A DNA stretch of 46,232 nucleotides from a virus, in IMG/VR virus record IMGVR_UViG_3300040808_002695, positions 1 to 46,232 of that record; one strand, 5' to 3'. A program made the translations under genes and the position numbers. The notes under the pieces were generated by a model. That model did no database searches. It saw only the letters and a list, made by a program, of their open reading frames with translations, and had not been told where the DNA came from. Shown in pieces: positions 1 through 46,232 of the stretch. Numbering within the stretch: the stretch's first letter is position 1; each line of letters opens with the position of its first letter.

Positions 1-1149
1 GTCACAGACCCGCCGTATGGACTCGGCAACACGAGCCCGAAGCACGTTGCCGCGTGTCTTCAGGCATGGAGCGCAGGCGATACGTGGCAACCGAAGGGGC
101 GCGGATTCATGGGGCGCGAGTGGGACGCATGGGTCCCCCCTCCTGAGCTCTGGCGCGAGGTGCTGCGTGTCCTCAAACCCGGCGGGCACGCGGTCATATT
201 CGCTGGCTCGCGTACTCAAGACCTGATGAGCGTCTCGCTTCGCCTCGCAGGGTTCGAGATCCGCGACACACTCATGTGGTTGTACGGTACAGGGTTCCCA
301 AAGTCGCTGGATGTCTCAAAGGCGATAGATAGAGCGCTAGGCGCCGAGGGACAACGCGAAGTAATCGGGCTCAAAACAAAGCCTGACGGCACCTTGAAAT
401 CTGCTCGCGATTTCCTCAGAACCGAAGGGGTACTCTCAAGGCTGGGTCAAAAGAACCTCGAAGAAGCCGAACGGGCGCGATATAACACAGCGAGCGCGAC
501 CGATGAGGCGCATCGATGGGAGGGATGGGGAACCGCGCTCAAGCCCGCGTATGAGCCCGCGATCCTCGCGCGGAAGCCGTTAAGCGGTACCGTCGCTCAT
601 TGTGTTCTTGAGCATAATACGGGCGCAATTAACATCGACGCGTCGCGTGTCGGGGATGAGGGGGGAACGCGCTCGGGGCGCATCGCGGGGAGCACCGTCT
701 CCGCTTTCGGAGACGGTTTGAACGGTGGGGGCGCGTATCCACTCAATAAGGGACGCTTCCCCGCGAACGTGCTCCTTGGAGAGTCCGTCGCCGACGAGCT
801 CGAAGAGCGCTCGCGCTACTTCTACACCCCCAAGGCGTCCAAAGCGGAGCGCGAGGCGGGCTTAGGTGACTTCGAGAAGCGACGCGCGAACACACACCCC
901 ACTGTGAAGCCTATCGAGCTGATGAGATACTTAGTTCGCATGGTAACGCCCCCTGAAGGCTTGGTGCTGGATCCCTTCGCGGGCAGTGGCTCCACACTCT
1001 GTGCCGCTGCCCTTGAGGGTTTTGAGTGTCTCGGCATCGAGCGGGAGGAAGAATATGTAGCGATCGCACGCGCGAGAGTGGCACATTGGGCAGCGGAGCG
1101 CTCACAGGGTCAGCTCTCACTCTTCGAGAGCGAGGTGAGTCATGAGTAA
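1..1149 (+). CDS. DNA methyltransferase (N6-adenine or N4-cytosine), 5' end cut by the window
   Basis: The frame is open from base 1, where the codons read VTDPPYGL, so the catalytic DPPY motif lies at the very start and the gene begins upstream. The C-terminal part carries HPTVKPIELMRYLV followed by DPFAGSGST, the S-adenosylmethionine-binding motif, and then the usual FECLGIEREEEY segment. Catalytic motif before SAM motif is the order of beta-class amino-methyltransferases. The enzyme would methylate an exocyclic amino group in phage DNA, probably to evade host restriction or mark its own DNA. The central 200 residues between the motifs are the variable target-recognition region. Its stop overlaps the next start by 8 bp. 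Base specificity (A or C) cannot be told from sequence alone, and no partner restriction gene is visible. Confidence 0.9.
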   Translation, partial: VTDPPYGLGNTSPKHVAACLQAWSAGDTWQPKGRGFMGREWDAWVPPPELWREVLRVLKPGGHAVIFAGSRTQDLMSVSLRLAGFEIRDTLMWLYGTGFPKSLDVSKAIDRALGAEGQREVIGLKTKPDGTLKSARDFLRTEGVLSRLGQKNLEEAERARYNTASATDEAHRWEGWGTALKPAYEPAILARKPLSGTVAHCVLEHNTGAINIDASRVGDEGGTRSGRIAGSTVSAFGDGLNGGGAYPLNKGRFPANVLLGESVADELEERSRYFYTPKASKAEREAGLGDFEKRRANTHPTVKPIELMRYLVRMVTPPEGLVLDPFAGSGSTLCAAALEGFECLGIEREEEYVAIARARVAHWAAERSQGQLSLFESEVSHE

Positions 1150-1543
1150 AGCAGAACGGAACCGAGAGAGACAACGACGCTTCAAAGCAAGGGAGACCTC
1201 AGAGGAGAGAGAGGAGAGGCTCAGGGAGCATCGGGAGTACATGCGCCTCATGAGATCCATCGAGACTCCCGAGGAGAGGGAGGCACGACTTGAAGGGCTC
1301 CGCGAGTATGGGCGACGGAGGAGAGCGCAGGAGACACCCGAGGAGAGGGAGGCACGACTCGAAGGGCTCCGTGAGTATGGGCGACGAAGAAGAGCTCAGG
1401 AGACCCCAGAGGAGAGGGAGGCTCGACTCGCGAAGCGACGACTCCAAGCTCAGGAGAGGAGAGCTCGGGAGACACCTGAGCAGAGGGAGCGGAGGCTTGA
1501 GTATCTCCGAGCCTATAAGCAGAGGACTCAGGGAGGAGGCTGA
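1142..1543 (+). CDS. STPR-like 23-residue repeat protein, putative DNA-binding
   Basis: This 133-residue protein is almost entirely five tandem units of exactly 23 residues, beginning at residues 18, 41, 64, 87 and 110. Each begins ET(P/S)EEREARL or close to it and continues into an Arg-rich stretch. Units 3 and 4 are nearly identical. The 23-residue period and the ETPEEREARL...REY..RRR pattern match the STPR (score and three amino acid peptide repeat) domain known from the silkworm fibroin-modulator-binding protein, where it binds DNA. The protein is very rich in Arg and Glu and should be helical. It overlaps the methyltransferase stop by 8 bp, so the two are probably co-translated. DNA binding is inferred from the family; a purely structural charged helix is the alternative. 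Confidence 0.75.
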   Translation: MSKAERNRERQRRFKARETSEEREERLREHREYMRLMRSIETPEEREARLEGLREYGRRRRAQETPEEREARLEGLREYGRRRRAQETPEEREARLAKRRLQAQERRARETPEQRERRLEYLRAYKQRTQGGG

Positions 1544-1644
1544 ATATTGTACCTCTGAGGTCACTCTTTGCTTGTGCGAGGCTCTGAGTACGTGTGGAGA
1601 GGAGAGAATGTATGTGAGGGTTCTTTTTTGCCCTGTACATCACG

Positions 1645-1679
1645 ACCCTCCACCGACTCACCTCGGATCGGTGGAGGGT
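1645..1679. terminator. Perfect 12-bp hairpin between convergent genes
   Basis: The arms ACCCTCCACCGA (1645-1656) and TCGGTGGAGGGT (1668-1679) are perfect inverted repeats around an 11-nt loop. The element lies between the + strand repeat-protein stop (1543) and the - strand gene stop (1690), where a bidirectional terminator is expected. No run of T follows the stem on either strand, so it is not a canonical intrinsic terminator; it could act with Rho or as an RNA 3' stabiliser. Confidence 0.5.
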
Positions 1680-1689
1680 GGCCGAGTGT

Positions 1690-2022
1690 CTAGGACGACT
1701 TTACAACGAGGCGGGCACTGAGAGCAAGGAGAGCGGAGACAAGCTCACTCTGTGAGCATCCCTGCATCTCGGCCTCTGCGACGATCCGATCCTTGAGCTC
1801 TTCAGGGACTCGGACCACGAATCGATCTCCAGTGAAGGCAGGCTCAGGGAGCGTCGCTCCTGAGCTCAGAGCTTCAAGAGCGAGGTGGATGAGCCAACGG
1901 AGCGCAGCGTGTCGACCGAGTGCATGGACTCTGAACTCGGGTTGAGCCTCGAGGAGCTCACAAGCTCGATAGATACGAGGCTCTTCAGAGAGTGGGAGGG
2001 CGACGTTAACGGAGGACTTCAT
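1690..2022 (-). CDS. Ribbon-helix-helix domain protein, putative regulator
   Basis: The protein has 110 residues. Residues 67-104 (RFVVRVPEELKDRIVAEAE, then QGCSQSELVSALL) have the strand-helix-turn-helix pattern of the Arc/CopG/HicB ribbon-helix-helix fold: an alternating hydrophobic strand, a charged first helix, and a polar turn with S-x-SELV before the second helix. Such proteins dimerise and put the paired strand into the DNA major groove. The N-terminal 60 residues are not recognised. The start is preceded by GAGGAG, and its ATG overlaps the stop of the upstream gene (ATGA), so it is the last gene of the 3347-1690 operon. It could regulate the promoters at 3420-3496, which carry dyads, but that is inference. 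Confidence 0.7.
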   Translation of the reverse strand: MKSSVNVALPLSEEPRIYRACELLEAQPEFRVHALGRHAALRWLIHLALEALSSGATLPEPAFTGDRFVVRVPEELKDRIVAEAEMQGCSQSELVSALLALSARLVVKSS

Positions 2023-2243
2023 CGGAGTCTCCTCGCGACACGGGCAGCTGATCGGACGACGAAGCGGGCGACGCTGAACCGATTGATCGGGTCACTGAGG
2101 GACTCAGCGAGGTCAACGGCCCGAATCGCTTGGACCTCATAGTCGGTGATGGATGGAGCACGAGGCTCCTCGGGTACGAGCCCGAGCTCCTCGTCTGAGA
2201 TGGGTTCGATGTCGTAGAGGGTAGGGTCTGGATCAATGAACAT
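2019..2243 (-). CDS. Small hypothetical protein in the early minus-strand operon
   Basis: This 74-residue protein is not recognised. The N-terminal half is acidic (FIDPDPTLYDIEPISDEELG), and the C-terminus is basic and Arg-rich (FVVRSAARVARRLR). The start is supported by an AGGA site six bases upstream and by the ATGA overlap with the following regulator gene. A competing reading frame at 2006-2236 lacks these signals. The split of charge suggests a binding adaptor, but no function can be assigned. Confidence 0.6.
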   Translation of the reverse strand: MFIDPDPTLYDIEPISDEELGLVPEEPRAPSITDYEVQAIRAVDLAESLSDPINRFSVARFVVRSAARVARRLR

Positions 2244-2260
2244 GGGGGGTCCTGTATGAT

Positions 2261-2287
2261 GTGTAAGGGGGCCTCTAGGGGCTCTGT
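2261..2287. repeat. 27-bp intergenic repeat, copy 1
   Basis: GTGTAAGGGGGCCTCTAGGG followed by GCTCTGT recurs at 2626-2652 with one mismatch. This copy lies between the 2319-2603 and 2019-2243 genes, just upstream of the latter's start on the - strand. It contains a partly symmetric GCC-TCTAG-GGGC core that could fold weakly or bind a protein. Confidence 0.75.
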
Positions 2288-2318
2288 GTTGATGAGTTAG
2301 GGGTGTTAGGGGTGGTGA

Positions 2319-2603
2319 TCAGAGAGAGACGCGACAGGCCCACCAGCCGTGAGCGTCACACACGACGTAGTAGGCATCATGCCATGAGACCAGATAGCAG
2401 TCAGGGGTATTGAGAGCGCAGACCACGCACGCCCCTTCGAGCTCCGCGGCCTCATAGATATCCGCCTCACAGATGAGATCATCGGGATCGCCAAACGCGC
2501 ACCCTTCCCCCGCTCTGTTAGCGTCGCGCCATTGAGAGAGGAGATCCTCATCATCATGGGCTGGAATCTCAGTATAGGTCGCGGTCTGGATTTGAATCTT
2601 CAT
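2319..2603 (-). CDS. Cys/His-containing small protein, possible metal binder
   Basis: This 94-residue protein begins MKIQIQTATYT, the same eleven residues as the upstream gene at 2654-3238, and the two leaders are alike (AAGGAACACACC before ATG). The rest differs. The C-terminal half contains CVVC, then a gap, then VVCDAHGWWAC, giving a C-x2-C...C-x2-H-x4-C arrangement that could bind zinc. The middle is acidic (HDDEDLL, GDPDDL, EAAELEG). It lies in the middle of the early minus-strand operon. No family is recognised. Confidence 0.65.
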   Translation of the reverse strand: MKIQIQTATYTEIPAHDDEDLLSQWRDANRAGEGCAFGDPDDLICEADIYEAAELEGACVVCALNTPDCYLVSWHDAYYVVCDAHGWWACRVSL

Positions 2604-2625
2604 GGTGTGTTCCTTTGTGTGTGGT

Positions 2626-2652
2626 GTGTAGGGGGGCCTCTAGGGGCTCTGT
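2626..2652. repeat. 27-bp intergenic repeat, copy 2
   Basis: Second copy of the 2261-2287 element, with one mismatch. It lies between the stop of the acidic repeat protein (2654) and the start of the Cys-rich protein (2603). In both copies the element ends shortly upstream of a start codon on the - strand, which points to a role in transcription or translation of the next gene, or to a recombination scar from gene duplication. Confidence 0.75.
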
Positions 2653-2653
2653 A

Positions 2654-3238
2654 TCAGTGGAGCGGCTCAGCGTCTTGTTGTGCTGTCCAGAGCTCTTCGA
2701 CCTTGAGGAATACGCGATCGCACTCGTCTATGGTTGCACGGTTCCATCTCTCATGGTTGGCATCAGCTAGGTCGATCATCTCCTCAAGCATTGCGTCGAG
2801 CTCCTCAAGTGTGGCTGTCTGTGCTGCGGTGGCATATTTCTCGAGCTGTGCTTGGACAATGGGGCACGCGGGCTCTTCGGGCTCAGCAGGCTCCTCAGTG
2901 GGCTCCTCAGTGAGCTCCTCAGTGAGCTCCTCAGTGAGCTCCTCAGTGGTTGCCTCAGTGGGGGAGTCGAAGTCATCGAACGCATCGTCAAGCTCAGTAG
3001 GGAGTGTGAACTCCTCAGTGGGGGAGTCGAGGTTATCGAACGCATCGATCGCAGCGTCAAGCTCAGGAGAGAGTGTGAACTCCTCAGTGGGCTCCTCAGT
3101 GGGCTCCTCAGTGGGCTCCTCAACGGGGGCAGAAGTAGGGGCGACGAGCTCACGGATCATGGTGAGAGCGAACTCTTGCTCTGCTGGGGTGGCTTCGATC
3201 TTGAGAGTGTAGGTTGCGGTTTGGATTTGAATCTTCAT
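2654..3238 (-). CDS. Acidic low-complexity repeat protein
   Basis: This 194-residue protein starts MKIQIQTATYTLKIEATPAE and then carries runs of a Glu-Pro-Thr-Glu tetrapeptide (residues about 39-53 and again about 97-118). Between these runs are two diverged copies of a module reading SPTEEFTL followed by an Asp-rich segment. At DNA level the tetrapeptide is a 12-bp tandem repeat (CTCCTCAGTGGG and variants), so copy number could change by slippage. The C-terminal 75 residues are predicted helical and contain two Cys. The very high negative charge recalls DNA-mimic proteins, but nothing else supports that. A GAAGGA site precedes the start. Confidence 0.65.
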   Translation of the reverse strand: MKIQIQTATYTLKIEATPAEQEFALTMIRELVAPTSAPVEEPTEEPTEEPTEEFTLSPELDAAIDAFDNLDSPTEEFTLPTELDDAFDDFDSPTEATTEELTEELTEELTEEPTEEPAEPEEPACPIVQAQLEKYATAAQTATLEELDAMLEEMIDLADANHERWNRATIDECDRVFLKVEELWTAQQDAEPLH

Positions 3239-3290
3239 GGTGTTGTGTTCCTTCGGTTCGTTGTGTGGTGTGTGGTGTGTGGTGTTGGTA

Positions 3291-3347
3291 TCAGATGAGT
3301 GCGATGAATGACATGATAGTGTAGATAACGATGAAGAGTACGATCAT
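3291..3347 (-). CDS. 18-residue hydrophobic membrane peptide
   Basis: The frame reads MIVLFIVIYTIMSFIALI and then stops. It is almost wholly hydrophobic, long enough to span a membrane once, with no charged residue. Its leader AAAGGAAAGCACC before ATG has the same AGGA-to-ATG spacing and the same CACC end as the leader of the 2319-2603 gene (AAAGGAACACACC), and resembles that of 2654-3238. It is the first gene after the minus-strand promoter at 3420-3448. These features make translation likely despite its size. It may be a holin-like, toxin-like or host membrane-protein-binding peptide. Confidence 0.6.
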   Translation of the reverse strand: MIVLFIVIYTIMSFIALI

Positions 3348-3389
3348 GGTGCTTTCCTTTGGGTCTTTTGGTAGTGTGTTTGGTGCCGG

Positions 3390-3407
3390 TTGCCTAGTTG
3401 CCTAGGC
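3390..3407. promoter_or_regulatory. Possible operator: tandem TTGCCTAG and GCCTAGGC palindrome
   Basis: TTGCCTAG occurs twice back to back (3390-3397 and 3398-3405), and the second copy runs into the palindrome GCCTAGGC (3400-3407). The site lies just downstream of the expected start of the minus-strand transcript, where a repressor would block it. Confidence 0.4.
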
Positions 3408-3419
3408 TTCATGATTACA

Positions 3420-3448
3420 ACTGTAGTCGCACCTTGGCCCCCCGTCAA
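3420..3448 (-). promoter_or_regulatory. Sigma70-like promoter for the minus-strand small-gene operon
   Basis: On the minus strand TTGACG (3448-3443) is followed after exactly 17 bases by TACAGT (3425-3420). The first gene downstream is the 18-residue peptide at 3347. The -35 box faces the + strand box at 3468, with about 20 bp between them. Confidence 0.55.
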
Positions 3449-3467
3449 GAACTTTCTTCAAAAAAAG

Positions 3468-3496
3468 TTGACAAGGGGCCTTGAAGCCCCGAATCT
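3468..3496 (+). promoter_or_regulatory. Putative promoter for the DUF3310 gene with a dyad in the spacer
   Basis: A perfect TTGACA (3468-3473) is followed after 17 bases by GAATCT (3491-3496), a weak -10. The spacer contains GGGGC-CTTGAA-GCCCC (3475-3490), a dyad that could be a repressor site. The only gene close downstream is at 3535. Confidence 0.45.
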
Positions 3497-3534
3497 AGGC
3501 CATATTGACCCCTAAAAAAAGTTGAGTGAGCCCT

Positions 3535-3768
3535 ATGAGCGACGCGGTTAAGCACCCTTCCCACTACCGATCTGAGAGCGGACACGAGGCGATAGACGTC
3601 ATCTCAGCTTGGCGACTCAACTTCGCACTAGGCAACGTGATCAAGTACGTGTGTCGAGCGGGTCTAAAGTCCCAAGATACCGAGCTTGAAGACCTGCGCA
3701 AAGCGCTCTTCTACCTTGAGGCGGAGATCAAGGCACGTCAAGAGTCTTCGGACTCAGGCAGCCATTGA
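3535..3768 (+). CDS. DUF3310 family phage protein
   Basis: The 77-residue product contains VKHPSHYRSESGHEAIDVIS, then LGNVIKYVCRAGLK and EDLRKALFYLE. These are the conserved blocks of DUF3310, a small phage family that includes T7 gp1.7-like nucleotide-kinase-related proteins. The His-Pro-Ser-His-Tyr and Asn-Xaa-Ile-Lys-Tyr motifs are intact. ATG at 3535 is preferred over an in-frame GTG at 3526 because GAGTGAG precedes it at usable spacing. The 3' end overlaps the convergent membrane-protein gene by 31 bp. A role in nucleotide metabolism is inferred from the family; catalysis is not shown by the sequence. Confidence 0.8.
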   Translation: MSDAVKHPSHYRSESGHEAIDVISAWRLNFALGNVIKYVCRAGLKSQDTELEDLRKALFYLEAEIKARQESSDSGSH

Positions 3769-4184
3769 GCGACGGTCGCGGGGATCTCAGTGTCCTCGGA
3801 GCGTCGGTTGGGGAGCTCCCCGAGTGAGCTGAGTCTGTTGATGATCGCGTATTGAAGATCGGCGAGCTGATCTCGATGGAGCTGGAGCTGGATCTGAGCA
3901 TCTCGCAACCGCGCGATCAACGCTTCTCGGTCAGCGTTGGCTTTCGCTAATGTGTCGCGGAGCTCCTCGACCTCTGAGGGATCGCGACCGCTGGCGATCG
4001 CCATCATCGACGAGATGCTCCCCGTGATGACTCCGAGGATCCCTACGAGGACATCTCTGTTCTCATCCACGATATGCACGCGGGCGAGGAAGACGACGAG
4101 CACCACAACCAGGAGAAGGAAGAAAACAGCAAACCACCAACCTCGCTTCGCTTTGCCTTCGTCTATGTCGGATTGATCAACCAT
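3738..4184 (-). CDS. Two-helix membrane protein with C-terminal coiled coil
   Basis: The 148-residue product has a charged N-terminus, a strong membrane helix (residues about 16-34, FAVFFLLLVVVLVVFLA), a short loop and a second membrane helix (about 45-65). A charged coiled-coil-like helix (about 71-115) and a polar tail follow. The start has GAGAGG upstream and overlaps the end of the cyclase gene by 22 bp, so the two are co-expressed. Two interpretations fit. It may be a membrane effector or partner of the cyclase, as in defence operons pairing a cyclase with a transmembrane protein. It may instead be a holin-like protein near the CHAP lysin. No cyclic-nucleotide-binding motif can be seen, which weakens the effector idea. 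Confidence 0.7.
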   Translation of the reverse strand: MVDQSDIDEGKAKRGWWFAVFFLLLVVVLVVFLARVHIVDENRDVLVGILGVITGSISSMMAIASGRDPSEVEELRDTLAKANADREALIARLRDAQIQLQLHRDQLADLQYAIINRLSSLGELPNRRSEDTEIPATVAQWLPESEDS

Positions 4185-5005
4185 GTTACAGCCTCTCTCA
4201 CTGTCTCGACGACGGTGACGATGTAATCAAACCATGCGAGCTCGTCGGCGATGCCCCAGAGCTCGAGGGCCTGTTTGTTAGATAAGAAGGGATAGAGTAA
4301 TACGAAGAGGTACACGAGCGCGACAATCGCGCCTCTCACGATCCCCCATGCGAGCCATTCTCTCCAGCGTCGATGACGAGCATGGGAACGAACGCGCTTC
4401 GCACCTCCGAGGCGTTGAGCCTTCTCGTGCCCAGGGGGAGGTTGCAGGGCTTCGATCTTTGAGCCGACTGCGAACAGCGTCACGGGCTCAGGGACGCCTT
4501 TAAATCTGTAGAGCCCCACACATGCGAAGCGGGTTCCTTGTGGGGTCGTTCCGTTGACTTGATGTTTCACTCGCCTCATCGCGTCAGCGGTGAGGATGAC
4601 TTGACCCGCTCCACATACGCTCATTGTTCGCGCCGCGATGTTCTTCGCGACGCCTTCGAGCTCGATACGTTTCGCGCCGACCAAGACATCGAGCTCGTGC
4701 TGTTGGATCTCGACGACTGATCCCCAATGAATCCCGATGCGTGCTTGCAAGTGGGTCTTCAGGGGGACCTCTGCCTGATAATACAAAGCCCAGTTGAGCG
4801 CATCAATCGGTCGGTCAAAACTCAAAAGAAATCCGTCGGAACGGTCGATCTCTCGCCCCCGAAATCGATATAGTAGCGACCTCGCAAGGCGGTCGTGATA
4901 TTGTAGCCAAGTCGCGGCGCGGACTGCGCCCACCCGAGACACAAACGCGGTCGAGCCGATTAAGTCGATCAATACTATGGTTAGATTTCGTTGCTTGAGC
5001 TCCAT
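4163..5005 (-). CDS. Class III nucleotidyl cyclase with C-terminal membrane anchor
   Basis: The 280-residue product has a complete class III cyclase homology domain at residues 8-182. VLIDLIGSTAF holds the first metal-binding Asp (D14). GREIDRSDGFLLSF is the beta-hairpin with the second metal Asp (D57). ARIGIHWGSV follows. VAKNIAARTMS supplies the transition-state Asn122 and Arg126. LYRFKGVPEPVTLFAV ends the fold. After a basic linker, residues about 222-242 form a membrane helix. Such enzymes make cyclic nucleotides from NTPs; the substrate (ATP, GTP, UTP, CTP) cannot be read. ATG at 5005 is chosen because GGAG precedes it and the domain begins there; a longer frame to 5059 would overlap the lysin start. 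It is followed by the membrane-protein gene. Class III cyclases are rare in phages. Confidence 0.85.
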   Translation of the reverse strand: MELKQRNLTIVLIDLIGSTAFVSRVGAVRAATWLQYHDRLARSLLYRFRGREIDRSDGFLLSFDRPIDALNWALYYQAEVPLKTHLQARIGIHWGSVVEIQQHELDVLVGAKRIELEGVAKNIAARTMSVCGAGQVILTADAMRRVKHQVNGTTPQGTRFACVGLYRFKGVPEPVTLFAVGSKIEALQPPPGHEKAQRLGGAKRVRSHARHRRWREWLAWGIVRGAIVALVYLFVLLYPFLSNKQALELWGIADELAWFDYIVTVVETVREAVTWLINPT

Positions 5006-5028
5006 GTTTTCTCCGTGTTTCGGGGCTG

Positions 5029-5037
5029 TGTTATTAT
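5029..5037 (+). promoter_or_regulatory. Extended -10 promoter candidate for the lysin and structural operon
   Basis: TGTTATTAT is an extended -10 (TG-n-TATTAT), with no good -35. It lies about 20 bases before the lysin start codon at 5058, so the leader would be short and would include the AAAGGAG ribosome-binding site. It overlaps the minus-strand -10 of the cyclase. Confidence 0.4.
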
Positions 5038-5038
5038 A
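5033..5038 (-). promoter_or_regulatory. Exact TATAAT -10 for the cyclase operon
   Basis: The minus strand reads TATAAT at 5038-5033, about 28 bases before the cyclase start codon at 5005. The -35 region is poor (TTCATG at 18-bp spacing). It shares bases with the opposing extended -10, so RNA polymerase could not use both at once. Confidence 0.45.
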
Positions 5039-5057
5039 CCGTGAAAAGGAGATCCAC

Positions 5058-5699
5058 ATGAACGCAGAACGAATTGAGCGGATGATCGCTCGCGCATATG
5101 AGGCTCACGCGATGAACGTCGTTGAGCCTCCACGGAACATGTATGTCAATGATCGAGGAGAGCTACTCCACAAGGATCGATCAGGCGAGTACTACGAAGC
5201 GACCGCAGAGAGCAACGGGCACACGGGAGCCGAGATCATACGTTACATCCGAGAGGGCCTCGAATGGCCCAAGGACACACCATATCTCAATTCTTGGAAT
5301 TTGAAACTCGGGGGCTTCTCTTGGTGTGGAGCTTTCGCGGCGTGGTGCGACATCGAGCTGAGATCTGATCTACGAAAGAAAGTGCTCCCCTCTACGTATC
5401 GCCTCTGGGAGTATTGCCGAGGCACAGAGCGGGAGATCCCCCTCGATCAGATCCAACGAGGTGACATTGTCGTCATCGGGAAGAAGACCTCCAAACGATG
5501 GGGGCAGCACATCACCCGAGCTGTCGAGGTGACTCCGACTCACGTGCTCACCATTGAAGGGAACGCTCACGGAAGGCTCGGAGATGGCTCATGGGGGGAA
5601 GGCGTTGTGACACGTCGCCGTCCATTCAAGGGCCATCAAGAGGGGCGTGAGAGTTGGATTATGTTCGCATATCGTTTCACCGATGAGGATTACCAATGA
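5058..5699 (+). CDS. CHAP-domain peptidoglycan hydrolase (putative lysin)
   Basis: The 213-residue product contains FSWCGAFAAWC with catalytic Cys90, then GDIVVIGKK, GQHIT with His151, and LTIEGNA. These are the Cys, His and acidic/Asn blocks of the CHAP amidase/endopeptidase fold that cuts peptide bonds in peptidoglycan. The N-terminal 70 residues are not recognised and may bind the wall. AAAGGAG lies seven bases before the chosen ATG. A longer frame from 4977 is rejected because it would precede this site and overlap the cyclase start. No signal peptide is visible, so release would need a holin. The stop overlaps the portal start (ATGA), which puts the lysin at the head of the structural operon; a virion-associated role is possible. 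Confidence 0.85.
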   Translation: MNAERIERMIARAYEAHAMNVVEPPRNMYVNDRGELLHKDRSGEYYEATAESNGHTGAEIIRYIREGLEWPKDTPYLNSWNLKLGGFSWCGAFAAWCDIELRSDLRKKVLPSTYRLWEYCRGTEREIPLDQIQRGDIVVIGKKTSKRWGQHITRAVEVTPTHVLTIEGNAHGRLGDGSWGEGVVTRRRPFKGHQEGRESWIMFAYRFTDEDYQ

Positions 5700-7360
5700 G
5701 AACACACAATCCCCGTCCGTCATGGTTCGAGCGGATGCAAGAGCTCACTGAGATCTCGGAGAGCCTGATTCAAAAGGCGATGACCTCCGAGAACGTGGGG
5801 CCGTCCGAGCCGATCGCGCATGACGTCAACCCTTGGGACAGCACCGCAGCATATGGAGATTCGTATCGGAGCACTGAGCATGAGGGCACGATCGGCCTCG
5901 ACTACGAGGTGCTTCGTCGTATGTCTAATGTCCCCGTAGTGTCTGCGATCATTCAAACCCGCGTCAATCAAGTCGCGGAGTTCTGCACACCTCAAAAAGA
6001 TAAATACTCGGCGGGCTTCGTGATCTCACCACGAGACTCCGACGCTGAGATGACTGATGAGCTACGAGACAAGATCAACGAGTTGACGCGATGGCTCGAG
6101 AGCTGTGGCGAAGGGTACAAGTACGGGGGCGCGGATTCGTTCGAGGCGTTTATCCGAATGATCCTGCGAGACTCGTTAACCTTCGATCAGTGCGCTTTTG
6201 AGATCATGAAGAATCGAGGCGGAGAAGTCACGGGGTTTATCCCCGTCGATGCTTCAACGATTCGGCGCTCTGCGATCTCTGATGAGGAGAAAGCGGAGGG
6301 CCGAAGAGACTGGGAAGACTCTGCATTCATTCAGGTCATCAACGGGAAGAAGGTCGCGGAGTGGGATGCTGATTCTCTCGCTTTTGGGATTCGTCGTCCT
6401 CGCACTTGGGTCTATTCGAGAGGATACGGGCATCCTGAGCTTGAAGAGCTCGTGCGTGTGATCACCTACCTCGTCAACGCGGAGACGTACAACGCGAGTA
6501 ACTTCACGAACGGGATCCATGTAAACTCGATCCTTTCGGTCAAAAGTAAGATGAGTCCTCAAGTGTTTCGTGCGTTCAGGCGAGACTTTTACGCGATGCT
6601 CTCAGGAGCCCATCAAGCAAAGCGTACTCCGATTCTTCAACTCGACCCCGAAGCAAACGAGGAAGTATCGAGCGTGAATCTCGGTCAGAGCGCCGAGGAG
6701 ATGGGGTATTCGACTTGGATGGGCTATCTGACGAAGGTTGCATGTGCGATTTATCAGATTGACCCCGCCGAGCTCGGCTTCGTCTTCGGCGCGGAGGGAG
6801 TATCGACCTCTTTGAGTCAGGGAGGACCAGAGCAGCGCATCCTCGCCTCGAAGGATCGGGGCTTGCGTCCGTTATTGAGGCAGGTTCAGGGATGGATCAA
6901 CCGATGGATCATTCATCCCATCGACCCCGAACTAAGCTTCAGGTTCGTCGGGCTCGACGCGAAATCCGCAGACAGTGAGCTCAAGCGACGAGTCGACGAA
7001 GTGAGCCATTATCTCACGATCAACGAAGTACGCGCAGATGCAGGGCTTGAGCCTCTGAAGTCAGGTGGCGACATCATCATGAATCAGACGTTCGTGACTG
7101 CGCTCATGGGAAGCGATGGCGCAGAGGGCGAAGTCTCTTCGTTTGGAGAACCCGAAGAGAGCATGGAGGATGAGGGCTCAGGGATTGCTGAAGAGAGCAT
7201 GGAGGATGAGGGCTCAGGGATTGCTGAAGAGAGCATGGAGGATGAGGGCTCAGGGATTGCCGAAGAGAGCATGGAGGATGATGGCTCAGGGATTGCCGAA
7301 GAGGAGGAGGACGCTTTAGGAAAGAGTCAAGGACTCGTGAGAGTGAGTGTCGAGATATGA
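5696..7360 (+). CDS. Portal protein
   Basis: This 554-residue protein has features of the large HK97/SPP1-like portal group. An N-terminal helical part leads to NVPVVSAIIQTRVNQVAEF, then an AFIRMILRDSLTFDQCAFEI block. The central wing contains YLVNAETYNASNFTNG, followed by the EQRILASKDRGLRPLL segment and a C-terminal INRWIIHPIDPEL region. It would form the dodecameric DNA gate at one capsid vertex. The C-terminal 60 residues are an acidic extension of four 12-residue repeats. It is followed with 4-bp overlaps by two small conserved genes and a Mu F-like protein, the usual portal neighbourhood. Terminase, often just upstream of portal, is not found here. Confidence 0.88.
   Translation: MRTHNPRPSWFERMQELTEISESLIQKAMTSENVGPSEPIAHDVNPWDSTAAYGDSYRSTEHEGTIGLDYEVLRRMSNVPVVSAIIQTRVNQVAEFCTPQKDKYSAGFVISPRDSDAEMTDELRDKINELTRWLESCGEGYKYGGADSFEAFIRMILRDSLTFDQCAFEIMKNRGGEVTGFIPVDASTIRRSAISDEEKAEGRRDWEDSAFIQVINGKKVAEWDADSLAFGIRRPRTWVYSRGYGHPELEELVRVITYLVNAETYNASNFTNGIHVNSILSVKSKMSPQVFRAFRRDFYAMLSGAHQAKRTPILQLDPEANEEVSSVNLGQSAEEMGYSTWMGYLTKVACAIYQIDPAELGFVFGAEGVSTSLSQGGPEQRILASKDRGLRPLLRQVQGWINRWIIHPIDPELSFRFVGLDAKSADSELKRRVDEVSHYLTINEVRADAGLEPLKSGGDIIMNQTFVTALMGSDGAEGEVSSFGEPEESMEDEGSGIAEESMEDEGSGIAEESMEDEGSGIAEESMEDDGSGIAEEEEDALGKSQGLVRVSVEI
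7154..7297 (+). repeat. Four in-frame 36-bp tandem repeats in the portal C-terminus
   Basis: Four 36-bp copies start at 7154, 7190, 7226 and 7262 and encode EESMEDEGSGIA. The first three are almost identical at DNA level and the fourth has an Asp for Glu. They make a flexible acidic tail and could vary in number by slippage. Confidence 0.9.
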
Positions 7361-7761
7361 GTTACTCTGAGATCCTTAAAAGCTATCCCGCGAAGTACTC
7401 ACACATCAACTTTAAGCCACCGAAGGGAGTCAAGGAGGCAGCGCAACGCGGACTTGATCTCCGAGAGGAACATGGGCGCGGAGGAATCGGAACGCAAGAG
7501 GCGGGAGAGTTGGGGATTGGTTCGGGGATTCAGCGAGCGAATGACCTCGTGAGCGGGGACCGCATGACCCCGAAATCAGTACGACGTATGAGGGCCTTTT
7601 TTAATCGTCATCGGACTTACAAGACTCGCGGCTATCACGACGACAAGACAAGTGCCTCTTATATCTCTTGGCTTCTTTGGGGAGGAGACGCGGGAGACCG
7701 ATGGGCCGCTAAAGTTGTTGAGCAGATGGAGAGCGCAGACGAGAAGGAGAAGAAGAAATGA
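7357..7761 (+). CDS. Conserved phage head-region protein with GGDAGDRWA motif
   Basis: The 134-residue product has the pattern found in small proteins of phage head clusters and as a domain in some phage structural proteins. PPKGVKEAAQRGLDLREEHG comes first, then SGIQRANDLVSGDRMTPKSV, MRAFFNRHRTY and SWLLWGGDAGDRWA. The function of this family is not known to me. It is basic and mainly helical and ends in a Lys-rich tail. It overlaps the portal and the following gene by 4 bp each (ATGA), so it is co-translated with them. Confidence 0.7.
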   Translation: MSYSEILKSYPAKYSHINFKPPKGVKEAAQRGLDLREEHGRGGIGTQEAGELGIGSGIQRANDLVSGDRMTPKSVRRMRAFFNRHRTYKTRGYHDDKTSASYISWLLWGGDAGDRWAAKVVEQMESADEKEKKK

Positions 7762-8414
7762 AAGTGACGTTAGAAGCGAGCGCGGAGGAACTAGGAAACC
7801 TATCCCGCGAAAAGCTGATTGAGCGCATTACGAGGGCACTCCCGCGAGTCGTAGACTCAGCGATAGAGAGCGCGATGAGTAAGGGGAATGAGCGAGCGGA
7901 TACTCCTGCGGAGCCTCATGAGCGCATCAAGGGGAGTAAGAAGAACCCGAAGGGCTCCGCGCGAAGTGCGTCGAGTGGTGCTTCAATTAAGCTGTCAGAC
8001 TCGGTCATCGATGCACTTAAAGCAAAGGTTAAAGAGCACAACGAAAACGCGGATAAAGCTTGGCAACGAGTGACACTTGCTCAACTAAAAAGCGTTTGGC
8101 GACGCGGGGCGGGCGCGTTCTCTGTGTCTCATCGACCCTCACAAACTCGGTCTTCTTGGTCTTATGCTCGCGTTAATGCGTTCCTGAAGATCGTCATGGG
8201 AGCAGGCAACAAAAAGTACACTCAGGACGATGATCTCCTGCACCGAGACCACCCGAGACGCAAGGCAAAAAAGGCGCTAGAGCCTATGAGCAAAGCACGC
8301 GGGGGAGAGATCGACCTCGTCGCGGAGCTCGCCTCGCGAATGCGCGACCTCTATGAAGTGCGCCTGAGTGCTCTCGGAGATGATCTTGAGAGGCTGGTGT
8401 CCGATGACTCGTGA
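7758..8414 (+). CDS. Conserved hypothetical head-region protein
   Basis: The 218-residue product has a helical N-terminal 45 residues, a low-complexity Lys/Ser linker (about 56-76) and a conserved core. The core reads LKSVWRRGAGAFSVSHRP, then SWSYARVNAFLKIVMG and KKYTQDDDLL. This core occurs in proteins of phage head gene clusters, sometimes joined to the GGDAGDRWA domain encoded just upstream, which suggests the two act together. Function is unknown to me. The C-terminal helix overlaps the start of the next gene. Confidence 0.65.
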   Translation: MKVTLEASAEELGNLSREKLIERITRALPRVVDSAIESAMSKGNERADTPAEPHERIKGSKKNPKGSARSASSGASIKLSDSVIDALKAKVKEHNENADKAWQRVTLAQLKSVWRRGAGAFSVSHRPSQTRSSWSYARVNAFLKIVMGAGNKKYTQDDDLLHRDHPRRKAKKALEPMSKARGGEIDLVAELASRMRDLYEVRLSALGDDLERLVSDDS

Positions 8415-9429
8415 GGAACTCGCGGCGGAGACTCGGAAACTCGTTGCTTTGCACCATGATGCTTTTCTCGTTGAGCTCTTTGGGGAGGAGGGCTCGGGGC
8501 TCGATGAAGAGAGACTCGCAGAACTCCGAGAAGCGGAGCTCGTTGGAGACCCCTTAACATTCGCGGACGTGCCTCCATATGAGTTCATGTTGCTCGCCTC
8601 TCATGTGTTCGGAAATAACCCCGATCGCCTCGCAGAACTCAGAGAGCAGGGGATCGAGGAGTTTGAGCCTCTAGTCTCTGTGCAGCTCCGCGACTTGAGA
8701 AACACAGAGCGTTCAACGGTCGAGGTTCCAGAGGTCGCGACTCCCTCAGCACCAGAGGAACCAGAGGACGCTCCCCCGCGTTCTCCTCCTCCCGCTCCCG
8801 ATTGGATGAGCGTGGCTGAGCGGGGAGCATATGAGCGTCTTTCCTCACGGGCGGGTGAGTACATCAGAGGACTAGGAAACGCTTTGAGTGAGGAGCTTGA
8901 AAACGTAGCGGCGGAGGGTTGGCAGGGTGAGGAGATCATTGAAGAGGTAAACGCCGAACAACGAGCCGAGATGCTCGCCATACTCCGAGAGGAAGCGGCG
9001 AATGAGAGCGCAAGTGGCAGAGATGCGCGTCGGCTTGCGGGGACACTTGCGGATAGATCGAAGTACTACGCGCATAACTGGGAGCGCATCGCTCAAACCG
9101 AGTTACAGGGAGCGCACAACGAGGGGCGCGTGATCGCGGCAAGCGAGGCATATGGAGACGAAGCGCAGGTTGCTCGCATCCCCGAGAGCGGCGCGTGTGA
9201 TCAGTGTCTGCGTCTCTTCACCGAAGACGGGGGGAGACCTCGGGTCTTCGCCGTCGATGAGTTGACTGCTAACGGGGTCAATGTGGGGCGAAGTCGCGCT
9301 GATTGGCTCCCCACCGTGTTCCCCATCCATCCAAATTGTCGATGTGATACAATCACAGTTCCCCAGGGTTTCGTTGTGACTGAAGACGGAAGACTGCGAC
9401 GGCCCGAGACGTTGACAGAGGAGTCATGA
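8404..9429 (+). CDS. Mu F-like minor head protein (head morphogenesis)
   Basis: The 341-residue product ends in the Mu gpF/SPP1 gp7 domain. IAQTELQGAHNEGRVIAASE comes first, then ARIPESGACDQCLRLF with a Cys pair, and PTVFPIHPNCRCDTITVP near the C-terminus. This Cys/His arrangement is typical of the family, which joins the portal and the inside of the procapsid. A Pro-rich linker (residues about 117-143) separates an acidic N-terminal domain. The start at 8404, overlapping the previous gene by 11 bp, is preferred to the longer frame at 8368 because GAGAGG lies upstream. Confidence 0.85.
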   Translation: MTREELAAETRKLVALHHDAFLVELFGEEGSGLDEERLAELREAELVGDPLTFADVPPYEFMLLASHVFGNNPDRLAELREQGIEEFEPLVSVQLRDLRNTERSTVEVPEVATPSAPEEPEDAPPRSPPPAPDWMSVAERGAYERLSSRAGEYIRGLGNALSEELENVAAEGWQGEEIIEEVNAEQRAEMLAILREEAANESASGRDARRLAGTLADRSKYYAHNWERIAQTELQGAHNEGRVIAASEAYGDEAQVARIPESGACDQCLRLFTEDGGRPRVFAVDELTANGVNVGRSRADWLPTVFPIHPNCRCDTITVPQGFVVTEDGRLRRPETLTEES

Positions 9430-9899
9430 AATGAGTTTTAAGTTTGCGAGTTGGGTGCGTGCCCTGATGAAAGGGATGGGGCATCGCTATATCAAACGTA
9501 TCCCATATATGACTCCCAAGGGGCTACGCTACCGATACATTTATCGAGTGGATCATACGCATCAGGGGAAGCATGCCTTTCACGAAGATCACCTCATTCA
9601 AGGAACAAAGTTCGCGTTATCGACTGAAGATGGCGCTGAGTTTCATGGACACATCGAGTCTGTGGACGGCGATAAGGTGAAGTACGTGATTGATGACGGT
9701 CCGCAAAAGGGCGAAGTCGTCGAGACTACAAAACAAGAACTCGCGGCGAAACTGAACGAGGTGCATGGAGTGAGTGACAAACTCGCAGATGCACGAGACA
9801 AGGCTAGAGAAAACCTAGAACAGGTGAAGCAAAGCGGAGGCTCTGAAAAACAGATCGCTCGCGCACGTCGAAGACTGCTCGCTCTCGGTGGTACTGAGG
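9412..9899 (+). repeat. 488-bp direct repeat, copy 1
   Basis: From TTGACAGAGGAG, which includes the ribosome-binding site, through the first 157 codons of the following gene, the DNA is nearly identical to 11365-11852. The offset is exactly 1953 bp. Long stretches have no mismatch. The main difference is a short patch around the ARENLEQ/SADLEQ codons. Confidence 0.9.
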
Positions 9900-11353
9900 G
9901 CGCAGATACCTCTGTACGCGAGGTGACACAAGGTGAGGAGAACTTTGATACAATATCTGATGAACACAAAGAGTTTATCCAGAACAAGACGCGCGAGTTT
10001 TCAAGAGAGCTGATGCATGGGCTCATTTATGAGCAGACGAAGCGTGGGAAGATTAAGACCTTACGCCCCTTTAGAATATCAGGTGGTGCAGAAAACGCTT
10101 TGCGAAAAATGGCTCTCTCTGCATTGAGAGGTGAAGACCTTATACATGTGGGCCTTAAGAGAGTCATAATCTCTGACATCGCAAACGAAAATATGATAGG
10201 TAGACTCCAAGCGCTTCTATCCGCAGGAGATACCGTTGAAGATAAACAAGACACTCTCTACAAACAAGCACTGATAGAGGTTGCTGATCATATTGATGAA
10301 GGTGCGCAAAGACTTGCAGACTATGGAAGTTACACCGAAGGAGAGCACCGCGCTGTAAAACAGAGAACAGCTTATCTAAGAGCGTTGAGCGCTGAGATCG
10401 AGAGCGCACAACCAACCACGCCCCGCGAGCAGCTCACCGAGACCGCGCGCGAGGAGACACGGGGCGCGGATGCTCCTGAGATCGCGCAAGAGTCCGAGCC
10501 TCAACGTTTTAGTGACATAAATCGAGAGTATCAACGCAGACTCGCAGCCGCACGAGACAAGGCCAGACAAAACTTAGAGCAGGTGAAGCGACGCGGGGGG
10601 ACTAAAAAGCAGATAGCGCAAGCACGTCGAAAACTGCGTGCTCTCGGTGGAACGGAGACCGTTGACACTCGAGCGCCCGATTCAGAGGATCCCAAACCGA
10701 CAGCGCAGTCAGCTTCTCCGAGCGGAGTGACTGATTCATCGGGGCAGTTGATGAGTAAGCGCACGCTACAAGAGATCGTCGCGAACATTGTAGAGACTGA
10801 ATCCAAGACGAAGCGCCTCAATATAGCGGACCTTCATGGGGCCTTGTATCAGCGCGGGGTGTCGATTCGCCCTGGACAGCTGAAGGACTTGTTATCCGCA
10901 GCCAGTAGTCGAAACATCATCTCCCTCAAGCCGTGGACCGAGGGACTCGATAAAGTGGAGTATCCTGAATACTTGATCAGTAGGCTTCAGGGGAACATGA
11001 TGTATCATGTAGAACCTGCCAATGGTCCCAAGCGAGATCTCCCCGATACTCCCGCGACCGTTCAATTGAATGGACGACCTCTCTCTCTCGCAGAAGTATC
11101 TCAAGAAGTAGTGCGTAAACTGGGATCCAACGCGACATCGATCAAGGATCTGGAAGCGGGGTTGAGGGAGTCGGGGATGGATATCGAGACGGGGCATCTC
11201 CACGATCACTTGAACTTGCTCAATGAGAAGGGAATCGTCGCGTTTGAAGAGGATCGCATGCACACGAGAAATCCCGACGCAACGAGCTCTCTCGTTCGAC
11301 GAGATGAGCAAGGAATAACTCGCGTATATGATAAAGTGAGACTAGCTCAATAG
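9431..11353 (+). CDS. Modular head-region protein A (polyvalent-protein-like), winged-helix-like C-terminus
   Basis: This is a 640-residue protein. Residues 1-157 are almost identical to the next gene and contain GMGHRYIKRIPYMTP, a YRYIYRVDHT block, HAFHEDHLIQGTKF and DDGPQKGEVV. That combination is found in large modular proteins encoded beside Mu F genes. A 36-residue helical motif (ARDKA, then NLEQVK, GG, KQIA, RR, ALGGTE) occurs at about 119-155 and again at about 371-407. The C-terminal 190 residues look like two winged-helix-like units (SKRTLQEIVANIVE...; LSLAEVSQEVVRKLG...). Proteins of this type may be packaged and injected with DNA to act on the host; that is inference from context. 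Its RBS is GAGGAG. Confidence 0.65.
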   Translation: MSFKFASWVRALMKGMGHRYIKRIPYMTPKGLRYRYIYRVDHTHQGKHAFHEDHLIQGTKFALSTEDGAEFHGHIESVDGDKVKYVIDDGPQKGEVVETTKQELAAKLNEVHGVSDKLADARDKARENLEQVKQSGGSEKQIARARRRLLALGGTEGADTSVREVTQGEENFDTISDEHKEFIQNKTREFSRELMHGLIYEQTKRGKIKTLRPFRISGGAENALRKMALSALRGEDLIHVGLKRVIISDIANENMIGRLQALLSAGDTVEDKQDTLYKQALIEVADHIDEGAQRLADYGSYTEGEHRAVKQRTAYLRALSAEIESAQPTTPREQLTETAREETRGADAPEIAQESEPQRFSDINREYQRRLAAARDKARQNLEQVKRRGGTKKQIAQARRKLRALGGTETVDTRAPDSEDPKPTAQSASPSGVTDSSGQLMSKRTLQEIVANIVETESKTKRLNIADLHGALYQRGVSIRPGQLKDLLSAASSRNIISLKPWTEGLDKVEYPEYLISRLQGNMMYHVEPANGPKRDLPDTPATVQLNGRPLSLAEVSQEVVRKLGSNATSIKDLEAGLRESGMDIETGHLHDHLNLLNEKGIVAFEEDRMHTRNPDATSSLVRRDEQGITRVYDKVRLAQ

Positions 11354-11364
11354 TGAGCAGTACA

Positions 11365-11852
11365 TTGACAGAGGAGCCATGAAATGAGCTTTAGTTTTGC
11401 GAGTTGGGTGCGAGCGCTGATGAAGGGGATGGGGCATCGTTACATCAAACGTATCCCATATATGACTCCCAAGGGGCTACGCTACCGATACATTTATCGA
11501 GTGGATCATACGCATCAGGGGAAGCATGCCTTTCACGAAGATCACCTCATTCAAGGAACAAAGTTCGCGTTATCGACTGAAGATGGGGCGGAGTATCATG
11601 GTCACATCGAGTCTGTGGACGGCGATAAGGTGAAGTACGTGATCGATGACGGTCCGCAAAAGGGCGAAGTCGTCGAGACTACAAAACAAGAACTCGCGGC
11701 GAAACTGAACGAGGTTCATGGAGTGAGTGACAAACTCGCAGATGCACGAGACAAGGCAAGTGCGGATCTCGAACAAGTGAAACAAAGCGGAGGCTCTGAA
11801 AAACAGATCGCTCGCGCACGTCGAAGACTGCTCGCTCTCGGTGGTACTGAGG
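11365..11852 (+). repeat. 488-bp direct repeat, copy 2
   Basis: Second copy of 9412-9899, again starting just before the ribosome-binding site and ending after GGTGGTACTGAGG. The sharp ends and very high identity indicate a recent duplication or ongoing gene conversion. Confidence 0.9.
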
Positions 11853-13381
11853 ACAAAGAGGAGCTCGAGGAGGTCGCGGAAAGCCAAAAAGACGCAGAGG
11901 ATCGCCCAGTCGCGGAAGTCATCGCGGACAAGACGCTTAGAAATGCGCTCGGGAGAGAGTTGTATTATAATAATTACTTCTCACTCGGAGAGCAGCGTCC
12001 CGAGATGCAAGAGCGCCTTGAGTCTGAAATCTTGGAACTTGTTAAGAGAAAACTGTTGCCCCGTTTGAAGGAGGGTGGCGTCGATGTTAGGGAGGATGAC
12101 TCGCGCCTAAAGTATTTCGCTTTTGAATTTGCTAATAGTCTGAAGAGTAGAACATCGGGGGAAGACGTGACGGAGGCCTCTTATCAAGAGGACGCGACTC
12201 AAGTTTTCTTCGCGAAATTGCCAATCTTGTACGTTTCGGACTTAGCGGACTTAGAGGGAGAAAAGAGCCAACTCCCTCCGAGTGTCGTGGTCGCGTTTGA
12301 CAATTTAGATCTCAGACTCTCTCCGACTCAGGTGCAAGCGGTAGGAAGGCTAAAGATCCCGCCGACAGCTTTGGTTGAGAGAATGGAGACCTTGAAGGGA
12401 CGAGGCTTATCGACTAAAGACGTGGTCAGTGGATCTAAGACTCCTCTCACCAAAGACGGAGAGGGAACATACAACCTCGGGGATCTTGGGACGTTGAAGT
12501 TTAGTTTTCAGGGAACCCGACTGCATTATGAAATCGTAGATGCAAAGGGTCAACGCTCTGCGGCTAGGGCGTTGAACTACTGGAAGCCTCTCCGAAACGT
12601 AGATAGAAAAGAAGTTCCTCGGGCGGTGATGAGCGCGGTTCTCTCGGGAGGCCAAGTTCCGCGCACCAAAGAAGACACTCAGCGAGAACTCGCGATGTTA
12701 TGGGGAATGAAGAAGGCGGATAAAGTCATCGCAGTAGATTCCAAACTCGCAGAGATCGAGGATCAGCAGTATGTCCAATCCCCCGTTGATGCGGCTGTGT
12801 CTTCAGGATTTGGGAATCCTACGGTCCAGGATCTGGAAGATCTGAGCGCTTCGGATAGAAAAGCGATGTTCGCTCTGGGCGAAGATGGGCGATACTCTGG
12901 CGCGATATATCAACGTGCTGGTTATGTGTTCGCGACCGATGGTCGTCAAGTGGCCTTCCGTGTCGCGGAATCAGGGCGTGAAAGGCGTATAACCAACACG
13001 GGAGGACTCGCGGCGTCGGCTCCCCAGATCACCGCCGTTCTCTCCGAAAAAAGCCCGAGTTTCTCTCTCGATCGCGGGGGGATTAGGCACTTGAGACGAG
13101 CGCTCAAAATCAACCCGTCTGCACAAGTAGATATCTCCGTGGAAAATGGTGCGTACACTCTCAGCATGCAGGGGAGAAAAGTGGGCCAATTTCCGCGTCA
13201 TATAGGCGACGAGCTCTCTGAGCGCGAGGTGGTGACAATCAGAGCAGAATTTCTCTCCAATGCGCTAAAGCACGCTAAAGAGACCGCGACGCTTCACCTT
13301 TCAGGTAAAGATAAGCCTGTCACGACGACAACAGATTCGGGGCTACATTCCATGTTCATGCCAATGATACGTGCAACCTAA
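11384..13381 (+). CDS. Modular head-region protein B with sliding-clamp-like C-terminus
   Basis: This 665-residue protein shares residues 1-157 with protein A and then diverges. Residues about 160-480 are unrecognised and mostly helical. Residues about 485-665 resemble the later domains of a DNA polymerase III beta-type clamp. GYVFATDGRQVAFR fits the ATDG-xx-LA strand motif. GGIRHLRRALKI and AEFLSNALKHAKE fit the helix of each clamp domain. KPVTTTTDSG and LHSMFMPMI near the end fit the terminal P-x-x-I/T...MPM pattern. If correct, it is a clamp fold carried by a protein made with virion proteins, either as a structural scaffold or as an injected factor that binds host clamp partners. By-eye resemblance only. 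Confidence 0.6.
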   Translation: MSFSFASWVRALMKGMGHRYIKRIPYMTPKGLRYRYIYRVDHTHQGKHAFHEDHLIQGTKFALSTEDGAEYHGHIESVDGDKVKYVIDDGPQKGEVVETTKQELAAKLNEVHGVSDKLADARDKASADLEQVKQSGGSEKQIARARRRLLALGGTEDKEELEEVAESQKDAEDRPVAEVIADKTLRNALGRELYYNNYFSLGEQRPEMQERLESEILELVKRKLLPRLKEGGVDVREDDSRLKYFAFEFANSLKSRTSGEDVTEASYQEDATQVFFAKLPILYVSDLADLEGEKSQLPPSVVVAFDNLDLRLSPTQVQAVGRLKIPPTALVERMETLKGRGLSTKDVVSGSKTPLTKDGEGTYNLGDLGTLKFSFQGTRLHYEIVDAKGQRSAARALNYWKPLRNVDRKEVPRAVMSAVLSGGQVPRTKEDTQRELAMLWGMKKADKVIAVDSKLAEIEDQQYVQSPVDAAVSSGFGNPTVQDLEDLSASDRKAMFALGEDGRYSGAIYQRAGYVFATDGRQVAFRVAESGRERRITNTGGLAASAPQITAVLSEKSPSFSLDRGGIRHLRRALKINPSAQVDISVENGAYTLSMQGRKVGQFPRHIGDELSEREVVTIRAEFLSNALKHAKETATLHLSGKDKPVTTTTDSGLHSMFMPMIRAT

Positions 13382-13409
13382 GATCCTCAGCATAGCAGGA
13401 GATGATTAA

Positions 13410-14429
13410 ATGCCATTTAAGAACGAACACGCAGCGCGTCAAAGTGACCCTGCACAATATTCCGAGTTTCGCCGATTCAAACCGCAGGGAGTCCCAGATG
13501 GCCTTGAGATGATTCTCGGCATCAAGGACGCGAAAAGCGAGATCCAAAGTATCCGAGCGGACGCGGACAAGATGACAAAAGACGAGTTGATTCAATGGCT
13601 TCGAGAACATGACTTTATGTTCGATGACGTAGAAGAGGCTACGAAGAAGAGTCTTGACACGTTCGCGCGTTGGGTCCCCATGTCACTTGATGACTTGACC
13701 AAAGGTCGCGAAGAGTCAGAGGATAGTGAAGACGAAGAGCTTTCTAAAGCGGTGATCGGAGGGATCTGCTCTACCCGAGACATGGACCTCGAGGGTGAAA
13801 TTGTCGAGCAAGATGGGATCGATTGGTCTTACTTCCTCGAGAATGGATGGTTCAATCACGAGCACGAGCAAGGCCCGAGCGCCGTTCTTGGGCATCCCGT
13901 GAAGATCGAGCCCGTTGACGACGAGCGAACTCGTGTCGAGGGCATCTTGTACCTAGATAAGAAGTTAGGCCGAGATGTTTATGAAACGGCGAACGCGATG
14001 AAGAAGGCCGGGGGAGAGCGCTCACTTGGCTTCAGCGTCGAGGGACAGGTGCTTCTCCGAGATCCCCAGAATCAGAAGCGGATTCTCAAAGCTCGAGTAC
14101 TCAATGTGGCGATCACTGCGATGCCTGTGAATCCGCACACGAACCTTGAGCTCATCGCGCGTTCGATTGGGGCGAGCATCGGATATCAAGAGGCATCGAT
14201 CCCCGATGCAGATGCAGCGATGAGTGCGCTCGTGCAACAAAGCCTTGATCGTAGACTGAGCTCTGCTACGTATGGAGCAGAGAAAAAGCGCACGTTGAAC
14301 TCTGCTGAGGTTAGAGAGCTCCTCCGCGAGAGGTTGCCGAGTACCGCAGATAAAGACCTAGATGTCCTCGTCGAGAAATTGATCAAACTCGCAAAGTCAA
14401 CGAAAAATACACACGCTGATAAATTATGA
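13410..14429 (+). CDS. Prohead protease (caudovirus serine protease)
   Basis: The 339-residue product starts with the EHAARQSDPAQYSEFRR block seen in XkdF-type proteins. The protease core contains AVIGGICSTRDMDLEGEIV, WFNHEHEQG with the likely catalytic His150, VEGILYLDK and GGERSLGFSVEG with the likely nucleophile Ser205. It ends with VLNVAITAMPVNPHT, a typical close of this fold. The enzyme would cleave the scaffold and capsid protein inside the procapsid and then itself. It precedes a scaffold-like gene and the capsid gene, as expected. The C-terminal 90 residues are charged and helical and may be a removable anchor. Confidence 0.85.
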   Translation: MPFKNEHAARQSDPAQYSEFRRFKPQGVPDGLEMILGIKDAKSEIQSIRADADKMTKDELIQWLREHDFMFDDVEEATKKSLDTFARWVPMSLDDLTKGREESEDSEDEELSKAVIGGICSTRDMDLEGEIVEQDGIDWSYFLENGWFNHEHEQGPSAVLGHPVKIEPVDDERTRVEGILYLDKKLGRDVYETANAMKKAGGERSLGFSVEGQVLLRDPQNQKRILKARVLNVAITAMPVNPHTNLELIARSIGASIGYQEASIPDADAAMSALVQQSLDRRLSSATYGAEKKRTLNSAEVRELLRERLPSTADKDLDVLVEKLIKLAKSTKNTHADKL

Positions 14430-14436
14430 TACACTC
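14425..14436 (+). promoter_or_regulatory. TATGATACACTC element before the scaffold and capsid genes
   Basis: TATGAT matches five of six -10 bases and belongs to a 12-base string found with one change at 19967-19978, upstream of the tail sheath gene. It lies about 33 bases before the scaffold start. No -35 is evident, so a late activator or modified polymerase would be needed. Both copies overlap stop codons, so chance is possible. Confidence 0.35.
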
Positions 14437-14468
14437 AACCCCATTAACCTTAATCTGGAGAACACAGG

Positions 14469-15125
14469 ATGCTCGATCAAATGAAGAAGCACCTCGAGGC
14501 TAAAGGCGTAGATCCTTCGGTCCTCGATGACTATGAGAGCAGTGTCGCAGAGGTCGTTGAAGTCGAGGCCGACGCCCTGACTGATGCCTTGACAGCACTG
14601 ACAAAAGCCATGTCCCCTCGTGAAGAAGAGATGAAAGAAGACAAAGTCGCAGAGCGCGAAGAGTCTCTTTTTGACTTGGATGATCAAGAGCCTATGGACG
14701 AAGACTCTATGGACGAAGAAGACATGGACGTAGAAAAAGCCTACTATCGCGACGCGATGAAGGCTCTCGCCGACAACACTGACAAGATGATCGCTGATAT
14801 GAACAAGCGACTTGATGCAGTGATGAAGGGCGTTGAAGCGATGATGGAGTCAATGAAGGGCATGCAAGCGGAGAGTGAGGGGATGAATAAGAGTCTCAAC
14901 GCGCTTCGTAAAGAGCCTCAAGCTCCTCGCGCTGTTACTTCGGCTACTGCTCAGGCCCCAGCTCCTACGGGTCCCAGCCGTCAAGATTTCATCAAAAAAG
15001 GGTTGTCGATGTTGCAGGACAGCGACGTCGATACATTGCGAAAGGGAGCTGTACGCTCTGCGATCGCTCAACTTGAAGCGGGGATTCCTGTCTCCGCGAT
15101 CTCACACATCATTGATCTCGATTAA
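14469..15125 (+). CDS. Putative capsid scaffolding protein
   Basis: The 218-residue protein lies between protease and capsid genes. It is acidic in the first half (LDDQEPMDEDSMDEEDMDVE) and has long helices rich in Met, Lys and Glu (DKMIADMNKRLDAVMKGVEA onward) that suggest coiled coils. A Pro/Ala linker (about 153-172) and a compact C-terminal helical domain follow. This design of acidic helical body plus C-terminal capsid-binding segment is usual for scaffolds, and gene order supports it. A strong GGAG site precedes the start. There is no sequence motif that proves it, and a decoration or minor head protein is possible. Confidence 0.65.
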   Translation: MLDQMKKHLEAKGVDPSVLDDYESSVAEVVEVEADALTDALTALTKAMSPREEEMKEDKVAEREESLFDLDDQEPMDEDSMDEEDMDVEKAYYRDAMKALADNTDKMIADMNKRLDAVMKGVEAMMESMKGMQAESEGMNKSLNALRKEPQAPRAVTSATAQAPAPTGPSRQDFIKKGLSMLQDSDVDTLRKGAVRSAIAQLEAGIPVSAISHIIDLD

Positions 15126-15140
15126 GATTAAGGAGTCACC

Positions 15141-16577
15141 ATGTATTCATTTCCAGAAGCCAACGCGCTCGTTAATGTAGCTGACCTCGCAAACCTGAAC
15201 TCAGCTCTCCGCAAGAGTGCCGACATCGGCTACCAAAGCGCGGCGGGTACAAGTGGCGGAGATGCGGGTAACCTCTCTCCCCTAGTTCCGCAGAGCATCG
15301 AGAACACTCTCAGCTCAGCGACCTACACAATGAAAGAGCTCAGCCTTTGGCCTATGATTCCAAAGGTCAGCGTCACCAACACACTCCACGAGTACGCGGT
15401 GATCAACGATCACGGTTTAGATCTCGAGCCCTTCATCGCAGAGGGTAGCGCGGGAACAACAAACCGTTCTGAATACGAGCGTAAGAGCGTCCGCGTCAAG
15501 TATCTCGCAGAGCGTCGCGAGGTTACGGACGTAGCGGGACTCGTCGGTCTCATCGGCAACAACGCGAACGCAATCGCGGCAGAGACTGAGCGCGGCACAC
15601 TTCGCCTCATGCAGAAGCTCGAGCGCTCATTGTGGCACGCGAAAGAGGGCGTTAATCCGCTCGCGTTCGATGGTATCATCGAGCAGATCGAAAGCCACAA
15701 CAGTGGGAAGAACACTTTCGACCTTCGCGGCAAGTCACCGACACCTCGCCTCCTCCAAGAAGTGCTCTCAGAGATCCAGAGTGCTCCGCGCTTCGGCCGC
15801 CCCGACTGCATCTATGTTGAGCCTCGCATCCATGCAGAGCTCATCAAGTTCGCAGTTCAGTTCGGTCGCCATGATCAATTTGCGGCACTTCGCGCGGCTG
15901 ATGGGCTCACCTATGGTGTCCAAGAGCTCAACATCATGAGCCCTTATGGGCCAGTTCCAGTAAAGAGCGCACCCTTCTTGTTCAATGCGTACAACGCACC
16001 TAGCGCCGCTTCATCATCAGCGGCTCCAGCGGGCGCGACAGTGAGCTCAATCGCTTCTGGGGGGAGCGACGGGAAGTTTGTAGCGGACGACGAGGGCTTC
16101 TACGGATATCGTATCGTGAGCGTAAGCAACGACGGTTTCAGCGCACCAGTGAATGCGACTGCGGTTGAGGTGTCAGCTTCTGAGAAAGTCACAATCACTC
16201 TCGCAGATCAAGCAGACGCCGTGTTCTATAAGATCTATCGCAGTGAGAAAGCCGCGACTTCGGGCGCAGTGGACTTCTCAACGGCTCGCCTCATCGGTGA
16301 GATCAAGAATACAAGCGGCGCACCCACTGTTTTCATCGATGATAACAGCGTTGTTCCGAACACAAGCAAGATCGTCTTCGTACAGCATGACCCCACCGTC
16401 ATGGAGTTTGTACGTCTCTTGGACTTCTTCCGTCGTCCTCTCGCTGAGACCGCGACTTCAAAGCCCTTCTTGCTCATGCTCTTCGGTGCTCCGATCGTCA
16501 AAGTTCCGAATAAGTGTTTTGTTCTTCAAAACGCTGGAGTCACTGAGACAAGCGGCATGCTGGACACCACGATCTGA
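15141..16577 (+). CDS. Major capsid protein, HK97-like, with an inserted FN3/Ig-like domain
   Basis: The 478-residue protein follows protease and scaffold and has the features of an HK97-fold shell protein. LSPLVPQSIENTL comes first, then a helical spine segment (ANAIAAETERGTLRLMQKLE) and PDCIYVEPRIHAELIKFAVQ. The C-terminal A-domain strands include VEFVRLLDFFRRPLAE-like sequence and PFLLMLFGAPIVKV. Residues about 283-408 interrupt this with an all-beta, Ser/Thr-rich stretch containing YGYRIVSVSNDGFSAPV and VFYKIYRSEKA, the pattern of a fibronectin III or Ig-like domain. It would protrude from the shell. AAGGAG precedes the start. The encoded N-terminal section is short, consistent with separate scaffold protein. 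Confidence 0.85.
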   Translation: MYSFPEANALVNVADLANLNSALRKSADIGYQSAAGTSGGDAGNLSPLVPQSIENTLSSATYTMKELSLWPMIPKVSVTNTLHEYAVINDHGLDLEPFIAEGSAGTTNRSEYERKSVRVKYLAERREVTDVAGLVGLIGNNANAIAAETERGTLRLMQKLERSLWHAKEGVNPLAFDGIIEQIESHNSGKNTFDLRGKSPTPRLLQEVLSEIQSAPRFGRPDCIYVEPRIHAELIKFAVQFGRHDQFAALRAADGLTYGVQELNIMSPYGPVPVKSAPFLFNAYNAPSAASSSAAPAGATVSSIASGGSDGKFVADDEGFYGYRIVSVSNDGFSAPVNATAVEVSASEKVTITLADQADAVFYKIYRSEKAATSGAVDFSTARLIGEIKNTSGAPTVFIDDNSVVPNTSKIVFVQHDPTVMEFVRLLDFFRRPLAETATSKPFLLMLFGAPIVKVPNKCFVLQNAGVTETSGMLDTTI

Positions 16578-16584
16578 GTAACTG

Positions 16585-16800
16585 ATGCGCTGGCAACATA
16601 AGACTCTTAGAGATTGCGTGCTTGATGTCGGATCGGGACGCGGAGCGATTCACATCGATGCTGACGGATTCGTCCATGAAGCGAACGAGTACGCGATGAA
16701 AGCGCTCACTCAATGGGCCGAAGTGATTGGATTCACAGAGGTCCCTACGAAGCCAGCGCCACAGAAGAAGCGGCGCACGCGTCGCAAAGACGACACATAA
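16585..16800 (+). CDS. Small basic-tailed protein of the head cluster
   Basis: The 71-residue product follows the capsid gene after seven bases. The first 50 residues look like a small mixed fold (VLDVGSGRGAIHIDADGFVH), and the last 20 are Lys/Arg-rich (PQKKRRTRRKDD). Small genes at this position often encode head-tail or head-fibre accessory proteins, and the basic tail could contact DNA. No family is recognised. Confidence 0.6.
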   Translation: MRWQHKTLRDCVLDVGSGRGAIHIDADGFVHEANEYAMKALTQWAEVIGFTEVPTKPAPQKKRRTRRKDDT

Positions 16801-16816
16801 GTCTTAGGGGTCGATC

Positions 16817-17764
16817 ATGGGGATCTATACGCAGATAACGCCGCAGTTCATCAAAGATACGACGCTCCTCGGGGTCGACCTCACTTTAGATGATGGATCG
16901 AACTATCCAGACATCATCTATACTCAGTCTATCCAAGCCGCGATTCGACACGTCGAGAGCGACTTGGGAATCAACGTTGAGCCGTTCTCGGTACTCCGAG
17001 AGCGCCACGACGCAGAGCGACAAGGTCAGTTTAGTTATTGGCCTTTTCGGCTCGACTATCGTCCCGTAGCTTCATTTGAGGCTGCGCGGATTAGGTTCGG
17101 GAGTTTTCAGGCCGTAGAGATCCCGCTCTCGTGGATCACGGCAACCTCGAACACTCACGGACAAATCCACCTGATCCCAAGCTCTGAGTCTTTGGGGTCT
17201 TACTTCTATCGAGCGGGCGTGCCCTTGATGGGCGGTTCGGGGATCTATGAATCTCGCGGGTATATACCTGCTTATTTCGAGTTCGACTACATCGCAGGTT
17301 TCACGGATCAAACGGGATCCGCGACCATTCCCGCAGGGGAAACAGAGGTCGAAGTCACACTCCCTAAGAGCTTATTGATGAGTTACATCGTAACCACGGA
17401 TCAGAGCGCCGTGAGGGTGAGTGGACGGAGTAACGACGGCTTCACTTTAGCGTTGAGTTCAGCGCTCGCCGATGACCTAGTGATCTCTTGGACTGCGGAT
17501 ACCTTACCCGCAGATCTGAAACAAGCAGTGGGTATCAAAGCCGCGACTCTCTTGTTGTTGCATGTGGCTGGAGATTTGATTCTCGGAGCGGGTATCGCGT
17601 CTCAATCCGTCAGCGTAGACGGACTCTCAACGAGCATCGATACCACATCCTCCGCGATGTATTCAGGCTACTCCGCACGCGCAGAGAACCTTGACAAGCA
17701 ATATAAACACTTGATGCAAGGTCTACGTGCTCAGTACCGCGTTACTCAGTTCGGAGTCGTCTGA
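16817..17764 (+). CDS. Head-tail connector (adaptor) protein, putative
   Basis: The 315-residue product starts with a helical segment where YTQSIQAAIRHVESDLGINV fits the adaptor family that docks under the portal (HK97 gp6/SPP1 gp15 type). The C-terminal third (LPADLKQAVGIKAATLLLLHV) completes the helical bundle. Between them is an inserted beta-rich domain (about residues 60-215), longer than in typical adaptors. Position after the capsid gene and before the neck genes supports the call. The stop overlaps the next start (TGATG). Confidence 0.65.
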   Translation: MGIYTQITPQFIKDTTLLGVDLTLDDGSNYPDIIYTQSIQAAIRHVESDLGINVEPFSVLRERHDAERQGQFSYWPFRLDYRPVASFEAARIRFGSFQAVEIPLSWITATSNTHGQIHLIPSSESLGSYFYRAGVPLMGGSGIYESRGYIPAYFEFDYIAGFTDQTGSATIPAGETEVEVTLPKSLLMSYIVTTDQSAVRVSGRSNDGFTLALSSALADDLVISWTADTLPADLKQAVGIKAATLLLLHVAGDLILGAGIASQSVSVDGLSTSIDTTSSAMYSGYSARAENLDKQYKHLMQGLRAQYRVTQFGVV

Positions 17765-18576
17765 TGTCTACGTTTCCCGCACGAGCTCCCTCAAAGCTCA
17801 GACCGAGAGTTGACTTCGAGGATGAGAAGTTTCGACGTCTCATCTTCACGAAGGGGATTGATCTGAGTTGGGAGCAGTGCGCCGAGTGCCCTTGCGCTCG
17901 GGGATCTGATGATTTCTCGATCCCCTTGAGTTACGGCAGCGCAAACCAAGCGACAGGAGAAGCTCGCTCAGATTGTGCATTGTGCGACGGTACGGGATAC
18001 TTTTGGCACAGCGCCCAGGATATCCGAGCGGTTGTGACCTCCAGCACATCGAAGACCGAAGCGTTCGCGCTTTATGGTGAGTATGCTCGAGGTATGGTTC
18101 AGATTTCGACGCTGCCAGAGCATTTACCCTCTTATGGAGATCGTTTCACGGTACTTGAAAGCGTGCGCGTGTATCGTGAGACCCGAGTTCGGGGAGCTGG
18201 ATCGATCGAGGCTTTACGTTACCCCATCCAATCACGCACCCTCGACCTCTCCACGGGACTCTCTGAGGTCCGTGTTTTACGCTTTCAATACGCAAACGCG
18301 GACGGAACGAGTGCAGAGGCTAACTCTCTTACGGAGGGAGTGGACTTCACGGTCACAGCGGAGGGGAAGCTCGATCTTAGCCTAGGCGATGCGATAGACA
18401 GCACACCAACACAGGGGACGCGCTACAGTGTGTCATACTTTGCGAGGCCGCGTTATTATGTGGCTGATCATCCTCACGTTCATCGCGACTCGGTGCGACG
18501 ACACAAACAAGCAGAAGAGACGCCTCTTCTGCTCCCGATCCAAGTTCAGTGTTCTCTCGAATTCTTAGGGGGATGA
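17764..18576 (+). CDS. Zinc-ribbon-like neck/head-tail protein, putative
   Basis: The 270-residue product has two Cys clusters near its N-terminus: CAECPC (about residue 38) and CALCDGTGYFWH (about residue 75). Together they make a C-x2-C...C-x2-C arrangement that should bind zinc. The rest is beta-rich (VLESVRVYRETRVRG, VDFTVTAEGKLDLS, TRYSVSYFARPRYYVADHPH). The Cys arrangement recalls phage proteins encoded between connector and tail-completion genes, whose function I cannot name with certainty. It is translationally coupled with its neighbours. Confidence 0.6.
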   Translation: MSTFPARAPSKLRPRVDFEDEKFRRLIFTKGIDLSWEQCAECPCARGSDDFSIPLSYGSANQATGEARSDCALCDGTGYFWHSAQDIRAVVTSSTSKTEAFALYGEYARGMVQISTLPEHLPSYGDRFTVLESVRVYRETRVRGAGSIEALRYPIQSRTLDLSTGLSEVRVLRFQYANADGTSAEANSLTEGVDFTVTAEGKLDLSLGDAIDSTPTQGTRYSVSYFARPRYYVADHPHVHRDSVRRHKQAEETPLLLPIQVQCSLEFLGG

Positions 18577-18577
18577 T

Positions 18578-19327
18578 ATGGCACAGATCGGCATATTTCG
18601 AGCGCAAATTCTCGAAGCTCTCGGTTTCGGGGAGCAGGAGACTCTAAGGCGTTCTCAACTTCTTGCGGACCTCATTCTTGCCGAATGGACAGCTGAGGCG
18701 CGTAAGAAACTGAACACGACATTAGATGTTTATAAGCGCTCGTTACAGGTGCGCGACGTTTCGAGTAAAGGGTTCACTTGTGGACTTCCTGCGAGTCCGA
18801 GCACTGCGATCCTCGCACACATGGTCGAGCAGGGAATGGGAAGCGGGGGGATAGGTACATCGGGCCCGTATGATGTCCGTAAGTATCTCCTCCGCGCAAG
18901 TACCCGAAACATCAGGAGATCGAAAGCGGGGAACCTGTATCTCCATGTTCCTTTCGGTCGTAAGGCCAAGGATATCCGAGCCTCATTCGGGGCTCAAGCC
19001 GCGAACCGAGCACGCAGACTCTCCGCGACGATGACCGACGCCGACAGGAAGACGCGATATGGGGGCAGGCTCCCCGCGCACATGGTTCCCAAGCTCAAGC
19101 CGCATCATGTCAGTGATCCTCTCGCGGGAATGGTGAGAATGGCCTCGACGTATTCAAAAGGGCGTGGAGGCAAACCCCGCAAGCAAACCAGCACGTATAG
19201 AACATGGCGCACCGCGAGCTATACTAACACGAACCCGAAAGCCTGGTTGAGTAGTGGGATCAAGGCGCGTCGAATTATGGACGATGTCACGAGGCAGCTC
19301 CCTACTCTTATCTCTCAGGTCTACTAA
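18578..19327 (+). CDS. Putative tail/neck completion protein
   Basis: The 249-residue protein is basic. It has an N-terminal helix (LLADLILAEWTAEARKKLN) and a central domain resembling minor tail or neck proteins (LHVPFGRKAKDI, then an Arg/Lys-rich region). The C-terminal motif WLSSGIKARRIMDDVTRQLP resembles the W-x-x-P/GI-x-AR ending of HK97 gp10-like tail-completion proteins, though it is longer. Gene order supports a neck role. Stop and next start overlap by one base (TAATG). Confidence 0.55.
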   Translation: MAQIGIFRAQILEALGFGEQETLRRSQLLADLILAEWTAEARKKLNTTLDVYKRSLQVRDVSSKGFTCGLPASPSTAILAHMVEQGMGSGGIGTSGPYDVRKYLLRASTRNIRRSKAGNLYLHVPFGRKAKDIRASFGAQAANRARRLSATMTDADRKTRYGGRLPAHMVPKLKPHHVSDPLAGMVRMASTYSKGRGGKPRKQTSTYRTWRTASYTNTNPKAWLSSGIKARRIMDDVTRQLPTLISQVY

Positions 19328-19971
19328 TGTTTGATCTTAATTCTCTCAATGTCCTCAGCTCGGGTTTCGCGTATTACCGAACCCGAGAATCTGAGTTCAA
19401 AGCACTATTCTCGGGGATCGCTGACTCAGTACTGAGTCAATGGTTCTCTGAACTCTCCTCTCATTATCCTACATTTCGACTACGAACGGCACGAGGAACA
19501 GATGAGACCCCCATGCTCATTGTCTCGTTGCTTGCAGAGAACGTCACTCAAACAATACTCGGTGACTTCGACTCTCGGGCTGAGGGAGAGTGCGTCGACT
19601 CGTATCTGATTCGTGAGCTCTGCGAGATTACGATTCTCGCGAAGTCGCCCGACATGGCTCGGGTGTATCATGTGCTTGCTCGCGCCTCGATCGCGATCGC
19701 GAGGCGCTCGCTTCACCGCGCAGGATATCACTTGATTGAATATGGAGGCTCCGACGCGCTCGCGCCAGAAGAAGAGCTAGCCGCCGAGGAGTTGGGAATC
19801 TACGCTCGTAAACTCACATACTCGGCAGATCGGCGCATCGCCATCCCGATCCCCAGCTCTGCGGAGTTTGATGTACCTGTATTCTCGGGCTCAGATGTTC
19901 GCGTGCTCGCTTCGGATCAAACAGACAACGAGGGGAATGAGGGACAAGTCTCTATCCCCTCCGAACTATGA
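19327..19971 (+). CDS. Putative tail terminator / neck protein
   Basis: The 214-residue product precedes the tail sheath gene, the usual place of the tail terminator. It has an alternating helix/strand pattern (SVLSQWFSELSSHYPTFRLR, DETPMLIVSLLAENVTQTI) compatible with that small alpha/beta fold, and an extra C-terminal stretch of about 70 residues. No diagnostic motif is present, so the call rests on position and size. Confidence 0.5.
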   Translation: MFDLNSLNVLSSGFAYYRTRESEFKALFSGIADSVLSQWFSELSSHYPTFRLRTARGTDETPMLIVSLLAENVTQTILGDFDSRAEGECVDSYLIRELCEITILAKSPDMARVYHVLARASIAIARRSLHRAGYHLIEYGGSDALAPEEELAAEELGIYARKLTYSADRRIAIPIPSSAEFDVPVFSGSDVRVLASDQTDNEGNEGQVSIPSEL

Positions 19972-19978
19972 TATACTC
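19967..19978 (+). promoter_or_regulatory. TATGATATACTC element before the tail sheath gene
   Basis: This differs by one base from TATGATACACTC at 14425. The sheath start follows 23 bases downstream, preceded by an unusually strong AAAGGAGG site. The element may be a late -10 for the most abundant tail gene, but it overlaps the preceding stop codon. Confidence 0.35.
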
Positions 19979-20000
19979 GCTCTCAAAGGAGGCTTAGACT

Positions 20001-21962
20001 ATGCCATCATCACTCAGCCTGAATGGGCTCAATGTTTATCGCCCCGCGATTTATGCGGAGGTGGACGCTTCGGCTCTCGGAGGACGGGGCCCAAGTACAG
20101 GGAACGTCTGTATCGTAGGCGCATTTCCGCAATTCAAACAGAGCGAAGCGCTCTCATTCTCAAGTGCTCAGGATTTGGTCGCTTACGACCCCGCCGATCC
20201 TGAGCTCGCTCTGCTTGGAAGCATTGCCTTCTCACCTTCCCTCGACGACCGTATCCCCGCTGGTGCGCAGACGCTCTCGTTCCTCAACGTGCAACCGACG
20301 ACTCAGGCGAGCGTGATGCTCCTGGATGCCGATGGTGGAGACGCGCTTCTCGTAAAGAGCTCGCTCTATGGGAGCAGAGGAAACCGAACCACGATCAAAG
20401 CCGAGAATGAGAACACAGATCAAATCAAGCTCACGGTCAAGCGTGACGCGAGCGAGGAGATCTTTGAGGGGATTGAGAGCGGCGATCTCGCTTCAGTGTA
20501 TTATGCGGGTTCACTGCTCAGCGTGGTCACTCTCCTCGCCTCTCGATCTTCGGTCGCGCTCTCTTGGTCACAGACTTCGGGAGCGATGAGCAACGGGTCT
20601 TTGAGCGTCGATGTCTCCGATATGTCCCTGAACAGTACGCTCGACGTGACTCCTTCAGCATCGGATCACACGTCCGCGTTATCTTTCACGATTTCGGGGC
20701 TTTCGTCTGCGGGCGCGGTAGTCTCCGAAACGCTGTCTTTTGTTGCGGGTAACAATGATCAGCAAACGACATCGTCTGAGTTTTCTTCGATCACCTCGAT
20801 CGCGGTTACAAGTGACGATACAGTTTACACAGGTACTTTCAACATTGAAGGTTCTCTGACTCTGACTCCGAGTGAGTATGCGTCCCTCCCTGAAATGGTG
20901 GATTCAATCAACGCGCTCTCAGGTTTCGTCGCATCTTATGACGCTGCACGCTCATATCCCGCAGACGAGATTGACGCGATTCCGTCCTCTTCGATTGTCG
21001 GGATCGGTAACAAGGCGAACATCCGAGCCGATCTGTACGCAGTCATTGAAGCCTTGAGCTCGTCGGCGCTTGTGACTGTGAGCCGAGCGAGCGGAGGAAC
21101 TCAGCGACTCGCGCAGAGCGACGGAGACGCGAGTATCACCGCACGTTTAGAGGGAGGGGCCTCGACACTTACGAGCCTCAGTGATTGGACTTCTGCGCTC
21201 GCGACGATTGAGGCGAGTGACTTTCAAATCCTTGTGGGCTGGACGACAAACATCGATCAGATGAGCGAGATCAAGAAGCATCTCCCTCTCTCTGCGCGTG
21301 CTGGAAAAGAGCGTAACGCATGGCTCGCGAGTCCCGCGAATACATCTCTCAGCTCAATCAAATCGACCTACACTCAGATCCTCAACGACCGCAACATTGC
21401 TTTCGTGGGACAGAGTATCAATGTTGAAAAGCCGAACGGGACACGTGAGACTCTGAGCCCGTTGTATCTCGCTCTCATGTTGGCTGCGATGCAGGCGGGT
21501 TCACCGATAGGAACTCCGCTTACGCGCAAACGCCCTCGTGTGAATGATGTGAGTGGTAGCTGGAACGGGAACACTCAAGCCAAAGAAGCGATTCTCTCGG
21601 GTGTTGTATCTCTGAGCTTTGAGGCCCAGGGCTATCGTGTAGAGCGCTCGGTCACAACATACATGAGCGACGACAACCCCATCTTCTCCGAGGTCTCAGC
21701 AAACGAGTCCGTGAACGCCTCGATCAGAGATCTGCGCTCAGAGTTGGATCGATTCGTCGGAGCCGCAAATCGTAGCCTCACCGCGAACCGCGTGAAGAGC
21801 CTTGCTCAAAGCCGACTCAATCGTCAAGTTCAGGACGGTATCATTAAGAGTTTCAGGGATGTTGTAGTACAAGATGGGGGTGACACTCTCATCGTAGGTT
21901 ATACGGTATCCGCCGTTGAGCCTCTCAACTTCATTCGCCTCGATGTATCGGTCGCCCGATAA
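20001..21962 (+). CDS. Tail sheath protein
   Basis: The 653-residue protein begins with the NGLNVYRPAIYAEVDASALG block and GRGPSTGNVCIVGAFP, typical of myovirus sheaths. It ends with the conserved C-terminal domain: SVTTYMSDDNPIFSEVSANE, LDRFVGAANRSLTANRVKS and VVQDGGDTLIVGYTVSAVEP. The sheath contracts around the tube to drive it through the host envelope. A central Ser/Thr-rich beta section (about 150-330) is probably a surface-exposed insertion. A strong AAAGGAGG ribosome-binding site predicts high expression. This gene fixes the phage as contractile-tailed. Confidence 0.9.
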   Translation: MPSSLSLNGLNVYRPAIYAEVDASALGGRGPSTGNVCIVGAFPQFKQSEALSFSSAQDLVAYDPADPELALLGSIAFSPSLDDRIPAGAQTLSFLNVQPTTQASVMLLDADGGDALLVKSSLYGSRGNRTTIKAENENTDQIKLTVKRDASEEIFEGIESGDLASVYYAGSLLSVVTLLASRSSVALSWSQTSGAMSNGSLSVDVSDMSLNSTLDVTPSASDHTSALSFTISGLSSAGAVVSETLSFVAGNNDQQTTSSEFSSITSIAVTSDDTVYTGTFNIEGSLTLTPSEYASLPEMVDSINALSGFVASYDAARSYPADEIDAIPSSSIVGIGNKANIRADLYAVIEALSSSALVTVSRASGGTQRLAQSDGDASITARLEGGASTLTSLSDWTSALATIEASDFQILVGWTTNIDQMSEIKKHLPLSARAGKERNAWLASPANTSLSSIKSTYTQILNDRNIAFVGQSINVEKPNGTRETLSPLYLALMLAAMQAGSPIGTPLTRKRPRVNDVSGSWNGNTQAKEAILSGVVSLSFEAQGYRVERSVTTYMSDDNPIFSEVSANESVNASIRDLRSELDRFVGAANRSLTANRVKSLAQSRLNRQVQDGIIKSFRDVVVQDGGDTLIVGYTVSAVEPLNFIRLDVSVAR

Positions 21963-21974
21963 GGAGTATACAAA

Positions 21975-22397
21975 ATGGCTGAACCAGTTTTTTCAGGAGC
22001 TCGCGCAAAACTCATTGTTGATGGAACCGAGATTGGATTCGCGACAGGCGTATCCGCTAGTGAGTCGATCACACATCAACGAGTGGATGTGCTCGGGAAC
22101 ATCGATTCTCAAGAGCTCGTCCCCGTGTCCCGCGTTGTTTCATTGAGTGCCGATTTCGTAAGAATTACGAATACTTCGATTCAGGAGCTCGGCATCATGC
22201 CCCGAGGCAACACCGCAGACGTGATCAATTTCCCCGAACTGACCTTGGAAATCTACGATCAGGTCGCAGACACTCCAGTCTGGAGGGTTGAGGGAGCGCG
22301 TTGTGAATCTCGGAGTTGGCAAGTTCAAAGCGGCTCGATCGTCACAGTAAACGCGAGTTTCCAAGCTCGACGCCTCTTCGATGAGCGTGGCGCATGA
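21975..22397 (+). CDS. Tail tube protein
   Basis: The 140-residue product directly follows the sheath. It has the pattern of contractile-phage tube proteins: short beta strands (AKLIVDGTEIGFATGVSASE), QRVDVLGNIDSQELVPVSR and the closing NASFQARRLFDE. These form the hexameric rings of the inner tube. AAGGAG precedes the start. The stop overlaps the start of the chaperone gene by 4 bp. Confidence 0.82.
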   Translation: MAEPVFSGARAKLIVDGTEIGFATGVSASESITHQRVDVLGNIDSQELVPVSRVVSLSADFVRITNTSIQELGIMPRGNTADVINFPELTLEIYDQVADTPVWRVEGARCESRSWQVQSGSIVTVNASFQARRLFDERGA

Positions 22398-22840
22398 CAT
22401 TTGATTTGCGAAACATTGAGGCAAGCGAGCCTGCTAAGAGAGAAGAGTTGATCCCTCGGGAGACCCCCATCTCCATCGCGTACTCTGCGCCCGATGGTAC
22501 TCGGTATGATGCGACGGTGATCTGCCGAATCCCTGATGGGGAGGGTCGTACACTCATCGATCGCAGAGCTGCGATCCTTGCGGGTGTGTCTTGGGCTCAG
22601 TTGAGCGAGTACGCGCAGGCCCGTTTCTTTGCGCTCGCGACCTTGAGTGTCCACCTCATCGACCTCCCCGACTGGCTTAATCAGTGGGTTCAGGAAGACG
22701 ATGAGCTTCTTTTCGCGGTCCGAGGGGAGGTGGAGCGTCACGCGCTCGTATGGTTTCGCGGAGGTCGAGAAGCGAGTGAGGATGCAGAGGGAGCGTCCCG
22801 AGTTCGCGTTTCTGCGCCACACCTTACCGAGACCACCTAG
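22394..22840 (+). CDS. Tail assembly chaperone, first frame
   Basis: The 148-residue product lies between tube and tape measure genes, the universal place of tail assembly chaperones. It has a mixed N-terminal part (IPRETPISIAYSAPDGTRYD) and a helical C-terminal part (LSEYAQARFFALATLSVHLI, then DWLNQWVQEDDELLF). The downstream frame 22647-22997 overlaps it and encodes conserved-looking helical sequence, as expected if some ribosomes change frame. The offset requires a +1 or -2 shift. The string TCC CGA near 22796 is a possible +1 site, but no strong slippery heptamer is visible. Confidence 0.72.
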   Translation: MTFDLRNIEASEPAKREELIPRETPISIAYSAPDGTRYDATVICRIPDGEGRTLIDRRAAILAGVSWAQLSEYAQARFFALATLSVHLIDLPDWLNQWVQEDDELLFAVRGEVERHALVWFRGGREASEDAEGASRVRVSAPHLTETT

Positions 22841-22997
22841 ATCCGCGAGCGAGGTGGACCGCCTTGAGTATTATTTGTTGTCCCTCGAGGATGACGAATA
22901 TGAGAGACTGATCAATCAACCTACAATCCAACTGCGAGACCACGCGCCGAACATAGATGATCCGTGGGAGCGGGAGTACTGGGAGTCACAAAGATGA
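22782..22997 (+). CDS. Tail assembly chaperone, second-frame extension (frameshift product or separate small gene)
   Basis: The frame is open from 22647. The coding-like part begins near an ATG at 22782 (MQRERPEFAFLRHTLPRPP...) and continues past the stop of the first-frame gene, with helical SEVDRLEYYLLSLEDDEYER and a C-terminus ending WEREYWESQR. It fills the gap to the tape measure gene, as the T part of a chaperone pair does. It could be reached by frameshift from the 22394 gene, or started independently at 22782, where only a poorly spaced GAGG is present. Confidence 0.55.
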   Translation: MQRERPEFAFLRHTLPRPPRSASEVDRLEYYLLSLEDDEYERLINQPTIQLRDHAPNIDDPWEREYWESQR

Positions 22998-24871
22998 GTC
23001 AACAAAGGCATAGCTCAGAGATCGTCGTCAGCATCGACGACGCTCAGGTGCAAGAGGCGGCGCGAAAGCTTGAAGAGAGTTTCCAGCGAGTCGGCGAAGC
23101 GGGAGCGCGTGCGATGGAGCAGACCTCCAGAGCGGCGCGACAAACTACGCAGACAATGGCGCAACCTCCTGCACCTCCTGCACCTCCTGCACCTCCTGCG
23201 AAAAAACGAAAACCGAGGAAGAAAAAGCAAACGCCCGAAGAGGAACAGCCACCCGAGGAGACTCCCTCAGAGGAAGGGCCGACACCTCCTCCGAAAAAGA
23301 GAAAACCGAAGAAGAAAAAGCGCCCTCCAGAGGAGCCAGAGGAGCCAGCGGAGCCACCTCCACCCCCAGTATCGCACACAGCTCTCGACGATCTCGGTCC
23401 TGCGGGTATGGCGAACAAGGACCTCGACGACTTAGCCGCGATGGGGCGCAAAATCCAAGCAGCATCAAGAGCTAGGGCTCTCGAGATCGTGCAGAACTAT
23501 GTCCCGCCACCAACCCTCGCACAACGCGCGGGAGCTTATGGGTTAGGGGTAGGCCGAAACCTCGCAGTGGCGAGTCCAGGTATGCTCGCGACAAGTGCTC
23601 AAGGACTCTTCGGAGGTGGAGGGAGCTCAGGTGTTGCGCAGTCTCTCGGAGCTCTAGGAGGCTCAGTCGCAGGAGCGTTCGGTTCTTCTCGCCTCGCTTC
23701 GGGGATCCCTTTTTTGGGGGGCATATTAGGGGGAGCGATCTCTCAACGCGCCGCGAGAACGGGGCAGATCGCGGCACTCGAGCGCCCTCAAACCGAGCTC
23801 GCTTTGAGTGGTGCGCAAGGAGTCCGAGGTGCGCGGAGTCGTTTCGAGCGCTTAGGGATCTCAGGTCTTGAGGGTGTAGGGGCGCTCCGCACATTGTCGC
23901 GGGCGCTCGGTTCTCAATCTCCTCTGTTCGAGAGGGGCAGGATCGGAGCGACCTCTGACTTTCTAGCTGAGTCGATACTCAGAGGCATCGATCCCAGTGC
24001 GATCGGTGGCTTTGTGAGGGGAGGGGCGCTCGGTGGAGGAGCTCGAACGGGGACGGTGGGGTCGATGAGTCTTGCGAACAGGTTGGCAGGCACAGCTCGA
24101 GAGATGAATCTCACAGGTGCAGGTGCGGCTCAACTCCTCGGAATCATCGCCCAAAACACTCAGCGCATCGCGGCGGAGGGTTTGAGCATCGATGAGGAGA
24201 GCGCTGCGAAGTTCATTCGTGGCATAGATAGCGCAGCGCTAGAGGCAGGAGCGCGACAACTTCAGGGCGTCGGAGCTGCGCGAACATTCACGCAATTCGG
24301 CGGAGCTTTGGGAGGTGTAGCTTCAGGGTTTAGAGGTCAGTTTGGGGGCCTCGCACAAGGCGCACTGACAGCCGCGGCGGCGCGTGGTGGAGGAGGACCC
24401 CTCGACGTTCTGCGGAGACTCGAAGATTTCCGTACGAATCCCGAAGGGGCGATCAATGCACTGCGAGGAATAGGCATTGAGGGAGATCTTCTCGAACTCG
24501 CACTCTCGGGGCTGGGCCTGAGTACTCAGCAAGCGGGAATCCTGAGAGTCTCAAGATCTTCCGAGCTAGGGGACCCGATCACGGGCCTAGATCGGGGGAC
24601 CATGAGGAGAGGAATGCAGGTTTCGAGAGCAGTGCAGACCGCAGAAGGTCGCATTCTCCGACAAGTTGAAGCGGATCCTCGGTCACTTCAGACCTTTATT
24701 CAGCTCAATGCGAGACTAGAAGAACTCACTCTCAGTCTCACTAAAGGGGATGGCCCCGTAGTACGCTCGCTCTCTGCGATCGAGACGGGGATCGGGGAAC
24801 TGATGAGGCTTGCGCAGAGTGGCAATATTTCCGCAGAGATAGGACGCGCAATCAGGGAGGCTTTGTTCTGA
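22994..24871 (+). CDS. Tape measure protein with a charged Pro-rich N-terminal region
   Basis: The 625-residue protein starts by ATGA overlap with the preceding frame. It has a helical N-terminus (QVQEAARKLEESFQRVGEAG), then an unusual region (about residues 60-130) alternating Ala-Pro runs, Lys-rich clusters (KKRKPRKKK) and Glu-Pro clusters. A long Gly/Ala-rich body with hydrophobic stretches (about 190-260) follows, then a helical C-terminus. Position after the chaperone, length and Gly/Ala-rich helical body fit a tape measure, which sets tail length and is ejected with DNA. The polyampholyte insert is not usual in the family. Its modest length predicts a fairly short tail. Confidence 0.75.
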   Translation: MSQQRHSSEIVVSIDDAQVQEAARKLEESFQRVGEAGARAMEQTSRAARQTTQTMAQPPAPPAPPAPPAKKRKPRKKKQTPEEEQPPEETPSEEGPTPPPKKRKPKKKKRPPEEPEEPAEPPPPPVSHTALDDLGPAGMANKDLDDLAAMGRKIQAASRARALEIVQNYVPPPTLAQRAGAYGLGVGRNLAVASPGMLATSAQGLFGGGGSSGVAQSLGALGGSVAGAFGSSRLASGIPFLGGILGGAISQRAARTGQIAALERPQTELALSGAQGVRGARSRFERLGISGLEGVGALRTLSRALGSQSPLFERGRIGATSDFLAESILRGIDPSAIGGFVRGGALGGGARTGTVGSMSLANRLAGTAREMNLTGAGAAQLLGIIAQNTQRIAAEGLSIDEESAAKFIRGIDSAALEAGARQLQGVGAARTFTQFGGALGGVASGFRGQFGGLAQGALTAAAARGGGGPLDVLRRLEDFRTNPEGAINALRGIGIEGDLLELALSGLGLSTQQAGILRVSRSSELGDPITGLDRGTMRRGMQVSRAVQTAEGRILRQVEADPRSLQTFIQLNARLEELTLSLTKGDGPVVRSLSAIETGIGELMRLAQSGNISAEIGRAIREALF

Positions 24872-26289
24872 TGTCAATTCGTGTTCGGATTCATAATTAC
24901 AATGAGAGATCTCCCTCAGCGCGACGAGACGGAGCGGAGAAGGCGGTGGAGATCACTTCTCGGCTCAATGATGTTTCGTGGTCGTCTGCGCTCGTTAGCC
25001 CCTACGAGCAAGCACAAGTGAACGTCTCCGTGAGGATTGATGAGCTGAGTGTGTTAGGGATAGGGACTCCACGCAACGAAGGCCAGTCTCCCGCGCTTCA
25101 TGCTTCGGGATGGCTTGAGATTCTTGTGTCCGATGTGCGTGAGTTCTTCGGGCCGATCATCAGCGTGTCAACGGGATTGAGCGTTGATCAAATCGGGAGG
25201 CGCATATCAAAGGGCGTTCAGTTATCTGCGGTATCTTGGCTCTCGTTGCTCGCGCAGCCCTTCAAACTGAGCTCTGATGAATCTCTGCTTACGCGAAACG
25301 GGATCTATGGTTACGAGGAATGGGCGGATATCTTTGAGGCTGTGTTTTCGCAGGGAGCTGCGCTCTCAGTGTCTGAGGGATTTCGGGAAGCGTGGCTCGG
25401 GATCGTGCAACACAGTGCGCCCGACGGCTTAAACTTCTCTAATATCGAGGTCCTCTCAGATTCGGGATATCTCCAAGCTTCGGGAGTCAAGGGGCGCTCA
25501 CTCACGCGAGTCGAGGGGAAGAATATATCTCAGGCTCCCGTTGCATCCTCGGGTTCCTTGTGGTCGATTCTCACCTCCACGTTTCAGCCGACTCCCCAGC
25601 TCATCGAGCTCTTTCCCTTTTGGTCCCAAGGCTCCCCATATCTGATGTATCGTATGAAGCCTCCCGCTCCAGCGAACTCGGAGTATTTCGGACCGCTCGA
25701 CAGACTCCCGAGCGACGGTGAATATCTAGGGATCACGGGCGAAGAGGCGGTTGCACCGCAATCGATCAAACGAGTGACCTCGTATCAAATGAGCTGGAGC
25801 GGAGCGCGTAACAACTACATCGAAGTGACGTCTCCTTATCTCGGAGTATCACAGCTAGCAGGCTTGAACAGTCAACCCATCATCCTTGCTTCAGACATCG
25901 AGAGATATGGACTCTCCAGCCTTGAGATCCCATATCCACTGCTCCGAGATACTCAGGGTAGTCTCCGCGCAGATCTCGAGCGTCTCTCCGCTTATGCGGC
26001 GGCGCTGTACGCAGAAGACCATGCTTTCGCACGAGCTGATCTCGAGGTGCATTTCGCTCCCTCGATCCGCGTAGGTGAGTGGGCTGAGTGGTCGGGATAT
26101 GATGACGACGTGTCTTTTCTGGGCTATGTTTCGCGGATTACGCACCGCGTACACATCGACGCGGAGACGAATAGGACAGTCAAGAAAACCTCACTTCAAC
26201 TCGAGCGCGTCTCTCAGGGACGCAGATCATCGAGAAAAGACGCTCCCGTCCAGGGAGTCGTTACGATAAGATTGGCTGGAGACTCATGA
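24871..26289 (+). CDS. Baseplate hub protein, putative (gp27/gpD-like)
   Basis: The 472-residue protein follows the tape measure and precedes a small OB-fold-like protein, the order seen for hub and spike genes in P2/Mu-like tails. It opens with beta strands (EKAVEITSRLNDVSWSSALV, QAQVNVSVRIDEL, SGWLEILVSD). Near the C-terminus is a second beta unit (DLEVHFAPSIRVGEWAEWSG, FLGYVSRITHRV), the usual place of the hub's last domain. No catalytic motif is visible. The exact family cannot be fixed by eye. Confidence 0.6.
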   Translation: MSIRVRIHNYNERSPSARRDGAEKAVEITSRLNDVSWSSALVSPYEQAQVNVSVRIDELSVLGIGTPRNEGQSPALHASGWLEILVSDVREFFGPIISVSTGLSVDQIGRRISKGVQLSAVSWLSLLAQPFKLSSDESLLTRNGIYGYEEWADIFEAVFSQGAALSVSEGFREAWLGIVQHSAPDGLNFSNIEVLSDSGYLQASGVKGRSLTRVEGKNISQAPVASSGSLWSILTSTFQPTPQLIELFPFWSQGSPYLMYRMKPPAPANSEYFGPLDRLPSDGEYLGITGEEAVAPQSIKRVTSYQMSWSGARNNYIEVTSPYLGVSQLAGLNSQPIILASDIERYGLSSLEIPYPLLRDTQGSLRADLERLSAYAAALYAEDHAFARADLEVHFAPSIRVGEWAEWSGYDDDVSFLGYVSRITHRVHIDAETNRTVKKTSLQLERVSQGRRSSRKDAPVQGVVTIRLAGDS

Positions 26290-26735
26290 TCACTTCGTTC
26301 TATTCCGCCACAGTAACCCGCGTCCATTCGCTCACCGAATACGACGTGAGAACAAACGAGGGAGCCATTTATCGGCGTGTTCCTCTGCGCTCGTTGGGAT
26401 CCTCAATTCATTGTCCTGCAAGGGTTGGGGATGCTGTGCATATCGCGTTTCCACGAGGCCGCTATGATCTCCCGTATATTGTGGGGGCGGAGATTGTTGA
26501 AGATGTAGAAAACGAAATCCTTCGCGCTCAGCCGTTCATCGATTCGCTGTTTTCATATATCGCAGAGCTTGAATCTACGATCACGGCGATGCAAGCACAA
26601 CTCGCAGAAGTGAGCGTTGCGACGGGGCTTAACTTGTCCCCGACGTTCATTGAGGCAACGACTCCTCCCTCCTCATCTAGTGTCGCGAAACGTGAAGCAG
26701 AGGGTACAATCAGCCCAGACCTAAAGATCAAATAG
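26286..26735 (+). CDS. Baseplate spike/assembly OB-fold protein, putative (gpV/gp45-like)
   Basis: The 149-residue product begins with alternating strands (YSATVTRVHSLTEYDVRTNE, YRRVPLRSLG, RVGDAVHIAFPRGRYDLPYI) that match the OB-fold of baseplate spike or hub-plug proteins. A helix and a Ser/Thr/Pro-rich tail follow. There is no long beta-helix spike, so it may be the OB plug only. It overlaps the hub stop by 4 bp. Confidence 0.55.
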   Translation: MITSFYSATVTRVHSLTEYDVRTNEGAIYRRVPLRSLGSSIHCPARVGDAVHIAFPRGRYDLPYIVGAEIVEDVENEILRAQPFIDSLFSYIAELESTITAMQAQLAEVSVATGLNLSPTFIEATTPPSSSSVAKREAEGTISPDLKIK

Positions 26736-26749
26736 ATAGAGAGACTAAG

Positions 26750-28315
26750 ATGAGCAAGAAGACCACCTCTCCTCCATCGATCCCCATTCCCGCGAGCGGG
26801 CGACTCGGATCTCTGCTACGTGTCCCCGTCGATTATCTACTTGAGGTGTATCGCGGTAATCAGATTACGACGATGATCGCCCTCCCAAACACTCCGAACG
26901 CCGTAACTCAGACACGCAATCACGCGACCGAGTTGACCCATACTCTCGGTGACGTAGTACGCGAGCTTTCGCAAAATCACCGCACTGATATTCAACTCCG
27001 AGGAGTCAGCGGATACGCGCAAAGAACAGGGCAAACGAGAGACGGGGGAGTCGTGGTTTCGGGCGGTCGAACAATCCTTGAGGAGTTTGATAAGTTTCTC
27101 GATGACTACCAGCGCGATGCTTCCGCAGATCCTGATAATACGTTCATGGTCTATCGGGCACTAGGCGAGGGGTACGCATTCAAGGTTGAGCCGTTGGTTT
27201 TCCGATGGTCCGAAGACTCCGCAGAGAACCGATTCTCGTACCTCTGGGAACTCACACTCGAAGCGTATGCAGGAGCACCGAAATCTCCACGCCCTTCGAT
27301 CTTCTCTCCTGTGACCGAGGCGATCCGAAAAGCGTCTGAATATATCGCGGCGGGAGCAGGGCTCATCGCGGTCGCGCAAAACGCCGCCACGAACACCCGA
27401 TCAGAATTGGAGGAAGCTCGTAATCTCTTACGCTCGATGTCCGTGGTAGTTAGTACTCTGAGTTCCGCAGTGCGCTCGGTGGATGGAGTATATCGGTTCT
27501 TTTCTCGTGATCTCCCCGCATCATGGGCTCAGCTGAGTCAAAGTTATCTGAGAGCAGTAAGAGATTACGAAGAGCTCACAGCAGACTCGACGCTTGTTGA
27601 CAGTGCCGAACAGCTTAACGTTCTAGCACTCAATACGGCGGGACTGGTCGGCGTGAATCGCCAGAACTTCGAGCGTGCAGGCTTCGGGGAGCGGGCTTTG
27701 GATCGCGTAGTGGAAAACTCAGAAGATCGTCCGCGCTTTCATCGTCAGATCACTCTCCGAGCGGGGGACTCGGTTCAAGCAATCTCAGCGCGTGTTTTTG
27801 GGGATCCCTCGCGCTTCGGGGAACTCATCGCATATAATCGACTCCTCGATGCTACTCATCACGCAGACGGGAGCCCTTTCCGCGCGGGAGATGCGATCTT
27901 TGTTCCTTTCGCAACTTCGGGAGCAGACGATCTAGGCCTCCCTCGGGATGGCGACTTGTTTGGTCGTGATCTCCGAATCGATGCCCGAGGCGATCTTGTG
28001 TTAGGAGAGGAGGACCTCGCACTTGCAGAAGGGCGTCGGAACTTGGAACAGGCGATCAGGTTGCGTCTCCTCTCGACCCAAGGGAGCTCTTGGATCCTTC
28101 CCGCCTATGGGCTCCCCGTAGGCGTAGGAGCTCCGCTCACGTCTCGTGTCGCGTCGTATTGCGCCTCCTCGATTGATGATCAGCTACTTCAGGACGCGAG
28201 GATCGAGAGAGTATCTGATATAGTGATAACCGAAGACGGCGACGTTCTCACCGCTTCCGCAACGCTGACCCCCTTGAGTGGTGGGTCAATGGCTCTCATA
28301 GTTCCTATAGGATAG
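26750..28315 (+). CDS. Fusion of LysM baseplate protein and gp25-like wedge domain
   Basis: The 521-residue protein has three parts. Residues 1-160 are a beta-rich domain (GSLLRVPVDYLLEVYRGNQI). Residues about 160-325 are mainly helical. A LysM unit follows at about 330-386 (QITLRAGDSVQAISARVFG...GDAIFVPF). Residues about 395-521 have the gp25/W pattern of baseplate wedges: DLRIDARGDLVLGEEDLALA, RNLEQAIRLRLLSTQGSSWI and DGDVLTASATLTPLSGGS. LysM proteins and gp25-like proteins are usually separate neighbouring genes. Here one polypeptide carries both, which fixes their 1:1 ratio. The product would link the hub to the wedge ring. Confidence 0.78.
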   Translation: MSKKTTSPPSIPIPASGRLGSLLRVPVDYLLEVYRGNQITTMIALPNTPNAVTQTRNHATELTHTLGDVVRELSQNHRTDIQLRGVSGYAQRTGQTRDGGVVVSGGRTILEEFDKFLDDYQRDASADPDNTFMVYRALGEGYAFKVEPLVFRWSEDSAENRFSYLWELTLEAYAGAPKSPRPSIFSPVTEAIRKASEYIAAGAGLIAVAQNAATNTRSELEEARNLLRSMSVVVSTLSSAVRSVDGVYRFFSRDLPASWAQLSQSYLRAVRDYEELTADSTLVDSAEQLNVLALNTAGLVGVNRQNFERAGFGERALDRVVENSEDRPRFHRQITLRAGDSVQAISARVFGDPSRFGELIAYNRLLDATHHADGSPFRAGDAIFVPFATSGADDLGLPRDGDLFGRDLRIDARGDLVLGEEDLALAEGRRNLEQAIRLRLLSTQGSSWILPAYGLPVGVGAPLTSRVASYCASSIDDQLLQDARIERVSDIVITEDGDVLTASATLTPLSGGSMALIVPIG

Positions 28316-28321
28316 TTAAAT

Positions 28322-29686
28322 ATGTATACACCTCGATCATCACGCGACATCGTGCGTGATCTCGTCGCTCGTGTCGTCGCCCGCACTGACCTCTCCGACA
28401 TAGCGGAGGCTTCAGTGCTCGGCGTGCTTCTGCGAGCCGTAGCGGAACAGATCGCGGACAGTGATGTTCGGCTCTCCCAAATCCGCGATCAATTCACACT
28501 GGGCGGAGCGGGAGGAGTCGATCTCGATGAGCGAGCAGAGGAGCTCGGCATCTCTCGGCTCTCCGCGACCGCCGCGACGGGAATCGTCACAGTCTCACGC
28601 ACATCAACAACCGCTTCTCTCACGATCCCTAGAGGCTCAGTATTCGGGCGATCGAATAGCGATGTGACCTACCTCACGACGAGCGCTCAAAACCTGGCCA
28701 TCGGCGTTGCCTCGCTTGACGTGAACGTCGTCGCCAGTGTGGCGGGAAGCGCGGGTAATTGTGCGCCTCGCGCGATTGATACGATCGTCGAAGCGCCCGA
28801 CGAGATCGTGAGCATTGTTCAGGGAACCGCGTTGAGTAATGCTCAGGATCAGGAGAGTGATGAGGATCTCCGAGCCCGAGCCACCCGACACCTCAACAGC
28901 TTAGCTCGAGCGCAACCCATAGCGCTTGTACATGCCGTGAAATCATACACCGCGAGCGACAATACAAGAGCCACGACAGCGACGCTTTACGAGCCACCCA
29001 ACCGACTTGGATATTGTGAGCTACTGATCGACGACGGGACGGGACTCGGAACCGCGCCACCTACGCGCCCAGGTGCAGATGTGAGTGTTACGTTGAACTC
29101 GGTTCTCGGGCAGGTCATCGGGATCGAGTCTCCTGTGGTCGAGGACCTCTCTGTTTCGGTGGGGTCTTCTTCCTTGCTCGAAGGGCGAGACTTTACGCTG
29201 AACCGAGCTCGAGGGATTCTCACACTCTCCGAATCCGCATCAGTGAGCGCGGGGGACGTCCTCACGATATCGGGTTATCAAGTATACTCGGGCCTGATTA
29301 GTGAGCTTCAGGCATTGATTGACGGAGATATCAGCGACATCTCTTCAGGATATCGTGCGGCGGGAGTCTCCGTTCGCGTGCTCCCCGCTCCCGTTCAGCG
29401 AGTGAGTCTCGATATCCTGATCGTCGCATCTGCGGGGAGTACGCTCACCACGCTCAAGGCGAATGTAGAAGCCGAAGTCTCTGCGTATCTCTCAGCTTTG
29501 GACGCGGGATCCCCAGCGTATCGCGCGGCGATGATCTCGAGAGTCATGGGAGTCGCGGGGGTGCTTAATGCTCAGATCCTAGTCGCAGGGACGAGCAACG
29601 AATCCCCTGATCTCTACCCCTCCACGTCGCGGACAGTCCTCAGAGCAGGTACACTTCGCGCAGTCACCTCGATCTCAGCAGGTTAA
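28322..29686 (+). CDS. Baseplate J-like protein
   Basis: The 454-residue protein has the gpJ arrangement. A helical N-terminus includes SVLGVLLRAVAEQIADSDVR. RAEELGISRLSATAATGIVT and SLTIPRGSVFGRSNSDVTYL follow, then the DQESDEDLRARATRHLNSLA segment that defines the family, and a C-terminal alpha/beta domain (VQRVSLDILIVASAGSTLTT). It forms the wedge that triggers sheath contraction. A 100-residue beta insertion (about 230-330) lies between the core and C-terminal domains. Confidence 0.85.
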   Translation: MYTPRSSRDIVRDLVARVVARTDLSDIAEASVLGVLLRAVAEQIADSDVRLSQIRDQFTLGGAGGVDLDERAEELGISRLSATAATGIVTVSRTSTTASLTIPRGSVFGRSNSDVTYLTTSAQNLAIGVASLDVNVVASVAGSAGNCAPRAIDTIVEAPDEIVSIVQGTALSNAQDQESDEDLRARATRHLNSLARAQPIALVHAVKSYTASDNTRATTATLYEPPNRLGYCELLIDDGTGLGTAPPTRPGADVSVTLNSVLGQVIGIESPVVEDLSVSVGSSSLLEGRDFTLNRARGILTLSESASVSAGDVLTISGYQVYSGLISELQALIDGDISDISSGYRAAGVSVRVLPAPVQRVSLDILIVASAGSTLTTLKANVEAEVSAYLSALDAGSPAYRAAMISRVMGVAGVLNAQILVAGTSNESPDLYPSTSRTVLRAGTLRAVTSISAG

Positions 29687-29688
29687 TT

Positions 29689-31119
29689 ATGGATAAAGTA
29701 AAACTGTATGCTCAAGAACGTCTCGACCTCGACGACGCAAGAGCCCTTCAAACCCTGATCTATGATTATATTCAAGAGGCTCTGGGAGGTCTATTCGGGC
29801 GAGTACGAGGAGCGCTAAGCCTTCCTAGGATCTCCCAGACGGAGAACGGAGGAGCGCCATACATCGAACTGAGTACGTTTCAATTCGTCACGTCTACCCC
29901 TATCTCTGCGAGCGCGAGAAGCGTGAACTCTCCGAGTTCGGGGATCTCGTATAACCAAGAGAAAACGATCGTCGTCACATACGACCCCAGTGAGGAGACC
30001 TCGACTCAGATCAGCATCGACACTGCGCGTGCATATTATCAAGATTACGTCGGCGCGTATCTATGGGCGCGGCCTGTTCAGGTGGATACCGACACTGCGA
30101 CGCGCGTTCAGTGGAGCGTTGCACAAGGAGACGAGGTTGTCTTTAGTGACCAAACCCGAGAAGCGCAGAGAGTAGAGTTCCGCGTTCAAAACTCGGAACC
30201 GTCATACATAGAGGGTGAAGCGGCTTGGGCTCCAATCGCCTACATCACGAGCTGGAGCGACGCGGACAACACAAACAGCGTCGCATATTGGCAGGTCATC
30301 AGCGCATTCGAGCACGTTGATAACCGCACGTGGATGAATGATCATGTCAGCGGCGCGGGAGCGGATCTCACACGAGCTCAGTTGAGCCTCGATACTCCGA
30401 TGACACTGCTCGGATCGTATGCGATGGACGCGGGGAAAAGTCATCGCGTGCTCGGAGTAGCGGATCAGCTTGCAATTCTGCGGTACAAGGTCGCTCAGAT
30501 GCAGGGCTTCGGTGAAGATGACCCATCGAGTACACCGACGAATCGAGCATGGTACGATCAGCCTCTGAGCTCCCTGAATGGATTGAAGACGCGACTCGAT
30601 TCCCGAATTAAACTCGTCTGCATCGCCACGGGACTCGTGCAGATGAGTCTTAGTTCGGGAAGCGAGCCGATCTTTTCCCTGGTCTTTGCAGAGGGTTTCT
30701 CCGCCGCTCGAACATCGACGCTCCGAGGAAACCGCGTGTGTTTGGAGTTCGATTCTTCGGTCACTGGGGAGGACTGGATCGTACACCATGTGGATTTGAC
30801 ACAGCTCGCCTTCGGGATCGTAGACAACGGAGACGGAACATACGATTATAACCGCGTCACGTTCCTCGTAGATAACGATTCTCTGTGGAACGATGTCACA
30901 AGCAACTCCATAAACTATCGACTCGATGATTACGCGACGACATCAGGGCGCGGGATCAACGTTGAACTGCTCGCTCAAGAGCAGGGTAGTGAAGAGGCGA
31001 TATCCCAAACGTATGGAGGCAGCACGCACGCGGATATCATCGGCACTGAGCCCGCAGTGGGTAATCATCAGATTCGTTTCACAGTCGCTGTTTATGCGAA
31101 ACATGGAGATCAAGTATGA
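29689..31119 (+). CDS. Baseplate/tail protein, hypothetical
   Basis: The 476-residue product follows baseplate J. It is beta-rich with many Ser/Thr/Asp (IELSTFQFVTSTPISASARS, DEVVFSDQTREAQRVEFRV). No motif is recognised. Placement suggests a wedge or fibre-attachment protein. The stop overlaps the next start (ATGA). Confidence 0.5.
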   Translation: MDKVKLYAQERLDLDDARALQTLIYDYIQEALGGLFGRVRGALSLPRISQTENGGAPYIELSTFQFVTSTPISASARSVNSPSSGISYNQEKTIVVTYDPSEETSTQISIDTARAYYQDYVGAYLWARPVQVDTDTATRVQWSVAQGDEVVFSDQTREAQRVEFRVQNSEPSYIEGEAAWAPIAYITSWSDADNTNSVAYWQVISAFEHVDNRTWMNDHVSGAGADLTRAQLSLDTPMTLLGSYAMDAGKSHRVLGVADQLAILRYKVAQMQGFGEDDPSSTPTNRAWYDQPLSSLNGLKTRLDSRIKLVCIATGLVQMSLSSGSEPIFSLVFAEGFSAARTSTLRGNRVCLEFDSSVTGEDWIVHHVDLTQLAFGIVDNGDGTYDYNRVTFLVDNDSLWNDVTSNSINYRLDDYATTSGRGINVELLAQEQGSEEAISQTYGGSTHADIIGTEPAVGNHQIRFTVAVYAKHGDQV

Positions 31120-32201
31120 TCATCGCTTATGCTTCCGCAAACGCGGATCCCATCAACAACCCTCTCTCAGATGCAGAGGTAGACCTAGCCACCGCAACAA
31201 CTCCCGCTACCGTCTCTATCTACGGAGACGCAGTGGACACAGAGGACGCGGGGGCGTCGTTTTCATTTGCTTGGACTCTCCTTGATCCAACGAGCGGACC
31301 CGTTCTCAGCGCGACGAATACGCAGAATATTACAGTGTCGAACATCAGTGCTTGGCACAATATCCGCCTTCATCTCGTCGCCACCAACACGGCGACGAGC
31401 GCGACGAGTGAGACGGATATCCTCTTAGCTCCCTCAGCCTCGTTTGTGGAGATCCGAGTGCTCTCGGAGCTAAGAGGTATCCAGAAGGTCGCAAAGGGGT
31501 CGAGAAGTTGGCACCCCGCGCTTGAAGATTGGGCCGATGCAATCGAGACACCTATCAACGTAAATGACCTCAGCGACGTGTCGAACGCGACAGGTGCGGA
31601 GCTCGACAAGCTCCGAAGCGGATCCCTTGCGGAGATCTCGGGGAGCGTACTGCACACTCATTCAGGTTCACATGTGAACGATGCAACAACAGGCGCGGCG
31701 GGCGTAGTCCAGCTCGAAGAGGCGAGTGACGCGACAGGAACTCCGAGAGTCTTAACACAAGAACACATCATCTACTCAGCTCACGTTTCCGCCTCCATCG
31801 AGGCCGACGGGACGCGACACAATGAGATCATCGCTACCAGCGACGCGGGCGATCAGATCGCCTTGTGTGTGTTCGTTCCCAAGCGTCACGCGATCAAAGT
31901 ACATGGAATCTCGATCGCGCTCCAAAACTGCGGCGCCACTAACACTGATTACATCTTCAAAGTAAGTGCTGTGACAAGCAGCGAATATGAGGCGAACAAC
32001 CTCAACGCTAACGTGATCGCGACGTTTACAGTCTCCCCGAGCGCGGCGGGCTCAGCAGTATATCACCACGAAGGCTTCGCGACACCTCTCTCCGTTGGCG
32101 CAGGCGCGGTTTTGGCTTTGTGGCTCGACAGTTCCCCAGCTTCGGGGAGCGGGGGACAAGGCTTGAATGTGACCGTTGAGTCTACGAGGAGCGTGACATG
32201 A
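31116..32201 (+). CDS. Tail fibre-like protein with Ig/PKD-like N-terminus
   Basis: The 361-residue product starts with an Ig/PKD-like beta domain (ATVSIYGDAVDTEDAGASFS, then ITVSNISAWHNIRLHLVATN). A fibre segment (NDLSDVSNATGAELDKL) and GAAGVVQLEEASDATGTPRV, a phage tail-collar/fibre repeat pattern, come next. A compact beta C-terminus (HAIKVHGISIALQNCG) ends it. The modular order fits a short fibre or host-recognition protein of the baseplate. It is coupled by ATGA to both neighbours. Confidence 0.6.
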   Translation: MIIAYASANADPINNPLSDAEVDLATATTPATVSIYGDAVDTEDAGASFSFAWTLLDPTSGPVLSATNTQNITVSNISAWHNIRLHLVATNTATSATSETDILLAPSASFVEIRVLSELRGIQKVAKGSRSWHPALEDWADAIETPINVNDLSDVSNATGAELDKLRSGSLAEISGSVLHTHSGSHVNDATTGAAGVVQLEEASDATGTPRVLTQEHIIYSAHVSASIEADGTRHNEIIATSDAGDQIALCVFVPKRHAIKVHGISIALQNCGATNTDYIFKVSAVTSSEYEANNLNANVIATFTVSPSAAGSAVYHHEGFATPLSVGAGAVLALWLDSSPASGSGGQGLNVTVESTRSVT

Positions 32202-33049
32202 GTCGCGGATATGGCGCACCTGATAATCAGAGCGCGTCCTCTCCTCTGAGTCGTCCTGATTGGGGATGGGGGGATGCGCCTCCGAGCTCATGGGACTCCG
32301 CAGGCTCCGATTATGGTTGGGGCTCGGATCACGGGAGCTCATTCCCCAGTTATCTCGACCTCGTCACTCGAGAGATCGGAGATGATGGAGGATATGAGAT
32401 TATGATCAAGGGTGACTTCCCGCGCCGAGGTGCATCTCTGCGACAGCGCCCGAGCGGTTTCTCCGTCGTTCTTGTCGCTGGGGGATCGGAGTCACCATGT
32501 CACTCAGGGTTATTCGGTCAGGGAGTGTCGTGCTCAACGGATCTTCGCGCTCGAGAGCTGAGGGCCTATTCTCCGCGCCTCGCGACGGGGACGCATACAG
32601 TACGAGTAAGGTACGACGGCACTGAGGAAGATGTAGGATCGATCAGCGTGTATCGGTCATCTCGTTCTCGATCCGCGTATGCTCTCGCGAACACGTTCCC
32701 CAGTGCATACGCCACAGGGCCGCGTACTTTGGAGAGTGAGCCTCTCCTTTCGGGACTCGCGACAGATACGCAGTCTTCGACTCTGCGCACCTTGATTCAC
32801 GCTTTCGGGCAGTCCTTAGATTCGTTCGGCGGACGCGGGGCTGTGACGCGCCTCACCGCAGCCTCCAGCATCGGAGACAGCTCACTCACCGTCGAGTCTA
32901 CGTTAGGGTTCGCAGATCAGGGGAGTCTGTGGATCGACGGCGAAAGATATGCGTATACGGGGCGCACGAGTACCCAGTTCACGGGGCTCGACATCCCCCA
33001 AACTCACAACGTAGGGAGCGCAGTGTCTTATGATCCTCACTCAAACTGA
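32198..33049 (+). CDS. Baseplate-associated beta-rich protein, hypothetical
   Basis: The 283-residue product has a Gly/Ser/Trp-rich N-terminus (DWGWGDAPPSSWDSAG) and a central beta domain (GSESPCHSGLFGQG, THTVRVRYDGTEEDVGSISV). The C-terminal unit (SLTVESTLGFADQGSLWIDG then YTGRTSTQFTGLDIPQTHN) matches a small repeat seen in tail proteins that display a beta wing. The last 20 bp overlap the next gene. Function is unknown. Confidence 0.55.
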   Translation: MSRGYGAPDNQSASSPLSRPDWGWGDAPPSSWDSAGSDYGWGSDHGSSFPSYLDLVTREIGDDGGYEIMIKGDFPRRGASLRQRPSGFSVVLVAGGSESPCHSGLFGQGVSCSTDLRARELRAYSPRLATGTHTVRVRYDGTEEDVGSISVYRSSRSRSAYALANTFPSAYATGPRTLESEPLLSGLATDTQSSTLRTLIHAFGQSLDSFGGRGAVTRLTAASSIGDSSLTVESTLGFADQGSLWIDGERYAYTGRTSTQFTGLDIPQTHNVGSAVSYDPHSN

Positions 33050-33809
33050 GTCCGCGCGACGTGATACTTTGATCACGCGAGCGAGTGACGATGCTCTCGA
33101 CGAGCTCTCCGCATATTACGGGCTCATTCGTCCCTCGTCATATCCTTACTCCGCGTGGCGTGCTTTTCTCGAGACGGTGATCTTTCAGCCTCGAGGAACA
33201 ATGAGCTCTCTCTTTAATGCGCTCTCAGCTATCTTGAAGCCCTGGACTGATCAGACTTCGCGAACTGTGGATATCTCTGCAACGGGTGAGATAGTCGATG
33301 CCTCCATCGACTCAACCGCCTATGCTCACCGATGGATCCGCATCGGAGAAGATCGATATCAATGGGTAGATAGCGTCGATGTAGCAACGAACACCGCGCA
33401 ACTCAACGTGAATGCTTGCGCTTATTGGAGCGCTTGGGATACCGCAGAGAACGGGGTCGAGGTTGCTTGGCTGCCTTTTCACTTCGTCGAACTCGACGGA
33501 GTGATCAAGATTTATATCGACCTCGATCTCATGAGCGTCCCCCCGACGTATCTGCAACCCGCAGGAGTCGCGAGGCCCGCAGGTCAACCTTACGGCGGCC
33601 AATTACTGAACCTCTTGGATCTGGATCCATCAACTCTGGATTATGGAAATCAAACCGAAGGCCCTTATCCTCTCTATCTCCGAGGCGACGCGGCAAGCGG
33701 GATTCTCGGTGATGTTTTCCGTTATCTCATCGCGGGTGGAGTGCGCGTCGAGATCATAGGTCTTTCGTTTGGTGCTTCGATTGGTTACTCTGCGATCTCT
33801 CAGATCTGA
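33030..33809 (+). CDS. Baseplate wedge/tail protein, hypothetical
   Basis: The 259-residue product has a helical N-terminus (DDALDELSAYYGLIRPSSYP, WRAFLETVIFQPRGTMSSLF) resembling P2 gpI or other wedge-end proteins. A beta insertion (WIRIGEDRYQWVDSVDVATN) and a C-terminal domain ending LIAGGVRVEIIGLSFG follow. It is the last gene of the structural block; a promoter for the replication genes lies immediately downstream. No firm family. Confidence 0.5.
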   Translation: MILTQTESARRDTLITRASDDALDELSAYYGLIRPSSYPYSAWRAFLETVIFQPRGTMSSLFNALSAILKPWTDQTSRTVDISATGEIVDASIDSTAYAHRWIRIGEDRYQWVDSVDVATNTAQLNVNACAYWSAWDTAENGVEVAWLPFHFVELDGVIKIYIDLDLMSVPPTYLQPAGVARPAGQPYGGQLLNLLDLDPSTLDYGNQTEGPYPLYLRGDAASGILGDVFRYLIAGGVRVEIIGLSFGASIGYSAISQI

Positions 33810-33820
33810 AATTTGAGGGG

Positions 33821-33849
33821 TTGACGTGGGAGGAGGATCGCGGTAATTC
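33821..33849 (+). promoter_or_regulatory. Promoter of the replication block, TTGACG-N17-TAATTC
   Basis: TTGACG (33821-33826) and TAATTC (33844-33849) are separated by exactly 17 bases in the 79-bp gap between the last baseplate gene and the primase-helicase. It resembles the elements at 40260, 40932 and 3420-3448. Confidence 0.5.
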
Positions 33850-33888
33850 TGAATCACCACACACCTCACCAGAGAGGACCATATATAT

Positions 33889-36800
33889 ATGACTCCAACA
33901 AAAAGACGCACAAGCGCGGATCGTGCGAAAGCACTAGGGCTCGCTGTTTCTCAGCAGAGCGGAACCCCCGCAACGCCGTCTCAAGCAACGCCGTCTCAAG
34001 CAACGCCGTCTCAAGCAACGCCGCCTCAAGAGCGCCGTAGGATCAGCGCGGCTGATCGCATGAGCGCACTAGGGCTCTCCGATACTCCTCAAAGTGTCAG
34101 CTCAGGTCGATTCTTCGCGCGATCACAGGCTCAAGAGGCTTGTGACCTGCTCTCCCATGTATTCGATGAGCCGATTACAGTACTTCATCACCCCTTCGCG
34201 AAGAGCGCGAAAAGTAGGGGAAGTAACGTCGATCATTGGCGAAGGCTGCCGATGGCTGTAGCGCTCACATTGAATCATCCATATGACGGACACACGAATT
34301 ATCTCTCCGTCGATACACTGATCCGTGAAGATGAGCGATCACCCCGTGTGACTCTCGACGCGCTGAAACTGGGAGCTCGGATCGATTATCTTATGTTCGA
34401 TTACGATCTCCCCAAAGCGTCACACGGTGGCAAAGAGCAGATGACTCCCGAGAAGTTCAGGGAGTGCATTCTCAAATATACAGAGCATCCCATCTTGCGA
34501 GGTTGCGTGTTCTACGCGACGCGCGGAGGGTTGCGTGCAGTCACTCGACTCGCGAAACCTTTTCATCTTGATCCCTCGTTGCGGGGTGCTGATTGGTCGG
34601 CGTTCTATGAGCGCCTCCGAAAAAGTCTCCCCGATGAATGGGATCCTGCGTGTAAGGACGCGGGGAGACTCTTCCGCTTACCTTGGGTATTGCGAGCAAA
34701 ATACGACGCAAAGGGAAAGATCCAGAGCACCGAGCCTCAAAACGGTGAGCTTTGGATCCCTGATGAGATCATCCCTTATACATTAACGCCCGAAGACCTC
34801 ACTCAAATCGTAGCCTCATCGACCAAAGGAAGCGAGCGACGAGACGCGGTACAAGGCGATAAGCTCGTTCGTTTCTTCGAGCGCATCAGTCTCCTCGGTG
34901 AACAATACAAATCCATCAATGATCAACCGAGCTACTACGCGACGTGTCCTCTCGCGCATCATCATTCGAGCGACAATGAGACCTCGACTCTCCTACATGC
35001 TGTAGAGGGAGGAGGCTATGTTCTCCGATGTCTTCATGCGACATGCACATCAATCGCTCAAGAGCGCGGAGGCTGGAGAGCTTACCTACAGAGCCAATAC
35101 TCAACAGAGTGGCGCGAGATCGTAGGGCGCGAAGAACTCGATTATTTCTATGATCCCTATGATCATCAACTCTTCGTGGAGCAGGTTGTCGAGATCCTTG
35201 AGGCTCAATATCCCGATAAGATCTTTCGTCGGCACGATGAGATCGCAACGATCGAACGCTCTCCTCATGGGGGAGCTCGGTGGCGAGCTTGGAGCGTCGC
35301 GGATCTCTGCGGTCTCGTTAATCGTGTAGCTCGTTGGTCCCAAGCAGGAAGAGAAGGGGAAACAAAGCGCACCTCGATCCCTGAGCGTATGATCAAGATT
35401 CACATGCTCGCAATCGCTGAAGAGCTCCCACGTTGCGAGACCGCCACCACACTCCCTCCCCTCGATCCCCAAACGCATCAGCCTACGAGATTCAGTGAGG
35501 GTTATTGCCCGATCACGGAAGCGTATTATCTCCCGTCTCCGAACCTCGACCTCGAGAAGCTCAGAGACGCATCGACGCGACGACTCACGTTGAACGATGC
35601 AATCAACGCTTACACGGATCTCATTGATCTTTATTATGATTTCCCTTGGAGGCACAAAAAACACCGCGTTCTCGCCGCTGCCGTTGCGATGACCGTCGCT
35701 CTCCGCCGAAGCGTTGACGTCGCTCCTCTGGTGTTCGTGAGTGCGAATAACAAGGGAGCAGGAAAAACGAAGATGCTCAGTGCCGCGAGCGCCTCCGTTC
35801 ATGGTCATACGCCTCCCCTCAGCTCACTCCCGCATCGTGAAGAGGAACTCAAAAAGCACCTCGACTCTCTCGTTCATAGCGACGCAGACTTCTGCGTCTT
35901 CGATAACGTGAGCTCACGAATCGGCGGGGCTGTGTTGGATGCGTTCATCACTTCACCTCTGCATAGTTATCGACCGCTCGGGAACACAGATATCCGCGTT
36001 TCTCCGAACCGCGTTTTTCTAGGTGGCACAGGAAACAACGCGACACTCGGCGGAGACACAGACCGCCGAACACTGATGATCCGACTCGTCACTGAGCTTG
36101 AAGACCCCAGCACGCGCACAGGTTTTCGGTTCCCCGATTTGATCGGTGAGGCGAAGTCACGAGTAACCCGCACATGGTGCTCGATCATCACTCTCCTGCG
36201 TGCATGGCGCGAAGTCGCACAGCACGCCGATCAAGAAGCCGTTCGCCACAAAGCGAGACCCTTCGGATCCTTTGAGGAGTGGAGCTCACTGATTCGAGAT
36301 CCGCTGATGTGGATCACCTCGATCACTGAAGGAGAGATGATCGACGTAGTCGCGCTATCTCGGGAAGAGGTGGACACAGCTCAAGAAGATAATCGTACGG
36401 AGCTCTTCGGGATCTTGTGGAACTGGCAGGAGACGCGCACGAGTAAAGATCGCTCATGGACTTCTAAGGATCTGTTTCGCGATGTTAAACGCGCGATGGA
36501 GGATGATGACGAAGACTCAGACCTTGCGAGCATCGGAGAGTCGTTACCTCGATTTACGTTGCAACGCCTATCTAAGCTCATCAGCTCACGGAGAGATCAA
36601 GTGAGTGAGGGATTGAAGCTAGGACATAAGAAAGTGAAGGGTACACAGAGATGGATCATAACTCCAGTCGACGGAGCACCCAAGACCCCGAGCCCGAAGC
36701 CTCCTGAGACTCCGAACGTAGATCCCTTCAAAGCTTCGAGCCCCGAGCCTCCACCCCAAGCACCTCGAGAGCGAGCTGAGGAGCTCCCCGTGATCTCATG

Positions 36801-37473
36801 GAGCGCTTGCGACATAGGATCCGCGTATGACGTACCTGATCGACTGATCACCGCGCGACCTCAGTATGAGGGACTACGTAAGCGTTGCGAGTTTCTTAAA
36901 GGATATACGTGCTCACGTACGCGAATAGATTGTGAGTACATGGGAGTAGATGGACTCGCGGATGCAGGGATCTCTCAAGCGGTCGCGGATGCACTCGTCG
37001 AGGGGATGGAGAGCGCGATTCAGGAGATTGATGCTCCTCCGCTCATCGCACTAGAGAGCCTCGATCACCCGAAAGCGCTTGAGATCATCGCGGCAGAGTT
37101 CGCGGTACGCACGACGCAAGGGCTCATCAGTGATCGCCTCAATAAAGAGAATGTGCCTCCTCCTAATGGGAGACGCTGGACCTCTCAGAAGGTGGGCCTC
37201 GTCGCGCGACGCAACCAAATTACACGCCCCACGAAAACACAAGCCACGAAAGCCGAGACTATTCTGAGAGAACATGGACACTGGGAAGGCTACTGGCCCG
37301 ACTCACATCCCCTCGTCACTCCGTCATGTGAGGGAGAGGGACGCACGATCACTCAACACGGACACAGAAAAGCCGACTCCTCGGCGATTCTCTCCGCGTT
37401 GTTTGGCTCAGAGATCAACTGTGGTCAAGCGTTTATGAGACGCTTAGATCTGACTGAAGCGGACGACGAATGA
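33889..37473 (+). CDS. Primase-helicase, large multidomain replication protein
   Basis: This is a 1194-residue protein. A disordered N-terminus carries a 15-bp/5-residue tandem repeat (SQATP, about 31-45) and two short RxSA(A)DRxxALGL motifs (about 8-18, 51-63). IDYLMFDYDLP with D171 and D173 fits the metal site of an archaeo-eukaryotic-type primase. A CHC2-like zinc set follows at about 353-387 (CPLAHHH...CLHATC). An ATPase domain has NKGAGKT (about 621-627) and Walker B DADFCVFDN (about 665). The C-terminal portion ends with a segment (about 1063-1108, ISDRLNKENVPPPNGRRWTS) resembling the DNA-binding recombinase domain of serine integrases. It would prime and unwind phage DNA. AGAGGA precedes the ATG at a rather long spacing. 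The primase label is less certain than the ATPase. Confidence 0.72.
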   Translation: MTPTKRRTSADRAKALGLAVSQQSGTPATPSQATPSQATPSQATPPQERRRISAADRMSALGLSDTPQSVSSGRFFARSQAQEACDLLSHVFDEPITVLHHPFAKSAKSRGSNVDHWRRLPMAVALTLNHPYDGHTNYLSVDTLIREDERSPRVTLDALKLGARIDYLMFDYDLPKASHGGKEQMTPEKFRECILKYTEHPILRGCVFYATRGGLRAVTRLAKPFHLDPSLRGADWSAFYERLRKSLPDEWDPACKDAGRLFRLPWVLRAKYDAKGKIQSTEPQNGELWIPDEIIPYTLTPEDLTQIVASSTKGSERRDAVQGDKLVRFFERISLLGEQYKSINDQPSYYATCPLAHHHSSDNETSTLLHAVEGGGYVLRCLHATCTSIAQERGGWRAYLQSQYSTEWREIVGREELDYFYDPYDHQLFVEQVVEILEAQYPDKIFRRHDEIATIERSPHGGARWRAWSVADLCGLVNRVARWSQAGREGETKRTSIPERMIKIHMLAIAEELPRCETATTLPPLDPQTHQPTRFSEGYCPITEAYYLPSPNLDLEKLRDASTRRLTLNDAINAYTDLIDLYYDFPWRHKKHRVLAAAVAMTVALRRSVDVAPLVFVSANNKGAGKTKMLSAASASVHGHTPPLSSLPHREEELKKHLDSLVHSDADFCVFDNVSSRIGGAVLDAFITSPLHSYRPLGNTDIRVSPNRVFLGGTGNNATLGGDTDRRTLMIRLVTELEDPSTRTGFRFPDLIGEAKSRVTRTWCSIITLLRAWREVAQHADQEAVRHKARPFGSFEEWSSLIRDPLMWITSITEGEMIDVVALSREEVDTAQEDNRTELFGILWNWQETRTSKDRSWTSKDLFRDVKRAMEDDDEDSDLASIGESLPRFTLQRLSKLISSRRDQVSEGLKLGHKKVKGTQRWIITPVDGAPKTPSPKPPETPNVDPFKASSPEPPPQAPRERAEELPVISWSACDIGSAYDVPDRLITARPQYEGLRKRCEFLKGYTCSRTRIDCEYMGVDGLADAGISQAVADALVEGMESAIQEIDAPPLIALESLDHPKALEIIAAEFAVRTTQGLISDRLNKENVPPPNGRRWTSQKVGLVARRNQITRPTKTQATKAETILREHGHWEGYWPDSHPLVTPSCEGEGRTITQHGHRKADSSAILSALFGSEINCGQAFMRRLDLTEADDE

Positions 37474-38591
37474 AGCACGTCTCCGCGTCACAAATCACCA
37501 CGTTCAGGGACTGCTCCCGCAAGTGGTACTTCGATAAGATCGTCAAGCTCCCGCGCACGAGTACCGCCGCAACTGAGCTAGGCTCTCAGGTGCACGAGGA
37601 GCTCGAGAACTGGTTGAGGGAAGGTCGTGCTTTCTCGGATTCGCTCGCGGGACACATAGCACAAAGTGGCGTGCATCTCCTTCCCCGAGATCAGCCTGTA
37701 CACATCGAGCTCTCACTCGAGGACCACCTACCTATCAAGGACTCTCCCGTGAAGGTGGTCGGTTTCATCGATGCCTTGTACCCCGCGATGAGCATGATTC
37801 TTGATCACAAGACGAGCTCAAATCGACGATACACGAAGACCGAGAGAGAGCTCGCAAACAACGTTCAGTTGATGCTATATGCGAAAGCGTGGCTCGATCA
37901 CTCTCATCAAGAGCATGTCACGGTGACACATGTTTACTATGGCACGAAGGGCGCTCGATGGTCGCACCGCGTAGAGGCGACTGTGACGCGGGATCACGTT
38001 GAGAAACAATGGATCGGGATCCGCCGAACCATTGAGGAGATGATGCACGCATCACAGGCTCCGAACGCGGGCATCGTCAACCCGAATTATCAATCATGTG
38101 AGAAGTACGGCGGTTGTCCTTACGCTGGCGAATGCTTTCACGCTGACCGACACACCCCCCACGAACCTACAGAGGAAGTTAATAATATGACCCCAGAAGA
38201 ACGAATGAAGGCTCTCGGCCTCGATGCCCCTGCACCTGCACCTAAACCTACTCAGCCTTTCAGCGCTCCCGAGCCTCAACCGTCTCAACCGTCTCAACGA
38301 CAAGGTACACGGATCTTGTATGTCGGGTGTCTCCCCCTCAAGGGAGCGCGGCAACCGCCCGTCGTCGCGACCGAGCATTTCAGTGCTTTGATCAAGCGCC
38401 TATGTATGGAGCTCAAAGTGCCTCACTTGGGCCTCGCGCCCTACGGCAAAGGCTGGGCCATGCTCGCGGGAGCAGTCAGCGCTGAAGGTTGGGACGGTGG
38501 AGCATTGTATCTTGACCCGATATCGAAAGAGTATGAACACCTCATTACTCCGCTCACTGAACTCGCGGACGTGGTGATTCGGCGTGTATGA
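37470..38591 (+). CDS. Cas4/RecB-like PD-(D/E)XK nuclease with C-terminal extension
   Basis: The 373-residue product opens SASQITTFRDCSRKWYF. G38-x3-H42 (GSQVHEELE), GFIDAL with D101, ILDHKTS with D112 and K114, and QLMLYA (Q133) follow. These are the full set of RecB-family nuclease residues. Cys15 plus Cys210, Cys216 and Cys222 fit the four-Cys iron-sulfur cluster of Cas4/AddB-type enzymes, with unusual 5-residue spacings. A linker contains PEERMKALGLDA, like the ALGL motifs of the primase-helicase. A 90-residue C-terminal domain (TRILYVGCLPLKGARQPPVV onward) is not recognised. It overlaps both neighbours by 4 bp and probably processes DNA ends during recombination or replication. Confidence 0.85.
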   Translation: MKHVSASQITTFRDCSRKWYFDKIVKLPRTSTAATELGSQVHEELENWLREGRAFSDSLAGHIAQSGVHLLPRDQPVHIELSLEDHLPIKDSPVKVVGFIDALYPAMSMILDHKTSSNRRYTKTERELANNVQLMLYAKAWLDHSHQEHVTVTHVYYGTKGARWSHRVEATVTRDHVEKQWIGIRRTIEEMMHASQAPNAGIVNPNYQSCEKYGGCPYAGECFHADRHTPHEPTEEVNNMTPEERMKALGLDAPAPAPKPTQPFSAPEPQPSQPSQRQGTRILYVGCLPLKGARQPPVVATEHFSALIKRLCMELKVPHLGLAPYGKGWAMLAGAVSAEGWDGGALYLDPISKEYEHLITPLTELADVVIRRV

Positions 38592-40246
38592 TCGAGCTAG
38601 AGCGGCTTAGAGAACTCCCTCTCGAGAGTGAAGTCGATGGAGCGCAGTATGTTGATCAGCTGACGCGCATGTTCTCCAAGCACCCCGAAGCACCTCGGAT
38701 GACCTTGAGACCGCTTCAGGCGGCGATGCTCGTTCAAGCTGTGCGAGCAGATGGACTCGTAGCGCTCGCGGGATGCGGGAGCGGGAAGACACTCACCTCT
38801 CTCCTTCTCCCGCTGATTCTTGGAGCTGAGAGACCTCTGCTCATTCTCCCCGCGAGTATGCGAGCGCAGAACCTGAGTGATCAACGAGAATACGCGGAAG
38901 CCTGGAGTCTGAGACCCGTTGAGATCATGAGCTATGAGTCGATCAGCTCGCCAAAGCAACAAGCTGTTCTCGATGAGATGCAGCCTGACCTCATCATATG
39001 CGATGAGGCTCATTATCTCCGCAACCTCAAGAGCGCCCGAGTCCGTCGCATCGAAGCTTATTTGTTGAAAAGCAAAGCGCGTTTCTGCGCACTCTCGGGA
39101 ACGCTCGTCTCTCGGAGTCTGCGGGAATATGCGCATACCCTTAATTGGGCGCTGAAAATGTGGTCTCCGTTGCCTCGCTCGAATGCTTTGATCGAAGTAT
39201 GGGCGCGAGTGATCGAGGAGGGTGATGCGCCACAGGATCAAAGAGCATGGGTCGATGAGCGCCTCCCCCCTGGGCCATCGCTCGAAGATCGATTTCATCA
39301 TCGTTTGAGAGGATCTCGGGGAGTTGTGATCTCGAGTGATGAGAGAGTCTCGGCGTCTCTCGTTTTTGAGCGTCGGAAGTTCAAACTCTCCGACAACCTG
39401 AAGACGAGTATCTCTCGGTTATTGGCGACTCAAGACGTCGTATCCGCAACACATGAGATCGTTGACGAGCAAACCGTTGATATGATGTTGCGCTCATCTG
39501 CGTTGTGGTCGCCACAAGATGCCATTTATTCGAGAGTATGGGCTCAGATGCTCATGGGTTGCGTGTATGTTTGGGAGTGGGGAAATCGAGCCCCTGATCA
39601 CGAGTGGGTCGAGGCTCGACGGGGCTGGGGAGCTGCTGTTCGTCATGTCCTCGACTCGGGGCGATACGACTCTGAGGCGCTGCTCAAACGAGATCTCCGA
39701 GCGGGACGCTACACATCCCCGCGCATCGTCGAAGCACTCTCTCGATGGGATGCCGTCGCAGACCGTGAGCCCCCCAATACTGAAGTTGTGTGGGTCGATG
39801 AATCTTGGGTCCGTGATGTGGTCGCTTGGGCTCATGCTCAAAAGCAACCGCCCATCATATGGGTTCAGCTCCGAGCGGTAGCGGAGAAGCTGAAAGAGCT
39901 TTCGGGGTTCGCCTCCTATGGTAGCGGGGCCGAAGACGCTCAAAAACTCAACGATGCTCGGGAGACTGCTCATCCTTGTATCATGAGCATCGCGGCTCAC
40001 GGTACAGGGAAGAACCTTCAGGCCTGGGAAAATCAGATCGTCGCGCATCCCCTCAGCCATCCCGCACGATGGGAGCAAATGGTCGCGAGGACACACCGAA
40101 ACGGACAAACAGCGGACTCTGTACGCGTCCATTATTACTCACATCAACTCTTTGGTCGGGCGCTACGTAAAGCCCGAAACGACGCACAATATATTTATGA
40201 GACGACAGGGCAAGAACAACGCCTCATTTATGCTGATTGGAATTAA
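38588..40246 (+). CDS. SF2 (SNF2-like) DNA helicase/translocase
   Basis: The 552-residue protein has RPLQ (41-44, the region before motif I), AGCGSGKT (Walker A, to about residue 68), LIICDEAHYLRN (DEAH box at 139-142), CALSGT (motif III) and WEQMVARTHRNGQTADSV (motif VI, about 495-510). The last is close to the SNF2 form. All catalytic motifs appear intact. A 200-residue helical insertion separates the two RecA-like halves. It is the third gene in the primase-nuclease-helicase operon and ends 105 bp before the SSB-like gene. It may unwind forks or remodel recombination intermediates with the nuclease. Confidence 0.85.
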   Translation: MIELERLRELPLESEVDGAQYVDQLTRMFSKHPEAPRMTLRPLQAAMLVQAVRADGLVALAGCGSGKTLTSLLLPLILGAERPLLILPASMRAQNLSDQREYAEAWSLRPVEIMSYESISSPKQQAVLDEMQPDLIICDEAHYLRNLKSARVRRIEAYLLKSKARFCALSGTLVSRSLREYAHTLNWALKMWSPLPRSNALIEVWARVIEEGDAPQDQRAWVDERLPPGPSLEDRFHHRLRGSRGVVISSDERVSASLVFERRKFKLSDNLKTSISRLLATQDVVSATHEIVDEQTVDMMLRSSALWSPQDAIYSRVWAQMLMGCVYVWEWGNRAPDHEWVEARRGWGAAVRHVLDSGRYDSEALLKRDLRAGRYTSPRIVEALSRWDAVADREPPNTEVVWVDESWVRDVVAWAHAQKQPPIIWVQLRAVAEKLKELSGFASYGSGAEDAQKLNDARETAHPCIMSIAAHGTGKNLQAWENQIVAHPLSHPARWEQMVARTHRNGQTADSVRVHYYSHQLFGRALRKARNDAQYIYETTGQEQRLIYADWN

Positions 40247-40259
40247 ATGTAAAAAGCGG

Positions 40260-40288
40260 TTGACATATTAGACCGCGTCTACTATCCC
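40260..40288 (+). promoter_or_regulatory. Promoter of the SSB-like gene, TTGACA-N17-TATCCC
   Basis: A perfect TTGACA (40260-40265) lies 17 bases before TATCCC (40283-40288). The dyad GCGGT (40256-40260) and ACCGC (40272-40276) flanks the -35 box and may be an operator. Confidence 0.55.
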
Positions 40289-40297
40289 TGAAGAGTC

Positions 40298-40312
40298 GGC
40301 TCATCCTGAGCC
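40298..40312 (+). promoter_or_regulatory. Small hairpin at the start of the SSB-like mRNA
   Basis: GGCTCA-TCC-TGAGCC is a perfect six-base stem with a three-base loop a few bases after the expected transcription start. Such 5' hairpins often protect phage mRNAs from decay. Confidence 0.45.
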
Positions 40313-40351
40313 ACAACAACGAACAACGAACAAAGATCACGGAGAAACGAA

Positions 40352-40912
40352 ATGACCTTTGACATCAATAAATATGCTGCTGAAATTGCGAACGCTGAGT
40401 TCGACCGAGTGGACCGCGAGTTCTTGGAGCCTGGCTCTCACATCATCGAGATCCAAGGTACTGTGTGCGTGAACTCGAGCAACACAGGAAACGACCTCAT
40501 TATCCTTGAGGGTGTCATCGTGTCCTCGAATACAATGGCTAATCGCGAACTCGTAAAGCACATCTGGCAACTCTCAGGCTGTGAGAAGTGGAAAACGCAA
40601 CGCAACCTGAACCAACTGAAAACAGTGGTCGTCGCAACGCTACCTCCTGAGATTGACACAAGCAAAGTTACGCCCGACATCGTCGCAAAGGCATTCAATG
40701 AAGATCAACTCTTCGGAGCTTGGCTGAAGGTGATCGTGAAAAAGAAGACCAGTAAACAAGGCAAAGAATATCTCGATTACTCGTTCGTGCGATGCGAGCA
40801 ACCCGAGGTAACTCCCGAAGAGGCTCAAGAAGAGTTACCGAACAACGGGTGGCCTACGGGCGACGCGCAGGGTTCCGACGACGACGAATCTCAAGGGAAT
40901 ATCCCGTTCTGA
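40352..40912 (+). CDS. SSB-like protein with acidic C-terminal tip
   Basis: The 186-residue product has a small beta-rich body (HIIEIQGTVCVNSSNTGND, LIILEGVIVSS, GAWLKVIVKKKTSK) resembling the DUF669 type of phage protein found beside replication genes. An acidic disordered tail follows and ends in DDDESQGNIPF. An acidic stretch closing in I-P-F is the signature of bacterial SSB C-termini, the peptide that recruits partner proteins. A single-strand-binding or partner-recruiting function is inferred. The start has GGAG upstream and its own promoter at 40260. Confidence 0.7.
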   Translation: MTFDINKYAAEIANAEFDRVDREFLEPGSHIIEIQGTVCVNSSNTGNDLIILEGVIVSSNTMANRELVKHIWQLSGCEKWKTQRNLNQLKTVVVATLPPEIDTSKVTPDIVAKAFNEDQLFGAWLKVIVKKKTSKQGKEYLDYSFVRCEQPEVTPEEAQEELPNNGWPTGDAQGSDDDESQGNIPF

Positions 40913-40931
40913 GAATCGCTGAGAAAAGCCG

Positions 40932-40960
40932 TTGACAGCGTTTTGAAAACACTGTATTCA
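40932..40960 (+). promoter_or_regulatory. Promoter upstream of DNA polymerase, TTGACA-N17-TATTCA
   Basis: TTGACA (40932-40937) and TATTCA (40955-40960) are 17 bases apart. The expected start is near 40967, about 105 bases before the polymerase start codon, and a terminator lies in between. Confidence 0.5.
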
Positions 40961-40997
40961 ACACACACAGCACGAGCCTCTCGGTCTCTGTGTGTGT
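40961..40997 (+). repeat. Inverted repeat of ACACACACAG and CTGTGTGTGT
   Basis: A 10-bp perfect inverted repeat (40961-40970 and 40988-40997) sits right after the polymerase promoter -10. It may be an operator, or form a hairpin in transcripts entering from the SSB-like gene. The right arm continues as a GT run. Confidence 0.6.
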
Positions 40998-41011
40998 GTG
41001 TTGGTAATGAG

Positions 41012-41046
41012 CCCTCGGTGTCGAAGATGCCGAGGGTTTCATTTTT
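41012..41046 (+). terminator. Intrinsic terminator or attenuator in the polymerase leader
   Basis: CCCTCGG (41012-41018) pairs with CCGAGGG (41030-41036) around an 11-base loop and is followed by TTTCATTTTT. This is a good intrinsic terminator shape. It would end SSB-like transcripts and also stop RNAs from the promoter at 40932 before the polymerase gene. An upstream CTCGG at 40980-40984 could pair with the right arm instead, making an anti-terminator possible. Confidence 0.65.
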
Positions 41047-41071
41047 CTAAGACCAGTAAAGGACACATATC

Positions 41072-42943
41072 ATGCAGATCGCCATTGATACCGAAACCTA
41101 CTTGATTAAGGGTGCGAACGTCCCGCCGTTCGTGTGTTTGAGTTATGCGGAATGTGAGGGGAACATCTGGGAGAGCGGAGTGATGCGAGGTAACGATGCG
41201 TACGAATACCTCCGCTCCGCATTCGCGAGAGACGAAATCATCATGCACAATGCTCGCTTTGATCTCCTCGTGATCGCGAGAGCGTGGCCTTCGTTGCTCC
41301 CCCTCATCTTCACAGCGCTCGAGGACAACCGCGTCCATGACACAGGGATCCGCGAAAAACTCCATAAGATCGCTTCGGGGGGAAGCGGGGAGGGGATGAT
41401 TTTCCGAGAGGATGAGAGCGGTAATGCGGTCAAGGTTGCCGCTAAACTGAGCCTCGCGGGGCTCGTTTACAAGTACTATGGAGTAGACATCAGCGCCGCG
41501 AAAAAAGGCGACGTGCGTCGATCTTACGATGACCTCGATGACCAACCTCTCGAGACATGGGGAGCAGAGGCGATTGAGTACGCGACGCAAGATGCTATCC
41601 TCACGGGCCTCGTTTACTTCGCTCAGTGCGTAGGCATTGAGTCTGACGAGCTCCGAGACGAGACTGCTCAGGTGCGAGCCGACTTCGCGCTCGGGCTTCT
41701 CAGTACTGAGGGGATCCGCGTTGACGAGGGAGCCGTTGCGGGAGTTCGGGAAGCGCTGGAAGCTGAGATCGATAAGCTGCGTGCTCCTCTGAGGAGAGCA
41801 GGAATCCTAAACCCTCGAGGAAAAGCGAATACAGCCTTCATCAAAGATCGCGTTGACGAGCTCTTATGTTCGCGCGGGATAGAAGTACCGAAGACCGCGA
41901 GCGGAGCAGTGAGCACAGGCAAAGACGCGCTCAAGCTCACCGAGGATCCTGACTTGCTCACTTACCTACGATACAAAGAAGCGCAGAAGCTTCTCAGCAC
42001 ATACGTCGGCGCTCTGGAATCCGCGCCGAGTTACGGGGGGATCATTCGCCCTGAATACAAAGTGCTCATGAAGACGGGACGCACCTCATGCAAGGGGCCG
42101 AATCTCCAGAACCTCCCCCGATCGGGAGGGGTGCGTGATTGCTACGTGCCGAGAGACGGGAGCGTCTTCATACTCTGCGATTATGACGCGGCGGAGATGC
42201 GGACTCTCGCCCAATGCTACCTTGATATTGTCGGAAAGCACTCCCCTCTCGGAGAGATGTATGCACGAGATCCGAAGTTTGATCCTCACTCGTATCTCGG
42301 CGCTCAGCTCCTCGACATCACTTATGAGGAGATGCTTGAGCGTGTTGCACGCGGAGACAAACAGGCGAAGTCGATGAGACAAAGAGCGAAGCCCGCTAAC
42401 TTCGGATACGCAGGAGGAATGGGTGCAGGAGCGTTCATCGATTATGCGCGTTCCTATGGCGTGGATCTGACAACGGAAGAAGCCGAGGAGCTCAGAGAGA
42501 CATGGATCTCGACGTATGAAATGAAGCCTTGGTTCCGCGCCGCCGATCGAGCTGTGGAGCGAGGGAGCGTCGAGTGTCCTCGCTCTGGGCGCTTTCGTGG
42601 CCGTCCCGCGTACACTGAAGCCTGCAACATGCCCTTCCAAGGCATGGCGGCAGACGGAGCAAAGCAAGCATTGTTCGAGGTCGCTCGCGAGTGTTGGAGC
42701 GATCCTGACTCTCCGCTCTTCGGCGCTCGACCCGTCGCGTTCATCCATGATGAGATCATCGTAGACGTGCGCGAGGATCAAGCCCATGATGCGGCGATGC
42801 GAGTCAAAGAGATCATGGAGAGCGCGATGAACAAGGCGACTCCCGATGTTCCCTCAAGCGCTTCTCCTGCTCTCGCAACTCGATGGCTCAAGGGCGCTGA
42901 TCCGAAGTATGATGATGTGGGGCGTCTGATCCCCTGGGCCTAG
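41072..42943 (+). CDS. Family A DNA polymerase with 3'-5' exonuclease
   Basis: This is a 623-residue protein. The exonuclease is complete: D6 and E8 (AIDTET), HNARFDLLVI (Exo II) and YATQDAIL (Exo III). The polymerase has TGRTSCKGPNLQNLPRSG, motif A CDYDAAEMRTL (D370), motif B RQRAKPANFGYAGGMG (R436, K440, F444) and motif C FIHDEI (H559, D560, E561). All catalytic residues are present. In motif B the position equivalent to Tyr766 of E. coli Pol I is Gly448, within the AGGMG variant common in phages. Phe at the 762-equivalent favours dNTPs over dideoxy analogues. There is no 5'-nuclease domain. It replicates phage DNA with the primase-helicase and SSB-like protein. Confidence 0.93.
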   Translation: MQIAIDTETYLIKGANVPPFVCLSYAECEGNIWESGVMRGNDAYEYLRSAFARDEIIMHNARFDLLVIARAWPSLLPLIFTALEDNRVHDTGIREKLHKIASGGSGEGMIFREDESGNAVKVAAKLSLAGLVYKYYGVDISAAKKGDVRRSYDDLDDQPLETWGAEAIEYATQDAILTGLVYFAQCVGIESDELRDETAQVRADFALGLLSTEGIRVDEGAVAGVREALEAEIDKLRAPLRRAGILNPRGKANTAFIKDRVDELLCSRGIEVPKTASGAVSTGKDALKLTEDPDLLTYLRYKEAQKLLSTYVGALESAPSYGGIIRPEYKVLMKTGRTSCKGPNLQNLPRSGGVRDCYVPRDGSVFILCDYDAAEMRTLAQCYLDIVGKHSPLGEMYARDPKFDPHSYLGAQLLDITYEEMLERVARGDKQAKSMRQRAKPANFGYAGGMGAGAFIDYARSYGVDLTTEEAEELRETWISTYEMKPWFRAADRAVERGSVECPRSGRFRGRPAYTEACNMPFQGMAADGAKQALFEVARECWSDPDSPLFGARPVAFIHDEIIVDVREDQAHDAAMRVKEIMESAMNKATPDVPSSASPALATRWLKGADPKYDDVGRLIPWA

Positions 42944-42946
42944 AGC

Positions 42947-43195
42947 CTAGAGTCGAGAGCTCAAGGACTCGATGCGCTCCTCTAATCTACCGAGCAACGT
43001 CGCGATGTTATTGAGCTTTTCCTCTGTTCGCGACCACGCTCTCTCGGAGTTCGCGACGTTCTGCTCGAGTTGAGCGAGCTTCGTGCGCATCTCTGCGAGT
43101 TCAGCCGCTTGCTGGGCTCGCGATCCCGAGATCTGCCAAAGTGTATAACCGAGCCCGACGACCGTTGCGAGCTGAGTCAATGTGAGTTCATTCAT
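42947..43195 (-). CDS. Small membrane coiled-coil protein, putative lysis protein
   Basis: The 82-residue product has one membrane helix near the N-terminus (LTQLATVVGLGYTLWQI), then about 60 residues of charged coiled-coil-like helix (EMRTKLAQLEQNVANSERA onward). The start at 43195 overlaps the upstream stop (ATGA); a longer frame to 43267 lacks this coupling. It is the last of three membrane genes after the tail fibres and ends 3 bp from the convergent polymerase gene. It may be a holin or holin regulator; no diagnostic motif is present. Confidence 0.55.
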   Translation of the reverse strand: MNELTLTQLATVVGLGYTLWQISGSRAQQAAELAEMRTKLAQLEQNVANSERAWSRTEEKLNNIATLLGRLEERIESLSSRL

Positions 43196-43662
43196 TTCTG
43201 ACTCGCGATCATCGCAAAAGTGAAGACGACGGAAGCGGAGAGCGAGGTGATGCCGATCCACATCCACAGAGACTCCCGATTCTCCGCCACCTGGGCGCGA
43301 TCGGTCATCTCATCGAGAGCGAGCTGAGTCTCTGAGAGTCGAGCGACATACTGCGCGTTCGCCTCCTTCAGTGTCTCGGTGCTCTGATCTCGAAGAGCTC
43401 TATCTCTATCAATCCCATCAGCACACGCACCGAGCGCCTCTGTCACGCCGAGATCACAGGTGTCTCTCAGCGAGCGGATCGCTGACCGAATCCTTAACCA
43501 GTCGGCCCGATTCACGAATGCCCCATCACTCGGCGCGGGAGCTCCCAACGTCAAACGGGTTGCGACGATCGGACGGACCGAGGGATCAAAGTCGAGTGTT
43601 AGAATAGAGGGAGGGGTCGATGCCTGAAGGATCACCATGAGCGAACTGACGAGAAGGTTCAT
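43192..43662 (-). CDS. Membrane protein with C-terminal anchor, putative lysis protein
   Basis: The 156-residue product begins with a hydrophobic signal-like stretch (MNLLVSSLMVILQAS). A soluble helical section follows (about residues 55-120, including LRDTCDLG and ETLKEANAQYVARLSETQLA), and a strong C-terminal membrane helix (WMWIGITSLSASVVFTFAMI) ends it. This outline could be a spanin-like or envelope-disrupting protein. The start is set by the ATGA overlap with the gene upstream, with GGGGGTG as the likely ribosome-binding site. The longer GTG start at 43674 is less likely. Confidence 0.5.
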   Translation of the reverse strand: MNLLVSSLMVILQASTPPSILTLDFDPSVRPIVATRLTLGAPAPSDGAFVNRADWLRIRSAIRSLRDTCDLGVTEALGACADGIDRDRALRDQSTETLKEANAQYVARLSETQLALDEMTDRAQVAENRESLWMWIGITSLSASVVFTFAMIASQK

Positions 43663-43970
43663 TGACACCCCCACGCATTCGCGTCTTCGAGCGCTCGCGA
43701 AACCTCACGCGCACAGACGGCCTCGCAGTCTATCGCGCAGTTCGCTGCACACTGAGCCTTCGTCATCGTGAGGTCGATATTAAGCGCGTCTCGAGCTTCT
43801 GTGAGCTGTGCCACTTCGTCGAGGAGCGGTCTGCGTGCGTCGAGGCATTGGCGCTCAGCCTCCTCGACTCCCACGCTCACACCCCATAAGTACACGGTCA
43901 CTGAGAACGAGAAGAAAAGAAACCCGATCCCCCACACGTACTCGGAAGAGATGTTACTGAGATTCTTCAT
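43659..43970 (-). CDS. Small Cys-rich membrane protein, putative spanin-like
   Basis: The 103-residue product has an N-terminal membrane helix (VWGIGFLFFSFSVTVYLWGV). An acidic coiled coil (VEEAERQCLDARRPLLDEVA) and a Cys-rich end (KAQCAANCAIDCEAVCAR) follow. One membrane helix with an outer coiled coil resembles an inner-membrane spanin, and Cys could link partners by disulfides. GGAGG lies five bases before the ATG at 43970, which overlaps the preceding stop. Lysis role is inferred from position and topology. Confidence 0.5.
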   Translation of the reverse strand: MKNLSNISSEYVWGIGFLFFSFSVTVYLWGVSVGVEEAERQCLDARRPLLDEVAQLTEARDALNIDLTMTKAQCAANCAIDCEAVCAREVSRALEDANAWGCQ

Positions 43971-44449
43971 CCCAACCTCCACAACAAAGCCCGCACTCGG
44001 CCTGACAAGTAGTTATGAGTGCTGTTAGAGTCGTTGATGTCGCTAGTGACTGAAGAGCCCTCAATGTTTAGCGTAACTGTCACGGGGGCCGATGTGCAGT
44101 CGATCAGTGCAGTCGCGAGCTCATCCCCCCCGAAGGCGTGCAAGGTTTTTTGCACAGTTAAAAACCCAGAGCGCCCATATTGGGTATTGGTGGTGCTGTC
44201 CCGCCAAGCATATCTGATCCACCCTTGATCAGAATAGACTTGAGGTGAACCCTTTATCCACCACCAATACCCTGTGGGGAGAGTGATGGCGTTGCTTGTA
44301 ATTGAGACGCTTGAGGCCGCGGATCCTAGGAGGTCTCCCGCTGAGTCAAAGGGAATCGGTGAGTTAGTGGCCACTGTCCCATCGCTACCGCTCCACGAGG
44401 CAATAACCACCGATGCTTTCATACGTCGCGTAATTTGGTAGTGGCTCAT
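43967..44449 (-). CDS. Small virion-surface-like protein, copy 3 of a related trio
   Basis: The 160-residue product is beta-rich (SSVSITSNAITLPTGYWWWI, SGFLTVQKTLHAFGG, APVTVTLNIEGSSVTSD) and ends RVRALLWRLG. The order LP-x-G-x-Y-W, then GW, then VTL, then a Trp-Arg C-terminal strand, is also seen in the 44850-45284 protein. This suggests paralogues of a C1q/TNF-like jelly-roll type used as receptor-binding heads. The start overlaps its upstream neighbour by 4 bp. By-eye resemblance only. Confidence 0.5.
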   Translation of the reverse strand: MSHYQITRRMKASVVIASWSGSDGTVATNSPIPFDSAGDLLGSAASSVSITSNAITLPTGYWWWIKGSPQVYSDQGWIRYAWRDSTTNTQYGRSGFLTVQKTLHAFGGDELATALIDCTSAPVTVTLNIEGSSVTSDINDSNSTHNYLSGRVRALLWRLG

Positions 44450-44853
44450 GGGCTGACTCCGAAAATTACAATGCGGCTATTGTCTCCGCCGCTCGCGGGG
44501 CCGAAGGCACCTTCTCTGATTCCGTTCGAGTAGTAGACCCCCCGAACGCCCCCATAAGCAAACGCCGCCACCGATTCATCCACGCTCACCCCCCTAGTTT
44601 GAAACTCCGCATAAAAGGAGTGTCCCGACAGCTTGACATCTGTGTTGGCTGCGCTGGCGTAATATCGAGCCAGCCTCCCATTCACGACCGTGATCTGGGC
44701 CAGCGTGCCGGCTGGAGCTGAGACGGCGTTGTATCCCGCCGAAGATAGGCTGACTCTTCCCGTGTTGTATTCCATACCGCCACCAAGTGATGTGTTGGGC
44801 CCGTTGCTCCATGACCCATGTGAAATGTTGAACGGACTATTGAATAAGCTCAT
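44446..44853 (-). CDS. Small virion-surface-like protein, copy 2
   Basis: The 135-residue product is Gly/Ser/Asn-rich (NISHGSWSNGPNTSLGGG) with short strands (LAQITVVNGRLARYYASAAN, GVSVDESVAAFAYGGVRG). It has no charged helix, signal peptide or membrane segment. Position between two similar-sized beta proteins and downstream of the tail fibre suggests a fibre-tip or adhesin role. Both ends are coupled by ATGA. Confidence 0.45.
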   Translation of the reverse strand: MSLFNSPFNISHGSWSNGPNTSLGGGMEYNTGRVSLSSAGYNAVSAPAGTLAQITVVNGRLARYYASAANTDVKLSGHSFYAEFQTRGVSVDESVAAFAYGGVRGVYYSNGIREGAFGPASGGDNSRIVIFGVSP

Positions 44854-45284
44854 CTTGGAACCCTCCAGACATAGGCTATGGCGTCTGACGTCCAGCTGAG
44901 GCTACCGTTTGCGCTCGCGGTTTGTCTCAAGGTCAGCACGCCCGAAGAATGCAACGTAAACGCGCATTCGGCAGCGTCGCAACTTTCATTCGCGTAATAA
45001 TCGCTACCACCAACTTTACCAATTTGATTGCCATCCAAAAACCAATGCATCTGATTTGTCCGCGCCGTAGTCCAGTGCCCTGGAGACGGGCGAGTGAAGT
45101 CACCCAGAGCCTGAGCGTAATAGTGCCCGGCTGGCAGGTTGAGGTCGGTGCCGTTGCTGACGCTCAAGAGGTTGGAAACCGTCTGCTGTAGTATCGTCAA
45201 AGTGTACGTGTACGCGGTTTGAGTCGGCGTGCCCGAGAATCGGAGCTCGCAAACGTACGGTGCTACGGGGTGTCGATATGTCAT
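44850..45284 (-). CDS. Small virion-surface-like protein, copy 1
   Basis: The 144-residue product has a beta-rich body (CELRFSGTPTQTAYTYTLTI, LNLPAGHYYAQALG, SSGVLTLRQTASANGSLS) ending AIAYVWRVPR, and a Cys pair (ESCDAAEC). It looks like a distant paralogue of the 43967-44449 product. The start at 45284 forms an ATGA with the tail-fibre stop; a longer frame to 45296 is less likely. It is probably a receptor-binding or fibre-tip protein, by context. Confidence 0.5.
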   Translation of the reverse strand: MTYRHPVAPYVCELRFSGTPTQTAYTYTLTILQQTVSNLLSVSNGTDLNLPAGHYYAQALGDFTRPSPGHWTTARTNQMHWFLDGNQIGKVGGSDYYANESCDAAECAFTLHSSGVLTLRQTASANGSLSWTSDAIAYVWRVPR

Positions 45285-46232
45285 ACCAAAAACCACCGAT
45301 TGTTTGAGCCATCACTCACAACTGTTACCGCATCGTACTGACTCGGCAGCTCATAAGTCGTCTGTGTTGAAAAGTCGATGTACTCCGTACCATTGGGGTT
45401 CAGGGTCAGCTTGTATGTTCCCAGGTTTTTGATCGTGTATCGATAGCCGCTTGCCACTGAAGCGCTGGTCGGAAGTGCTATCTCAATGTCGGCGCTCGGC
45501 GTGATCAAAAAAATCTCTTCGATCCCGGTGCTGGTCGCGATGGTGTAGTTCGTCGCAGAACTGACTGAGCGAACGTTTGGCGCGGCTGCTGATACTGCCG
45601 ATAGCGCTGTATCAATCCCTGACAAGTGGCCGTCGATATTAGCGTTTGTCGGTGTGTAGTTTGTGGCTGTGTGATCCGCAGAGAGATCGTCCCCACTGAG
45701 TACGACAACTCCCGTTGCACCGTTCACGGAATCGACGGGAGCGCTCGTGAGGTAACCCGCGTCATTGTTCAGCGTACTCACATTGATCGATGCCAGGTTA
45801 GCTGGCACGAGCGCTCTATCTGTCGCTGTTGCGGCTGTTGCTTCTGCGTTGGTCGCGATCTCGATGATTCCCGCTGTCGTCTCGCTCGCCGCGCTAACCG
45901 CGACCGAAGCTAGTGCGGTATCAATTCCGCTTAAATGTCCATCGATATTAGCGTTTGTCGGTGTGTAGTTTGTGGCTGTGTGATCCGCAGAGAGATCGTC
46001 CCCACTGAGTACGACAACTCCCGTGAGGCCGTTCACGGAATCGACGGGAGCGCTCGTGAGGTAACCCGCGTCATTGTTCAACGTGCTCACATCAATCGAT
46101 GCCAAGTTAGCTGGCACGAGCGCTCTATCTGTCGCTGTTGCGGCTGTTGCTTCTGCGTTGGTCGCGATCTCGATGATTCCCGCTGTCGTCTCGCTCGCCG
46201 CGCTAACCGCGACCGAAGCTAGTGCGGTATCA
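45281..46232 (-). CDS. Tail fibre with 103-residue tandem repeats, 5' end beyond the window
   Basis: The frame is open to the right edge, so the N-terminus is missing. Two complete 103-residue units carry SETTAGIIEIATNAEATAAT, then DRALVPANLASI, STLNNDAGYLTSAPVDSVNG and TGVVVLSGDDLSADHTATNY. These are all common tail-fibre repeat motifs. The unique C-terminal part has NVRSVSSATNYTIATSTGIE and ends YRYTIKNLGTYKLTL, then SDGSNNRWFLV. The fibre would trimerise and bind the host surface. The three small genes downstream, all coupled, may form its tip or chaperone it. Confidence 0.8.
   Translation of the reverse strand, partial: DTALASVAVSAASETTAGIIEIATNAEATAATATDRALVPANLASIDVSTLNNDAGYLTSAPVDSVNGLTGVVVLSGDDLSADHTATNYTPTNANIDGHLSGIDTALASVAVSAASETTAGIIEIATNAEATAATATDRALVPANLASINVSTLNNDAGYLTSAPVDSVNGATGVVVLSGDDLSADHTATNYTPTNANIDGHLSGIDTALSAVSAAAPNVRSVSSATNYTIATSTGIEEIFLITPSADIEIALPTSASVASGYRYTIKNLGTYKLTLNPNGTEYIDFSTQTTYELPSQYDAVTVVSDGSNNRWFLV
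45609..46232 (-). repeat. 309-bp tandem repeats in the tail-fibre gene
   Basis: Two consecutive units (45609-45917 and 45918-46226) are highly identical. The string GACCGAAGCTAGTGCGGTAT occurs at 45902 and 46211, exactly 309 bp apart, and the repeat runs on past the window edge. Because 309 is a multiple of three, copy-number change keeps the frame and would lengthen or shorten the fibre. Confidence 0.9.

Follow-up and report, generated by a model that had tools for sequence, protein, structure and literature searches.

A re-used N-terminal module, likely a head-loading tag, on exchangeable proteins in a clade of uncultured myophages

Introduction

The internal proteins IPI, IPII and IPIII of phage T4 and its Alt protein are unrelated to one another, and each is loaded into the prohead by an N-terminal leader (CTS) that the prohead protease removes (PMC9026906, PMC12373910). 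This internal cargo is injected and varies between relatives, and Alt is processed at the C-terminal end too (PMC9026906, PMC12373910). In phage P1, the large polyvalent protein DarB has an N-terminal segment, longer than 9 and shorter than 30 residues, that suffices to bring a foreign protein into the capsid (PMC9024508). The P1 capsid is cut between E120 and S121. Polyvalent proteins as a group are multidomain and mosaic, are encoded beside portal, MuF and protease genes, and include ART-PolyVal, LPD1, methyltransferase and metallopeptidase-like domains (Iyer et al. 2017; PMC5512222). The main text of that survey names no clamp, DnaN or PCNA domain, and where it deals with targeting and with N-terminal domains, no N-terminal tag common to several proteins is described (PMC5512222).

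Here we analyse two adjacent genes, A and B, of an uncultured myophage. Both lie in its head gene cluster; the sequence is a 46,232-bp virus record from IMG/VR that was taken whole and is called the window below. To our knowledge, no phage of this clade has been isolated to date. The likeness to the T4 internal proteins and Alt is functional, a common N-terminal leader on unrelated proteins, and as in Alt some cargos here carry a tag peptide at both ends. Unlike in T4, which uses another motif, the candidate cut here follows LxK, and a 156-aa module would remain on cargos that are large and multidomain. DarB is likewise a functional parallel through its N-terminal packaging signal, but it is one protein, whereas here a family of tags is re-used. 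As with polyvalent proteins, multidomain proteins are encoded among the virion (portal-terminase) genes, and ART-PolyVal, LPD1 and methyltransferase domains occur in the cargo of relatives, although A and B themselves have no significant match. MuF-linked polymorphic toxins also join a constant, head-linked N-terminal part to variable C-terminal effectors; here, in contrast, the constant part contains no MuF domain and MuF is a separate, constant gene. The predicted fold of the B C-terminus resembles both full DnaN and the phage beta-clamps of PHROG 947, two-domain proteins of ~210-240 aa, but the B clamp is fused to a candidate head-loading module, is encoded in the head operon and has almost lost sequence similarity. 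The module proteins are best classed as polyvalent phage cargo, and their mechanism is likely to resemble that of a capsid-targeting sequence. New here are a defined, re-used 156-residue module whose tag evolves in concert, a predicted processing site after LxK and before A, G or S, and a cargo with a clamp fold.

Results

Genes A and B lie in the head cluster between the gene for a MuF-like protein and that for an S78 prohead protease. The genes of this region considered here are as follows.

5696..7360, + strand: portal, with a conserved candidate site between K27 and A28
8368..9429, + strand: MuF-like minor head protein
9431-11353, + strand: gene A, 640 aa
11384-13381, + strand: gene B, 665 aa
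13410..14429, + strand: S78-family prohead protease (PF04586, phrog_1028), the likely processing enzyme
14469..15125, + strand: scaffold-like protein with many [LIVMF]xK[AGS] sites
15141..16577, + strand: major capsid protein, with a conserved candidate site in LRK-S, between K25 and S26

A reading made from the sequence alone had described two modular proteins with nearly identical N-termini of 157 residues and unrelated C-termini. The near-identity held (151/156 residues), as did the lack of relationship between the C-termini; the shared length is 156 residues. The two genes are 95.1% identical across their first 468 coding bases, and the 23 differences fall in codons of which 15 changed synonymously and 5 non-synonymously. 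The borders of the repeat are as sharp as had been claimed for a ~488 bp duplication that includes the ribosome-binding site: counted per 20 bases, the copies match no better than roughly chance at -60 and -40, but at 18/20 positions at -20, where the ribosome-binding site lies; from there to ~+468 the count is 14-20, and at +480 it has dropped to 5/20. The same repeat was detected mechanically (families D1/D2). The repeat is real, and chance is excluded. Within and beside it we distinguished the following parts.

9409..9430, + strand: duplicated ribosome-binding-site segment before A, TTGACAGAGGAGTCATGAA
11362..11383, + strand: duplicated ribosome-binding-site segment before B
9431..9472, + strand: A residues 1-14, amphipathic tag peptide MSFKFASWVRALMK, with a candidate cleavage site at its end, between K14 and G15
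11384..11425, + strand: B residues 1-14, tag peptide MSFSFASWVRALMK, with a candidate cleavage site between K14 and G15
9431..9898, + strand: N-module of A (alignment, HMM, model), comprising tag peptide, GHRYIKRIPY..RYRYIY hairpin, SH3/KOW-like barrel and helical hairpin
11384..11851, + strand: N-module of B (alignment, HMM, model)
9899..10450, + strand: inserted helical domain of A, ~185 residues, missing from A of L003, L004 and L008/L032
10520..10657, + strand: third, partial copy of the helical hairpin in A (aa 364-409)
10748..11350, + strand: C-terminal region of A, two winged-helix-like units (~aa 440-530 and 545-640) modelled at low confidence
11852..12445, + strand: variable middle region of B, different and longer in the L008/L032 counterpart
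12446..13378, + strand: sliding-clamp (DnaN)-like region of B (model, Foldseek)
13058-13363, + strand: last complete clamp domain of B, ~aa 559-660 (model)

Each protein thus combines several disparate domains: module, inserted domain, hairpin copy and winged-helix-like region in A, and module, middle region and clamp in B. The shared stretch does stop at the end of the helical motif, as first described, but the motif is not confined to that place, as it recurs in A after the inserted domain. In the A proteins of the relatives that lack the insert, hairpin copies 1 and 2 are just a short linker apart.

Neither A nor B had a significant match in Pfam or PHROGs, and these searches placed no MuF domain in either protein. 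Sequence searches with both against the PDB and a phage collection, and with A also against plasmids, returned nothing useful, so we traced homology through IMG/VR. The proposal that the C-terminus of A is winged-helix-like drew weak support: the AlphaFold model has a mean pLDDT of 52, and its winged-helix matches (SelB, MecI, Fur) come at E 0.15 or worse, a hint of such a fold.

A degenerate pattern for the RYIKR-IP..RYRY.Y core, followed by a profile scan of IMG/VR contigs, recovered contigs of one myophage clade with a common gene order. An HMM found 55 module ORFs at 40 loci, some of them near-identical; the search for the module on other C-termini in related phages that had been proposed with the sequence-only reading thus succeeded, and a single fused gene was seen in none of the relatives. 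The module is always N-terminal and begins at residue 1-3 wherever the start is present. Invariant positions in the first alignment (n=23) include K14, GH.YIKRIPY, RYRY.Y, E70, H72, HI and DDG..KG. The AlphaFold model of B predicts a helix at residues 5-15, a beta hairpin at 19-39, a small barrel at 60-100, for which Foldseek and Pfam gave weak matches to SH3/KOW-like barrels, and a helical hairpin at 101-151. Scans of genome contigs found no relative of the module, and we therefore leave the host unnamed.

The C-terminal partners of the module fall into 14 unrelated groups, several with known effector or polyvalent domains, which agrees with the notion of a common N-terminus with exchangeable C-termini. 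Clamp-like cargo is the commonest (13 ORFs); a group with a conserved HELAHS-type motif (in L025/L035) has 9 ORFs and is probably a metallopeptidase, and A-type cargo has 5 ORFs. DNA methyltransferase cargo (3 ORFs; phrog_15406 at 1e-134 or better, to 6e-137), LPD1 cargo (2 ORFs; E ~1e-20 to 8e-23) and ART-PolyVal, an ADP-ribosyltransferase (1 ORF; 7e-14), were also found, and profile matches gave the remaining groups no name. Tagged genes occupy at least six slots, all among virion genes: g1/portal, portal/g3, g4/MuF, MuF/protease, t3/t4 in the tail cluster and a position beyond the sheath gene. The place of A and B beside the MuF-like gene had been taken as a sign of delivery inside the virion; the adjacency stands, but its weight is reduced by the other slots and by the absence of the protease motif described below from MuF. 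Proximity to MuF was set aside as a basis for delivery, tagged genes lying also far from it.

Every module opens with a variant of M.F.F..(F/W)V..(L/F).K(G/A), and the first 14 residues form an amphipathic peptide ending in [LIVMF]xK before [AGS]. The motif [LIVMF]xK[AGS] is strongly enriched, and conserved in position, in the scaffold (107 observed vs 21 expected in 22 sequences, with five conserved sites), the protease (81 vs 24.5 expected) and the portal (67 vs 30 expected, with an N-terminal site in 22/22). In the major capsid protein it has a single conserved place, in ALRKSA after the lysine (19/19), and in MuF it is absent (0 observed vs 2.6 expected). The connector-like gene t2 is enriched as well (18 vs 4.4 expected), and the motif is therefore not strictly limited to proteins of the head interior. 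Among 38 distinct cargo proteins the module tag site is kept in 38, while sites in their bodies are depleted (62 vs 88 expected). The tag peptide also occurs without the module at the extreme C-termini of the methyltransferase and LPD1 cargos (FTF...VD.LLKG and similar), and was found in none of the other ORFs on the virion-gene strand. Because module, capsid, portal and scaffold have this candidate site in common, the module start is likely, by motif conservation and by analogy, to be a protease-processed head-loading tag; the earlier suggestion of a loading module has become likely on the same ground. The specificity of the protease is deduced from motif conservation, and some conserved sites, in the protease itself and at a mid-portal position, could be structural. 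For an SPO1-type relative, our search of the open-access literature turned up no published cleavage site.

Comparison of phages showed two patterns within the duplicated DNA. Across the first 60 bases and the upstream segment, A copies are identical between phages and B copies nearly so, and A and B differ at 8/60 coding positions. From base ~61 to 374, A and B of one phage differ at 6 positions in the window and 4 in L032, whereas window and L032 differ at 10 positions in A and 11 in B. A protein tree likewise pairs A with B in the window, A with B in L032, and the two copies of L042 with each other, with modest support for the two shallow pairs (86/76 and 87/76). To judge from these sequences, the A and B modules are under concerted evolution through recombination between copies, and the cargo changes independently. 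The flanking proteins of L008/L032 are 97-100% identical to those of the window, yet the cargo is swapped: the middle region of B is a different one, its clamp region has diverged (in L032, 28% identical to the window's), and A is without the inserted domain.

For B, the claim of a clamp-like C-terminus was strongly borne out by structure prediction. The C-terminal ~300 residues were modelled with pLDDT mostly 80-93, with a weak stretch at ~530-560 (AlphaFold). Foldseek against the PDB gave E from 6e-8 with probability 1.00; nearly all of the best 50 matches listed were named DnaN-type clamps, and no recognisably different fold family was among them. Two-domain phage clamps of 210-240 aa also matched the model. 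Superposition between domains was poor (TM ~0.3, rmsd ~15-20 A), and we therefore limit the claim to the domain fold. PHROG 947 (processivity factor) matched in the last third of the proteins from relatives L027 and L020 (4.6e-6 and 1e-4), and an HMM built from cargo clamps only ranked the real DnaN genes of L050 and L059 directly after the cargo clamps. The clamp cargos had no Pfam match above threshold (one member reached DNA_pol3_beta_3 at 0.011, below the cut-off). In hhalign the clamp alignment gave no significant match to E. coli DnaN, and no clamp came up when the PDB was searched with a profile of the clamp cargo. The assignment is made because of the fold and PHROG 947, and the model strongly supports a DnaN-like clamp fold for the B C-terminus.

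Discussion

We think it probable that A and B are virion cargo proteins, each with a head-loading start, a candidate protease cut and an exchangeable effector C-terminus that is delivered with the DNA. The sequences themselves establish the module family and its slots, the swapping of cargo, the conservation of the motif, concerted evolution and the clamp fold; packaging, cleavage, injection and the action of each cargo in the host are what we infer. The first ~14 residues (M.F.F..WV..L.K) would direct the protein into the prohead while it assembles, and the S78 prohead protease would probably cut after the invariant K14, at a motif that it would also recognise in the capsid, portal and scaffold proteins. 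The remaining ~140 residues, with a basic Tyr/Arg-rich hairpin, the SH3/KOW-like barrel and the helical hairpin, would stay on the cargo and, less firmly, might bind DNA or a partner inside the head. At 156 aa the conserved module is far longer than the T4 CTS (~10 aa) or the DarB signal, and must therefore do more than target. The effectors, winged-helix-like in A and sliding-clamp-like in B, would then leave with the DNA. Because the module DNA is duplicated and nearly identical, recombination between the copies keeps the tag homogeneous and probably makes cargo swapping easier.

That A and B reflect a simple recent tandem duplication, with an ordinary DNA-binding domain at the N-terminus and no tag function, would account for adjacent paralogous N-termini that each have their own ribosome-binding site; we consider it very improbable, as distant relatives also have the module (39-74% identity), placed in many slots and on unrelated C-termini, with the site-specific tag motif invariably retained. 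A simple two-copy duplication was rejected given the module family. A and B could instead be minor components of the head interior with a part in its structure or assembly, for instance core proteins, scaffold-like proteins or plugs of the portal vertex. They would use the module in building the prohead, their C-termini would act in assembly, and they would not be injected. The position of the genes, after MuF and ahead of those for protease and scaffold, suits such a role, as does the candidate site common to module and scaffold, but conservation would then be expected, yet near-identical phages swap cargo. ART, LPD1 and methyltransferase domains have no assembly role, and L049 and L050 have no tagged gene at all between MuF and the protease; we hold an assembly role to be decidedly unlikely.

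Two further readings accept B as cargo and concern what its clamp does. On the first, B is the replication clamp of the phage itself, fused to the module and packaged to bring in a processivity factor together with the genome; it would be replication equipment, not an anti-host effector. Besides the fold, this would fit the position of the clamp cargo, which directly precedes the protease gene or is separated from it by one tagged gene, its rank as the commonest cargo, and the distribution of DnaN. No DnaN gene was found in the two clamp-cargo records of greatest length (46 kb for the window and 50 kb for G001/L042), while L049 and L050 have a full DnaN but no clamp cargo; the L059 record with DnaN is cut short, and this exclusion counts two clear cases on each side in records that may be incomplete. 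The pattern is as expected had the replication clamp moved into the virion, in a small sample. Against it, the middle and clamp regions evolve fast, as the divergence between near-identical phages shows, and the polymerase of the phage is family-A-like and is not known to need DnaN; we regard this reading as possible but doubtful. Alternatively the clamp could act as a decoy or poison of the host clamp. It would imitate DnaN domain III down to the C-terminal MPxR, which lines the cleft where partners bind, and would either titrate away the partners of the host clamp or keep clamps from being loaded. Many members retain an (I/F)MPxR-like motif, and polyvalent cargo is usually directed at the host (PMC5512222), but several members have lost MPxR (IMGIT, IMEHV), and the basic residues that many retain on a predicted DNA-facing helix fit DNA binding better than mimicry, which makes a decoy rather unlikely in our view. 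It would be speculative to go further and propose that this clade has moved its processivity factor from a DnaN gene to a head-loaded cargo, a sliding clamp in the virion that is delivered with the genome by a re-usable, gene-converted module also put on other effectors.

If A and B are cargo as we propose, the module is a sequence tag for finding virion-delivered effectors, and any gene that starts with it, in any slot, becomes a candidate injected protein. The motif also predicts a specific protease site for a whole group of S78-protease phages, and the tag might serve as a protein-delivery handle. Were the clamp cargo truly injected, replication or anti-replication machinery would be delivered with the DNA, a mode not described for polyvalent proteins.

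LysYB1, an SPO1-type phage at greater distance, has behind MuF a large untagged gene whose end resembles an ADP-ribosyltransferase by eye, with no profile match. From this gene, the slot after MuF seems to be an old home for effectors.

Sliding clamp genes in sister phages

Three sister phages encode a full-length DnaN sliding clamp, and in each the genuine dnaN gene lies upstream of the head cluster on the opposite strand:

L050:312-1643, (-) strand, all three Pfam domains checked
L059:1280-2479, (-) strand, all three Pfam domains checked
G002:C1:15469-16602

The three-domain Pfam check covers the L050 and L059 copies. Two of these three phages have a complete slot between the MuF-like and S78 prohead protease genes, and in both the clamp cargo, the DnaN-like C-terminus carried by tagged proteins such as B, is absent.

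Tag peptide at cargo C-termini

In methyltransferase and LPD1 cargos the tag peptide, otherwise residues 1-14 of the N-terminal module, occurs again at the extreme C-terminus in a F.F...VD.LLKG-like form:

L041, both tagged proteins
L042:6122-8950
L060:4628-7942

This second copy suggests that loading or processing signals lie at both ends of these cargos.

Other genes of the window and its relatives

Gene t2 (17764-18576), located after the capsid gene, is enriched for [LIVMF]xK[AGS], with 18 occurrences against 4.4 expected; the motif falls at position 30 in 10/13. Such an excess is unexpected for a connector or tail protein.

Near its C-terminus the portal (gene at 5696-7360) has an acidic unit, EESMEDEGSGIA, that is repeated in tandem. 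The portal of the relative L003 is 12 residues shorter, consistent with one unit fewer.

When sequences of distant relatives were inspected by eye, MuF was followed by a Hint/intein-like ORF and a Nudix-like ORF in gut phage L011 (MT835500). In LysYB1 (L010) that place is taken by M3_0224, a large protein whose C-terminal part looks like an ADP-ribosyltransferase domain.

The two ends of the window are occupied by:

109-1149, DNA methyltransferase gene
33889-42943, replication block (primase/polymerase-like, exonuclease, helicase and family-A-like DNA polymerase)

Follow-up and report, generated by a model that had tools for sequence, protein, structure and literature searches.

A reduced sliding-clamp module at the end of a head-cluster protein of a contractile-tailed phage

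Why would a phage gene located among head genes end in a domain that resembles the bacterial beta clamp (DnaN)? The question was raised by a 46,232-base IMG/VR virus record (IMGVR_UViG_3300040808_002695), which was analysed at its full length and is called the window here. The window comes from a contractile-tailed phage, in which a MuF-type protein, a prohead protease, a major capsid protein, a portal and a tail sheath were all recognisable, and a DNA polymerase (family A) and a helicase were also present. Two genes are found between the MuF gene and the protease gene (Table 1). The second encodes a 665-aa protein, for which a C-terminal sliding-clamp-like domain had been predicted from the sequence. 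The first is a tandem paralogue showing 85% identity to the 665-aa protein over residues 1–184; this paralogue repeats part of its own N-terminal module and has an internal segment (approximately 9908–10489) with no match in its counterpart in the closely related locus L021. No family match was found for the middle region of the 665-aa protein, and the part of it just upstream of the clamp may correspond to an equivalent part in L012, L006, and L018.

Table 1. Features of the head-cluster region of the window, with the basis on which each was assigned.
Feature	Position	Strand	Basis
MuF-type minor head protein, upstream	8368..9429	+	phrog_115, E 6.5e-10
Tandem paralogue, same N-terminal module, different cargo	9431..11353	+	
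Gene for 665-aa protein (N-terminal module, middle region, C-terminal clamp-like module)	11384..13381	+	ORF list; clamp HMM and N-module HMM
N-terminal module (~130 aa), also in neighbouring gene	11384..11773	+	
Middle region of 665-aa protein	11774..12826	+	
Clamp-like module, residues 482–664	12827..13375	+	AF2, Foldseek/VIA, phrog_947, leave-one-out HMM
Half-domain 1, residues 483–528 (ATDG at 12932–12943)	12830..12967	+	hhalign
Half-domain 2, residues 556–613; one helix and strands in model	13049..13222	+	AF2, hhalign
Half-domain 3, residues 613–665 (MPM at 13358–13366)	13220..13378	+	hhalign
Out-of-frame remnant, 3′ end of L021-type clamp allele	13380..13409	+	identical sequence
Prohead protease, directly downstream	13410..14429	+	phrog_1028, E 3e-48; PF04586 above cut-off
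Major capsid protein	15141..16577	+	phrog_752, E 8.7e-64

The C-terminal module and its relation to DnaN

Residues ~482–664 are predicted to fold like a bacterial beta clamp. An AF2 model of residues 457–665, built with a 13-sequence alignment (A4), had a mean pLDDT of 80.6 and a pTM of 0.79. Foldseek comparison of the model with the PDB gave 358 matches at E ≤ 0.001, and all of the best 50 were beta clamps (best E 2.3e-8). VIA-align placed model positions 26–208 (protein residues 482–664) on residues 129–366 of Thermotoga maritima DnaN (Z 14.4, rmsd 3.1, 173 aligned), and all 50 rows among the matches listed were DnaN. At the profile level, the cut-out domain matched phrog_947 (DNA polymerase processivity factor) with an E-value of 1.7e-6, obtained with a fragment that was cut out after the domain had already been proposed; the same family was matched by 8 of 13 diverse family members (E ≤ 0.1). 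Searched against the PDB, the 13-sequence profile ranked a beta clamp first (E 0.0016), followed by PCNAs interspersed with unrelated proteins such as FtsA (E 0.043) and RecA (0.15). HMMs trained with one sequence group left out at a time recovered all nine groups (9/9; E 6.7e-11 to 8.7e-37), whereas ORFs from loci lacking a clamp match scored no better than E 0.023. This is a fairer test than the clamp HMM itself, because 13 of the 15 loci matched by the latter had contributed members to its training.

Single-sequence and whole-protein searches returned little. For the uncut 665-aa protein, Pfam and NCBIfam gave no beta-clamp (DnaN) model and PHROGs gave no match at all. Neither phrog_947 nor PF02768 had a match in the six-frame translation of the record, and PF02768 was matched by one of the 13 family members (E 0.012). 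The window fragment alone gave a weak match to a nine-sequence DnaN profile (E 0.004), with the best stretch (94–141) falling on the wrong part of the profile. No clamp was retrieved by PDB searches with single sequences, neither the whole 665-aa protein nor its L040 relative had a tblastn match in 50,697 phage records, and padloc found nothing in the clamp proteins.

Both profile–profile comparison and structure prediction of the C-terminus against DnaN thus gave a clamp fold and not an unrelated one, as the original prediction had proposed. The ATDG and terminal MPM motifs that it named are present (residues 517–520 and 659–661), but the model contains three helices (residues 489–499, 564–576, and 621–628) where two clamp-type helices had been expected. 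The domain start that it gave, position 12838, lies two bases out of frame: residue 485 begins at 12836, and translation from 12838 runs into stops.

The module comprises ~183 residues with three helices, compared to ~366 aa and six half-domains in three domains for DnaN, which forms a dimeric ring. DnaN was therefore split into its six half-domains, and parts of the module were compared with each by hhalign. Half-domain 1 corresponded to the start of DnaN domain 2 (probability 93.1; the other five ≤ 0.6), and none of 100 column shuffles reached its score. Half-domain 3 corresponded to the end of domain 3 (95.7; next 46.8). Its observed score of 40.4 was reached by a single shuffle out of 100, which gave an anomalous value of 127.8 across 10 columns, probably a numerical artefact; the runner-up among the shuffles scored 15.4. 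The middle half-domain alone matched none of the six above probability 7, whereas hhalign over the whole module aligned it with the first half of domain 3 and pointed to the second half of domain 2 as the one that may be missing. No part of the module matched a half of domain 1 above probability 17.3, against 93–96 for the true matches.

The module is thus a reduced bacterial beta clamp with three of six half-domains and domain 1 absent. It shares the build of a beta clamp and is related to it by sequence; since the six-half-domain architecture was looked for and not found, it is not a member of the ring-forming beta-clamp family. A full clamp ring was rejected, as domain 1 is absent. Like DnaN, the module has the fold of the start of domain 2 and the end of domain 3, the ATDG and MPM motifs and, judging by its residues, part of the peptide-binding pocket; unlike DnaN, it is fused to an unrelated N-terminal part of ~480 residues, within a head operon.

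The E. coli residues of the pocket that binds clamp-binding motifs, listed in a passage of PMC11139829, map to the two recognised half-domains and to the linker before domain 3. The window protein keeps T172, G174, P242, V247, M362, P363, and M364, and differs at H175 (R), R176 (Q), N320 (R), and R365 (I). In the 13-row alignment, position 172 is T in 11 and S in two sequences, and G174 (13), P242 (12), M362 (9), P363 (7), and R365 (7) are kept to different degrees. L040 keeps more of the pocket than the window (ATDGHR, IMPMR), the 97%-identical relative L001 has R at the R365 position, and L021, L023, and L027 have lost most of the C-terminal motif. The module thus appears to keep much of the partner-docking pocket, incompletely.

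Gene order, N-terminal module and exchange of clamp cassettes

The clamp HMM matched 15 of 43 de-duplicated loci. Copies and overlaps (L002–L004, L006, L018, L025, L026, L049–L053, and L055) and reference loci (L056 and above) were left out of this set; L025 and L026 are separate contigs with a clamp region identical to that of L024. The clamp gene was located directly before the prohead protease gene in 13 of the 15 loci. One gene separates the two in L023, and in L041 the clamp gene has tail and baseplate genes around it. In L030, L039, L042, L044, and L023, the position ahead of the protease is taken by an N-module protein that lacks a clamp. The clamp was fused behind the N-terminal module in 14 of the 15 loci; the remaining one, L001, is truncated at the end of its contig. 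Structure prediction, profiles and this conserved gene order agree on a clamp fold in a head-cluster gene, the combination that had been regarded as unexpected.

The N-terminal module of ~130 residues was found in 42 distinct viral loci. Its AF2 model (pLDDT 67.7; best VIA Z 6.2) suggests, with low confidence, a small SH3/Tudor-like barrel, and structure comparison gave it no strong match. The best PHROGs match was to a family without a name (E 0.013), and a scan of genome contigs for the module gave 46 pattern matches, none of which was confirmed. In other phages, sister proteins with this module carry LPD1, ART-PolyVal and a methyltransferase domain, all above the Pfam cut-offs, and the LPD1 domain is found in a protein with a HEWGH motif. 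HExxH motifs and a C-terminal pattern near ‘DPHH..LTYAILKGY’ were observed in the N-module proteins of L015, L035, L037, and L047 (also L036 and L039); these proteins, recognised by motif alone, are perhaps a metallopeptidase cargo family.

Polyvalent proteins are described in passages of Iyer et al. (2017; PMC5512222) as multi-domain proteins encoded with MuF- and portal-type head genes, for which the authors proposed packaging and injection. The 665-aa protein is likewise encoded between MuF and the prohead protease, and it fits the polyvalent pattern because its N-terminal module heads varied cargoes (LPD1, ART-PolyVal, methyltransferase, clamp); Pfam found none of the polyvalent-associated domains (LPD1, ART-PolyVal) in the 665-aa protein itself. 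A similar arrangement is found in the T4 internal proteins Ip1–Ip3, in which, according to a passage of PMC12373910, a shared N-terminal leader precedes unrelated, variable cargo and the injected part diversifies. Here too, one shared N-terminal part is combined with different cargoes (clamp, LPD1, ART, methyltransferase and others), but unlike the T4 leader it is a module of ~130 aa, and its packaging role is putative.

Pairwise comparison of the window with L021 showed 97.8% DNA identity over 8000–9899 and 98.4% over 13372–17000, whereas no DNA match was found by blastn over 11861–13371. Both cargoes are clamp-like, with amino acid identities of 21% and 19% in two alignments, and an HMM trained without L021 still found the L021 cargo (E 2.4e-20). 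The last stretch of the L021 allele lies out of frame just past the stop codon of the window gene (Table 1), and this remnant is the scar of a cassette exchange. The exchange is clamp for clamp: the sequence is replaced and the fold is kept. It permits a direct comparison of two nearly identical phages with different clamp alleles. In the relatives the clamp module is under purifying selection, with dN/dS values of 0.055 (L028/L031) and 0.129 (L040/L054), and also 0.27; the value for the window and L001 (0.65) derives from nine nucleotide differences in a pair too close to be informative.

Possible function and alternative explanations

From these computational results we infer, tentatively and as something close to an even bet, that the half-clamp is a head-packaged and injected cargo of a polyvalent-type protein that binds proteins with clamp-binding motifs. 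By analogy with the leader of the T4 internal proteins, the shared N-terminal module would target the 665-aa protein to the head, and the protein would then enter the cell along with the phage DNA. There the clamp module, ring-less, would present its pocket and capture host (or phage) proteins with clamp-binding motifs, for example replication and repair factors, which would be either diverted from the host clamp or brought to the incoming DNA. Capture of host clamp-binding proteins after injection, one of the two functions originally suggested, is compatible with the data, because most of the pocket lies in the two identifiable half-domains and the family of the gene is of the polyvalent type. 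A more specific version, in which swappable half-clamps are packed in the head and injected, act as ring-less mimics of the host clamp competing for clamp-binding-motif proteins, and are exchanged as alleles to match hosts or evade recognition, is possible but doubtful. If such delivery is real, phages would bring in a ready-made mimic of a replication hub at the moment of infection, the sliding clamp would join the activities delivered by virions, and nature would have supplied a competitive inhibitor of interactions that depend on clamp-binding motifs.

The main rival is a role in replication or late transcription inside the cell. T4 gp45 is a processivity and late-transcription factor, and the 665-aa protein might similarly be made in the infected cell and serve the family A polymerase of the phage or its late promoters, its place among late genes reflecting timing only. 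We consider this unlikely. In its favour, searches of the window and of G004, both of which have a family A polymerase, found no full DnaN, and two N-module phages that lack clamp cargo (G011 and G012) have one, as if the two replaced each other: none of 11 records with clamp cargo gave a phrog_947 match, against 2 of 2 related records without it. This anti-correlation comes from few and mostly partial records, the clamp module has three half-domains only and is fused behind the N-module of polyvalent-type proteins, and a clamp-binding motif was not found in the polymerase of the window.

Rather less likely is an assembly part, a clamp fold that binds scaffold, protease or portal inside the prohead and never leaves the head. 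Such a role would suit the position directly before the protease gene, which is fixed in 13 of 15 loci, but in four loci (L030, L039, L042, and L044) this slot holds N-module proteins without a clamp, and the sister proteins bear enzyme cargo, unlike assembly parts.

The module could also be a poison subunit that pairs with the host clamp via a dimer-interface half-domain and blocks its loading or closure. Twort GP168, listed in a table of PMC11139829, is a known case of a phage protein directed against the host clamp, and the whole-module alignment matches the middle part to the first half of domain 3, home of Ile272 and Leu273, the dimer-interface residues altered in a monomeric double variant named in a literature passage. 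The middle half alone matches no particular DnaN half-domain, and we regard this explanation as improbable.

More improbable still is that the module is a passenger left over from a phage dnaN gene. Relatives have a full DnaN elsewhere, one of which had the best score of all full clamps compared with the clamp-family HMM (E 3.6e-13), and the pocket has decayed in some lineages; against this stand the two lowest dN/dS values, the reading frames that are open in 15 loci and an exchange that swaps clamp for clamp. Finally, the other function originally suggested, a ring encircling DNA during packaging, draws on the clamp fold itself but is highly improbable, as three of six half-domains are present and the domain 1 halves match nowhere above probability 17.3, so that a normal ring is unlikely.

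Related phage clamps and further observations

The module resembles the phage mini-clamps Bcep43 gp15 and Flyfo siphovirus Tbat1_6 gp74, which are clamps of ~190 aa without domain 1. Bcep43 gp15 (NP_958120.1; record note ‘DNA Pol III b subunit fragment’) is likewise located between head genes. Unlike the module described here, the mini-clamps are free-standing and not fused. Such free-standing proteins of ~190 aa are common and frequently annotated as RusA-like resolvases; 254 phage records match the Tbat1_6 protein, and the mini-clamp family phrog_3007 was matched by 1 of 13 members of our clamp family. In Tbat1_6, the DnaN profile covers 136–251 and 315–365, that is, domain 2 and the end of domain 3, and therefore a different half may be missing there than in the module.

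Mini-clamps and polyvalent proteins were already known, whereas a clamp as polyvalent-type cargo is apparently undescribed in the literature searched. Searches of that literature, from which most subscription papers are absent, turned up no head-cluster or polyvalent protein with a clamp domain. The terms clamp, DnaN, beta subunit, polymerase III, and processivity gave no hits in a term search limited to the main text of PMC5512222.

Two genes labelled ‘RusA-like Holliday junction resolvase’ (L058, 2441–3019; L057, 3070–3651) resemble beta-clamp fragments, which indicates that phage genes with this label are clamp fragments. Full-length DnaN genes were observed in N-module phages without clamp cargo, in L034 (817–1980, minus strand)/L070 and in L069, with phrog_947 E-values of 8.6e-61 and 1.8e-66, respectively. 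Another record, MG065686.1 (Campylobacter phage A18a), holds a dnaN gene whose protein is 100% identical to that of E. coli K-12, which suggests contamination or wrong assembly.

In the window, an ORF on the minus strand (4163–5059) resembles by eye a nucleotide-cyclase-type domain with C-terminal hydrophobic stretches, and its PHROGs search gave a weak holin match only. The DNA methyltransferase of the window (109–1149) ends in QLSLF (1111–1125), seven residues from the C-terminus, which fits the clamp-binding consensus QLxLF. Among 598 ORFs of 150 aa or longer from the loci studied, one has a strict clamp-binding motif within 20 residues of its end, and 0.22 such motifs are expected anywhere in the proteins of the window.
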